Positions 1 to 64,000 of a stretch of DNA of 64,000 nt are shown piece by piece; position 1 is the stretch's first letter; each line of letters opens with the position of its first letter. The stretch is from Ulva prolifera (Eukaryota > Chlorophyta > Ulvophyceae > Ulvales > Ulvaceae). The stretch covers positions 2,786,513 through 2,850,512 of the forward strand of contig CM041199.1 in NCBI GenBank assembly GCA_023078555.1, in the 5' to 3' direction. The position numbers and the translations under genes were made by a program. A model generated the notes under the pieces. The model saw only the letters and a program-made list of their open reading frames with translations. It searched no databases and had not been told where the DNA came from.

Positions 1-3000
1 ATGTGTCAATATGCATTGGGACAACATCCCAACATGGTCATTTTCTGACCTCACCCACGAGCTAAAGTTGCCGCAAGCCCCAAGAACGCGTTTGAATTTG
101 ACACCGCAATCAAAGCCACAATGTTCATTGCCCTACATTATATACATCATCCAAGTATGGCGTTCATTGGATGTGTCAATATGCATTGGGACAACATCCC
201 AACATGGTCATTTTCTGACCTCACCCAGAGCTAAAGTTGCCGCAAGCCCCAAGAACGCGTTTGAATTTGACACCGAAATCAAAGCCACAATGTTCATTGC
301 CCTACATTATATACATCATCCAAGTATGGCGTTCATTGGATGTGTCAATATGCATTGGGACAACATCCCAACATGGTCATTTTCTGACCTCACCCAGAGC
401 TAAAGTTGCCGCAAGCCCCAAGAACGCGTTTGAATTTGACACCGAAATCAAAGCCACAATGTTCATTGCCCTACATTATATACATCATCCAAGTATGGCG
501 TTCATTGGATGTGTCAATATGCATTGGGACAACATCCCAACATGGTCATTATCTGACCTCACCCACAGCTAAAGTTGCCGCAAGCCCCAAGAACGCGTTT
601 GAATTTGACACCGCAATCAAAGCCACAATGTTCATTGCCCTACATTATATACATCATCCAAGTATGGCGTTCATTGGATGTGTCAATATGCATTGGGACA
701 ACATCCCAACATGGTCATTTTCTGACCTCACCCAGAGCTAAAGTTGCCGCAAGCCCCAAGAACGCGTTTGAATTTGACACCGAAATCAAAGCCACAATGT
801 TCATTGCCCTACATTTATACATCATCCAAGTATGGCGTTCATTGGATGTGTCAATATGCATTGGGACAACATCCCAACATGGTCATTATCTGACCTCACC
901 CAGAGCTAAAGTTGCCGCAAGCCCCAAGAACGCGTTTGAATTTACACCGCAATCAAAGCCACAATGTTCATTGCCCTACATTATATACATCATCCAAGTA
1001 TGGCGTTCATTGGATGTGTCAATATGCATTGGGACAACATCCCAACATGGTCATTTTCTGACCTCACCCAGAGCTAAAGTTGCCGCAAGCCCCAAGAACG
1101 CGTTTGAATTTGACACCGAAATCAAAGCCACAATGTTCATTGCCCTACATTTTATACATCATCCAAGTATGGCGTTCATTGGATGTGTCAATGTGCATTG
1201 GGACAACATCCCAACAGGGTCATTATCTGACCTCACCCACAGCTAAAGTTGCCGCAAGCCCCAAGAACGCGTTTGAATTTGACACCGCAATCAAAGCCAC
1301 AATGTTCATTGCCCTACATTATATACATCATCCAAGTATGGCGTTCATTGGATGTGTCAATATGCATTGGGACAACATCCCAACATGGTCATTTTCTGAC
1401 CTCACCCAGAGCTAAAGTTGCCGCAAGCCCCAAGAACGCGTTTGAATTTGACACCGAAATCAAAGCCACAATGTTCATTGCCCTACATTTTATACATCAT
1501 CCAAGTATGGCGTTCATTGGATGTGTCAATGTGCATTGGGACAACATCCCAACAGGCCATTATCTGACCTCACCCACAGCTAAAGTTGCCGCAAGCCCCA
1601 AGAACGCGTTTGAATTTTACACCGCAATCAAAGCCACAATGTTCATTGCCCTACATTTATATACATCATCCAAGTATGGCGTTCATTGGATGTGTCAATA
1701 TGCATTGGGACAACATCCCAACATGGTCATTTTCTGACCTCACCCACAGCTAAAGTTGCCGCAAGCCCCAAGAACGCGTTTGAATTTGACACCGAAATCA
1801 AAGCCACAATGTTCATTGCCCTACATTATATACATCATCCAAGTATGGCGTTCATTGGATGTGTCAATATGCATTGGGACAACATCCCAACATGGTCATT
1901 TTCTGACCTCACCCAGAGCTAAAGTTGCCGCAAGCCCCAAGAACGCGTTTGAATTTGACACCGAAATCAAAGCCACAATGTTCATTGCCCTACATTATAT
2001 ACATCATCCAAGTATGGCGTTCATTGGATGTGTCAATATGCATTGGGACAACATCCCAACAGGGTCATTATCTGACCTCACCCAGAGCTAAAGTTGCCGC
2101 AAGCCCCAAGAACGCGTTTGAATTTGACACCGAAATCAAAGCCACAATGTTCATTGCCCTACATTTATACATCATCCAAGTATGGCGTTCATTGGATGTG
2201 TCAATATGCATTGGGACAACATCCCAACATGGTCATTATCTGACCTCACCCACAGCTAAAGTTGCCGCAAGCCCCAAGAACGCGTTTGAATTTTACACCG
2301 CAATCAAAGCCACAATGTTCATTGCCCTACATTTATATACATCATCCAAGTATGGCGTTCATTGGATGTGTCAATATGCATTGGGACAACATCCCAACAT
2401 GGTCATTTTCTGACCTCACCCACGAGCTAAAGTTGCCGCAAGCCCCAAGAACGCGTTTGAATTTGACACCGAAATCAAAGCCACAATGTTCATTGCCCTA
2501 CATTTATACATCATCCAAGTATGGCGTTCATTGGATGTGTCAATATGCATTGGGACAACATCCCAACAGGGTCATTATCTGACCTCACCCAGAGCTAAAG
2601 TTGCCGCAAGCCCCAAGAACGCGTTTGAATTTGACACCGCAATCAAAGCCACAATGTTCATTGCCCTACATTATATACATCATCCAAGTATGGCGTTCAT
2701 TGGATGTGTCAATATGCATTGGGACAACATCCCAACATGGTCATTTTCTGACCTCACCCAGAGCTAAAGTTGCCGCAAGCCCCAAGAACGCGTTTGAATT
2801 TGACACCGAAATCAAAGCCACAATGTTCATTGCCCTACATTTATACATCATCCAAGTATGGCGTTCATTGGATGTGTCAATGTGCATTGGGACAACATCC
2901 CAACATGGTCATTATCTGACCTCACCCACGAGCTAAAGTTGCCGCAAGCCCCAAGAACGCGTTTGAATTTGACACCGAAATCAAAGCCACAATGTTCATT

Positions 3001-6000
3001 GCCCTACATTATATACATCATCCAAGTATGGCGTTCATTGGATGTGTCAATATGCATTGGGACAACATCCCAACATGGTCATTTTCTGACCTCACCCAGA
3101 GCTAAAGTTGCCGCAAGCCCCAAGAACGCGTTTGAATTTGACACCGAAATCAAAGCCACAATGTTCATTGCCCTACATTTTATACATCATCCAAGTATGG
3201 CGTTCATTGGATGTGTCAATGTGCATTGGGACAACATCCCAACAGGGTCATTATCTGACCTCACCCACAGCTAAAGTTGCCGCAAGCCCCAAGAACGCGT
3301 TTGAATTTAACACCGCAATCAAAGCCACAATGTTCATTGCCCTACATTATATACATCATCCAAGTATGGCGTTCATTGGATGTGTCAATATGCATTGGGA
3401 CAACATCCCAACATGGTCATTTTCTGACCTCACCCAGAGCTAAAGTTGCCGCAAGCCCCAAGAACGCGTTTGAATTTGACACCGAAATCAAAGCCACAAT
3501 GTTCATTGCCCTACATTTTATACATCATCCAAGTATGGCGTTCATTGGATGTGTCAATGTGCATTGGGACAACATCCCAACAGGGCCATTATCTGACCTC
3601 ACCCACAGCTAAAGTTGCCGCAAGCCCCAAGAACGCGTTTGAATTTTACACCGCAATCAAAGCCACAATGTTCATTGCCCTACATTTATACATCATCCAA
3701 GTATGGCGTTCATTGGATGTGTCAATATGCATTGGGACAACATCCCAACATGGTCATCTTCTGACCTCACCCGGAGCTAAAGTTGCCGCAAGCCCCAAGA
3801 ACGCGTTTTAATTTGACACCGAAATCAAAGCCACAATGTTCATTGCCCTACATTATATACATCATCCAAGTATGGCGTTCATTGGATGTGTCAATATGCA
3901 TTGGGACAACATCCCAACATGGTCATTTTCTGACCTCACCCGAGCTAAAGTTGCCGCAAGCCCCAAGAACGCGTTTGAATTTGACACCGAAATCAAAGCC
4001 ACAATGTTCATTGCCCTACATTATATACATCATCCAAGTATGGCGTTCATTGGATGTGTCAATATGCATTGGGACAACATCCCAACAGGGTCATTTTCTG
4101 ACCTCACCCTGAGCTAAAGTTGCCGCAAGCCCCAAGAACGCGTTTGAATTTGACACCGAAATCAAAGCCACAATGTTCATTGCCCTACATTATATACATC
4201 ATCCAAGTATGGCGTTCATTGGATGTGTCAATATGCATTGGGACAACATCCCAACATGGTCATTTTCTGACCTCACCCAGAGCTAAAGTTGCCGCAAGCC
4301 CCAAGAACGCGTTTGAATTTGACACCGAAATCAAAGCCACAATGTTCATTGCCCTACATTTTATACATCATCCAAGTATGGCGTTCATTGGATGTGTCAA
4401 TGTGCATTGGGACAACATCCCAACAGGGTCATTATCTGACCTCACCCACAGCTAAAGTTGCCGCAAGCCCCAAGAACGCGTTTGAATTTACACCGCAATC
4501 AAAGCCACAATGTTCATTGCCCTACATTTATATACATCATCCAAGTATGGCGTTCATTGGATGTGTCAATGTGCATTGGGACAACATCCCAACATGGTCA
4601 TTTTCTGACCTCACCCACGAGCTAAAGTTGCCGCAAGCCCCAAGAACGCGTTTGAATTTGACACCGAAATCAAAGCCACAATGTTCATTGCCCTACATTT
4701 TATACATCATCCAAGTATGGCGTTCATTGGATGTGTCAATGTGCATTGGGACAACATCCCAACAGGGTCATTATCTGACCTCACCCACAGCTAAAGTTGC
4801 CGCAAGCCCCAAGAACGCGTTTGAATTTAACACCGCAATCAAAGCCACAATGTTCATTGCCCTACATTATATACATCATCCAAGTATGGCGTTCATTGGA
4901 TGTGTCAATATGCATTGGGACAACATCCCAACATGGTCATTTTCTGACCTCACCCAGAGCTAAAGTTGCCGCAAGCCCCAAGAACGCGTTTGAATTTGAC
5001 ACCGAAATCAAAGCCACAATGTTCATTGCCCTACATTTTATACATCAGCCAAGTATGGCGTTCATTGGATGTGTCAATGTGCATTGGGACAACATCCCAA
5101 CAGGGTCATTATCTGACCTCACCCACAGCTAAAGTTGCCGCAAGCCCCAAGAACGCGTTTGAATTTAACACCGCAATCAAAGCCACAATGTTCATTGCCC
5201 TACATTATATACATCATCCAAGTATGGCGTTCATTGGATGTGTCAATATGCATTGGGACAACATCCCAACATGGTCATTTTCTGACCTCACCCAGAGCTA
5301 AAGTTGCCGCAAGCCCCAAGAACGCGTTTGAATTTGACACCGAAATCAAAGCCACAATGTTCATTGCCCTACATTTTATACATCAGCCAAGTATGGCGTT
5401 CATTGGATGTGTCAATGTGCATTGGGACAACATCCCAACAGGGTCATTATCTGACCTCACCCACAGCTAAAGTTGCCGCAAGCCCCAAGAACGCGTTTGA
5501 ATTTTACACCGCAATCAAAGCCACAATGTTCATTGCCCTACATTTATATACATCATCCAAGTATGGCGTTCATTGGATGTGTCAATATGCATTGGGACAA
5601 CATCCCAACATGGTCATTTTTGACCTCACCCAGAGCTAAAGTTGCCGCAAGCCCCAAGAACGCGTTTGAATTTGACACCGAAATCAAAGCCACAATGTTC
5701 ATTGCCCTACATTTTATACATCATCCAAGTATGGCGTTCATTGGATGTGTCAATATGCATTGGGACAACATCCCAACATGGTCATTTCTGACCTCACCCA
5801 GAGCTAAAGTTGCCGCAAGCCCCAAGAACGCGTTTGAATTTGACACCGAAATCAAAGCCACAATGTTCATTGCCCTACATTATATACATCATCCAAGTAT
5901 GGCGTTCATTGGATGTGTCAATATGCATTGGGACAACATCCCAACAGGGTCATTATCTGACCTCACCCAGAGCTAAAGTTGCCGCAAGCCCCAAGAACGC

Positions 6001-9000
6001 GTTTGAATTTGACACCGCAATCAAAGCCACAATGTTCATTGCCCTACATTTTATACATCATCCAAGTATGGCGTTCATTGGATGTGTCATTGGGACAACA
6101 TCCCAACAGGGTCATTATCTGACCTCACCCAGAGCTAAAGTTGCCGCAAGCCCCAAGAACGCGTTTGAATTTGACACCGAAATCAAAGCCACAATGTTCA
6201 TTGCCCTACATTTTATACATCATCCAAGTATGGCGTTCATTGGATGTGTCAATATGCATTGGGACAACATCCCAACAGGGTCATTATCTGACCTCACCCA
6301 CAGCTAAAGTTGCCGCAAGCCCCAAGAACGCGTTTGAATTTAACACCGCAATCAAAGCCACAATGTTCATTGCCCTACATTTTATACATCAGCCAAGTAT
6401 GGCGTTCATTGGATGTGTCAATGTGCATTGGGACAACATCCCAACAGGGCCATTATCTGACCTCACCCACAGCTAAAGTTGCCGCAAGCCCCAAGAACGC
6501 GTTTGAATTTTACACCGCAATCAAAGCCACAATGTTCATTGCCCTACATTTTAAACATCATCCAAGTATGGCGTTCATTGGATGTGTCAATGTGCATTGG
6601 GACAACATCCCAACATGGTCATTTTCTGACCTCACCCACAGCTAAAGTTGCCGCAAGCCCCAAGAACGCGTTTGAATTTGACACCGAAATCAAAGCCACA
6701 ATGTTCATTGCCCTACATTTTATACATCATCCAAGTATGGCGTTCATTGGATGTGTCAATATGCATTGGGACAACATCCCAACAGGGTCATTATCTGACC
6801 TCACCCACAGCTAAAGTTGCCGCAAGCCCCAAGAACGCGTTTGAATTTAACACCGCAATCAAAGCCACAATGTTCATTGCCCTACATTTTATACATCATC
6901 CAAGTATGGCGTTCATTGGATGTGTCAATATGCATTGGGACAACATCCCAACAGGGTCATTATCTGACCTCACCCACAGCTAAAGTTGCCGCAAGCCCCA
7001 AGAACGCGTTTGAATTTGACACCGAAATCAAAGCCACAATGTTCATTGCCCTACATTTTATACATCAGCCAAGTATGGCGTTCATTGGATGTGTCAATGT
7101 GCATTGGGACAACATCCCAACAGGGTCATTATCTGACCTCACCCACAGCTAAAGTTGCCGCAAGCCCCAAGAACGCGTTTGAATTTACACCGCAATCAAA
7201 GCCACAATGTTCATTGCCCTACATTATATACATCATCCAAGTATGGCGTTCATTGGATGTGTCAATATGCATTGGGACAACATCCCAACATGGTCATTTT
7301 CTGACCTCACCCAGAGCTAAAGTTGCCGCAAGCCCCAAGAACGCGTTTGAATTTGACACCGCAATCAAAGCCACAATGTTCATTGCCCTACATTATATAC
7401 ATCATCCAAGTATGGCGTTCATTGGATGTGTCAATATGCATTGGGACAACATCCCAACATGGTCATTTTCTGACCTCACCCAGAGCTAAAGTTGCCGCAA
7501 GCCCCAAGAACGCGTTTGAATTTGACACCGAAATCAAAGCCACAATGTTCATTGCCCTACATTTTATACATCATCCAAGTATGGCGTTCATTGGATGTGT
7601 CAATATGCATTGGGACAACATCCCAACATGGTCATTTTCTGACCTCACCCAGAGCTAAAGTTGCCGCAAGCCCCAAGAACGCGTTTGAATTTGACACCGA
7701 AATCAAAGCCACAATGTTCATTGCCCTACATTTTATACATCAGCCAAGTATGGCGTTCATTGGATGTGTCAATGTGCATTGGGACAACATCCCAACAGGG
7801 TCATTATCTGACCTCACCCACAGCTAAAGTTGCCGCAAGCCCCAAGAACGCGTTTGAATTTAACACCGCAATCAAAGCCACAATGTTCATTGCCCTACAT
7901 TTATACATCATCCAAGTATGGCGTTCATTGGATGTGTCAATATGCATTGGGACAACATCCCAACAGGGTCATTATCTGACCTCACCCAGAGCTAAAGTTG
8001 CCGCAAGCCCCAAGAACGCGTTTGAATTTGACACCGAAATCAAAGCCACAATGTTCATTGCCCTACATTATATACATCAGCCAAGTATGGCGTTCATTGG
8101 ATGTGTCAATGTGCATTGGGACAACATCCCAACAGGGTCATTATCTGACCTCACCCACAGCTAAAGTTGCCGCAAGCCCCAAGAACGCGTTTGAATTTGA
8201 CACCGAAATCAAAGCCACAATGTTCATTGCCCTACATTTTATACATCATCCAAGTATGGCGTTCATTGGATGTGTCAATATGCATTGGGACAACATCCCA
8301 ACAGGGTCATTATCTGACCTCACCCACAGCTAAAGTTGCCGCAAGCCCCAAGAACGCGTTTGAATTTAACACCGCAATCAAAGCCACAATGTTCATTGCC
8401 CTACATTATATACATCATCCAAGTATGGCGTTCATTGGATGTGTCAATATGCATTGGGACAACATCCCAACATGGTCATTTTCTGACCTCACCCAGAGCT
8501 AAAGTTGCCGCAAGCCCCAAGAACGCGTTTGAATTTGACACCGAAATCAAAGCCACAATGTTCATTGCCCTACATTTTATACATCATCCAAGTATGGCGT
8601 TCATTGGATGTGTCAATGTGCATTGGGACAACATCCCAACAGGGTCATTATCTGACCTCACCCACAGCTAAAGTTGCCGCAAGCCCCAAGAACGCGTTTG
8701 AATTTGACACCGAAATCAAAGCCACAATGTTCATTGCCCTACATTTTATACATCATCCAAGTATGGCGTTCATTGGATGTGTCAATGTGCATTGGGACAA
8801 CATCCCAACAGGGTCATTATCTGACCTCACCCACAGCTAAAGTTGCCGCAAGCCCCAAGAACGCGTTTGAATTTACACCGCAATCAAAGCCACAATGTTC
8901 ATTGCCCTACATTATATACATCATCCAAGTATGGCGTTCATTGGATGTGTCATTGGGACAACATCCCAACAGGGTCATTATCTGACCTCACCCAGAGCTA

Positions 9001-12000
9001 AAGTTGCCGCAAGCCCCAAGAACGCGTTTGAATTTGACACCGAAATCAAAGCCACAATGTTCATTGCCCTACATTTTATACATCAGCCAAGTATGGCGTT
9101 CATTGGATGTGTCAATGTGCATTGGGACAACATCCCAACAGGGTCATTATCTGACCTCACCCTGAGCTAAAGTTGCCGCAAGCCCCAAGAACGCGTTTGA
9201 ATTTTACACCGCAATCAAAGCCACAATGTTCATTGCCCTACATTATATACATCATCCAAGTATGGCGTTCATTGGATGTGTCAATATGCATTGGGACAAC
9301 ATCCCAACATGGTCATTTTCTGACCTCACCCGCAGCTAAAGTTGCCGCAAGCCCCAAGAACGCGTTTGAATTTGACACCGAAATCAAAGCCACAATGTTC
9401 ATTGCCCTACATTATATACATCATCCAAGTATGGCGTTCATTGGATGTGTCAATGTGCATTGGGACAACATCCCAACAGGGTCATTATCTGACCTCACCC
9501 ACAGCTAAAGTTGCCGCAAGCCCCAAGAACGCGTTTGAATTTAACACCGCAATCAAAGCCACAATGTTCATTGCCCTACATTTTATACATCATCCAAGTA
9601 TGGCGTTCATTGGATGTGTCAATATGCATTGGGACAACATCCCAACATGGTCATTATCTGACCTCACCCACGAGCTAAAGTTGCCGCAAGCCCCAAGAAC
9701 GCGTTTGAATTTGACACCGAAATCAAAGCCACAATGTTCATTGCCCTACATTTTATACATCAGCCAAGTATGGCGTTCATTGGATGTGTCAATGTGCATT
9801 GGGACAACATCCCAACAGGGTCATTATCTGACCTCACCCACAGCTAAAGTTGCCGCAAGCCCCAAGAACGCGTTTGAATTTAACACCGCAATCAAAGCCA
9901 CAATGTTCATTGCCCTACATTATATACATCATCCAAGTATGGCGTTCATTGGATGTGTCAATATGCATTGGGACAACATCCCAACATGGTCATTTTCTGA
10001 CCTCACCCCGAGCTAAAGTTGCCGCAAGCCCCAAGAACGCGTTTGAATTTGACACCGAAATCAAAGCCACAATGTTCATTGCCCTACATTTTATACATCA
10101 GCCAAGTATGGCGTTCATTGGATGTGTCAATGTGCATTGGGACAACATCCCAACAGGGTCATTATCTGACCTCACCCACAGCTAAAGTTGCCGCAAGCCC
10201 CAAGAACGCGTTTGAATTTGACACCGAAATCAAAGCCACAATGTTCATTGCCCTACATTTTATACATCAGCCAAGTATGGCGTTCATTGGATGTGTCAAT
10301 GTGCATTGGGACAACATCCCAACAGGGTCATTATCTGACCTCACCCAGAGCTAAAGTTGCCGCAAGCCCCAAGAACGCGTTTGAATTTACACCGCAATCA
10401 AAGCCACAATGTTCATTGCCCTACATTTTATACATCATCCAAGTATGGCGTTCATTGGATGTGTCAATATGCATTGGGACAACATCCCAACAGGGTCATT
10501 ATCTGACCTCACCCACGAGCTAAAGTTGCCGCAAGCCCCAAGAACGCGTTTGAATTTGACACCGAAATCAAAGCCACAATGTTCATTGCCCTACATTTAT
10601 ACATCATCCAAGTATGGCGTTCATTGGATGTGTCAATATGCATTGGGACAACATCCCAACATGGTCATTTTCTGACCTCACCCAGAGCTAAAGTTGCCGC
10701 AAGCCCCAAGAACGCGTTTGAATTTGACACCGAAATCAAAGCCACAATGTTCATTGCCCTACATTTTATACATCAGCCAAGTATGGCGTTCATTGGATGT
10801 GTCAATGTGCATTGGGACAACATCCCAACAGGGTCATTATCTGACCTCACCCACAGCTAAAGTTGCCGCAAGCCCCAAGAACGCGTTTGAATTTAACACC
10901 GCAATCAAAGCCACAATGTTCATTGCCCTACATTATATACATCATCCAAGTATGGCGTTCATTGGATGTGTCAATATGCATTGGGACAACATCCCAACAT
11001 GGTCATTTTCTGACCTCACCCAGAGCTAAAGTTGCCGCAAGCCCCAAGAACGCGTTTGAATTTGACACCGAAATCAAAGCCACAATGTTCATTGCCCTAC
11101 ATTTTATACATCATCCAAGTATGGCGTTCATTGGATGTGTCAATGTGCATTGGGACAACATCCCAACAGGGTCATTATCTGACCTCACCCACGAGCTAAA
11201 GTTGCCGCAAGCCCCAAGAACGCGTTTGAATTTGACACCGAAATCAAAGCCACAATGTTCATTGCCCTACATTTTATACATCATCCAAGTATGGCGTTCA
11301 TTGGATGTGTCAATGTGCATTGGGACAACATCCCAACAGGGTCATTATCTGACCTCACCCACGAGCTAAAGTTGCCGCAAGCCCCAAGAACGCGTTTGAA
11401 TTTAACACCGAAATCAAAGCCACAATGTTCATTGCCCTACATTTTATACATCATCCAAGTATGGCGTTCATTGGATGTGTCAATATGCATTGGGACAACA
11501 TCCCAACAGGGTCATTATCTGACCTCACCCACGAGCTAAAGTTGCCGCAAGCCCCAAGAACGCGTTTGAATTTGACACCGAAATCAAAGCCACAATGTTC
11601 ATTGCCCTACATTTTATACATCAGCCAAGTATGGCGTTCATTGGATGTGTCAATGTGCATTGGGACAACATCCCAACAGGGTCCATTATCTGACCTCACC
11701 CAGAGCTAAAGTTGCCGCAAGCCCCAAGAACGCGTTTGAATTTACACCGCAATCAAAGCCACAATGTTCATTGCCCTACATTTATACATCATCCAAGTAT
11801 GGCGTTCATTGGATGTGTCAATATGCATTGGGACAACATCCCAACATGGTCATCTTCTGACCTCACCCGGAGCTAAAGTTGCCGCAAGCCCCAAGAACGC
11901 GTTTGAATTTGACACCGAAATCAAAGCCACAATGTTCATTGCCCTACATTATATACATCATCCAAGTATGGCGTTCATTGGATGTGTCAATATGCATTGG

Positions 12001-15000
12001 GACAACATCCCAACATGGTCATTTTCTGACCTCACCCGGAGCTAAAGTTGCCGCAAGCCCCAAGAACGCGTTTGAATTTGACACCGAAATCAAAGCCACA
12101 ATGTTCATTGCCCTACATTATATACATCATCCAAGTATGGCGTTCATTGGATGTGTCAATATGCATTGGGACAACATCCCAACAGGGTCATTATCTGACC
12201 TCACCCAGAGCTAAAGTTGCCGCAAGCCCCAAGAACGCGTTTGAATTTGACACCGCAATCAAAGCCACAATGTTCATTGCCCTACATTATATACATCATC
12301 CAAGTATGGCGTTCATTGGATGTGTCAATATGCATTGGGACAACATCCCAACATGGTCATTTTCTGACCTCACCCAGAGCTAAAGTTGCCGCAAGCCCCA
12401 AGAACGCGTTTGAATTTGACACCGAAATCAAAGCCACAATGTTCATTGCCCTACATTTTATACATCAGCCAAGTATGGCGTTCATTGGATGTGTCAATGT
12501 GCATTGGGACAACATCCCAACAGGGCCATTATCTGACCTCACCCACAGCTAAAGTTGCCGCAAGCCCCAAGAACGCGTTTGAATTTTACACCGCAATCAA
12601 AGCCACAATGTTCATTGCCCTACATTATATACATCATCCAAGTATGGCGTTCATTGGATGTGTCAATATGCATTGGGACAACATCCCAACATGGTCATTT
12701 TCTGACCTCACCCACGAGCTAAAGTTGCCGCAAGCCCCAAGAACGCGTTTGAATTTGACACCGAAATCAAAGCCACAATGTTCATTGCCCTACATTTTAT
12801 ACATCATCCAAGTATGGCGTTCATTGGATGTGTCAATGTGCATTGGGACAACATCCCAACAGGGTCATTATCTGACCTCACCCACAGCTAAAGTTGCCGC
12901 AAGCCCCAAGAACGCGTTTGAATTTGACACCGAAATCAAAGCCACAATGTTCATTGCCCTACATTATATACATCATCCAAGTATGGCGTTCATTGGATGT
13001 GTCAATATGCATTGGGACAACATCCCAACATGGTCATTTTCTGACCTCACCCGAGCTAAAGTTGCCGCAAGCCCCAAGAACGCGTTTGAATTTGACACCG
13101 AAATCAAAGCCACAATGTTCATTGCCCTACATTATATACATCATCCAAGTATGGCGTTCATTGGATGTGTCAATATGCATTGGGACAACATCCCAACATG
13201 GTCATTTTCTGACCTCACCCAGAGCTAAAGTTGCCGCAAGCCCCAAGAACGCGTTTGAATTTGACACCGAAATCAAAGCCACAATGTTCATTGCCCTACA
13301 TTTTATACATCATCCAAGTATGGCGTTCATTGGATGTGTCAATGTGCATTGGGACAACATCCCAACATGGTCATTTTCTGACCTCACCCGAGCTAAAGTT
13401 GCCGCAAGCCCCAAGAACGCGTTTGAATTTGACACCGAAATCAAAGCCACAATGTTCATTGCCCTACATTTTATACATCATCCAAGTATGGCGTTCATTG
13501 GATGTGTCAATGTGCATTGGGACAACATCCCAACAGGGTCATTATCTGACCTCACCCACAGCTAAAGTTGCCGCAAGCCCCAAGAACGCGTTTGAATTTA
13601 ACACCGCAATCAAAGCCACAATGTTCATTGCCCTACATTATATACATCATCCAAGTATGGCGTTCATTGGATGTGTCAATATGCATTGGGACAACATCCC
13701 AACATGGTCATTTCTGACCTCACCCGAGCTAAAGTTGCCGCAAGCCCCAAGAACGCGTTTGAATTTGACACCGAAATCAAAGCCACAATGTTCATTGCCC
13801 TACATTATATACATCATCCAAGTATGGCGTTCATTGGATGTGTCAATATGCATTGGGACAACATCCCAACATGGTCATTATCTGACCTCACCCGGAGCTA
13901 AAGTTGCCGCAAGCCCCAAGAACGCGTTTGAATTTGACACCGAAATCAAAGCCACAATGTTCATTGCCCTACATTATATACATCATCCAAGTATGGCGTT
14001 CATTGGATGTGTCAATATGCATTGGGACAACATCCCAACATGGTCATTTTCTGACCTCACCCAGAGCTAAAGTTGCCGCAAGCCCCAAGAACGCGTTTGA
14101 ATTTGACACCGAAATCAAAGCCACAATGTTCATTGCCCTACATTTTATACATCAGCCAAGTATGGCGTTCATTGGATGTGTCAATGTGCATTGGGACAAC
14201 ATCCCAACAGGGTCATTATCTGACCTCACCCACGAGCTAAAGTTGCCGCAAGCCCCAAGAACGCGTTTGAATTTAACACCGCAATCAAAGCCACAATGTT
14301 CATTGCCCTACATTATATACATCATCCAAGTATGGCGTTCATTGGATGTGTCAATATGCATTGGGACAACATCCCAACATGGTCATTTTCTGACCTCACC
14401 CAGAGCTAAAGTTGCCGCAAGCCCCAAGAACGCGTTTGAATTTGACACCGAAATCAAAGCCACAATGTTCATTGCCCTACATTTTATACATCAGCCAAGT
14501 ATGGCGTTCATTGGATGTGTCAATGTGCATTGGGACAACATCCCAACAGGGTCATTATCTGACCTCACCCACAGCTAAAGTTGCCGCAAGCCCCAAGAAC
14601 GCGTTTGAATTTAACACCGCAATCAAAGCCACAATGTTCATTGCCCTACATTATATACATCATCCAAGTATGGCGTTCATTGGATGTGTCAATATGCATT
14701 GGGACAACATCCCAACATGGTCATTTTCTGACCTCACCCAGAGCTAAAGTTGCCGCAAGCCCCAAGAACGCGTTTGAATTTGACACCGAAATCAAAGCCA
14801 CAATGTTCATTGCCCTACATTTTATACATCAGCCAAGTATGGCGTTCATTGGATGTGTCAATGTGCATTGGGACAACATCCCAACAGGGCCATTATCTGA
14901 CCTCACCCACAGCTAAAGTTGCCGCAAGCCCCAAGAACGCGTTTGAATTTTACACCGCAATCAAAGCCACAATGTTCATTGCCCTACATTTTAAACATCA

Positions 15001-18000
15001 TCCAAGTATGGCGTTCATTGGATGTGTCGATATGCATTGGGACAACATCCGAACATGGTCATTTTCTGACCTCACCCGGAGCTAAAGTTGCCGCAAGCCC
15101 CAAGAACGCGTTTGAATTTGACACCGAAATCAAAGCCACAATGTTCATTGCCCTACATTTTATACATCATCCAAGTATGGCGTTCATTGGATGTGTCAAT
15201 TTTCATTGGGACAACATCCCAACAGGGTCATTATCTGACCTCACCCACAGCTAAAGTTGCCGCAAGCCCCAAGAACGCGTTTGAATTTTACACCGCAATC
15301 AAAGCCACAATGTTCATTGCCCTACATTTTTAACATCATCCAAGTATGGCGTTCATTGGATGTGTCAATATGCATTGGGACAACATCCCAACATGGTCAT
15401 CTTCTGACCTCACCCGGAGCTAAAGTTGCCGCAAGCCCCAAGAACGCGTTTGAATTTGACACCGAAATCAAAGCCACAATGTTCATTGCCCTACATTTTA
15501 TACATCATCCAAGTATGGCGTTCATTGGATGTGTCAATTTTCATTGGGACAACATCCCAACAGGGTCATTATCTGACCTCACCCACAGCTAAAGTTGCCG
15601 CAAGCCCCAAGAACGCGTTTGAATTTAACACCGCAATCAAAGCCACAATGTTCATTGCCCTACATTATATACATCATCCAAGTATGGCGTTCATTGGATG
15701 TGTCAATATGCATTGGGACAACATCCCAACATGGTCATTTTCTGACCTCACCCAGAGCTAAAGTTGCCGCAAGCCCCAAGAACGCGTTTGAATTTGACAC
15801 CGAAATCAAAGCCACAATGTTCATTGCCCTACATTTTATACATCATCCAAGTATGGCGTTCATTGGATGTGTCAATGTGCATTGGGACAACATCCCAACA
15901 GGGTCATTATCTGACCTCACCCACAGCTAAAGTTGCCGCAAGCCCCAAGAACGCGTTTGAATTTGACACCGAAATCAAAGCCACAATGTTCATTGCCCTA
16001 CATTTTATACATCATCCAAGTATGGCGTTCATTGGATGTGTCAATTTTCATTGGGACAACATCCCAACAGGGTCATTATCTGACCTCACCCACAGCTAAA
16101 GTTGCCGCAAGCCCCAAGAACGCGTTTGAATTTAACACCGCAATCAAAGCCACAATGTTCATTGCCCTACATTATATACATCATCCAAGTATGGCGTTCA
16201 TTGGATGTGTCAATATGCATTGGGACAACATCCCAACATGGTCATTTTCTGACCTCACCCAGAGCTAAAGTTGCCGCAAGCCCCAAGAACGCGTTTGAAT
16301 TTGACACCGCAATCAAAGCCACAATGTTCATTGCCCTACATTTTATACATCATCCAAGTATGGCGTTCATTGGATGTGTCAATGTGCATTGGGACAACAT
16401 CCCAACATGGTCATTATCTGACCTCACCCACGAGCTAAAGTTGCCGCAAGCCCCAAGAACGCGTTTGAATTTGACACCGAAATCAAAGCCACAATGTTCA
16501 TTGCCCTACATTTTATACATCAGCCAAGTATGGCGTTCATTGGATGTGTCAATGTGCATTGGGACAACATCCCAACAGGGCCATTATCTGACCTCACCCA
16601 CAGCTAAAGTTGCCGCAAGCCCCAAGAACGCGTTTGAATTTGACACCGCAATCAAAGCCACAATGGTCATTGCCCTACATTATATACATCATCCAAGTAT
16701 GGCGTTCATTGGATGTGTCAATATGCATTGGGACAACATCCCAACATGGTCATTTTCTGACCTCACCCAGAGCTAAAGTTGCCGCAAGCCCCAAGAACGC
16801 GTTTGAATTTGACACCGAAATCAAAGCCACAATGTTCATTGCCCTACATTTTATACATCAGCCAAGTATGGCGTTCATTGGATGTGTCAATGTGCATTGG
16901 GACAACATCCCAACAGGGTCATTATCTGACCTCACCCACAGCTAAAGTTGCCGCAAGCCCCAAGAACGCGTTTGAATTTGACACCGAAATCAAAGCCACA
17001 ATGTTCATTGCCCTACATTTTATACATCATCCAAGTATGGCGTTCATTGGATGTGTCAATTTTCATTGGGACAACATCCCAACAGGGTCATTATCTGACC
17101 TCACCCACAGCTAAAGTTGCCGCAAGCCCCAAGAACGCGTTTGAATTTAACACCGCAATCAAAGCCACAATGTTCATTGCCCTACATTTTATACATCATC
17201 CAAGTATGGCGTTCATTGGATGTGTCAATATGCATTGGGACAACATCCCAACATGGTCATTATCTGACCTCACCCACAGCTAAAGTTGCCGCAAGCCCCA
17301 AGAACGCGTTTGAATTTGACACCGAAATCAAAGCCACAATGTTCATTGCCCTACATTTTATACATCATCCAAGTATGGCGTTCATTGGATGTGTCAATTT
17401 TCATTGGGACAACATCCCAACAGGGTCATTATCTGACCTCACCCACAGCTAAAGTTGCCGCAAGCCCCAAGAACGCGTTTGAATTTGACACCGCAATCAA
17501 AGCCACAATGTTCATTGCCCTACATTATATACATCATCCAAGTATGGCGTTCATTGGATGTGTCAATGTGCATTGGGACAACATCCCAACAGGGTCATTA
17601 TCTGACCTCACCCACAGCTAAAGTTGCCGCAAGCCCCAAGAACGCGTTTGAATTTACACCGCAATCAAAGCCACAATGTTCATTGCCCTACATTTTATAC
17701 ATCATCCAAGTATGGCGTTCATTGGATGTGTCAATTTGCATTGGGACAACATCCCAACAGGGTCATTATCTGACCTCACCCACGAGCTAAAGTTGCCGCA
17801 AGCCCCAAGAACGCGTTTGAATTTGACACCGAAATCAAAGCCACAATGTTCATTGCCCTACATTTTATACATCATCCAAGTATGGCGTTCATTGGATGTG
17901 TCAATGTGCATTGGGACAACATCCCAACAGGGTCATTATCTGACCTCACCCACAGCTAAAGTTGCCGCAAGCCCCAAGAACGCGTTTGAATTTAACACCG

Positions 18001-21000
18001 CAATCAAAGCCACAATGTTCATTGCCCTACATTTTATACATCATCCAAGTATGGCGTTCATTGGATGTGTCAATGTGCATTGGGACAACATCCCAACAGG
18101 GTCCATTATCTGACCTCACCCACAGCTAAAGTTGCCGCAAGCCCCAAGAACGCGTTTGAATTTAACACCGCAATCAAAGCCACAATGTTCATTGCCCTAC
18201 ATTATATACATCATCCAAGTATGGCGTTCATTGGATGTGTCAATATGCATTGGGACAACATCCCAACATGGTCATTTTCTGACCTCACCCAGAGCTAAAG
18301 TTGCCGCAAGCCCCAAGAACGCGTTTGAATTTGACACCGAAATCAAAGCCACAATGTTCATTGCCCTACATTATATACATCATCCAAGTATGGCGTTCAT
18401 TGGATGTGTCAATGTGCATTGGGACAACATCCCAACAGGGTCATTATCTGACCTCACCCACAGCTAAAGTTGCCGCAGGCCCCAAGAACGCGTTTGAATT
18501 TGACACCGAAATCAAAGCCACAATGTTCATTGCCCTACATTTTATACATCAGCCAAGTATGGCGTTCATTGGATGTGTCAATGTGCATTGGGACAACATC
18601 CCAACAGGGTCATTATCTGACCTCACCCACAGCTAAAGTTGCCGCAAGCCCCAAGAACGCGTTTGAATTTAACACCGCAATCAAAGCCACAATGTTCATT
18701 GCCCTACATTTTATACATCATCCAAGTATGGCGTTCATTGGATGTGTCAATTTGCATTGGGACAACATCCCAACAGGGTCATTATCTGACCTCACCCACA
18801 GCTAAAGTTGCCGCAAGCCCCAAGAACGCGTTTGAATTTGACACCGAAATCAAAGCCACAATGTTCATTGCCCTACATTTTATACATCAGCCAAGTATGG
18901 CGTTCATTGGATGTGTCAATGTGCATTGGGACAACATCCCAACAGGGTCATTATCTGACCTCACCCACAGCTAAAGTTGCCGCAAGCCCCAAGAACGCGT
19001 TTGAATTTGACACCGAAATCAAAGCCACAATGTTCATTGCCCTACATTTTATACATCATCCAAGTATGGCGTTCATTGGATGTGTCAATGTGCATTGGGA
19101 CAACATCCCAACAGGGTCATTATCTGACCTCACCCACAGCTAAAGTTGCCGCAAGCCCCAAGAACGCGTTTGAATTTAACACCGCAATCAAAGCCACAAT
19201 GTTCATTGCCCTACATTTTATACATCATCCAAGTATGGCGTTCATTGGATGTGTCAATGTGCATTGGGACAACATCCCAACAGGGCCATTATCTGACCTC
19301 ACCCACAGCTAAAGTTGCCGCAAGCCCCAAGAACGCGTTTGAATTTAACACCGCAATCAAAGCCACAATGTTCATTGCCCTACATTATATACATCATCCA
19401 AGTATGGCGTTCATTGGATGTGTCAATATGCATTGGGACAACATCCCAACATGGTAATTTTCTGACCTCACCCAGAGCTAAAGTTGCCGCAAGCCCCAAG
19501 AACGCGTTTGAATTTGACACCGAAATCAAAGCCACAATGTTCATTGCCCTACATTTTATACATCAGCCAAGTATGGCGTTCATTGGATGTGTCAATGTGC
19601 ATTGGGACAACATCCCAACAGGGTCATTATCTGACCTCACCCACAGCTAAAGTTGCCGCAGGCCCCAAGAACGCGTTTGAATTTGACACCGAAATCAAAG
19701 CCACAATGTTCATTGCCCTACATTTTATACATCAGCCAAGTATGGCGTTCATTGGATGTGTCAATGTGCATTGGGACAACATCCCAACAGGGTCATTATC
19801 TGACCTCACCCACAGCTAAAGTTGCCGCAAGCCCCAAGAACGCGTTTGAATTTAACACCGCAATCAAAGCCACAATGTTCATTGCCCTACATTTTATACA
19901 TCATCCAAGTATGGCGTTCATTGGATGTGTCAATTTTCATTGGGACAACATCCCAACAGGGTCATTATCTGACCTCACCCACAGCTAAAGTTGCCGCAAG
20001 CCCCAAGAACGCGTTTGAATTTGACACCGAAATCAAAGCCACAATGTTCATTGCCCTACATTTTATACATCATCCAAGTATGGCGTTCATTGGATGTCTC
20101 AATGTGCATTGGGACAACATCCCAACAGGGTCATTATCTGACCTCACCCACAGCTAAAGTTGCCGCAAACCCCAAGAACGCGTTTGAATTTGACACCGAA
20201 ATCAAAGCCACAATGTTCATTGCCCTACATTTTATACATCAGCCAAGTATGGCGTTCATTGGATGTGTCAATGTGCATTGGGACAACATCCCAACAGGGT
20301 CATTATCTGACCTCACCCACAGCTAAAGTTGCCGCAGGCCCCAAGAACGCGTTTGAATTTGACACCGAAATCAAAGCCACAATGTTCATTGCCCTACATT
20401 TTATACATCAGCCAAGTATGGCGTTCATTGGATGTGTCAATGTGCATTGGGACAACATCCCAACAGGGTCATTATCTGACCTCACCCACAGCTAAAGTTG
20501 CCGCAGGCCCCAAGAACGCGTTTGAATTTGACACCGAAATCAAAGCCACAATGTTCATTGCCCTACATTATATACATCATCCAAGTATGGCGTTCATTGG
20601 ATGTGTCAATGTGCATTGGGACAACATCCCAACAGGGCCATTATCTGACCTCACCCACAGCTAAAGTTGCCGCAAGCCCCAAGAACGCGTTTGAATTTTA
20701 CACCGCAATCAAAGCCACAATGTTCATTGCCCTACATTTTAAACATCATCCAAGTATGGCGTTCATTGGATGTGTCGATATGCATTGGGACAACATCCCA
20801 ACATGGTCATCTTCTGACCTCACCCGGAGCTAAAGTTGCCGCAAGCCCCAAGAACGCGTTTGAATTTGACACCGAAATCAAAGCCACAATGTTCATTGCC
20901 CTACATTATATACATCATCCAAGTATGGCGTTCATTGGATGTGTCAATATGCATTGGGACAACATCCCAACATGGTCATTTTTTGACCTCACCCTGAGCT

Positions 21001-21013
21001 CAAGTTGCCGCAA
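1..21013. repeat. 169-bp satellite array, left part
   Basis: About 124 head-to-tail monomers, mostly 169 bp, fill this stretch and run off the left edge of the window. Conserved blocks are GTTGCCGCAAGCCCCAAGAA, the CpG palindrome ACGCGT, and GGGACAACATCCCAACA. Two monomer types can be told apart: type A has TATATACATCATCC, CAATATGC and CATGGTCATTTTC; type B has TTTATACATCAGCC (or ATCC), CAATGTGC and CAGGGTCATTATC. In places they alternate as 338-bp dimers. Small indels occur, for example a 9-nt deletion in two monomers near 6,088 and 8,950. Many ~111-codon open frames appear only because the unit has few stops and its length is not a multiple of 3; they are not genes. The array is cut at 21,013 by a CACTA insertion. 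A centromeric, subtelomeric or other heterochromatic location is plausible but not shown. Confidence 0.98.
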
Positions 21014-21024
21014 CACTACAAGAA
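21014..21024 (+). repeat. Left terminal inverted repeat of element 1, preceded by CAA target duplication
   Basis: CACTACAAGAA starts directly after the satellite sequence GTTGCCGCAA. The CAA at 21,011-21,013 is the left copy of the 3-bp target-site duplication. The sequence matches the canonical CACTA/En-Spm terminus. Confidence 0.95.
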
Positions 21025-21500
21025 CGCCAGATAGGTGATAATGTGCATTTCGGCAACACATTAGCGGCTAAACACTGTGAAAGCTGTGTCGTGAGTTGGA
21101 TGAAATGTTCGGAGAATGCCGCTCCAATGTGTGTGAGCTGCACACTTTACGTCCTTGTGTGACCGGAATGTGCCATGTGCTAGGAACGGTCGACGCGCTT
21201 CCAATGTTGCAGATGTACACTCTGGCATGACGTGTGGCCGAACTGTCCTCGATGTACGTTGGAGTGTGCACGCGAGTACAAGAGATGTGCATGATGGCGT
21301 ATGCACGTGGACCGGAAAGATGTGCTGGTCGAGTACAGCTCGCGCATGGCGTGTACACCTTCATAAAAACCAGGCATCATTGACACATTCCAAGCACTGT
21401 TCATCCGAACGTGTGCTCGCCGGTTGCAGGCATCGTGTACTGTTGCGGGGCGATGATGTACACGTGGTGTACACGACTAGCAGTGTCATGAATTAATAAT
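21025..21500. promoter_or_regulatory. Left subterminal region of element 1 with TGTACAC motifs
   Basis: No convincing gene lies here. TGTACAC occurs at 21,214, 21,352, 21,457 and 21,468, along with many AATGTGC-like and TGCACA-like words. The same TGTACAC word recurs in the opposite subterminal region. In known CACTA elements, short subterminal repeats are the binding sites of an element-encoded TnpA-like protein; that role is inferred here. The short ORFs on both strands are treated as chance. From 21,500 to 21,770 nothing further was recognised. Confidence 0.55.
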
Positions 21501-21773
21501 AATTCGGTTCCACGGTGCGTCGGCAGGCCTGTTTACATCATCAATATCATATCATACATTATTCTTATGTTTAGCAAAGCATCGTGGTTCACAGCCCAGT
21601 CCACTGTTGCACTGAGCTTAAGCAACAGCCACCAGATGGCTGATCCCTCCGTCAAGGTGCCTACTCTATGGACGATGAAGCTCGTCGTAGAGAGATATCT
21701 TCTTCTCCATTAGACGGACCTTGGTCGCCTGCAGATGTAAGAGCGGTGACTGCACCTGACAGCTGTATTCAGA

Positions 21774-24318
21774 TTATGTGGCAAGATACAGCTCACACAT
21801 CCAAGGTGACACGTAGTTCACACTCAGGTCAGGACAGACCTGGAGCTCTGTGATCTTTTCCTGAGCTGTACGGATCTTGGGTTGGGTGTGGTTGCGTTTA
21901 CCAGCGCCTGGCTGCTTGAGTTCAAGGATGAGAGCTTCTTGTTCTTGAGTTAGCCGATTGGTAGCTTCGATGTCATGGTTCAGTCTAGCTATCTCACTTT
22001 CAGTGTACGACTTCCCATTCGTTCGCTCACTGTTTGGACCAGTTGAGCTGATCTGCATACGGTCTTGCACAGTATTTAGCCTGCCTATAGGCTGTGTGTG
22101 GTTCCGGGGTAGTGACACTGCAGCTGTATTGGGGCAAAGGTACATGCGGTCTTGCTCACCTGAACCTCGGGTGACTTGAGTGTAGCATCTTGATTTTCTG
22201 GCTCCATGGTGCTCAAAGGCAGTCCGAGTAGATCGTCCTCAGCCATGCCCATCATTCTCACTGCGTTATCGATTGCTACTTCTGTTACACCCGCATGTGC
22301 GAACGCATGGGTTGCTGCTGCTCGGTCGTTCTGGTGCAGCTCTGGCTGCTCTGTAGCTGGGTGGGCTAGCTGCTCACAGAACTGGGCTGGGGAGACATAA
22401 GACTTCTCGGGAGGGGGGTGTGGTGAGCCCCAGGCCTGCAGTAACAAGTCAACTGAGCTCAGCTGTGTATTGGGATGGCGATAGATACAAGGCACTTTGC
22501 CTGCAGCTGAGATGCGGGCACCTGCATTGCTGGCAGTCTGCTTTGATTCCATGCCGTGTTATGACTCGCCAAGTAACTTCCTTCAAAGTCGTTGCTGATA
22601 TCAATGCCTAAATCTGGACCTGCACAGTCAGGCTGTGGTCTCTTGCTGCCCACCTCGACAGGTTCCATTGGCCTCACGTTTGCTGTTGCGGGTGTTAATC
22701 CCATGAAACGGATTGTTTTTGATATGTCCTTCTCGACAACCACTGCTCTTGAGTTGTTGTGCAACGCCTGCAGGTTCTCAAGACATCATGCAAATTCCTA
22801 GTGCTCCATGAGAGCCAGTTATGACGTCAATTGCAGTGGTGAACACTGTGACTGCACGATGGTGGCGGATGGATCATACCGTTGACATGTTGCCTGCAAC
22901 GCCTGGGGGATAACTGCAGATTTGTGGCAGTTCGCACTGACCCGTCTGTAGCTCCTTCTGCATGGTTCCACTTCGGCTTCTCTGGTGTCTGTCCACTTCG
23001 TTCTAAGTCGTGCCTCGGACTTGGAGACAGAGGGGTGACCTCAAACTTGGGCAAGAAAATGTTCTTGGGCTCATCAGGGCGCCATGGCGGGTAGTGTCCA
23101 TCGTCGAGTGCCCACTCTAGTCTAGTCTTGCTCACTCGGCCTGGTGCTTCGGCAAGTCCCTCCACAGGCTCTGACCTGTATCATGATCGGCCCGATCATG
23201 GCGTCTAGTAGTATTAGGGTCAGCTGTGTAACATACCCGATACAAGCTCTCTGTGTTGCGACTATGAGCACACGTTCCTACGGATCACCAGCCGGTTGAC
23301 ACGTGCACAGCTGAATTCAGCAGTTTAATTGCGGACTCACCATCTTCCGGTCAAACTGCATGTGTAGTTCCGTCAAGTCTTTGCCTTGTCCCTTAGCCTC
23401 GGATGCTGCCTTTGGATCAGCCAGCAACACTTTGGTGAACTTCCGGATGCTGACGTTGTTGTTGCCCATGCGATCGAATACGACCGTCCTGCAAGGAACG
23501 GGTCATCGTACGATGTAAACACCTAGGCACCTACACTCTGCAGCTGTATAGCTGCTGAACGGCAGACACTGGCGAGGCCGTACTCTGCGAGTTTTTTGTC
23601 GCCTGTCTGCGATGTTGTGTAGGACTTCATCATTGCGTCCCACGCGACGGTCAAGTTCAAGATCTTCCGCCCTGCGTCCTTCTCTTCGTCTGTTGCGCCG
23701 TCTGCGATTGCCTGCAATGTCCGAAAATGCACCGTCGGGTGATCAATCACACGGGCCGGACTTGCCACTCCGACACTTCACATGGTAGTGTAGTGTTAGC
23801 CACACCTTCGGCGCGAACCCCTTCAGTGCTGTGATTGGTGTAGTTTGAAGCCAGCATCCATCAGGCGTGAGTTTGGGATCAAGCACCTTTTTTACCTTGG
23901 GGCACTTTCGATGTGCCTCGGGTAGGGCATTCAACGTCTCCCGAAGCTTAGCGCACATGTGAATACCACCACGCAGTTTCTCACCTTTGGTATCCACGGT
24001 CCTTGCGGTAGTGCCGTCGCTGACACATGACCGGCTAACCAGCTCATTGACACGGCTGGTCGTCGGCGGACTAGGCATCGTCAGGCTGGATACCGTCCAG
24101 ATGTTGCCGGGCAGCTCCGGCGCGACTGGATCGGCTCCCTCCGGCAGATTTAACGTGTCACGCAGCAATGCGCAAAATGCGTCGCCTGTGTAAATGGCAC
24201 TAGTCCCGCTCGGAGCCTTCGGACCCGCGGGAGCCACTCGGAATTTGTGTCGTTTCCATTCCAGTCCATCACTTTCATGGGGTACGTGTACACCACAGTT
24301 GACAAGTAACGTCAACAT
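21774..24318 (-). CDS. Spliced accessory gene of element 1 (TnpA-position, unknown family)
   Basis: I do not recognise the family. A chain of leftward open segments with plausible splice sites suggests one gene of about seven exons. The first runs from the ATG at 24,318 (starts MLTLLVNCGVHV) to about 23,790, where GTGAAG can serve as donor. The next begins near 23,714 after TTGCAG (AIADGATDEEKDAG). Later segments lie near 23,490-23,345, 23,165-22,830, 22,730-22,560, 22,550-22,190 and 22,085-21,850. The last is rich in E, Q, L and R and looks like a coiled coil (ARLNHDIEATNRLTQEQEAL). Exact exon junctions are uncertain and not all phases were resolved. It is transcribed divergently from the transposase, with 466 bp between the starts. 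Position and a C-terminal coiled coil match the leftward gene of element 2, and the stretch EWALDDGHY resembles AWAMEDGEY there. A role as DNA-binding partner of the transposase is inferred only. Confidence 0.45.
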
Positions 24319-24784
24319 GAAAGAGCCCTGTTAAGGTTCTTTGGTGTGACTGATGCTAAAGTCCTGGACGTGTTTACGGTCACCATCAAAGGATTTCAGA
24401 GTTACGGTCACCATGACTGCTACGTCTACAGGTAATGTGGCTCAGGACCACTGCAATTGGCTGGACCTCGGCGGCTGGTGTGCAGTATGATTCAAGCTGG
24501 TGTTCGGGCGCCTCAGATACCCCGAGGTTGATGGCGTTCATAATCAGACACCGCGGACATGGCGACAAGTGACCGGGTACCGACGAGACTACACGGCGCT
24601 GCATGCGACCACATGTCTGCGAAGCGTGTGATCGTTCGCCGCCATAGAACATCGCTTAATGTGGAACTCACTCTAAATCCAGCTGAGTTGTATGTTGTGC
24701 GCCATTGTCCGTTTCGATTGCAATCAGCCGCAGCAACCTGGCTGCAGAACTGGTACACATTCACACACTGTGGGTTGCATCACT
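24319..24784. promoter_or_regulatory. Divergent intergenic region of element 1
   Basis: This 466-bp gap separates the leftward accessory gene from the rightward transposase, so it should hold both promoters. The 13-bp word TTACGGTCACCAT occurs twice (24,374-24,386 and 24,402-24,414; 28-bp spacing), a candidate protein-binding direct repeat. No clear TATA box was seen. Confidence 0.4.
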
Positions 24785-27700
24785 ATGGACGCCGATCACG
24801 TAGATCCAGCACCGGGAGCCAAACGAGTTAGGCGGACAAATGATGCTATAGATGCTGTCCTGTCTGAGAAGGGCATTTTCAGTGATCCTTGTGCTGATGG
24901 CACTCAAAGGTACAGATGTGAGCACTGTCAGGGCTACTTTCGGTCCAGACAGGAAGGCGTATGCGTCGTGGCATGATTGCCCTTCCCTGAAGCCTGTCCC
25001 GCAGGACAATCAGGCCGATGGTGGCGGTGTTTTCGGCAGTGAATACATGGAATCTCCTTTGGAGTGGCCTGTACATGTGGATCAGGAGGATGGGTGCCTG
25101 CCACTCCTCATACCAGAATGCACAGAAGACTGGGCCGCAACTCTGCAGCCCAGTACTCCCGAGTACTACACCACAAGCGAGGCCGACTTGATAGCGGCGG
25201 GAAGAGAAAGCGCTGTTGAAGCTGAGTACGAGGTGTGACAGCTGTTGCATGACCATGAGTGGAACGTATGCTTGCCCGTTGGTATAGATGAATACGGCAT
25301 CCTGCAATTTGTATATGTATACGAATGCTATAGTACTGCAGGCACGTGTACAATAGCTATTAAAATTTTCACTATTGGACACGTGCCTGTTCATGCAGGA
25401 GCTGATCGGTCATCACGACTGGAGAGCTAGGGGTGGCCTGGAGGGGCTGGATACAGACGACGAGGATGAGCCTGATCAGGAGGGAGCAGCGATTGGGGCT
25501 GCAGTGGATGCACCTCATGCTGCACTAGCTCGCGCCATCGCAGGTGGGCCTGTGCCTGGTCAAGAACTACATGAGGCAGCTGCCCAACAAGGCGTGTACG
25601 AACCAGTGCCGGTCAGTGTACACCTAGCTCCAAGCCAAAGGAGAGTGCAGCAACCGGCGCTGGAAGCCGAGCCAGGACGTCGTTTAAAGAAGGGTACAGG
25701 GGCCTGGCTGTGTGAGCACCGGGGTGACCCCATTGCCCCGGGGCATACTGTCACAGTCGTACAGGCTTGTTATTGGTTGGCATCGATGAAGAATGATCAC
25801 AGGGTCACCGACACTGTGATCGACCAGTTCTGTGCAATGATGCACCACCTCATCTTGCCAGCGGACAACCTGTACCCTGCATCGTACCATATGGTCAAGG
25901 CTGTATTGGATGTTGAATCCAGCAAGGCGTGTACTAGGCACATATGCGACAAGTGCTGGACCGTGTTCCCAGATATGCACTCAGCTCTTTACCCTGGAAA
26001 TGTAGATGCAGTGTGTGCAGCTGAAGGTTGTGGCAACCGCCGCTTCGATGTGTCCGACACTGGAGTGGTTTTGCCGAAGCGGAATATCTACTGTTTTGAT
26101 GTGCGATCAACCGTCCTGGACCTCTTGGATCCCATCCTGGAGGACCTTGACACCTATCGGCAACAGCGTGAACAGGCTTACAAAGACCCGGCATCTTTTT
26201 TCAGGAGCCCCGCTGGTCAGTATGTCGACGCTGCTATTGGCCACAAATTGAGTGCTCCGTCGGAAGACGAAATTGTAATCCCTTTCACTATGGGTATGCT
26301 CCCTATGGCGACGCCTTCGGGTGGAGACTAGCTATATACAGGCAGCTGCAGCACTATCCGATCAATGCTGCACATGCAGGGGGTGATGGCGTCCAGATCT
26401 ACACCAACAAGGTGTACGGTACGCTGGCCTGTGGACTGAAGTTGACAGATGCACCAGAAGGGTTGCAAGCCAAGAATATCACATGGTCTCCTGTGAGCGT
26501 CGTGCAAGGCCCTACCGAGCCGGGGTCCTACCACGATGTCATGGGCCCTATCTTGGAGTTTTTTGAGAAGCATGACCCAGGTGTGACCTTAGCAATACTG
26601 CCATCCACACCACACCAAGTCCCTGCACATCACCGGGGCTTCCGGACAGCTGCATGATGGAACTCACGGCTGACATCGCGACAGCTGCAGGCCGCCCAGG
26701 GTCCACTCCGCTCTGGGTTAATGTGGGTGGTCCAAGGCTGCTGAAGGTCTGGCCTGTATTGGTATCAGCAGAAGGAGACATCCCGTTCATGACGAAATTA
26801 ACAGGAGGTTTACATCATACGGCCGGAAATGCTTGCTTTGCGTGTGCATTTTCAGGGGCGCACAACCACGAAGCCAACACAGTCCGGTGTGTTCTTGTGG
26901 CCATGGCCATGCATGGCCATGCATCCAACAATTAACTAGCCAGTTAACTTCCCACATGTGCTGCTCCTCGACGTGTATGTCTTGCCAAGTGCACCATCCA
27001 AACCGGAGTGCCTGCATATGCAGGTGGATGGGGTTTGATGCTGATGTAACACAAAGAGTGCCGTGTTATGCCGCTGCTGGCAGCTGTGCAGCCTTCGCGG
27101 GCCAAACTATGCACCCTCTAGAGCAGATAGGTGTAGACCGCTCAGGGGAAAAACCCCGCATGCCACTTGGCTACCTGCAGAAGGATGATGGGCGCTTCCT
27201 CGCCAGGACAGCCTTCACAGATCCCATCGCTGTGGGATCAGATACGTGGCTGTCAGACAATGTGCTGAAGTACAGCGCTACCGAGATCCTCTTACGAGGC
27301 AAGAAGGCCAAACTCCTCCAGGACCAAGTGTTGCATCCAACACTCAAAGCAGTGGAGGATATGGACCAAAACCAGCGCGCTGAATGGGTCAATCAGCAGC
27401 AGAAGGATCTGGGTGCTCGGGGAGAGCCCATGTTCCAGACGCTGTCGTACGTGAAGTGAGTCCCTCCATCTGATGTTCCTGTGTGCTGCCACCCGGAAGC
27501 AGGTTCCAGCAGCTGCGCTATCTCATTGACTGGATCCGGATGTGCTTGCAGCCCATGTCACTTCTTTCGGTACGGCATCGCACACCTCTTCTTGCTTGGC
27601 ATCCTGAAGGACTTCTGGAGGATGTGGCTGGGGAAAGTGTCTGGAAAGGGGTGCGTCCTCCCTACCTACATCCGGACGCATCTCACCAAGAAAGGAGAAG

Positions 27701-29295
27701 ACATTCTTACTACCGAGCTTTTCGGGAAGCCATACACTGATATAATTCGGTGTGTGACAACCTTCGTGGCCGTGCTTGCATAAAAAATTGTGCCTGGTGG
27801 GATTAGCCCTGTAACAACTAATGTGGCTGCCTCGCGTTGCAGGTACCGAGGCCTCTGGATGATGGAAGAGTGGCTTGCTTTCACCGAGACATTTTCTATG
27901 TTCCTACTGAACGATCTACCATGGAAACGGGAGCACCTCCACCTGAAAAAGGTGTTTGACGAGCAGTGGTCACTACTGCGGTCATCTGTGCTTTACTTCA
28001 TGAAATGGCATGCTGGTCAACACAATGAAGAGCGCCTAGTACAGGCTCAGAAAGATCTTCTGGAATATGGGAGACTTGCTGAACAGGTGCTTGTCAGCCT
28101 TGAACTCACGTTAGGGATGTTCAAATTCACACATACAAGACATTGTGACCACGAATGTGCCATCATGCAGCTGGCATTACAAGTCTGCATACGCGTGCAG
28201 ATTTTCGGTGGGAAGTTCATAACCACCTTCAAGCTGCACCTGGCTGCCATGCACTTGGCGGATCAAGTGAGGGCTTGCGGACCAGGATACACCTGGACCG
28301 AGTTCTGGGTGGAGCGCATGGTCCAACTTGTGAAGAGGATGGTGAAGTACCGCAGCACCGCCTACCCCGAGTTGTTGTTTGTGCATGACTGGCTACTGAC
28401 GCTGGCGTGCCGCCGGGTCAAGTTGTCCCCAGACGGTTGTCACTGTGTGTCATTGTACGAGGCATTGCGGGCCGTAAAGAAGCGCCGCCTGCTATCTCGT
28501 GATGAACCCCTCCCGGGGCAGGCGTTGCTGCTAGGTGCACCAAAGAAGGCTGAAGACGCCGAAGAGGCGCAGGTGCTGCACATCCCTCCAATGAGTGCCA
28601 CAGACGAAGACATTGTACTGCAAGGTCTGCCACAACTTCTGTTCGAGGACACAACCCTCCTGGTAGACGGGTGGCCCGTATTCAAAGACAATGCGGAGGA
28701 CCAGCGGCCAGGGCTTATTTTGCATGAACTTGGGCTTCAGGGTCCCCTTGGGGCCGGCAAGGAAGGGGTGAAGGTGGTGCTTAAAAAATTCACACGGGCA
28801 GACCTCACCACCGGGGACACTGTGAGCAGTGCACAGTGCAACTCACAACGACGGAAGAACAATCAATGGTTCCTCATTCAGTATTCCGTGGAGCATGCAA
28901 ATGGCCGCCAGGAGAAGAAGGTGTACGTGGGTCAATTTTTGTATTTTGTGCATGCTGCGTTTACATGCAACATGCTGCCCGAGGGAGCAACACGGGCGGG
29001 AAGTGCTCGTCACCATCCATCTGATTTGAGGCTGGGGGTGGCCAATTTGTACAGTAGTGAGGACCAGCACGGTCCGGGGGTCAGGGCTGCAGACCCGGAA
29101 ATAGGCAGACTGCATGAATTTGTGAAAGTGGCCAGGTTGGACCCCTCCCGAGCCGGCAGCACGTTCGAGGGCGTGTTTGTGTTGGATTTGAGAACAATAG
29201 ACTCACAGGTGGTCCCGACCCGTGAGAGGGACGACACCCGGTATTTCTGTGTGTCTTCAAAATTGTCTGGTAGGTATGCCGGTGTAAAACGGTAG
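24785..29295 (+). CDS. Tnp2-type CACTA transposase, eight exons
   Basis: Exons deduced by matching element 2: 24,785-25,232; 25,399-26,293; 26,380-26,580; 26,691-26,886; 27,024-27,455; 27,552-27,749; 27,843-28,086; 28,201-29,295. All introns are GT-AG with consistent phase, giving about 1,235 residues. Domain order: N-terminal zinc finger (CEHC...WHDC), acidic linker, KGTGAW domain, a Cys-rich knuckle (RHICDKCW...CAAEGCG), then GGDGVQIY and EGDIP, which look like the first two catalytic aspartates of the RNase H-like core. Next come PCHFFRYGIAHLFLLGILKD, a DUF4218-like helix region (KLHLAAMHLADQVRACGP), and a C-terminal domain with VFVLDLRTIDSQVVP. This is the CMC/CACTA Tnp2 architecture and should cut and join the element ends. 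The finger is split between two frames near 24,950, implying a 1-nt indel or sequencing error. The 501-codon terminal frame hides a 114-nt intron (28,087-28,200) that is absent from the element 2 protein. Confidence 0.8.
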
Positions 29296-29365
29296 TGTAT
29301 GAAGCAGAAATTTACACTTGTTCAGGGGCTGACACCGACAGTCCAGTTTTTCGGCCATTGGGAAT

Positions 29366-31033
29366 GTGATGCATCTGTGCTTGAGTCCCGGGTCGTGCAG
29401 CAAGAGGGCTGCTCGGGAGAGACTGCTACAGTTGTGGATGGTGCCAGCATTTTGCCAAACACGCACACTCGTGCAACAGTGCAATCCTGACAGGACTCTC
29501 AAGCTATCATATTAATTCTTTCACCGATCTACTGACAAACATATCCACTGCATTCCTAGCCAAGCTTCACGGCTCGATGCATTTGCAGACACCAGCTCTG
29601 GCAGCTTGTGTCTGGACTAAATAATGGGAGGCTGCAGCCCTCCCGGGAGAGCAGACATCGATTTTTTTTGGTGGCCCACAAACCGCCCATTTGTGTACGC
29701 ATTCGTTGTGTGATGCATCTGTGCTTGAGTCCGGGGTCGTGCAGCAAGAGGGCTGCTCGGGAGAGACTGCTACAGTCGTGGATCGTGCCAGCATTTTGCC
29801 AAACACGCACACTCGTGCAACAGTGCAATCCTGACAGGACTCTCAAGCTATCATATTAATTCTTTCACCGATCTACTGACAAACATATCCACTGCATTCC
29901 TAGCCAAGGTTCACGGCTCGATGCATTTGCAGACACCAGCTCTGGCAGCTTGTGTCTGGACTAAATAATGGGAGGCTGCAGCCCTCCCGGGAGAGCAGAC
30001 ATCACAATTTTTGGGTGGCCCACAAACCGCCCATTTTTGTACACATTCGATGTGTGATGCATCTGTGCTTGAGTCCCGGGTCGTGCAGCAAGAGGGCTGC
30101 TCGGGAGAGACTGCTACAGTCGTGGATCGTGCCAGCATTTTGCCAAACACGCACACTCGTGCAACAGTGCAATCCTGACAGGACTCTCAAGCTATCATAT
30201 TAATTCTTTCACCGATCTACTGACAAACACACCCACTGCAATCCTAGCCAAGGTTCACGGCTCGATGCATTTGCAGACACCAGCTCTGGCAGCTTGTGTC
30301 TGGACTAAATAATGGGAGGCTGCAGCCCTCCCGGGAGAGCAGACATCAAAATTTTTGGGTGGCCCACAAACCGCCCATTTTTGTACACATTCGATGTGTG
30401 ATGCATCTGTGCTTGAGTCCCGGGTCGTGCAGCAAGAGGGCTGCTCGGGAGAGACTGCTACAGTTGTGGATTGTGCCAGCATTTTGCCAAACACGCACAC
30501 TCGTGCAACAGTGCAATCCTGACAGGACTCTCAAGCTATCATATTAATTCTTTCACCGATCTACTGACAAACATATCCACTGCATTCCTAGCCAAGGTTC
30601 ACGGCTCGATGCATTTGCAGACACCAGCTCTGGCAGCTTGTGTCTGGACTAAATAATGGGAGGCTGCAGCCCTCCCGGGAGAGCAGACATCGATTTTTTT
30701 TGGTGGCCCACAAACCGCCCATTTGTGTACGCATTCGTTGTGTGATGCATCTGTGCTTGAGTCCGGGGTCGTGCAGCAAGAGGGCTGCTCGGGAGAGACT
30801 GCTACAGTCGTGGATCGTGCCAGCATTTTGCCAAACACGCACACTCGTGCAACAGTGCAATCCTGACAGGACTCTCAAGCTATCATATTAATTCTTTCAC
30901 CGATCTACTGACAAACACACCCACTGCAATCCTAGGCAAGGTTCACGGCTCGATGCATTTGCAGACACCAGCTCTGGCAGCTTGTGTCTGGACTAAATAA
31001 TGGGAGGCTGCAGCCCTCCCGGGAGAGCAGACG
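29366..31033. repeat. 344-bp tandem repeat, about 4.9 copies
   Basis: GTGATGCATCTGTGCTTGAG recurs near 29,366, 29,709, 30,053, 30,397 and 30,741, a period of 342-344 bp. Copies are almost identical; copies 2 and 5 share GATTTTTTTTGGTGG, while copies 3 and 4 have CAATTTTTGGG-like variants. The array begins about 70 bp after the transposase stop, so the transposase 3' UTR probably runs into it. The small ORFs on both strands repeat with the unit and are not genes. Confidence 0.95.
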
Positions 31034-31540
31034 TGAAGCACCATGCTACAGAAGCACCATGCTATCCACAGAATGTCCTTTATACAACCGGGATTAAGCA
31101 CACTTACCTGTGGATTTTCGCCCGTGCCCTGGTGGCCCCCGTTTTGAATGCCCCCCTGCTGTGTACTTCGTCTAACCGGTCAGGCCCGCACCACAACACG
31201 AATGGCAGCCGCGTGAGCCCACCGAGTTTTGCAACGACACGCACATTGGGTGTATGGCGGTGAAACCAGGCGCCTGGGCACGAATACGGTCCGTAGAGGA
31301 AGCCCACGAAGCACAGCAGCAAGAAGCTGGAGACAATAAGACAGTTGCAACACAGGGACAACAACGAGATGCCACACGCACTCGGCAATATTAATACTGG
31401 ATTGCGTCAGCTTTTAGATGAAAGATGTCGAATCTCGCGCGCACTTCTACCTTGAGCGTGGCGACCACCGCGAGTTGCACTGTGCTGCTAGACACTTTCT
31501 CGAAATGCTCGAGGAGCGCGATGGGAAACTGAAAATATAT
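31034..31540. other. Stretch without a recognised gene
   Basis: Between the 344-bp and 150-bp arrays I see only short ORFs on both strands, including a 94-codon leftward hydrophobic frame (31,388-31,104). Nothing supports a gene or an RNA. Confidence 0.5.
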
Positions 31541-31975
31541 CGCTGTCCGGGTATTGGAAGATAGATTGTTGTCAAGGACTGTAATTGATAACGTAAAATC
31601 TTTAATTGATTCCGGACAGCTCCACTTTTTTTTCGGACACTGGTGTCAGCGCCAGATCGTGCCAGCCCAGCCGGTCGACGGATAAAGTATCGCTGTCCGG
31701 GTATTGGAAGATAGATTATTGCCGAGGACTATAATTAAGAACGTAAATTCGTGAATTCATCCCGGACAGATCCACATTTTTTCCGGACACTGGTGTCAGC
31801 GCCAGATCGTGCCAGCCCAGCCGGTCGACGGATAAAATATCGCTGTCCGGGTATTGGTAGATACAGTATTGCCGAGGACTATCATTAAGAACGTAATTTC
31901 GTGAATTGATCCCGGACAGATCCACATTTTTTTCGGACACTGGTGTCACAGCGCCAGCTCCGGTAGGCCCAGCAC
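31541..31975. repeat. 150-bp tandem repeat, three copies, upstream of the dioxygenase-like gene
   Basis: CGCTGTCCGGGTATTGG starts at 31,541, 31,691 and 31,841, an exact 150-bp period. Each unit holds inverted words: CGCTGTCCGG at its left, CCGGACAG in the middle, and CGGACACTGGTGTCAGCG at the right, so each copy can fold on itself or present paired binding sites. The third copy ends in a diverged form about 35 bp before the ATG at 32,011. It therefore occupies the promoter region of the next gene; regulatory use is inferred. Confidence 0.9.
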
Positions 31976-32010
31976 AGTCACGAGCTTGAACACAGCGTGG
32001 GGCAGTACAG

Positions 32011-34152
32011 ATGGGCAAGGCGTCTTGTAGATCAAAAAGGGTATGCCTGGCCCACTTAGGAACCACTTGCCAACGGTGCCAACTGGATAATGGGTACAAA
32101 AGAGTGCTGGGCGACGTTGACTCGCCATACTTCCCGGTAGAGTTTCCGTGGGCGGGGGGGTTCGGGTGGGCTGTGCCCACAAGGGCGGGGCACATGCGCC
32201 TCCAGGCCTTACGCCGGCAGCACGTTAGTAGGCACTTTGTCAATTGTAGGCATAGTATGTCAAAAACTTTTGAAGCCAGCGGCTTTTTCCAGAAGCATTT
32301 TACTTTGCACAGTGGCAAAGAGCCCCCGCTCGTGCCTGTGGTGAGTGCAGCCGGTGGTGGCTCAAGTCCCGTGCCAGGTGAGGAACAAGCACCGACTGTT
32401 GTGGACGATCCACCGGCACCGTTGGTACACGGTGGCAATGGTGTGTACCGGGCGGGGTGGTCGAGCTGTAGTAGTGAGACTAGTGGCAGCTGCAGTAGTG
32501 GGGTGCTAGAAGTGAGCACCCTCGACGAGTTGGCTAGTGCGCGTGCTCATTGTGATGTTCACAACATCGGGCCATGCGTACGGTATCATGTACGTCACAT
32601 GAGCCCGCTACACGTGAGCACTGTGGGTAGAATCCAAGCATTCCACGACCAGCTGGCGGGACACAGTCTGGTGCAATTGCCTGTACGAGACTTCGTGGTG
32701 ATTTTCGTGACACCTGTTGGACGACAGGAACATGATGGTATGAGTCACGGATACCACGACACGGACAGCGACGGGGCATGGGCAGTGCCAGATGATAAGC
32801 GGACCACCTACATCCTTAGAGCAGTGGATGACCCCCAACTCCATGACATATTAGCAGTGGTGGGTGAAACTCCAGGCTCACCGATGTATCTTCGCCCCGA
32901 GGTATGATTATGTCCTTTTTGCACTTTGGTGTTTTGTGCAATCAGTGTTCTAATGAGTTTGCGCATTGATCAGCAATGTTGTAGTGCATCAATGTAGCCG
33001 TAGTCACCGGTCAAGGAGCACACGACAACGCACCGTATGCACAAAGCAATTGATTTGTCAACATACTACATTGCGTTGTCTACAGCAATAGACAATTGTG
33101 TACACATGTGTAGATGGCAGAAAAGCTCATCAAGATCGAACGGGCATGTCCAAAAGGAGTCTCAGGAGCAGGACAAAACACGCGTGGCGAAGGTAAGATG
33201 GTGGGAGGGGGGTTGAATAACCCGATGGGTGGAGGCAAAGGCCGTCAAGCGAGCATACCCAATGTAGCACGTGCTGATGACATCGATCCGGTGACTGTCG
33301 CGGCTCTACTGGTACGCTCGCGCTTAATGTTGACGTATATAACAAGCGCATAGCCATATCATTGGCAAAATTATTCATTTGTACAAATCATGTTGGCAGT
33401 TACCATTTGCAGTGGTTGTGGAACACAACGTTGTGTTCCTACCAATTCGCGCTGTGCAGGCGGGAGTGTGGAACATCGGTGTCCTTAATTTTAACAAAAC
33501 ACCAGGGGCGTCATGGCTCGCTTTAATACCAATTGTTTGCGGGGCGCTTGCCATCGCTACCGATGTCAGTACTGAGTGGACAGCGACCGAGCTGAATTCG
33601 CCATGTCTCGGCGCGTACCCTTCGCGGGCGATGACCATTTTGACGGACGAGAGTCAGGTGAGATCCGTGAAGCAACACCTGGACTTGTATGACCGCCCTG
33701 AAGGGGGGCTCATCATGTGGCTACAAACAGGCCCTTGCCTCGGCTACCCCAAAAGTGTGTCGGGCGGGTTTTTTTGGATGAGTGGGGTGGGGATCCGTCT
33801 TGCTATTACGCCACAACGCTATGTGTGGCTGCAAACCGGAGTCGTCCGGCATGGCACGACAGGTGGGGCAGAGTTTGTCGACTCTAATGCAGTGCGGGTA
33901 GGCATGGCATTTTATGCCAACGTGCGATCGGTGTCGGCACTCCACAAAGCGGTGCAGCAAAATCCCAATGCGCAGGCAGCGAGGAGTGTGAACGGGTTCC
34001 TGAAACCCAATAAGACATGTGGCAAGAAGCAAAGTGGCAGTAAGCCTAGGGTAGATCGTAAGACCTCTGAGTATAACAAGAGCGGAGTTGATGATAACTG
34101 TGCGTCTACAAACGTACATCAAACCAGGTCAAGGACAACCACTCTCTTGTAA
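32011..34152 (+). CDS. Putative 2-oxoglutarate/Fe(II) dioxygenase, possibly TET/JBP-like, carried by element 1
   Basis: Three exons fit with consistent phase: 32,011-32,901 (donor GTATGA), 33,114-33,311 (acceptor TGTAG, donor GTACGC) and 33,400-34,152 (acceptor TTGGCAG), giving about 613 residues. The C-terminal half has the double-stranded beta-helix signature: HLD (H456, D458) in KQHLDLYDRPEGG, then GGFF, then a distal VRHGT (H514), and an arginine (R529) in RVGMAFYAN. That is the H-x-D...H metal triad with a 2-oxoglutarate-binding Arg. The H-x-D-x-x-D-x-P spacing recalls fungal and algal TET/JBP enzymes, which oxidise 5-methylcytosine or thymine in DNA. The N-terminal ~300 residues (Cys/His-rich start, CLAHLGTTCQRC) are not recognised. 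A Lys/Arg-rich tail (KKQSGSKPRVDRK) could touch DNA. The dioxygenase fold is fairly well supported; the DNA substrate is inference, and a protein or other hydroxylase remains possible. More 3' exons may exist. Confidence 0.6.
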
Positions 34153-35249
34153 GATTAGCATATGCAATGACCCCAAGTACAATGCAGCATTGCGCGCGTT
34201 ACTAATGTCACGAACTATGAATGCCATGGAGCCCGTATTGCAAATTGTTTATGGTCTTGTGGAATCGTCGGTCACCTTAGCCGGTATGTCACAAAATTGT
34301 GGAGGTAAGCGAGTGTGTTCCGCTACAGATCCTACCACGAGAACGCATTCTGTGTCTTTGCGCAGTGGTGTTCTACACAATCGGCAAGAATTGCTTTCAC
34401 TCTTCACCATTCATTGTCATACCGATGTGAACAGTGTTGCTACTGCAATTGAGGGCGCTGTACATGTTCTCCGACTCCGGCATACTTTTCTGGCATGTTG
34501 TCACACTCATTGCATTATTACAGACGTCCAACACATATTCTTTTTACCAGTGATCTAGATACAATCACATGAATTTGCAAGCAGACACCGAATGACTATG
34601 GGAACATAACTCTATCCTATAAGAGTGGTATTGGCACCCGGCATGCCACTGGCAGGGAAACTCTTCACCTGCACAGGCATTGCGATTTGTCGTGTGGCGA
34701 GGCCAAGGGGACACACTGATGCAGCACACTGTAGAGATGGAAATCCATATGGCAAATTCACAGCATGATCCACATGGCCCTCAGCTACAGGCTATAGCTA
34801 GAGGTATAATGTGGCCACTACAAAGGCGATGACTGCTGCAGGATGTAGCGGCTGCAACATGTAGCTGCCACAGGCAATAGAGGGCGATACCTCTACCGAG
34901 CTCCTCGAGGATCGCAGCCAGCGTCAGAATAACCCACTTGATCATGAGATGTGAATCACCACAATCACGTGCAATGGATTTACTGCCAGCGTCTCTTTCG
35001 CTGCTAGCTACGCCGGTCTGCTGTGCGCAAATTCAGAAGGACAAGCGCAGGCTTTTCACAACGCCATACATTTTCAAGCATATGGATTTTACTGAAGGTA
35101 CCAAAGCTGAGCTTGCGTTATACCTGTGTTCATACTCCAGCCGTGGGACTCGACGAGCTCAACACAGAGCTCCAGCACTGAAACGGTCCAAGCTAGAGCA
35201 GTACAAAACCCCTGCGCTGCTGCGCTTCACCCGAAAATACATCGCAAAG
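34153..35249 (+). other. Region without an assigned gene; possible further exons near 34,190-34,460
   Basis: Just downstream of the dioxygenase-like frame, one reading frame gives a Cys/His-containing stretch (NYECHGARIANCLWSCG) that ends at a good donor (GAG|GTAAGC near 34,303). Another open segment lies near 34,320-34,450. These could be 3' exons of the same gene or chance. From 34,560 to 35,250 nothing was recognised. Confidence 0.25.
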
Positions 35250-35695
35250 AGCAATGGACATGTCGAGAGCTATCGTGTACATTACTCACGGCGTGTGCAC
35301 GTGCAGAAGATGCGCACGACAGTCGTGGCGTGGGGCACAAAATGTGTTGGAGCTGTGCATCCGGCATGTACACGCCAAAGGAGTGTGGATGCGCGTTCAA
35401 TTGCCACTCGACCGGTGGTGGCTGAGGAGGCACGGTGTGCACGACGAGGACATGTTGCCGGCAGATGATGTGCTGTTCGTCGGAGCGTCCAAGCGCGGTC
35501 GCGGCGTGCACATTCCGTGCATTGAGGTGCGCTGCAGGTGTACACCGCGAGAACACTTCGGTGACACATCCCGCATAAATTTCACTAACACATTCCAGCC
35601 AGCCCTGGAATGTGCCTGCAATGTGCGTGTAATGTCCCCGAATGCGGCAGCGGGGCAAACGTGTGTCCGGCATGTACACTGCCGCATGCCTACCA
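35250..35695. promoter_or_regulatory. Right subterminal region of element 1 with TGTACAC motifs
   Basis: TGTACAC occurs at 35,367, 35,539 and 35,673, mirroring the left subterminal region, and the sequence has the same AATGTGC/GTACA-rich texture. A long open frame crosses this region and runs into the satellite; since it crosses the transposon end, it is not taken as a gene. The likely role is binding of the transposition complex (inference from En/Spm biology). Confidence 0.5.
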
Positions 35696-35706
35696 TTCTT
35701 GTAGTG
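35696..35706 (-). repeat. Right terminal inverted repeat of element 1, followed by CAA target duplication
   Basis: TTCTTGTAGTG is the exact reverse complement of the left 11-bp end. It is followed by CAA (35,707-35,709) and then by satellite sequence that resumes in register. Confidence 0.95.
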
Positions 35707-38700
35707 CAAGCCCCAAGAACGCGTTTGAATTTGACACCGAAATCAAAGCCACAATGTTCATTGCCCTACATTTTATACATCATCCAAGTATGGCGTTCAT
35801 TGGATGTGTCAATGTGCATTGGGACAACATCCCAACAGGGTCATTATCTGACGTCACCCACAGCTAAAGTTGCCGCAGGCCCCAAGAACGCGTTTGAATT
35901 TGACACCGAAATCAAAGCCACAATGTTCATTGCCCTACATTTTATACATCAGCCAAGTATGGCGTTCATTGGATGTGTCAATGTGCATTGGGACAACATC
36001 CCAACAGGGTCATTATCTGACCTCACCCACAGCTAAAGTTGCCGCAGGCCCCAAGAACGCGTTTGAATTTGACACCGAAATCAAAGCCACAATGTTCATT
36101 GCCCTACATTTTATACATCAGCCAAGTATGGCGTTCATTGGATGTGTCAATGTGCATTGGGACAACATCCCAACAGGGCCATTATCTGACCTCACCCGGA
36201 GCTAAAGTTGCCGCAAGCCCCAAGAACGCGTTTGAATTTTACACCGCAATCAAAGCCACAATGTTCATTGCCCTACATTTTATACATCATCCAAGTATGG
36301 CGTTCATTGGATGTGTCAATTTTCATTGGGACAACATCCCAACAGGGTCATTATCTGACCTCACCCACAGCTAAAGTTGCCGCAAGCCCCAAGAAAGCGT
36401 TTGAATTTAACACCGCAATCAAAGCCACAATGTTCATTGCCCTACATTATATACATCATCCAAGTATGGCGTTCATTGGATGTGTCAATATGCATTGGGA
36501 CAACATCCGAACATGGTCATTTTCTGACCTCACCCAGAGCTAAAGTTGCCGCAAGCCCCAAGAACGCGTTTGAATTTAACACCGCAATCAAAGCCACAAT
36601 GTTCATTGCCCTACATTTTATACATCATCCAAGTATGGCGTTCATTGGATGTGTCGATATGCATTGGGACAACATCCCAACAGGGCCATTATCTGACCTC
36701 ACCCGGAGCTAAAGTTGCCGCAAGCCCCAAGAACGCGTTTGAATTTTACACCGCAATCAAAGCCACAATGTTCATTGCCCTACATTTTAAACATCATCCA
36801 AGTATGGCGTTCATTGGATGTGTCGATATGCATTGGGACAACATCCCAACATGGTCATCTTCTGACCTCACCCGGAGCTAAAGTTGCCGCAAACCCCAAG
36901 AACGCGTTTGAATTTGACACCGAAATCAAAGCCACAATGTTCATTGCCCTACATTATATACATCATCCAAGTATGGCGTTCATTGGATGTGTCAATGTGC
37001 ATTGGGACAACATCCCAACAGGGCCATTATCTGACCTCACCCACAGCTAAAGTTGCCGCAAGCCCCAAGAACGCGTTTGAATTTTACACCGCAATCAAAG
37101 CCACAATGTTCATTGCCCTACATTTTAAACATCATCCAAGTATGGCGTTCATTGGATGTGTCGATATGCATTGGGACAACATCCCAACATGGTCATCTTC
37201 TGACCTCACCCGGAGCTAAAGTTGCCGCAAGCCCCAAGAACGCGTTTGAATTTGACACCGAAGTCAAAGCCACAATGTTCATTGCCCTACATTTTATACA
37301 TCATCCAAGTATGGCGTTCATTGGATGTGTCAATGTGCATTGGGACAACATCCCAACAGGGTCATTATCTGACCTCACCCACAGCTAAAGTTGCCGCAAG
37401 CCCCAAGAACGCGTTCGAACTTAACACCGCAATCAAAGCCACAATGTTCATTGCCCTACATTATATACGTCATCCAAGTATGGCGTTCATTGGATGTGTC
37501 AATATGCATTGGGACAACATCCCAACATGGTCATTTTCTGACCTCACCCAGAGCTAAAGTTGCCGCAAGCCCCAAGAACGCGTTTTAATTTGACACCGAA
37601 ATCAAAGCCACAATGTTCATTGCCCTACATTTTATACATCAGCCAAGTATGGCGTTCATTGGATGTGTCAATGTGCATTGGGACAACATCCCAACAGGGC
37701 CATTATCTGACCTCACCCGGAGCTAAAGTTGCCGCAAGCCCCAAGAACGCGTTTGAATTTTACACCGCAATCAAAGCCACAATGTTCATTGCCCTACATT
37801 TTATACATCATCCAAGTATGGCGTTCATTGGATGTGTCAATGTGCATTGGGACAACATCCCAACAGGGTCATTATCTGACGTCACCCACAGCTAAAGTTG
37901 CCGCAGGCCCCAAGAACGCGTTTGAATTTGACACCGAAATCAAAGCCACAATGTTCATTGCCCTACATTATATACATCATCCAAGTATGGAGTTCATTGG
38001 ATGTGTCAATATGCATTGGGACAACATCCCAACATGGTCATTTTTTGACCTCACCCTGAGCTCAAGTTGCCGCAAGCCCCAAGAACGCGTTTGAATTTGA
38101 CACCGAAATCAAAGCCACAATGTTCATTGCCCTACATTTTATACATCATCCAAGTATGGCGTTCATTGGATGTGTCAATGTGCATTGGGACAACATCCCA
38201 ACAGGGTCATTATCTGACGTCACCCACAGCTAAAGTTGCCGCAGGCCCCAAGAACGCGTTTGAATTTGACACCGAAATCAAAGCCACAATGTTCATTGCC
38301 CTACATTTTATACATCAGCCAAGTATGGCGTTCATTGGATGTGTCAATGTGCATTGGGACAACATCCCAACAGGGTCATTATCTGACCTCACCCACAGCT
38401 AAAGTTGCCGCAGGCCCCAAGAACGCGTTTGAATTTGACACCGAAATCAAAGCCACAATGTTCATTGCCCTACATTTTATACATCAGCCAAGTATGGCGT
38501 TCATTGGATGTGTCAATGTGCATTGGGACAACATCCCAACAGGGCCATTATCTGACCTCACCCGGAGCTAAAGTTGCCGCAAGCCCCAAGAACGCGTTTG
38601 AATTTTACACCGCAATCAAAGCCACAATGTTCATTGCCCTACATTTTATACATCATCCAAGTATGGCGTTCATTGGATGTGTCAATTTTCATTGGGACAA

Positions 38701-41700
38701 CATCCCAACAGGGTCATTATCTGACCTCACCCACAGCTAAAGTTGCCGCAAGCCCCAAGAACGCGTTTGAATTTAACACCGCAATCAAAGCCACAATGTT
38801 CATTGCCCTACATTATATACATCATCCAAGTATGGCGTTCATTGGATGTGTCAATATGCATTGGGACAACATCCGAACATGGTCATTTTCTGACCTCACC
38901 CAGAGCTAAAGTTGCCGCAAGCCCCAAGAACGCGTTTGAATTTAACACCGCAATCAAAGCCACAATGTTCATTGCCCTACATTTTATACATCATCCAAGT
39001 ATGGCGTTCATTGGATGTGTCGATATGCATTGGGACAACATCCCAACAGGGCCATTATCTGACCTCACCCGGAGCTAAAGTTGCCGCAAGCCCCAAGAAC
39101 GCGTTTGAATTTTACACCGCAATCAAAGCCACAATGTTCATTGCCCTACATTTTAAACATCATCCAAGTATGGCGTTCATTGGATGTGTCGATATGCATT
39201 GGGACAACATCCCAACATGGTCATCTTCTGACCTCACCCGGAGCTAAAGTTGCCGCAAACCCCAAGAACGCGTTTGAATTTGACACCGAAATCAAAGCCA
39301 CAATGTTCATTGCCCTACATTATATACATCATCCAAGTATGGCGTTCATTGGATGTGTCAATGTGCATTGGGACAACATCCCAACAGGGCCATTATCTGA
39401 CCTCACCCACAGCTAAAGTTGCCGCAAGCCCCAAGAACGCGTTTGAATTTTACACCGCAATCAAAGCCACAATGTTCATTGCCCTACATTTTAAACATCA
39501 TCCAAGTATGGCGTTCATTGGATGTGTCGATATGCATTGGGACAACATCCCAACATGGTCATCTTCTGACCTCACCCGGAGCTAAAGTTGCCGCAAGCCC
39601 CAAGAACGCGTTTGAATTTGACACCGAAGTCAAAGCCACAATGTTCATTGCCCTACATTTTATACATCATCCAAGTATGGCGTTCATTGGATGTGTCAAT
39701 GTGCATTGGGACAACATCCCAACAGGGTCATTATCTGACCTCACCCACAGCTAAAGTTGCCGCAAGCCCCAAGAACGCGTTCGAACTTAACACCGCAATC
39801 AAAGCCACAATGTTCATTGCCCTACATTATATACGTCATCCAAGTATGGCGTTCATTGGATGTGTCAATATGCATTGGGACAACATCCCAACATGGTCAT
39901 TTTCTGACCTCACCCAGAGCTAAAGTTGCCGCAAGCCCCAAGAACGCGTTTTAATTTGACACCGAAATCAAAGCCACAATGTTCATTGCCCTACATTTTA
40001 TACATCAGCCAAGTATGGCGTTCATTGGATGTGTCAATGTGCATTGGGACAACATCCCAACATGGTCATTATCTGACCTCACCCACAGCTAAAGTTGCCG
40101 CAGGCCCCAAGAACGCGTTTGAATTTGACACCGAAATCAAAGCCACAATGTTCATTGCCCTACATTTTATACATCAGCCAAGTATGGCGTTCATTGGATG
40201 TGTCAATGTGCATTGGGACAACATCCCAACAGGGTCATTATCTGACCTCACCCACAGCTAAAGTTGCCGCAGGCCCCAAGAACGCGTTTGAATTTGACAC
40301 CGAAATCAAAGCCACAATGTTCATTGCCCTACATTTTATACATCAGCCAAGTATGGCGTTCATTGGATGTGTCAATGTGCATTGGGACAACATCCCAACA
40401 GGGCCATTATCTGACCTCACCCGGAGCTAAAGTTGCCGCAAGCCCCAAGAACGCGTTTGAATTTTACACCGCAATCAAAGCCACAATGTTCATTGCCCTA
40501 CATTTTAAACATCATCCAAGTATGGCGTTCATTGGATGTGTCGATATGCATTGGGACAACATCCCAACATGGTCATCTTCTGACCTCACCCGGAGCTAAA
40601 GTTGCCGCAAGCCCCAAGAACGCGTTTGAATTTGACACCGAAATCAAAGCCACAATGTTCATTGCCCTACATTATATACATCATCCAAGTATGGCGTTCA
40701 TTGGATGTGTCAATATGCATTGGGACAACATCCCAACATGGTCATTTTCTGACCTCACCCGGAGCTAAAGTTGCCGCAAGCCCCAAGAACGCGTTTTCAT
40801 TTGACACCGAAATCAAAGCCACAATGTTCATTGCCCTACATTATATACATCATCCAAGTATGGCGTTCATTGGATGTGTCAATATGCATTGGGACAACAT
40901 CCCAACATGGTCATTTTCTGACCTCACCCAGAGCTAAAGTTGCCGCAAGTCCCAAGAAAGCGTTTGAATTTGACACCGAAATCAAAGCCACAATGTTCAT
41001 TGCCCTACATTTTATACATCAGCCAAGTATGGCGTTCATTGGATGTGTCAATGTGCATTGGGACAACATCCCAACAGGGTCATTATCTGACCTCACCCAG
41101 AGCTAAAGTTGCCGCAAGCCCCAAGAACGCGTTTGAACTTAACACCGCAATCATAGCCACAATGTTCATTGCCCTACATTATATACATCATCCAAGTATG
41201 GCGTTCATTGGATGTGTCAATATGCATTGGGACAACATCCCAACATGGTCATTTTCTGACCTCACCCAGAGCTAAAGTTGCCGCATGCCCCAAGAACGCG
41301 TTTGAATTTGACACCGAAATCAAAGCCACAATGTTCATTGCCCTACATTTTATACATCAGCCAAGTATGGCGTTCATTGGATGTGTCAATGTGCATTGGG
41401 ACAACATCCCAACAGGGCCATTATCTGACCTCACCCGGAGCTAAAGTTGCCGCAAGCCCCAAGAACGCGCTTGAATTTTACACCGCAATCAAAGCCACAA
41501 TGTTCATTGCCCTACATTTTATACATCATCCAAGTATGGCGTTCATTGGATGTGTCAATTTTCATTGGGACAACACAGGGTCATTATCTGACCTCACCCA
41601 CAGCTAAAGTTGCCGCAAGCCCCAAGAACGCGTTTGAATTTAACACCGCAATCAAAGCCACAATGTTCATTGCCCTACATTATATACATCATCCAAGTAT
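35707..41700. repeat. 169-bp satellite array, right part
   Basis: This is the continuation of the same satellite, in the same orientation and resuming in register: the first bases CAAGCCCC complete the monomer interrupted at 21,013. About 35 monomers are present. A block of roughly 2.0 kb (about 35,710-37,690) recurs nearly identically 2,366 bp downstream (about 38,076-40,060), an offset of exactly 14 monomers, so a higher-order segment was duplicated. One visible difference is AAGAAAGCG near 36,393 against AAGAACGCG in the copy. The array stops abruptly at 41,700 in the middle of a monomer, where the second CACTA element starts. Confidence 0.98.
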
Positions 41701-41720
41701 CACTAGAAGAATGGCGACAC
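41701..41720 (+). repeat. Left terminal inverted repeat of element 2
   Basis: A CACTA terminus directly after satellite ...CCAAGTAT. It pairs with 61,528-61,547 with one mismatch (A/G at position 7). The TAT before it is the left target duplication. Confidence 0.9.
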
Positions 41721-42070
41721 GGTGAATCGGAGAGCTGACGTAGTGTGTGCGGAGGGGCAGTTGGAGAGCCTTCGGAGAATCGGTGGAGGCCGGACGTAGG
41801 TTGCTAGGAGTATCGGAGACTTGTGGCGGAGGTGGGGCAGAGGCAGGTAGGATTTTCCGATTCCCGTCCGGTACGCCCCAGGGCAACGCCTTTTGTTACT
41901 AGCCTGCCTTCGGAGCCCAACCGGAGGATGTACGGAAGAAAAGACGGTTCCGTTGTGCGTCCGACGGAGGGCCTACGGACGCGTGCACTAAATTTCGGAT
42001 CCGTCTCGGATCCGTATGGCGTCCGCCTCGGGGATGCGGGAAATACAGGCTGGGCCGTAGGATTGGTGAC
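41721..42070. promoter_or_regulatory. Left subterminal region of element 2, CGGA/TCCG-rich
   Basis: Dense CGGA and TCCG words, including the palindrome CGGATCCG at 41,996-42,003 and 42,007-42,014. The same palindrome sits at 61,513-61,520 beside the right end. These are candidate binding sites for the element's own accessory protein, by analogy with En/Spm TnpA. No gene is supported. From 42,070 to about 42,700 I see only chance ORFs. Confidence 0.5.
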
Positions 42071-42699
42071 CTCTTGACGTACATGTATCCGTCTGGCTTG
42101 AGATAAACTCACGTATGGTTTCGAGGAGTGTGCACTTGTGGACACGCAATGCCTGACGTCATGGGCGTAATGGGCGTCATGGGCGTTATTACCGGATCAG
42201 ACCTGGTCGCGCACATGTAAGCGGAGTGCAGGAAGGATCGCGGTTTTGTGGAAGCATGATGTGGTTGTTTTCTTTGTTATGAGGCACGTGAACACGGGGC
42301 TGCAGTTGGCAATATGCCTGCATTCATATGCTGTAGGTGCTTACATGGCGCGTGCTTTCCTTGTTCATCGCTAGATTCATACATAGCTCACACTCCCACA
42401 CATTTCCTCAGGACAGACTCCCTGACATTCCGCGGACAGGACCGGGCAAAGGACCTATGTCTACGTACAGGCTGCAAGATGGTCCTGAGGTGGCCCAAAT
42501 ACAACCATACAATGCACTGGCATGTCTACTCGTCCTCGTCCGGGAAGTCGTCAATTAAGGAGTCTTGCACCTTTGACAACTCGGCCTGCATGCAATACCA
42601 GCTGCATGAGTGCACGGCTCTAATGCATTCGTGGTCTGAGCGACTGTCACACAAATAGTGCTACAATTGCAGGCATTGGTGTCACATGTTAGTTCAAGT

Positions 42700-45429
42700 G
42701 TATCGGGGTAGTGACATACCGTCAATACAGCAACCTGCTGTTTTAATTTCTGCACACTCGCACCCTTGCTCTTGGGCTGATGCCTTGCCAGCTTAGCCTC
42801 GCAATCCTCTATCTTTTTCCGAATATCCCTGCGCGCTTGTAGGGCGGCCTCCTTCTCTGCCTTGGCCTTTCGCTTCTCAAGAGCTTTGTTGGACTTCTGC
42901 AATGTACAGGCGCTCTTACACCTGGTCTGATGATGGGTGGGGCAAGTACAATCGGACTAGGCGTCAATTGGCACAAATCATAAGAGGACGTACCGGCGCT
43001 GCGGCTTGTAACTCCATCTCCGGGGACTCGCATCGATCGTCTGCCCGCTGGGGAGAATCAGGCTCTTCCTCTTCACCCATCTGATCGTGACCCACCTCTT
43101 CCACGTCACGCAGGTGCTCACTGTCCTTATCAGCAGTGCGGTCTGCCCTTGGATCTAGCCCTGGCCGCCGGGGAGAAAAGTCAGCGAGCATTGTGCGCCG
43201 TCCGCTGTTGGAATGAGTGCCCCGTCTTCCTGACTTCGATGCGGTAGGAGCCTGTACACGCATGGCTGCCTCGAATGATGGCACATGCCGCTCACACAGG
43301 CGTCCGTACAATCCCGGTACCACTTAATGGTCAACCTCAGGCGGGCAGTACAGCGTGTGGTGAGATTGTACCTTCTCGGTCTTCCTTTGTCTCTTGCCCC
43401 GTTGGACGGGAGAGTCAGCGGTCCCTTCGAGGGCGCGCCGGGCCGCAGCAACCTTGGCGATTCCTTCGCACACATACTCACCGTCCTCCATAGCCCAGGC
43501 CTCGGGGGTTTTCATGGGTTCGCTATCGATAGGGAAGCGGTCTCCTCTCACGGTGAACTGCGCACGAACCACATTGGTTGGAACACAGTCGCCGAATGGC
43601 AGGTCAGTGGCCATGCAAGTGCGGATTCAAGCAGGCCGCGCCGCGCTGGAGTGGCCATTCGGCGAATGGCCACTCCGGGCGCGTGCAGTGCAACACAATG
43701 CATGACGCGCTGGAGTGGCCATTCGGCGAATGGCCACTCCGGGCGCGTGCAGTGCAACACAATGCATGACGCGCTGGAGTGGCCATTCGGCGAATGGCCA
43801 CTCCGGGCGCGTGCAGTGCAACACAATGCATGACGCGCTGGAGTGGCCATTCGGCGAATGGCCACTCCGGGCGCGTGCAGTGCAACACAATGCATGACGC
43901 GCTGGAGTGGCCATTCGGCGAATGGCCACTCCGGGCGCGTGCAGTGCAACACAATGCATGACGCGCTGGAGTGGCCATTCGGCGAATGGCCACTCCGGGC
44001 GCGTGCAGTGCAACACAATGCATGACGCGCTGGAGTGGCCACTCGGCGAATGGCCACTCCGGGCGCGTGCAGTGCAACACAACGCAGGACGCGCTGGGGT
44101 GGCCATTCGGCGAATGGCCACTCCAACTCTGACCAAGGTGGAGGACATGCCTTGGTGTTCTGGAATACATTCATTGCCGCGAGCAGCTTCCTCTGCTCGC
44201 GGGCGCTGGGATTCCTCCGCAGGCCCGTGTTATGGTCCCACGCCCGTCTCGCATACTTCCTGCACATCGGGTCACCTCCGTTTGGGCGGATACTGTGTGC
44301 TTCCCTTCTCCGCCACCGTTGGGCACGGTGTGACGATACGTCACAGTACGGGGAACAGTGGGCTGAGCTCAGCACACTGTGGCAGGTGTCGTACACAGGC
44401 TGTCTTATAGTATATAAGCAGCTGGACCTTAAAGGGTAGACGACAGATCTCATAGTATATAAGCAGCTGAACCTTAAAGGGTAGACGACAGATCTCTTCT
44501 TCTATGTCTCTTGACTTCACAGTCGTTACACACGGCAGCAGGTACGGCATGGGCACGGCAACAGGCACGGCATAACCCGAGCATCAGCAGAGGCACACTC
44601 TTTGGTCACGGCGTTCAAATGGGCGTGCTGGCGGTAGAAAGCATGATTGATATTAGTCGCAGCTTTGTACGCTTCACCTGTTCTGCCGACCTGTACACGA
44701 TACCCGTCACTGCATACTGACCGCGAATGGCGACTCTGACGCGCCAAGACACAACACTGACAGTCGGTGGCATGGGATCCCGTGGGCCTGACGGGGTGGT
44801 AGTGGACCCCAGTTTGCAATCACGTTGTTAGTCGGAGACAGCAGCCGTACCCCATGTGCAGCTTTGCCGAGTGCGTCCGCCCGCGTTTTCGTTAGAATAC
44901 TCCCGACCCACACCTTCTCGTCGTCTGGGAGGGCCAGGTTCACTAGTCCCTGCACCTTCTTGCCTTGCGTGTGGGCATCGGCCATTCCCGCCACCTTGGA
45001 TCTCATCCCTTCCGTCCACATCATCACCGCATCCTTCATCGTTTCCCACCGCCTGTCAGCTTCCGGGTCCGCAGTCAAGGCCGTAGCTGTGGAGTGTGCA
45101 GTGCCGACTGCTGCCGACGCTTGTCCCACGCTCCCTCTGCCCTTGCCCAGCGCCTTCACCAGCACGGGCGGCTTCAGCAGTCCAGCGATAGTGCCTTTCC
45201 TGAAGAAGTACCTTACGCACGTCATCAGTTTCTCGACACTGTCGATATCAACGGAGCTGTCTTTGTCGACGGTTGACGTCAAAGTCAACCCGTCGACGCC
45301 GGCACCTCTGCTCCACACGTTGCTGACCAGCACGTCAAGCATCCCTGCTCCGTTGTCTGCGTCATCTACAACTTCTTTCTCGATGACGACGGGCGCCGCG
45401 CGGAGGAACGTGAACTGCAGGTTGGACAT
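42700..45429 (-). CDS. Spliced accessory gene of element 2 (TnpA-position, unknown family)
   Basis: The family is not recognised. The leftward start is ATG at 45,429 (MSNLQFTFLRAAPVV), with an open segment to about 44,830 containing WETMKDAVMMWTEGMRSK. Further coding-like segments follow: about 44,270-44,130 (CRKYARRAWDHNTGLRRNPS), 43,614-43,340 (QFTVRGDRFPIDSEPMKTPE), 43,320-42,970 (acidic, EEEEPDSPQRAD) and 42,902-42,720. The last is strongly charged and heptad-like (KALEKRKAKAEKEAALQARR), a probable coiled coil. A palindrome array sits in what would be an intron. Exact junctions are not resolved and the segments could be two genes. It diverges from the transposase, with 337 bp between starts, as in element 1; the AWAMEDGEY stretch resembles EWALDDGHY in the element 1 counterpart. 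A DNA-binding accessory role is inferred from position only. Confidence 0.4.
43649..44125. repeat. 64-bp tandem array built on a 27-nt palindrome, eight copies
   Basis: Eight copies begin at 43,649, 43,713, 43,777, 43,841, 43,905, 43,969, 44,033 and 44,097, an exact 64-bp period. Each has the arm GAGTGGCCATTCG, a single central G, and the complementary arm CGAATGGCCACTC, so every unit can form a tight cruciform or hairpin. Spacers are identical (GGGCGCGTGCAGTGCAACAC...). The seventh copy has one arm mismatch (CCACTCGG) and the eighth is slightly diverged. The open frames across it on both strands are artefacts of the repeat. Confidence 0.97.
44407..44496 (+). repeat. 45-bp tandem duplication carrying a TATATAAG box
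   Basis: ATAGTATATAAGCAGCTG followed by ACCTTAAAGGGTAGACGACA is present twice, starting at 44,407 and 44,452, with one mismatch near the middle (CTGGACC/CTGAACC). TATATAAG resembles a TATA box on the plus strand, but no plus-strand gene starts just downstream. It may be a promoter remnant or part of an intron of the leftward gene. Confidence 0.6.
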
Positions 45430-45766
45430 GGTGGATGATTAGACAAAGCGGAATTAACACACGTCTATGGCCCGTACTGTGGATGGTCGTATCGTAGGCA
45501 CAGCTAACATATCGCGTCATTCGCACATGCTTTGCTGCTCCGTGCTTTGAATGGTATGCCGATGTAGCGTCGTCGCGCGGTCCGCCTTCAAAGGTTTGGC
45601 TGCCTCGATACCCCGGCGCCTCGCCTGGGATTGTGGCGTCAGGGCGAACATGGGATGCGACAGGGAGGTCTTCGTGGGACGTAATGCCATCATAGGGACG
45701 ACAAACACCAGAGGCCGCGCTATCGTTGAACATCTTCACAAGAATGCTTAAGTCCGGCTGGCTACC
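45430..45766. promoter_or_regulatory. Divergent intergenic region of element 2
   Basis: 337 bp between the leftward accessory start and the rightward transposase start. No TATA box or obvious repeat was seen. The arrangement equals that of element 1 and implies a shared two-way promoter region. Confidence 0.35.
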
Positions 45767-48700
45767 ATGGCTGGTTCGGCGGATAGACTGAAGAGGGCGG
45801 AGGTGAACGAATTGGTTGCCAAAGCGAACTGTAAGCGCCTGATCCCTCCCGAGCCGACGGGGAAGGAACCGTTTAAATACCAGTGTCTAGGCTGTGGTGA
45901 GAAGTTTCAGAGGCACAACACCGCCCAAAACCATCACGGTCCTTGCAGCCGTCGACTGAGTGCAGCAGCCGCATCGCGGAGAGCCGCTGGTGGACACGAC
46001 GACGCGGGCCCAGACTCGAGGCCAGCCGCTGGCCCGACCTCCGCTACTGCCGATGATGACCGCAGCGGCAGACACGACGGGGCCGGTCCCTCTGGGAGAT
46101 CCCCATCACCTCCAGACATGGGGGGTCCCCCCGATGAGCCTGCCCACTCCGACGACCTCTTCGACGTGCGTACCTTCGGTAGTTGACCGTGCTAAGTCCC
46201 GGTTTGCCTGATCATGATGCAGATCGGCATGACAGCGGCTCGTGATCACGATGGCCATGGGTGTCAGCGCTCCTGTCCCTCAGCTGTTTCTTGCCTGCTC
46301 GCCCAATGCAACTCCGAGGTGTTGGGATTGTGTACAGCTGCCCCCACCGTCCGAAAGCGATCACGCCGAGGGCCCCGCACAATTTTCAGACGACGACTCA
46401 GACTTCTCAGACGCCGACTCCATTGCCTTTTCATCAGAGACGGACTACAGTTCAGACGAACCTGAGGTGTGTCCACATCTTCCATTACATACAATGCTGT
46501 GAATCAGCTCGTACTCCTCCGTAGGACACGCCTGATCGTTGCACATGCAGGAGGCGGATGACGACGGCCCGGACCCCACCACAGGGGCCCGGAAGGGCAC
46601 GGGCGCCTGGTGGCATGAGCAACGCATGAAACACATATACACCGGCAGCGCCCTCACCGTCCTCACAGTGTGCATGTGGATTGCCCAGTTGAAGAGCCTC
46701 TTCCGCATACAAGACGTGGTCGTCGACACGTGGTGCAGGTTCATACATTACCTCCTGCTACCCGATGGAAACTTTTTCCCTCCCTCCTTCCACCTCGTCA
46801 AGGCGGTCTTGGGTGTCCCGCCTGTTTCCTCTGTAACGCGCCACGTTTGTCCCCAATGCTGGACCTTGTTCCCCCCACTTGATCCGGGTGACCATCACCA
46901 GCATCTGGCGGACACCTGTGGAACCCCAGGTTGTTGTCAACAGCGATTTGATGTCGATCTCACAGGGAAGGGTGTCCCTGTGCGCTCAGCTTTCTTCTTT
47001 GGCGAAGAAGCCTCGCTGAAAGACCTCCTCCTGCAGCCGGGGCTGCTGACGAGCGTGCGGGAAGCCAGGGCAACAGCTGTCAAAGACAAAAGCAGCTTCC
47101 TCAACTCCCCGGCTGGAAAGGCCCTCAACCTGGCGTGTGGGGGCAAAATCCTGAAGCCAAAGCATAGGGAGCTTGTCCTGCTGTTCAGCCTCGGTGCGCT
47201 CCACCTCCTCATCTGAGCAGGTGGCTATCACACCGCATCGGCACGCCTATGCAACTCCGCGAATTGAGACCCTCTGCCTCGTGTCCCGACAGTCGCTTTT
47301 CCTGCAGGGGGGGACGGGGCCCAGCTGTACGTCAACAAGCAGCACGGTGTCACAATCTGGGGGATCCGCCTGCTTGACCTGCCGCCCCATCTCTCAAGTA
47401 CCAATGTGGCCTGGATTCCCCTTGGAGTGGTGGAGGGGCCATCCGAACCAACATGCATGGCCAGCATTCTGGAGTCCGTGATGGCGTTCTTCAAGAAGCA
47501 TGATCCGGGCGCGCACTCACCTTGTCTTCCTGGTCACTGCCGGGTGATGTGTACAGTTCCCGATCACGTAGTGTCTGGCCCCCGCACCACGTGATGGCTG
47601 GAGTGCAGGAGCTGGGGGTGAGGCACTCAAAATCACACTGCCCGGGGGCGAGGTACTGCACGTGTGGCCGGTGCTGTGCTGTGTGGAGGGGGATATCCCA
47701 TGGCTGGAGAAACTTACCAACAGCATCGGCCATACAGCGAAGAGGGCATGTTTCAGATGTGCCCAAAACGGCGTGTGGGATTACCCCTCCAACACTGTCA
47801 GGTCCGGGGTGTTCACTTACGTTTGTAATCTCTTTCCTGCTAGTGCTGTCTCACGTACCTGTCCTGCTTATAACTGCTATCATGCATGCCACACAGGTGG
47901 ATGGGACACCATCACCCTCTGCACCAGCCCGTGCCCTGCTATGCCGACGGGCCTCTGAAAGGGAAATCACTCACCCCGGAGGAAGAAGCAGCATCCTCGG
48001 CTGCAAACCCCCGGATGGTGCCTGGGAGTGTACAACCGGACACTGGTGGCAACCCCCCACGGACCGCGTGGTCTGAGCCCCGGCATGTGCAGCCCTCGTC
48101 CTGGGAGTCGGACAACCGCTTGAAGTACTCGGCGGCAGAGATCCTGGCCAGGGGCCGAAAGGGCGACACGATCGCTGCCCAGGTGCAATTCCATCTACAG
48201 TGTCATCGAATGCAAACTGTGCACATGCGGCCTACTCCCCTGCCCCCCCTGTGTGCGCCGCAACTCATCTTGCCAACCCCTCTGACACCGAACAAGCGTC
48301 GTTGGTGATACGGCTCTTTTCTTGTGGTAACCCTGGCCAGGCCTGTGGTAATGCAGGTCCACGCACCAACCTTGAAACGCTATTGCGACCGGAAGACACC
48401 GAAGTCCAGGGCCAAGCTCGCCAAAGATGAGTACAAGCTACTGGGGGTGAAAGGTTCTCCGCTGTTCAGTCTCCTCTCCTACTTCAAGTACGAGCACCCC
48501 CAGCCTGCTGCTGCCTGCCTCGCCCTTGAGTCTGGAGTTGATTATGAATTACGCTGTGGCGTTGCAGTCCCTGCCATTTCTTCCGGCTCGAAGTGGCGCA
48601 CGTGTTTCTGCTCGGTGTGCTCATGGACTTCTGGAACCAGTGGCTCCCTCCCCTGGGCCGGAAGAAGTCCAAGAAGGCCCCATTGACTGGCCTCCGGGCG

Positions 48701-49401
48701 CTGTTCCGACTGCCAGAGGATGTCGTCAAGGCGATAGCTGCCAGAGCGCCCCACATCATGCAGACCTCTCTTTTCAAGAAGGTGTACACCGACATCACCA
48801 AGTGCGCAGTCCCATCGCCTGCACACCCTGCTCGCATCCGAGGCTGCGCCATTTTTCGGACTGTTACTTGGACACAGGAACCATGTGCACTCCTGTTGAA
48901 GCATCCCGTCTGAGTCAGGGTGACTGTTTGCGTAGGCACCGCAGTCGCTGGCTCATGGAAGACTGGCTGGCCTTCACCGAGACATTCTCGCTGTACCTCC
49001 TGCACGATCTCCCGTGGAAAGCCTCCGAGAAACGCATACGCAGCGTGTTTGAGCAGTCGTGGGGGCTCCTGCGAGCAGGGGCCCTCTACTTTCTCAGATA
49101 TGAAGAGGGTCAGCACACACCGGCCCGAATCACGGAAGCACAGCGATTGCTGCTGCAGTACGCCAAACTGGCGGAAGAGACGTTTGAAGGGGCTGCTCTC
49201 AGCACGTACAAGCTGCATCTGGCGGCCAGTCACCTACCGGATCAGGTGAGGTGCTGCGGTGCATCCTTCTTCAGTCTTGAATTCTGGATCGAGCGGATGG
49301 TCCAGCTCCTGAAGAGACTGATCAAGTATCGATCGACTCGTTGCCCTGAACAAGTATATGTGAGCGATGAACTGCTGCGCCGCACATGTATGCGGCTGCT
49401 A

Positions 49402-51166
49402 AGGGGGTCATCCACTCCCGCTAAAAGGTGGTCCCCCCCCGGGCGCGCAAAATCCGCTGCGAAACAGCCAAATTGGGGAAGGTTTCCACTATGGTCTATG
49501 TTGAATGAACAATCCTAGTGTTTTAGTTCAGAGTCTTGGGGAGAGTTGGCCATATTCGCCGAAATGGCCGGTCTGGTTGGGGAGAACTGTCTGTGGCTTC
49601 CCAACGCTGCCCAAAGCTGCCCAATCACTCAATTCCTTCCCCAATCTTTCCCAAATTGCATCTTCCAAGTTAATAGGTGTCTTCGGTTGCCTATGGACGG
49701 CCGCGCCGGATTATTCCGTAGCCCGGTGACGTCCTTTTGTGGCAATTGACTTGCTACTGCTCCGAATCACCTCCTGAGGACGTGCTACAGCTGGGGGACG
49801 GTTGTGTCACGACCTATAATCCATTGCTAACTAGTACTTGATCTCCGCATTCTGTGAATGTCGCCTTAGTGGCCTGATGCTACAGTGTAACGACTGCAGA
49901 TTGCCCTTGCTGGTTCAAACCTGCTATATATCTGCCTGCTGCTTCTCTGTGCAACAGAGTCCATGCTTGGTATTCAGTCACCTGCAAGTTGTGTACTGCT
50001 AGGCAGCAAAGTATTTCTGCTATGTTTTGTGCATTGCGCTATGTGAATGTGAAATGCGGGTATTTCGTCAGGTGTCCTAGCCTTTCGAAAACCTCCATGA
50101 TGGCGGCCATTGCCTCTTGCTCCGGTCATTTATTTGATGCATTTCGTGCAGACCACGTAATTGACGGTATTGTCGCACAAGCTTTGTCGCCGGGGATCAG
50201 TCCAGACTATATACACTGTACAATTTTATATCTGTGCCCGATCATATCTCAGGACTCAACATACAAACAAGCGACACTGTTCAGCCACTCAATCATGACA
50301 TGGTAGATGGCTACATATGTGTACACACATCAAGCATGTGCTTCACATAAATGCCAATCTCCATAAATTGTCCAGCTTACAAAACATATGCAGTCTCAAT
50401 GGCAGTTAGCACCACTTCCGGCTCTGTCAATACACATTGCCTCCAATCGACATTGACTGATCTCATGATAATTGACGATCCGCTAATATTCACCTGCTCC
50501 TGTGGCCCACATTCATCTTCATCCCCCCCTACTTCTACCTCACGACCTGTGAGTGCGGCTTCATATTGTGCTGAGGCACACGAAGCCTCGAGGTCAGCTA
50601 ACTTGAAACAAAACTGGAATATTTCGGCGTCCCTGTACTCATTTGGCACGAGCCTAGCTCGTGCAATGGCGGGCAACACAGCGTCTTGTAGCTGCCTCGC
50701 CGTCACAGGCTTGCGATTGATGTAATAACAAGCAGAAACGTTTTCGACAGCATCATCTAACTCTTGTTGCGCCGGTCTCGCGCGAGACACCATTGTCTGA
50801 TGGACACAACACAGCCGACAAATGCAGTACTCTCGAACTTCTACCGATCAGGCGTCGAGAGTGACAAACATGTCATGTAACAACAGTGCAACAAATTATA
50901 GCTCATTTTCGTTGAGTTCCTCGGTCTGGAAGCAATGGCGGTTGATTGGGGATGATCTCGCATCGTTCCCGCGATATTGGGGAAAACGGCGACATTTCGC
51001 CGAAAAGGGCACTCTGCTTGGGGACTTTCCCCAAGACTGAGATCGTACACTACGAGTTCCCAATCAACATAGACCATAGTGGAAACCTTCCCCAATTTGG
51101 CTGTTTCGCAGCGGATTTTGCGCGCCCGGGGGGGGACCACCTTTTAGCGGGAGTGGATGACCCCCT
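49402..51166. mobile_element. 1,765-bp inverted-repeat DNA transposon nested in the transposase gene (hAT-like or unclassified)
   Basis: The 103-bp terminal inverted repeats (49,402-49,504 and 51,064-51,166) are identical and start AGGGGGTCATCCACTCCCGC. The 8-bp target duplication GGCTGCTA lies at 49,394-49,401 and 51,167-51,174. Further in, weaker inverted similarity continues (CTTGGGGA, TTCGCCGAAA words). An 8-bp duplication fits hAT and a few other superfamilies, but the termini do not show the usual CAGGG hAT end, so the family is left open. There is no transposase inside, so it is non-autonomous. Identical ends suggest a recent insertion. Confidence 0.93.
50377..50793 (-). CDS. 138-residue ORF inside the nested transposon, unknown
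   Basis: ATG at 50,793, stop at 50,377. The product starts MVSRARPAQQELDDAVENVS and is acidic, with a predicted helical middle (FQFCFKLADLEASCASAQYE) and an EVEVGGDEDE acidic patch. No domain is recognised. It is the only sizeable coding-like frame in the 1,765-bp element; most of the remaining interior shows nothing. It may be a captured gene fragment or the remnant of a transposase or accessory gene. Confidence 0.35.
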   Translation of the reverse strand: MVSRARPAQQELDDAVENVSACYYINRKPVTARQLQDAVLPAIARARLVPNEYRDAEIFQFCFKLADLEASCASAQYEAALTGREVEVGGDEDECGPQEQVNISGSSIIMRSVNVDWRQCVLTEPEVVLTAIETAYVL

Positions 51167-52304
51167 GGCTGCTACATGATGCAGCTTCACTGCCTGCTGC
51201 CATGACCTCACTGTCGGATGCCATAGCGACGGAAAAACGCCGGCGGGCACGAACTCGCAATGGAAGATCCGCTGACGGGGATCAATCAGTTGACAGCGAC
51301 CGGATCACCGGCAGGGTCGTCGGGGTGGGCAGGGCTCCTGCCCTGTCTGAGGCTGCAGAGGTCCTCCCCCTTGACTTCGTGGGAGATGAGCTGACAGGGT
51401 TGCCGTACCTCCTCTTCCATCAGGATTCCCTACAGGATGAGGGCTAGCCAACTCACCGTCGCCTGGGGGTTGGATATGCACGTCGCGCGGCCATCCACCG
51501 AGCTCTGGGCCTGAAGGTGGATGGCACTGTTGATGAGGCTCGCCGTGAGGGCACAGTGACACTTATGAAGTTCCACCAGATGCATTCCCGCGTTGCAGAC
51601 ATGTTCAGCTGCGCGCAACAGTGTACGCAAGGGAAGAAAGACAACAAGTGGTGCCTCTTGAGGTACCTCATTGGGGGGGACGGGGACGGGGGTGGCGGGA
51701 CAGTGACGTATTTCGTCGGGGAACTGCAGTATTTCACGAGGGCGTGTCTGCAGCCCCGGGATGGCGTGTGTTGCGTGTCATGTGTTGCGGAACCAAACCC
51801 ATTGTACCTGGGGGTTGCTGATCTGTATAATTGCACCTTGCCAGCCACCCCGGGAGCCCGCGCCCCAGATCCCGTGTTGAAACGTCCCCCTGAGTTTTTC
51901 GGTGTGGCGGGTGCAAACAGGGGGTCTCGGGCATATGTCGGCAGATACGTCGTACACTTGGACGCAGTTCCATGCCAGTTAGTTCCAGTCCGGAGGGGTG
52001 CACAAAATGTGCAGTATTGGGCCACTGCGAACAAGGCTTCTGGCCGAACTGTGTAAAGCGCTGGGGTCATCGGGTGCTCTCTCCTTGATACCAATACGGC
52101 ACCTGCTACAGCAGATAAGTTGGCGCCCAGTCTCCGGCACTGTATGGCCACCGGTGCATTATCGGCAGCAGCCAACAGTCATTCGCCAGACGTGGAGCGC
52201 GTGTAGCCACTTTCGCACCTGCTTCGAGCATCGGCGCCGGCTCCGACATCATGATACCGGCACTGCGGTTCGATTAAAGATATGTTGATAGTTAAATGTA
52301 ATAC

Positions 52305-55300
52305 ATGCTGGATGACAGCGACGCGATACGATTGGTACAACACGCCCGACTGCTTACATCCCCGAGTTGGTTAGACAGGATGATTTCAGACGGGGACCTG
52401 AGGACCTTGATTGCGACATTAGAAAGTAGAAATTCATACGAGTCGTCGTTCTATAGATTCGTGAAAACGGCCCTCAAGGGGAAATGGACGCCAGGTCAAC
52501 CGATCCCGGTTCTCACTATCTGTAGCAGGGATCCGGGGTTCCCACTAGATCTAATGGGAAACTCGTATATCCTGACCACGGTTGACATCACCATGGTGGG
52601 GTTTATTCTCGATGCCGGGGGAGATGGTCTGGATGATTATCTGGACTCGATTCGGGCGATGAAGGAAGGCGTCCAGGTAGCCCACGCCGCAAACCACGCA
52701 GCGGTCGTCGAGAAGAAGATGCATTCTCTATGGCACGACATCCGGCTCGTCGCGGTCGAGCGCGCGGTCCGTACGGTGTATCCCGGCGGGCCCGAGGAGA
52801 TCGTACTGTACAGAGCTTGTCAATCCGGAGCGGGGGTGGCGGAGGATGTTGGCGGCCTGCTCCAGCGTGTGCTTGGCACGAGCGGGACCGAGGCGATTAG
52901 CCAGTGGCTAGATCGGGAGAGGGAGGCGCCGCGACAGCCCAATCCCATTTGGCCACTGTCAGAGGTGCCTGTGGCCCCTCTGCAGGCGCCATTGTTGGCC
53001 TTACAGCTCGATGTGGGGGGGGCTGATGATGACACCCCTCCGGATGGGGACATCAACGCCGCCACCTCGTCGGGAGTGGGGTCGGTCGCTCCCTTACAGC
53101 CCGACGGCGGGGGGGCTGCGGATGACCCCGCTCCGGAGGGGGGCATCGACGCCGCCACATCCCCGGGGGTGGGGGGGGTCGATCCTTTACCCTGGGCGGA
53201 GTCCAGCGGTGACATCGCGTTCAGGGGTGGTGGAAAGCTGGGACGTGGCAGACATGCCCCGAAGCGGCTTAGGGGGGTGGGGGCACAAGGGGCAGTGGCA
53301 CCGGTTGCAGGGCGTGGGTCGCGCAGTAACACCCATCAACAGCCTGCGCAAGTACGTTTCAGTGCACGGGGTGGCTCCCGGCGGGGTGCTGCGGCTGTGG
53401 CGGAGATCCTCAGCCGTGAGCCTCCGGCAGCATTAGTGCCAGCAGCAGTCGGGGCTCGCCCTCCGGCGGTGCGGCCAGAGCCCGATCAGCCAGAAGGGCC
53501 TGCAAGGGCCGCATCTCCTCCGTCCCGGACCACCGGCTGTCTGCCACCCCCGCTTCCGGGGGTGGCTGCTACAGCTGCGGCCCCCCCCCGGCCACTGGCA
53601 CAGGCGGAGGAGGGTCACAACGCTCGGGAGGGGGGCATTGCAGACCCCCCCGCAGGAGGTAACCTCGAGCCAACTCCTGAATCTCAGGACGTACCGGTCA
53701 CCACTGCGGCCGCCGGGGAGGGCCCCGGCGCAAGCCCCAACCCTCTAGGGGGGGCCACCGCACACACAGGCATGTCGCCCGGGGCAGACGAGGTCGCCCC
53801 GCTTCCGCCGGGGGCCAGTCAGGGCGTTACGCTCCTCTCGGCCTCACTATTGGCTCACCCTCCGGTAACCCCTCCGGCATGGGTGACGGACATACCTGCA
53901 AAGCCGCCGGGGAAACTGAAGCAGCAGTGGTCGCCGACCCGCCCGGGGGCGAGTAACCCAGCCCCTGCTCAGTCCAGTGACGCGGGCGGCCCAACGCATG
54001 TGGGCTCCTCCGATGACGACGAGCCAGGGCCGTCATCAGTGCCGGGGGGCGTGACGGTGGAGCTGGGGCATTTTGGGGAAGCACGGGTTTCTGTTGTTTT
54101 GGGGCTGCCAAGCCTCGCAAGAGGCTGGCCCACGTCCTGGCTAGATTCGACGCACGTAGACTACGCCTGTAGCAGATGTGTGACGCTGGCAGGCCAGGGC
54201 GTCATCTCACTGCCTAGCATGAGCCTGGCCGGGGTTTGTACTGGGGATGCGGGTGCAGCCTGGTCTGACAGTCGCAGTAGGTGGTTGGGGCGGTGGATGG
54301 CCCGAGCTCACATATTCGATCAGATATGCGTCCTTGTCCCAGTCCCCCGGAACGGTCACTGGGCACTGGCCGTCATCTGGCAGCCACGTGCGCCCCCTCG
54401 ACTCATCTGACTTTGCAACGGGAATCATATTCTAGGTTCGTCGATCCCGTCGGGTCATCCCATGTGGGGAGTACACTGCAAGGGCCCACTGAGGGTGTCG
54501 GCGTGTTGCAGGGCTCTTGAAGCAGGACGAGGCCCCTAGCATGTCGTTCTTTGACAGCTTGATGGACGCCGGCGCCGGCAATGCCGAGCGGATCCAGGCA
54601 GTGCTGAGTGCGGCGCTGTGCATGGCGCTTGACAACCCGGAGGGCAAGGCACCCGCCACCTCCTTGCCAGCGGATCCCCCAACTAAGTCGGGGACTAGGG
54701 GGGCAGTAACGGGACGGCGTCAAAACATGCGTTTGGGCACCAGGCCACCCGCTTCCACAGCGAGGATCACTCTGAAGTTGACTAAGGTGCGATTCTCACC
54801 GGGCACTGGTATCTTGAACTTGCGGTTACCCCATTGCTGTCACCCGCTGACGGGGTGCCATGCGATCCACCGCATGGCGCCGGCCAGCTTACCTTGTTCC
54901 ACCCGTCCCGCCCTCCAGCCTTCATCCCCTCGGGCCCTGTCATAACCACACCCTGTCATAGCATTGACTTGAGTTTTCGCCGTTGACACGACCCTGCGTG
55001 CCACCTACATCAGTGCTCGGTGGAGTACAGGTCGGTGGAGCCCCCCAGCAACCAAACGGCCATGATTGCGGGGTGTATACTGCAATGTTCGCCGATGCCG
55101 TCTGCCAGGTCGTCCGTGAAATGCGACATGAGGAGGGGGACCTGTTCTCTAGTGACGTCCACGGGGAGGGGGCCACTCGTAGGGTACTGCGGCGCATCTC
55201 CCGCCTCAGAGTGCAGCATGCGGTGCTGTACCGCATCCTGCTTACACGGGCCCTCTTGCAAGAATGGCACCGTGGCGGGAGGGCGGGGGACCAGCTAGTG

Positions 55301-55687
55301 GGTATATCCGCCGAAGACGGCACCAACATCCTAGCTGATGCACGATGGGACCGCCACCTGCGGACCCCGCCGTTTGCAGACATGTCTGCAGATGAGTTGA
55401 GGTATGCGCTACACAATCCTTGTTATCACCACCGTTGCCCCTCCACTCCTCTGGCGAGTTGGTCATTCGCCCGCCCCTGCAGGCTATGTCTAGTCATCGC
55501 ATAGGCGCTGGTCTCGCCCCCACCCCACCGTAGACGGCACAACTCCTACATGATTCCGGTACTATGCAGGGACTGGTACCTTCAGGCGGGGTACGACGCC
55601 TTCATGAATAAGGTGCAGCCACTGGTGGCAACCCTGAGTCAACAGTACAACAAGCTGATGGCCGTTCCGCTGAAAAAGCGGATCTGA
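52305..55687 (+). CDS. Ulp1/SENP-like C48 cysteine protease carried by element 2
   Basis: Four exons join with matching phase: 52,305-54,387, 54,512-54,786, 55,031-55,401 and 55,570-55,687, giving about 948 residues. Residues 1-210 are a helical domain of unknown type. About 210-600 is a long Pro/Gly/Ala/Asp-rich linker with repeated GG-AADD-P blocks. The C-terminal third is the peptidase: THVDY...C, then GHWALAVI (His685), SMSFFDSL (Asp709), and PQQPNGHDCGVY (Gln793, Cys799). These are the His-Asp-Cys triad and oxyanion Gln of Ulp1-type SUMO proteases. The last exon adds a short basic end (AVPLKKRI). It follows the transposase by 249 bp on the same strand. C48 domains are known as cargo in several plant DNA transposons. 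Expected activity is removal of SUMO or a similar modifier in the nucleus (family knowledge); the actual substrate is unknown. No disabling lesion was seen. Confidence 0.8.
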
Positions 55688-56160
55688 GTATCCCCGCATG
55701 GCGTGCGGGGGCGGTAGCCGTGCGGTTCTAATGCACCGCCCGCTGTGCGCCTGGTCGGCGGGTATTCGCATCAGGGTTGCCCATTGCACTAGCTGGCAGG
55801 TGGGGCGGGAACTTGCTAGGGGGGGGTACTGGCGCAGGAGGCTCCCAGGGGGCGGCTACCAGGTGGCGGGACACCACGGCACGCCATAGCAGTCATGCGA
55901 TAGTGTCACTGTGGCCACAGGCGTCCGTCGGCGTTGATGTTGTAGTGCAGTGTTGGGTAGCTGTATACTATTAGTGTGTCTGCTGCGACGAAAGGCCACA
56001 GCCACCTGTGGTAAGAAAGTGCACTGAGGCGTGACAACCTTCCGTCTGTTTACATGTACACGTGGAATGGCACATGAGATGCTGATGTTGCTCGTTGTTG
56101 TACGTGCTACTCATTAATCGTTCGCATTACTAGGTTTCAGAGTCAACATTCTACGGAAAG

Positions 56161-56199
<39 letters not shown>

Positions 56200-56320
56200 A
56201 CTCCAACCCCACCCTAATCCGCACTCCAGCACTCCTCATAGCAGCCCCCCTTCGTGGTCCGGCTTCACTCGGCAACGTTGCGTCCCTGCACGGTGAGCAG
56301 CTGCGAATAATGAAATGGGA
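55688..56320. other. Gene-free gap between protease and leftward gene
   Basis: Apart from the poly-C tract at 56,161-56,199, I see no gene, repeat or RNA here. The two convergent genes end on either side, so both 3' UTRs probably lie here. Confidence 0.5.
56161..56199. repeat. 39-nt poly-C homopolymer
   Basis: An uninterrupted run of 39 C residues in this assembly, between ...CTACGGAAAG and ACTCCAACC. Length is unreliable, since such runs slip during replication and sequencing. On the other strand it is a G-run able to form a quadruplex. Confidence 0.95.
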
Positions 56321-59300
56321 TTAGGGGGCAGGACGCAAGAGTGGCCACAAGGGGACAGGGAGGGCCTGGGCAACAGCCAAGCTCGGGACGAGAGGCAACC
56401 TCAATACGGAGCATACCTGCCGGATCAGTGCCACAACCTCTGCTACAGTGGCATTGTCAGGCTCCAGCCCGTACGCCGAAATGAGGGCCATGACGCGTAG
56501 CAGGCGGTCGTCATCATCCTCACGCAGACGAGGGTTGCTCAGCATCATTAAGTCGCATGCCACGACAATGAGCCGCAACTGAGCAGCTCGCCCGAAACCA
56601 GGTCCCGCGGGCATGGCGAAGGTGGCGGACAGTTGAACTGTGGTCTGCTGTGCAGCTGGAGACTCTGCCACGGTGAGCTGCACCGAGCCAGCAGTGTCCT
56701 GCAGGTAGTACAGCTGGGATGGCCTAACCTCTGGATCAGATGTTGGCAGGTCGTCCTCATCTACCGAGATGTCCGCCGAATCAGCAGGCTCCGAATCGTC
56801 ATCAGAAGCATGATGACCGAACATCTCTTCGTAGTCGAGGAACAAGGCGTCAGCAAGGGGTTCGGCAAACCCGGCGATGTCCTCGGCACCGCCCAGACCG
56901 AACCCTGATCCATCTCCGGCACCCGCAGGCGGCTGCGCGGTGGGGAGGGGTTCCTGTGCCTTTGCATGCGTGGCCGCAGAGGTGCCACGTGGGCCCACGG
57001 TTACTGCCTCGGGGGGGGCCAGCCCCCCCAACGCAGGCCCACCCCCCGCAGGCGCTGACGAGTCCCCCGGGTTCAGGGCCCCCGACACAGGCCCACCCCC
57101 CACAGGCGCTGCTGATGCCCCCAGGTTCAGCCCCCCCGACGCAGGCGCACCCCCCACAGGCGCTGACGAGTCCCCCGGGTTCAGGCCCCCCGACGCAGGT
57201 GCACCCCCCACAGGCGCTGCTGATGCCCCCAGGTTCAGCCCCCCCGACGCAGGCGCACCCCCCACAGGCGCTGACGAGTCCCCCGGGTTCAGGCCCCCCG
57301 ACGCAGGCGCACCCCCCACATGCGCCGCTGATGCCCCCAGGTTCAGCCCCCCCGACGCAGGCGCACCCCCCACAGGCGCTGATGAGTCCCCCGGGTTCAC
57401 GCCCCCCGACGCAGGCGCACCCCCCACAGGCGCTGACGAGTCCCCCGGGTTGAGCCCCCCCAACGCAGGCGCACCCCCCACATGCGCTGCTGATGCCCCC
57501 AGGTTCAGCCCCCCCGACGCAGGCGCACCCCCCACAGGCGCTGATGAGTCCCCCGGGTTCACGCCCCCCGACGCAGGCGCACCCCCCACAGGCGCTGCTA
57601 ATTCACCCAGCCTGCTGGGTGGAGCTGGGCGGGCGGGGCTTGCCGCGTCACCGGAACCCTGTGTGGCGCTGTCGCCGGTGTTGGTACCCGCGGCGGCAGT
57701 GCCCGTGTTCAGGGGTGCTGGAATGCCGCACTTTCGCAGCAGCAGCGCCTTATCGCGTGATTATGCCGCCGAGCTCTTCCCACTTGCCCGACGCTGGTGG
57801 TGGCCGCGGGCACGGGCTGCATTGGCACCCCCTGTCCCAGGGGGCGCCTGGGCCGCAGCCACAGGGGGCTGCCGGCAACCCACGGGGAGGGTGGCGAGGA
57901 TGCCGTCGGGGATGTTGAGGAGCTCCTCCCTGCGAACCATAGCCGGTAAGGCCGCGCACCACGCAGCGCACGGCGCGAGTCACAGGGCACATGCATGCTC
58001 TGTTGCACTAGTCACACTTGCAGCAGGTAAGATGGAGCAATTGATACAAGAATAGGAGGTGGCCACAGCAGTGTTCGCCTATGACATTACGTCCGTGTAG
58101 CAGGTTCTGATGCAGATGACAACCAGCCGTAGGGCCAGACATCGCTGGGGTATGCACCTGTAGCAGGCTGGACTCTGCATCCCTTTGGCGATGGACTGCT
58201 TGGCGAGTTCTTCAGCGCCGGCGTAATCCCAGTCCTTGATATCCGGGAACGTCACTGGCCTCAGGCGAACGGCGGGCGTGGAGACGGGATTGCCTGAACT
58301 GCTCGCAGCGGGGACTGTTTGCGCCACGGCCAGGTGCCGCCAGCTCCTGAGCGCCCAGTGCCAGATCGTGTGGGGCGGGCACAATGGAATCAGCGCATCA
58401 GCCAACCTCTTGACAGGCAGACCGTACCCCGATTTCACCAAGCCTGCATGCACCGCGGGGTTCAGGCGTTCACACTGACTGCAAAGCGTAGTGTTGACCC
58501 ACCCGGGGGGATACAACAGGACACTATAGCTCCATATACAGGTGTACATGACAGGCTGGCGACGCACAGCTGTGATTGACCGTGCACACCAAGATGGCGG
58601 CAAAGGCGGGATCAAGGAGACTGGGCTCCAGCGCCGGGATGTCCTCTCCACCCCGCCTTTCTAGGTCAGGCGCCTCAGGGTTGCCTGTCATTGCTGTAGC
58701 AACGAGGCGCACATACGCATGCATAAAGAGGTGGACCCCGCTACTGGCGAAAGCCGCCAGGTCCTGTGTAGACGACCGCAGCCCTGAACATGCTCCCATG
58801 ATGTGGGAGTAGAATGACTTGACAGAAAGCCACGCCGGACGGAGGGCTCGGGCTACCCTGTCTCCCTGCACGGCCGGACCCAGGAGTGAACGACATGGGG
58901 GGTTAGGCCAAGTAGCACCACAGTGTCACGCCGCCCAAGGGATGTTCAGAACATGTTCTGTACAGTGGCGACTCGCACCTCTGACCAATCCATCAACGGA
59001 TGCTCCGCCGCATACGCCAACACCCAGGGGGCTAGATTGTATAGGGTGGTGACGAATTCGCCGAGGAACTTCATATCCTGCACGATCTGAGGCATGTTAC
59101 ACTCATCGTTCACAGGCCTGTGACTGGGCAGGCTTGAGGTGTAGGAGGAATCAGAGGCCGCCTAGCCACACTCATGCATGCGTGGTGGAAAGAATGCACT
59201 GCCGAGCCAGACAACGCACAAGCATACAGGCAGCCATGCCTGACCACACCGGAATCATAGAAAACATCAGGAACGCACGAACGCCTCGATGAGGTCCGAG

Positions 59301-60549
59301 TGCCAGACGTGCATGTCCGCTAGTACCGACGCGCCCGACGTCAGTTGGTACACCACCTGGGAGGGGACCCCATTTGTGTTGGCCAGCAGCGCGTGACACC
59401 GGTCCCCAATGTGCCGCGCTATTGCCTGAGAAGGTTCGAGCTTCTTTTCAATGAAGCCCTCCAGACTTTCGTAGTGGGCGTTTTCATACAACACCCACGC
59501 CACCAGAGGGTTGAGGCCGTCAGGGAGGTTGGAGGTTGGTCTCTCCTTGCTCCTAGCGGACCCGGCCCCCCCCGCCGCGGGTGTCCGCTTTCCGGCAGTC
59601 TACAGTTTGACACGATGCGGGGAGAGGCCAGACATGAAAGAAGCCCATGCCCACACGACGTGCCGGGGGGTGGGGCAATAGAAAACTGCACCGACACCTC
59701 TTGTAGCGGGCCCCTTCCATCACCTCTGGGACACGCCCAAGAACACATGTGGACCTTATGCATGGACGCGGTGGCATTTGGCACGCCCGCGGTGGACACG
59801 GACTGCATGACTCCCAAAAAAAGCGCAGCAGACGGGGAGTGAGCACACCGTCAGGAGGCGGGGGGTCAGCGGCTTTGCGCTTCTCCCCAACCTTCGCATG
59901 TGGGATATCGAACCGCTCGGCGAGCTCCGGATCTCGCTCCTCCGTGACTGTAGTCTTGGGGAATCCTGACTCAGAGACGTGGCCCGTGACCTTATGCTGC
60001 ATAGCTGGATGCACTGACTACTGAACCCACTCCATAGTCAGGCTACGCCCCTCCGCAGTAAACAGGCAGTTGCAGTAGAGCGTGGTCAGCAGTTCTACCA
60101 CCAGCCCACCAGGAGGCACACACCTCCTTCGTTCCCAGCAGAGGCCTCCACCGCAGGGGTTCCGTGCACCCAGCAGGGGTCATCCCTTTGCCCTCCCACG
60201 AGGACACGAACATGTCCTGCTCGTGGAGCCAGCCGGAGAGCACGAGAAGGGTAGTAGTGGCCACTCCCTTGGCCGTTTCCAGCTCACTCCCCCGGCTTAC
60301 CACCACGTTGTCTCGCAGGACCTCCCCAAGGCCCCACCACACAGCCACCCCAGGCCCGCATGCTGGACCGCTATTGGTGCCGACGCGGGCTCGGTCAGTG
60401 AAACGCCCGTCTCTAGAAATCAAACTACCCACTACTGGGATTCGGTTAGTGCGCATGCGACCGACAAGCAAGTCTCCGCTGCGCGCAGAAGTCAGCCCAT
60501 GCTGGGTACTTGGCAGTCCTGCGACCAGTGCTGCAACGCGTGGATCCAT
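56321..60549 (-). CDS. Leftward multi-exon gene of element 2, unknown function
   Basis: Not recognised. Coding-like leftward segments are: start ATG at 60,549 (MDPRVAALVAGLPSTQHG) to about 60,120; about 60,000-59,840 (FPKTTVTEERDPELAERFDI); 59,530-59,280 (VLYENAHYESLEGFIEKKLE); about 59,140-58,990 (MPQIVQDMKFLGEFVTTLYN); 58,870-58,570 (SVKSFYSHIMGACSGL); 58,540-58,160 (VKSGYGLPVKRLADALIP); and about 57,950-56,321. The last opens with REELLNIPDGILATLPVG, crosses an 18-residue repeat, then an acidic stretch (DDDSEPADSADISVDEDD), and ends in a leucine-rich helical region (DDDDRLLRVMALISAYGLEP). Splice junctions are not fixed. The non-repetitive ends look more protein-like on this strand than the overlapping rightward frames. 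It may be cargo or a second accessory gene. Confidence 0.4.
57020..57600 (-). repeat. 54-bp coding minisatellite
   Basis: About 10-11 units of 54 bp encode, leftward, 18-residue repeats alternating between two forms: GGAPASGGVNPGDSSAPV and GGAPASGGLNLGASAAPV. The region is very C-rich on the plus strand. The unit length is a multiple of 3, so copy number can change without a frameshift, consistent with a flexible linker in the leftward gene. Confidence 0.9.
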
Positions 60550-60789
60550 CGCTAATACGTATGTCAATATACTACTAGCGAAAGCGGTCACTGGTGACGA
60601 GATGCGCAGATCTGCAACGGAGTTCCAAGTCACTTCGACCATATCGAATTGCGATGCCAGGTAAGCTACGACCGCCAGCGATTAACCGTATCAGACACAC
60701 AATCCTCCATTCGTACATTTCATGCAGCACGACGCCCCGATTGCAACGGCACCTGCGCACTCCCGCGGAGCACGATGACAGCACCCCGT

Positions 60790-61016
60790 CAGAGTGGCCA
60801 TTCGGCGAATGGCCACTCTGGACCAGCGCATGCATTCGCGTCTAGGAGGACGAGCGCACGCCTTACGATGACGTCACCCCGTCAGAGTGGCCATTCGGCG
60901 AATGGCCACTCTGGATCATCACATGCATTCGTGTCCAGGAGGGCGAGCGCACGCCTTACCTGGAGCATGATGACGTAACTCGGCCAGAGTGGCCATTCGC
61001 CGAATGGCCACTCTGG
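60790..61016. repeat. Three palindromes near the right end of element 2
   Basis: Arms CAGAGTGGCCATTCG and CGAATGGCCACTCTG flank one central base at 60,790-60,820, 60,883-60,913 and 60,984-61,016. The core GAGTGGCCATTCG is the same as in the 64-bp array at the other side of the element. The third copy has central C where the first two have G, and its arms are one base longer. Spacer DNA (GCATGCATTCG...GAGCGCACGCCTTA) is also repeated, so this is a short irregular tandem array. Confidence 0.93.
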
Positions 61017-61527
61017 ACCACCGCATGCATTCGCATCCAGGAACCTATGTGCACGCTTTTCCGGCCACCATTCACAGGGCGACGACCAACACTACATGGA
61101 CTGCTGCCGAGCCTGAAATACGGATCAACGCTATCTTGGGCGATGCAGCAAGTCACCGCTATTGTGAGCCTACCTCCAGCTTCATGCCGCTACGTCTCCT
61201 GCCCAAAGTCGATGTCAGTTGCCATGAGTATGGGTCCACGTCTACCTGCACCGTGTCCAGTCCAGTCGTTTCCAGATACGCGTGTATAGTAACAAAGTCA
61301 CCAATAGTATCATTCGATCCACTGTTAGCGCGGGCTTTCACCGAAATGACCTCGTATAATGGCAGCCGTCGCGGACATGCGAAGGCAAGCAGCAGCGTGG
61401 GTCGGCGGATGATTCGGTGCCAAAGTCCAAGGGCCATCCGACTGCTCGCATCCGATGACATCGGAGAGGTATCAGAGAGTAAACGGACTTTCGTAATCTG
61501 GCGGACGACACCCGGATCCGTTTCGGA
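61017..61527. promoter_or_regulatory. Right subterminal region of element 2
   Basis: Contains CGGATCCG at 61,513-61,520 and several CGGAC/CGGAT words, mirroring the left end. No gene is supported, because the long frames here continue past the transposon end. Confidence 0.4.
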
Positions 61528-61547
61528 GTGTCGCCATTCTCCTAGTG
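61528..61547 (-). repeat. Right terminal inverted repeat of element 2
   Basis: GTGTCGCCATTCTCCTAGTG pairs with the left end and is followed by TAT at 61,548-61,550. Two long ORFs, one per strand, cross this boundary; that argues against their being genes. Confidence 0.88.
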
Positions 61548-61550
61548 TAT

Positions 61551-64000
61551 GCGCTGACCAGCAACTACAGCGTTGCTTTTCACTGGAATCGGCTACTCTT
61601 GCTGGACTGCTGACAAAAGATTGCAAAATATTAAAGAAATGGATGTCGCGCTGCAGAATCAGACGTCTACCGGTGACGTGATGTGTTTAGCGTGTGCAGT
61701 CGCGCATCACCGGCGAATACCTGTTCTAGACGCCTGTGCACTGCCATCACAAAGAAAATAACGATCAGACTTCGATAATTTCGTACCTCAGGTATACACA
61801 GGGCAGCGGATCATTGCGGCCCGGGCCTCGGGGTTGAGTCCCTTCGGCTGCTGTTAACAAGAGCACCGCGAACTGAAAGCAACACGGCACTCGCGATTGC
61901 GCCCCTCACTGGATCAAGAACTATGTGATGACTGCGGAATCACAATCGATCCGGTCCAAGACATACGCTGGTTCAATCGCTACCAACTGTGCCACCCGCG
62001 CGGGTATTCCACAGCATTACGCGTGCCTACCTACACCTTGCTGAATGCACGATATGCCCTACACGATTCATCAGACTTGCATGCGTTCGCTGCTTTATGT
62101 GGTTGTTCGCGCTGTATCACCTTATTGTTCATGCGGCACTGCGCCACTCCCGCGAAGCTCGGTGGCCACGGGCTTCCCCCATGGCGCAGGCACGTCTGCC
62201 GCCCACCAAAAGGCACTCGAAACCCATTGCGAGCATACTTCGCCTCATGAACAAGTCTAGACAGCGACGCGCTAGCTTCTGGTCTCGCAGTCAAGCGCCT
62301 TGCACTGCGCAGCGTTCGGACAGCATCAACATTATGGGCGCAGAAATCGTCCGATCACATTTCATGGCATGCTCTGCACACAGTGTTAATAATGAAGCAG
62401 TCTGCAAATGCTTGTTGAACGATGCTGCCAGCGTCTTGACGTGCACGATACTGCAGCGCTGTACAACACGCCGTAGGTATGGGCTGCAAATCACTGAGCC
62501 AGGAGCGCGGACTCGTTCGTGAGAAGAGACCAGTCAGAACAAGAACGTCAGGTCGGACTAGCAGATGTTCAACGTGCTTCCCATGATGTCCTGCTGATGC
62601 TAGCACTTGAGTGCTTGCTGTGCATCAGTGGAGTCCTGCAGACATCACTGCTTTCTGACACGCGGCTCCACGATAGATCCTTGTATGATGCCAAGTGCGG
62701 TTTAAAATTCTGTTGGGGCTGTGACCACTTGTGACACTTCAGACTCACCTCGTCTGTCCCCATCGCTGTCCAACCACGTAGGTGAGCACTTTATGACAGA
62801 TTGCATTGCCGCCACGGTATACAATAACTATAGTATGACATGTACATACTCCGTGATCACAAATACGGTGTATACGACTGTCGCCACGTGAGCCTGACCA
62901 GCTCCTCAGTATATCCTCACGTGACAGTGCACAGCTTCCCAATGTTCCTGCCACAAGCTGGGCACTTTTGGGTCCTTACAAAGTAGCAACATGTGTCCAA
63001 ATTCCAGCCCAGTCTGGTCCTACACTTTATGACCACATAGTGTGTCCTTACGGACGTTATGCTTCAGCCCTGTCGCCCGTAAGGCTCATGTAAGCCGCAT
63101 GGACGTCATAAGGATGATATTCGGCTGTCCATACGTGAGGATCGCGTGGCGCCGCTGTAAGGACAACTCAGTGCTACTAGTGTGGGGCGCTTCTGTTCCA
63201 GTCATTCCATTGTGTGCTGCATTGTTACCCATGTCTTTCTCTCCTGTCGTTTTATGCACGCACGCTAGGGTACCCAGCTCACTGCGCTACCCGACTGGTC
63301 AACAGAGAACACCCCTCTTATGCCGGTCTGACGCTAAAGTATGTTTAGGTTAGGTCAGAAAGGCAGCATTCCAGTCCAGCTGCGCTCAGAGGCGGAACCT
63401 TAAAAAGCCGAGGGGAGATTGCGAATGCCGTGAAATAGTAGAGAGAATGGTTACAGATCTTCGTGCGCACATCAATATATGCACACTGAACAGCCAAGAT
63501 CACGGCGGATCCACGCAGAATCTCCCTCACTGCTCCGGGACAATCCCACCCGCGGCTTACCCCTGCACTCGTTCAGCGGATATCGATCGACCGTGCATGG
63601 ATAAACCGCACTATTGCCCGCAGGCTCGTACATTGAGACACCGACCCGGCCACCTGACAGGTCAGTCGAGCTGATGCGTGAATCAGCCGAGCGGCGACTG
63701 CGCTACATAAAGCCGCTATAGCGGCACTTGACACAACTCACGCCCAACTATTGGTTGTGCTGTCATGAAGAAGCAGTCTCAGTGCCAGGTTATGGCCCCG
63801 ACCCGGCTTGCACACGGAGTTGCGCGCCGGTGTGCGAGTCAGCCAAGCAACACTTGTGAACATGGGCGCCTCAGCAATCACATTGGCCGCTGTCCACAAT
63901 GATCTGGAGATGGTTGCTGCAGTAGAATGTAGGCAATTTTGCCGGCTTTGTGGTGATGCCGGGATGGGTGCCTCGCTTGCGAGAGCTGCCTAGCAAGGAA
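61551..64000. other. Right flanking DNA without recognised genes
   Basis: Non-satellite DNA. Short overlapping ORFs occur on both strands, the longest 177 codons (61,989-62,522). A plus-strand frame at 61,897-62,250 starts with a zinc-knuckle-like LCDDCGITIDPVQDIRWFN, which could be an exon of an unknown gene or chance. No RNA gene, tandem repeat or transposon end was recognised. Confidence 0.4.

Follow-up and report, generated by a model that had tools for sequence, protein, structure and literature searches.

A CACTA transposon family of Ulva prolifera with a cargo gene for a candidate divergent TET/JBP-type dioxygenase

The window, that is, the whole stretch of 64,000 bp that was analysed (C4:2786513-2850512 within a searched genome of 88.9 Mb in 44 contigs), contains a complete CACTA/EnSpm transposon, here called element 1, lying within a 169-bp satellite array (Table 1). 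Besides a transposase region of several ORFs, element 1 holds two tandem arrays and a three-exon gene for a candidate dioxygenase (the dioxygenase gene). An earlier note had placed this gene at 32011-34152 on the transposase strand inside intact element ends; coordinates and strand were right, and the TIRs and the CAA duplication were exact. From its ends and duplications, the membership of element 1 in the CACTA group is firm. A Pfam scan gave a weak match to DUF4218 in the transposase ORF 27784-29295, below the 27-bit cut-off (E 3.9e-4, 20.7 bits); this domain is linked to CACTA transposases (Transposase_21/DUF4218 type). Probes made of the terminal 501 bp gave at least 41 left-end and at least 59 right-end matches in the genome, with paired ends observed at other sites, and the last transposase ORF of element 1 gave at least 148 matches. 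On its right side, the copy at C1:1.66 Mb terminated at the base corresponding to the end of element 1.

Table 1. Features of element 1 and its surroundings, in window positions. Residue numbering of the exon 3 frame, from which the motif coordinates were taken, starts at 33457.
Feature	Position	Strand	Remark
169-bp satellite array hosting element 1	1..21013; restarts past element 1, reaching 41700
TSD CAA, left	21011..21013
Complete CACTA/EnSpm element, 14,693 bp	21014..35706	+	TIRs, 3-bp TSD, satellite broken on both sides
Left TIR CACTACAAGAA	21014..21024	+
Transposase region, several ORFs (25357-26331, 26172-26657, 26722-27459, 27784-29295)	25357..29295	+
344-bp tandem array, 4.8 copies	29365..31032		homologous array in sister CACTA family (L235)
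150-bp tandem array, 2.8 copies	31537..31957		directly upstream of dioxygenase gene
Dioxygenase gene exon 1, 297-residue N-terminal region, no known domain	32011..32901	+	open; kept in divergent copies
Dioxygenase gene exon 2, 198 bp, phase 0	33114..33311	+	length and phase shared with L012
Dioxygenase gene exon 3, HLDxxD...RHGTT...R-x5-Y, TET/JBP-like catalytic core	33460..34152	+
H of HLD	33676-33678	+
D of HLD	33682-33684	+
D at HxD+3	33691-33693	+
Distal H	33850-33852	+
R (H+15)	33895-33897	+
Y (R+6)	33913-33915	+
Right TIR TTCTTGTAGTG	35696..35706	-
TSD CAA, right	35707..35709

Several further features were observed in the window. Minus-strand ORFs of 154-195 aa lie at 21774-24330 within element 1, opposite to the transposase, and could be a second gene of the element; the one scanned (23743-24330) had no Pfam match. 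A CACTA-like start, CACTAGAAGAA, was observed at 41701, exactly at the satellite end, and a second CACTA-like element seems to begin there. Its region 46536-55504 contained a stretch weakly resembling DUF4218 (48451-49518, E 0.08) and, slightly below cut-off, a fragment of Ulp1 (Peptidase_C48; 54968-55504). Two tandem arrays, one of 64 bp (43642-44124) and one of 93 bp (60772-61042), both contained the palindromic unit GAGTGGCCATTCGGCGAATGGCCACTC.

The dioxygenase gene has three exons with GT-AG introns, all in phase 0, and encodes 593 aa on the strand of the transposase. This model is supported because exon 2 of a divergent copy, L012, is likewise exactly 198 bp long and flanked by identical phases. 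Exon 3 had 39 matches in the genome, 8 of them at 96-100% identity and the others older, broken or divergent, and exon 1 had 33. Both exons were kept in two divergent groups, the L012-type copies with 43% identity in each exon and the L019-type copies with 33% for exon 1 and 44% for exon 3; another divergent copy, L030, is shorter. No Pfam match above cut-off was found for exon 1, with MIase sub-threshold at E 0.025.

Complete elements with both ends and the dioxygenase gene were found at six sites, including the window copy, with lengths from 14,584 to 19,347 bp. The ends CACTACAAG...CTTGTAGTG, with TIRs beginning CACTA, were present in all six, as were 3-bp duplications (CAA in the window, then GAT, ATG, GCT, AGG and AGG). 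Each of the five further elements contained both the dioxygenase gene and the transposase region, although in the C8 copy the transposase match was split into three pieces. Exons 1 and 3 were open in five of the six copies, and a frame change was observed in exon 1 of the copy at C4:6.42 Mb. Because six elements with ends and matching duplications carry the gene at six sites, the gene is a true cargo of the CACTA element, and element and gene have spread as one unit. The gene's occurrence in other CACTA-ended copies, raised in the earlier note, is thus borne out by five complete elements. The link that it drew to the satellite was not supported, since the 100-bp flanks of the five other complete copies had no satellite signature.

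Among the matches listed, 22 sites had a related transposase (64-81% identity), and at 20 of these no dioxygenase match was found within 20 kb, the two exceptions being C1:9.95 Mb and C1:12.01 Mb. The gene is therefore dispensable for such elements and is an accessory module. At the second of these exceptions (L009), the dioxygenase copy is 84-88% identical to that of element 1 and the decayed transposase adjoining it only 65%, which looks like an exchange of transposase and dioxygenase modules between families. A gene-less element at C7:5.587-5.593 Mb (L235) shares its 344-bp array and its right end with element 1, and between these it contains a 315-aa ORF of another kind (L235:2570-3517) with no Pfam match. 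The L235-type CACTA family is a case of cargo swap at the dioxygenase position.

Dense clusters at C1:3.52-3.74 Mb and C6:7.66-7.81 Mb held most of the L012- and L019-type copies. The flanks of one L012-type and one L019-type copy contained nothing substantial like element 1 besides the dioxygenase. At C1:3.594-3.618 Mb the L019-type gene occurred twice (L019 and L234/L239), at a distance of about 19 kb, and the two copies shared an identical stretch of at least 3,561 bp, which suggests a recent duplication; an ORF beside one L019-type copy gave a weak AAA/P-loop ATPase match below cut-off (E 0.0025). The ORF family of L234:174-1250 (minus strand), with 44 matches, mostly co-clustered with the divergent dioxygenase copies at C1:3.56-3.77, C6:7.6-7.8 and C2:1.86-2.07 Mb, and it also occurred on the small contigs C13-C39. 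The ORF itself had no Pfam match, and the family looks like a cluster-specific repeat, perhaps centromeric.

The earlier note had recognised in exon 3 an HLD, a distal His 56 residues further on and a downstream Arg. The distance was confirmed when counted from the Asp of HLD (58 residues from the first His), and the signature was kept across loci. HxD and HGTT were observed in one frame at 20 of the 30 exon 3 loci scanned, the others being shortened, broken or shifted. All 20 had Asp at HxD+3, and 17 had both Arg at H+15 and Tyr at R+6, including L022, which has a stop between the motifs; in L024, L027 and L030 the frame or the homology was lost between the distal H and R. By sequence comparison, this pattern of HxD and distal His is not attributable to chance. 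Several of these positions coincide with those published for characterised enzymes. The N4 of 5-methylcytosine (5mC) is read at HxD+3 (CMD1 Asp350, TET2 Asn1387, NgTET1 Asp234), the ring is stacked at R+6 (CMD1 Phe416, TET2 Tyr1902, NgTET1 Phe295), and the cofactor Arg (TET2 Arg1896, NgTET1 Arg289) is aligned with CMD1 Arg410, as given in the accessible part of PMC7854593; CcTet has Arg385, Phe391 and Arg393 at identical spacing (accessible part of PMC11040006). In exon 3 the matched positions are HxD, Asp at HxD+3, the distal His, Arg at His+15 and Tyr at Arg+6. At R+8, where CMD1 Arg418 contacts O2 and TET2 His1904 and NgTET1 His297 contact N3 (PMC7854593, same part), the element family has Asn, Lys or Ala and does not match the His/Arg of characterised TETs. 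Leu or Ile was found there in 21 of the 23 TET/JBP proteins compared, so His/Arg at R+8 is not universal. The distance from distal His to Arg was +15 in the TET1 fragment, +10 in NgTet1 and +14 to +16 in the phage set.

Profile comparisons were made with an alignment of the element family built from 6 of the 39 exon 3 matches (window, L012, L018, L019, L024 and L030, of which L024 and L030 are short). The TET/JBP reference set consisted of Naegleria Tet1, in a sequence identical to PDB 5cg8/4lt5 over 185 residues, and 9 of 91 phage records; a broad TET set of 23 proteins added 13 of 80 marine loci. As controls we used a narrow P4H-type set (phage 2OG-FeII_Oxy_3, 13 of 80 loci) and a single AlkB sequence. 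Aligned by hhalign with the reference set, the family scored 33.0 (Prob 61.2, E 8e-5 for a single comparison), and the alignment paired HxD with HxD, distal His with distal His and Arg with Arg. The core alone scored 32.1, against a mean of 11.7 (s.d. 2.4, maximum 20.9) for 400 column shuffles and 10.1 when reversed. As a yardstick, the human TET1 fragment and Naegleria Tet1 scored 31.8 and 40.3 against 22 phage proteins. The score of the family fell to 28.1 (Prob 36) with the broad set and to noise with single TETs (NgTet1 14.7, TET1 fragment 15.3).

Searches of sequences with a profile gave weak values in both directions. A TET HMM run on the 636 window ORFs placed exon 3 second (E 0.14), and the broad set placed it third (E 0.42). 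With the family HMM on 2510 viral ORFs, four phage TET proteins were observed at ranks 1, 2, 6 and 7 (E at least 1.3), and no marine TET gene was among the first 12 ranks; none of 43 pattern stretches was a viral relative of the family. In the PDB, the reference profile matched two known TETs, CcTet and CMD1, no better than at E 1.4-1.6, and an HHpred E of 1.4 is reported for fungal PE-type proteins against CMD1 (accessible part of PMC12730594). Because known TETs and these fungal proteins also score at such values, the weak scores of exon 3 are not unusual. Pfam Tet_JBP (PF12851) did not match the exon 3 core. At a cut-off of 34.9 bits this profile is an unfair gate, because known TET/JBP sequences also fall below it (12.6 for the 185-residue NgTet1 fragment, 26.1 for a phage thymidine hydroxylase). 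On the host genome PF12851 gave 0 matches, and control genomes also gave 0, so this result is uninformative on the absence of host TETs. Nothing significant was found for the core in Pfam, NCBIfam or PHROGs (best E 0.19, 0.2 and 0.08, respectively), and best matches to an unrelated family, named in the earlier note as an outcome against its reading, were thus not observed. Profile matches of the family in the PDB (41 sequences) were nitric oxide synthase chains, one of them named 'subunit A', with a best E of 0.13, and were rejected as being at chance level. A TET/JBP-type core, as first proposed, gave the best fit at both profile and residue level, and exon 3 quite probably encodes a divergent member of the TET/JBP dioxygenases.

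The likeness could instead be that of an enzyme from a different branch of the Fe(II)/2-oxoglutarate dioxygenases (prolyl-hydroxylase-like, AlkB-like or new), whose substrate would be RNA, protein or an alkylated base rather than 5mC. The broad TET set scored 35.8 against the P4H-type set, above its score against the element family, and the distance of the family is therefore superfamily-like; the residue at R+8 and the unmatched Pfam Tet_JBP point in the same direction. Against this, the family scored 28-33 with the TET/JBP sets and reached only noise with the P4H-type set (15.4) and AlkB (10.4), modest controls that are weaker than the TET set, and its Asp at HxD+3 and Tyr at R+6 fall on the base-reading positions of TETs described in PMC7854593 (accessible part). 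We regard an enzyme of another branch as unlikely, at a probability that still deserves some weight.

Less probable still is a JBP-like thymine hydroxylase, which would make a hypermodified thymine instead of acting on 5mC. The reference set does consist mostly of phage proteins, one of them annotated as a thymidine hydroxylase. The mycobacteriophage and related TET/JBP proteins (L033, L035-L042) share with exon 3 the H-x-D, the distal His, an Arg at H+14 to +16 and the Tyr at R+6, in a comparison that covers the core alone. They differ in residing in phage genomes and in the residue at HxD+3, which was Asn in 21 of the 22 phage proteins, L039 being the exception; the distal His context was HGVT in most of the phage set and HGTT in the element family. 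The constant Asp of the family at HxD+3 is shared with CMD1 and NgTET1, and in the docking of the CMD1 study thymine does not fit this Asp (accessible part of PMC7854593). Asp at this position may therefore favour cytosine over thymine, as an indication only, since TET2, a 5mC enzyme, also has Asn.

Selection on the reading frame was judged against L009. Over exons 1 and 3 the window copy differed from it by 123 changes, 52 synonymous and 71 nonsynonymous, a nonsynonymous share below the 77% expected without selection (P 2e-6; L009 alone was used and is itself decayed). Near-identical copies, with few changes, gave dN/dS values of 0.30-0.67 for exon 1 and 0.25-0.47 for exon 3, and the broken old copies L010 and L011 gave 0.53-0.82. 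By this comparison with L009, the frame of the dioxygenase gene appears to be under constraint. It is very improbable that the domain is a passively carried remnant, devoid of catalysis or with a structural role alone, since its catalytic residues are kept over subfamilies about 40% identical and its frame is constrained against L009, even with several copies broken and most of the related transposases listed having no dioxygenase nearby.

We therefore consider it likely that this CACTA family carries as cargo the gene of a 593-residue protein with a divergent Fe(II) dioxygenase of the TET/JBP type as its C-terminal part. In the proposed mechanism, the N-terminal region would bring the enzyme to element DNA. 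Fe(II) would be bound by HLD...H, and the Arg at H+15 would bind 2-oxoglutarate or, as in CMD1, ascorbate. A cytosine base would be flipped into the site, stacked on the Tyr at R+6 and read at N4 by the Asp at HxD+3, and the candidate enzyme would oxidise 5mC. With 5mC on the element removed or converted, silencing by host C5-methyltransferases would be lifted and the transposase could be expressed. It is reasonable to infer, as for the fungal cases, that 5mC oxidation may serve against silencing. The host genome contained 8 C5 DNA methyltransferase matches at several places; it also gave 38 light-harvesting chlorophyll protein matches (best E 1e-49) and 4 rbcS matches, which form one pair on each of two large contigs as though an intron divided the gene. 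These matches mark the host as a photosynthetic eukaryote whose plastid is of the green type.

Fungal KDZ transposons carrying TET/JBP genes were reportedly described by Iyer in 2014. They are also mentioned in the introduction of Kojima (2025, PMC12730594); like element 1 they combine a DNA transposon with a TET/JBP gene, and they differ in transposase superfamily. The earlier note knew of KDZ elements alone and took a CACTA element with such a gene as new. Both views are out of date, given that TET/JBP genes are described, among many transposon types, for EnSpm families of rust fungi (Puccinia and relatives) and of Agaricus bisporus in the accessible part of PMC12730594, where escape from methylation silencing is also proposed for TET/JBP-carrying transposons. 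Compared by description rather than by sequence, these fungal elements resemble element 1 in their 5'-CAC..GTG-3' ends, 3-bp duplications and TET/JBP-type gene, and they have fungal hosts and dioxygenases of the PU and PE types. Element 1 differs from them in its algal host, in an enzyme beyond the reach of Pfam Tet_JBP and in a 300-residue N-terminal region of unrecognised kind. Among the titles listed by a literature search on transposons with TET/JBP genes, with most subscription papers outside its range, the fungal report alone concerned such transposons and no algal case appeared; in a Chlamydomonas comparative genomics paper (PMC8226300) and an Amoebidium paper (PMC11244446), 'JBP' occurred in the reference lists alone. 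The pairing of CACTA and TET/JBP is already known from fungi; here it would take an algal, divergent form.

The algal enzyme CMD1, the 5mC-modifying TET homologue of Chlamydomonas, resembles exon 3 in having HxD...H, Asp at HxD+3, an Arg aligned with the 2OG-binding one and an aromatic residue at R+6. It differs in the spacing between the two His (52, versus 57-58 in the element family), in the distance from distal His to Arg (13 versus 15) and in its Arg at R+8, and the accessible part of PMC7854593, from which these values come, gives no sign of transposon-cargo status. A tentative broader reading, possible rather than likely, is that a separate algal TET/JBP lineage was adopted by mobile DNA, namely by CACTA and at least one unrelated kind of repeat (the clusters at C1:3.5-3.77 Mb, C6:7.6-7.8 Mb and C2 near 2.09 Mb). 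Its capture would be independent of that in fungi, and the enzyme would counter methylation by the host, perhaps using ascorbate like CMD1.

Should the enzyme prove active, the capture of DNA-demethylating enzymes by transposons would not be peculiar to fungi and would also occur in a photosynthetic lineage, one that already has an ascorbate-using TET in CMD1 of Chlamydomonas. With gene-carrying and gene-less related elements present in many copies in one genome, the family would offer a natural system for the anti-silencing idea, which could be read from 5mC and its oxidised forms on both kinds of element.
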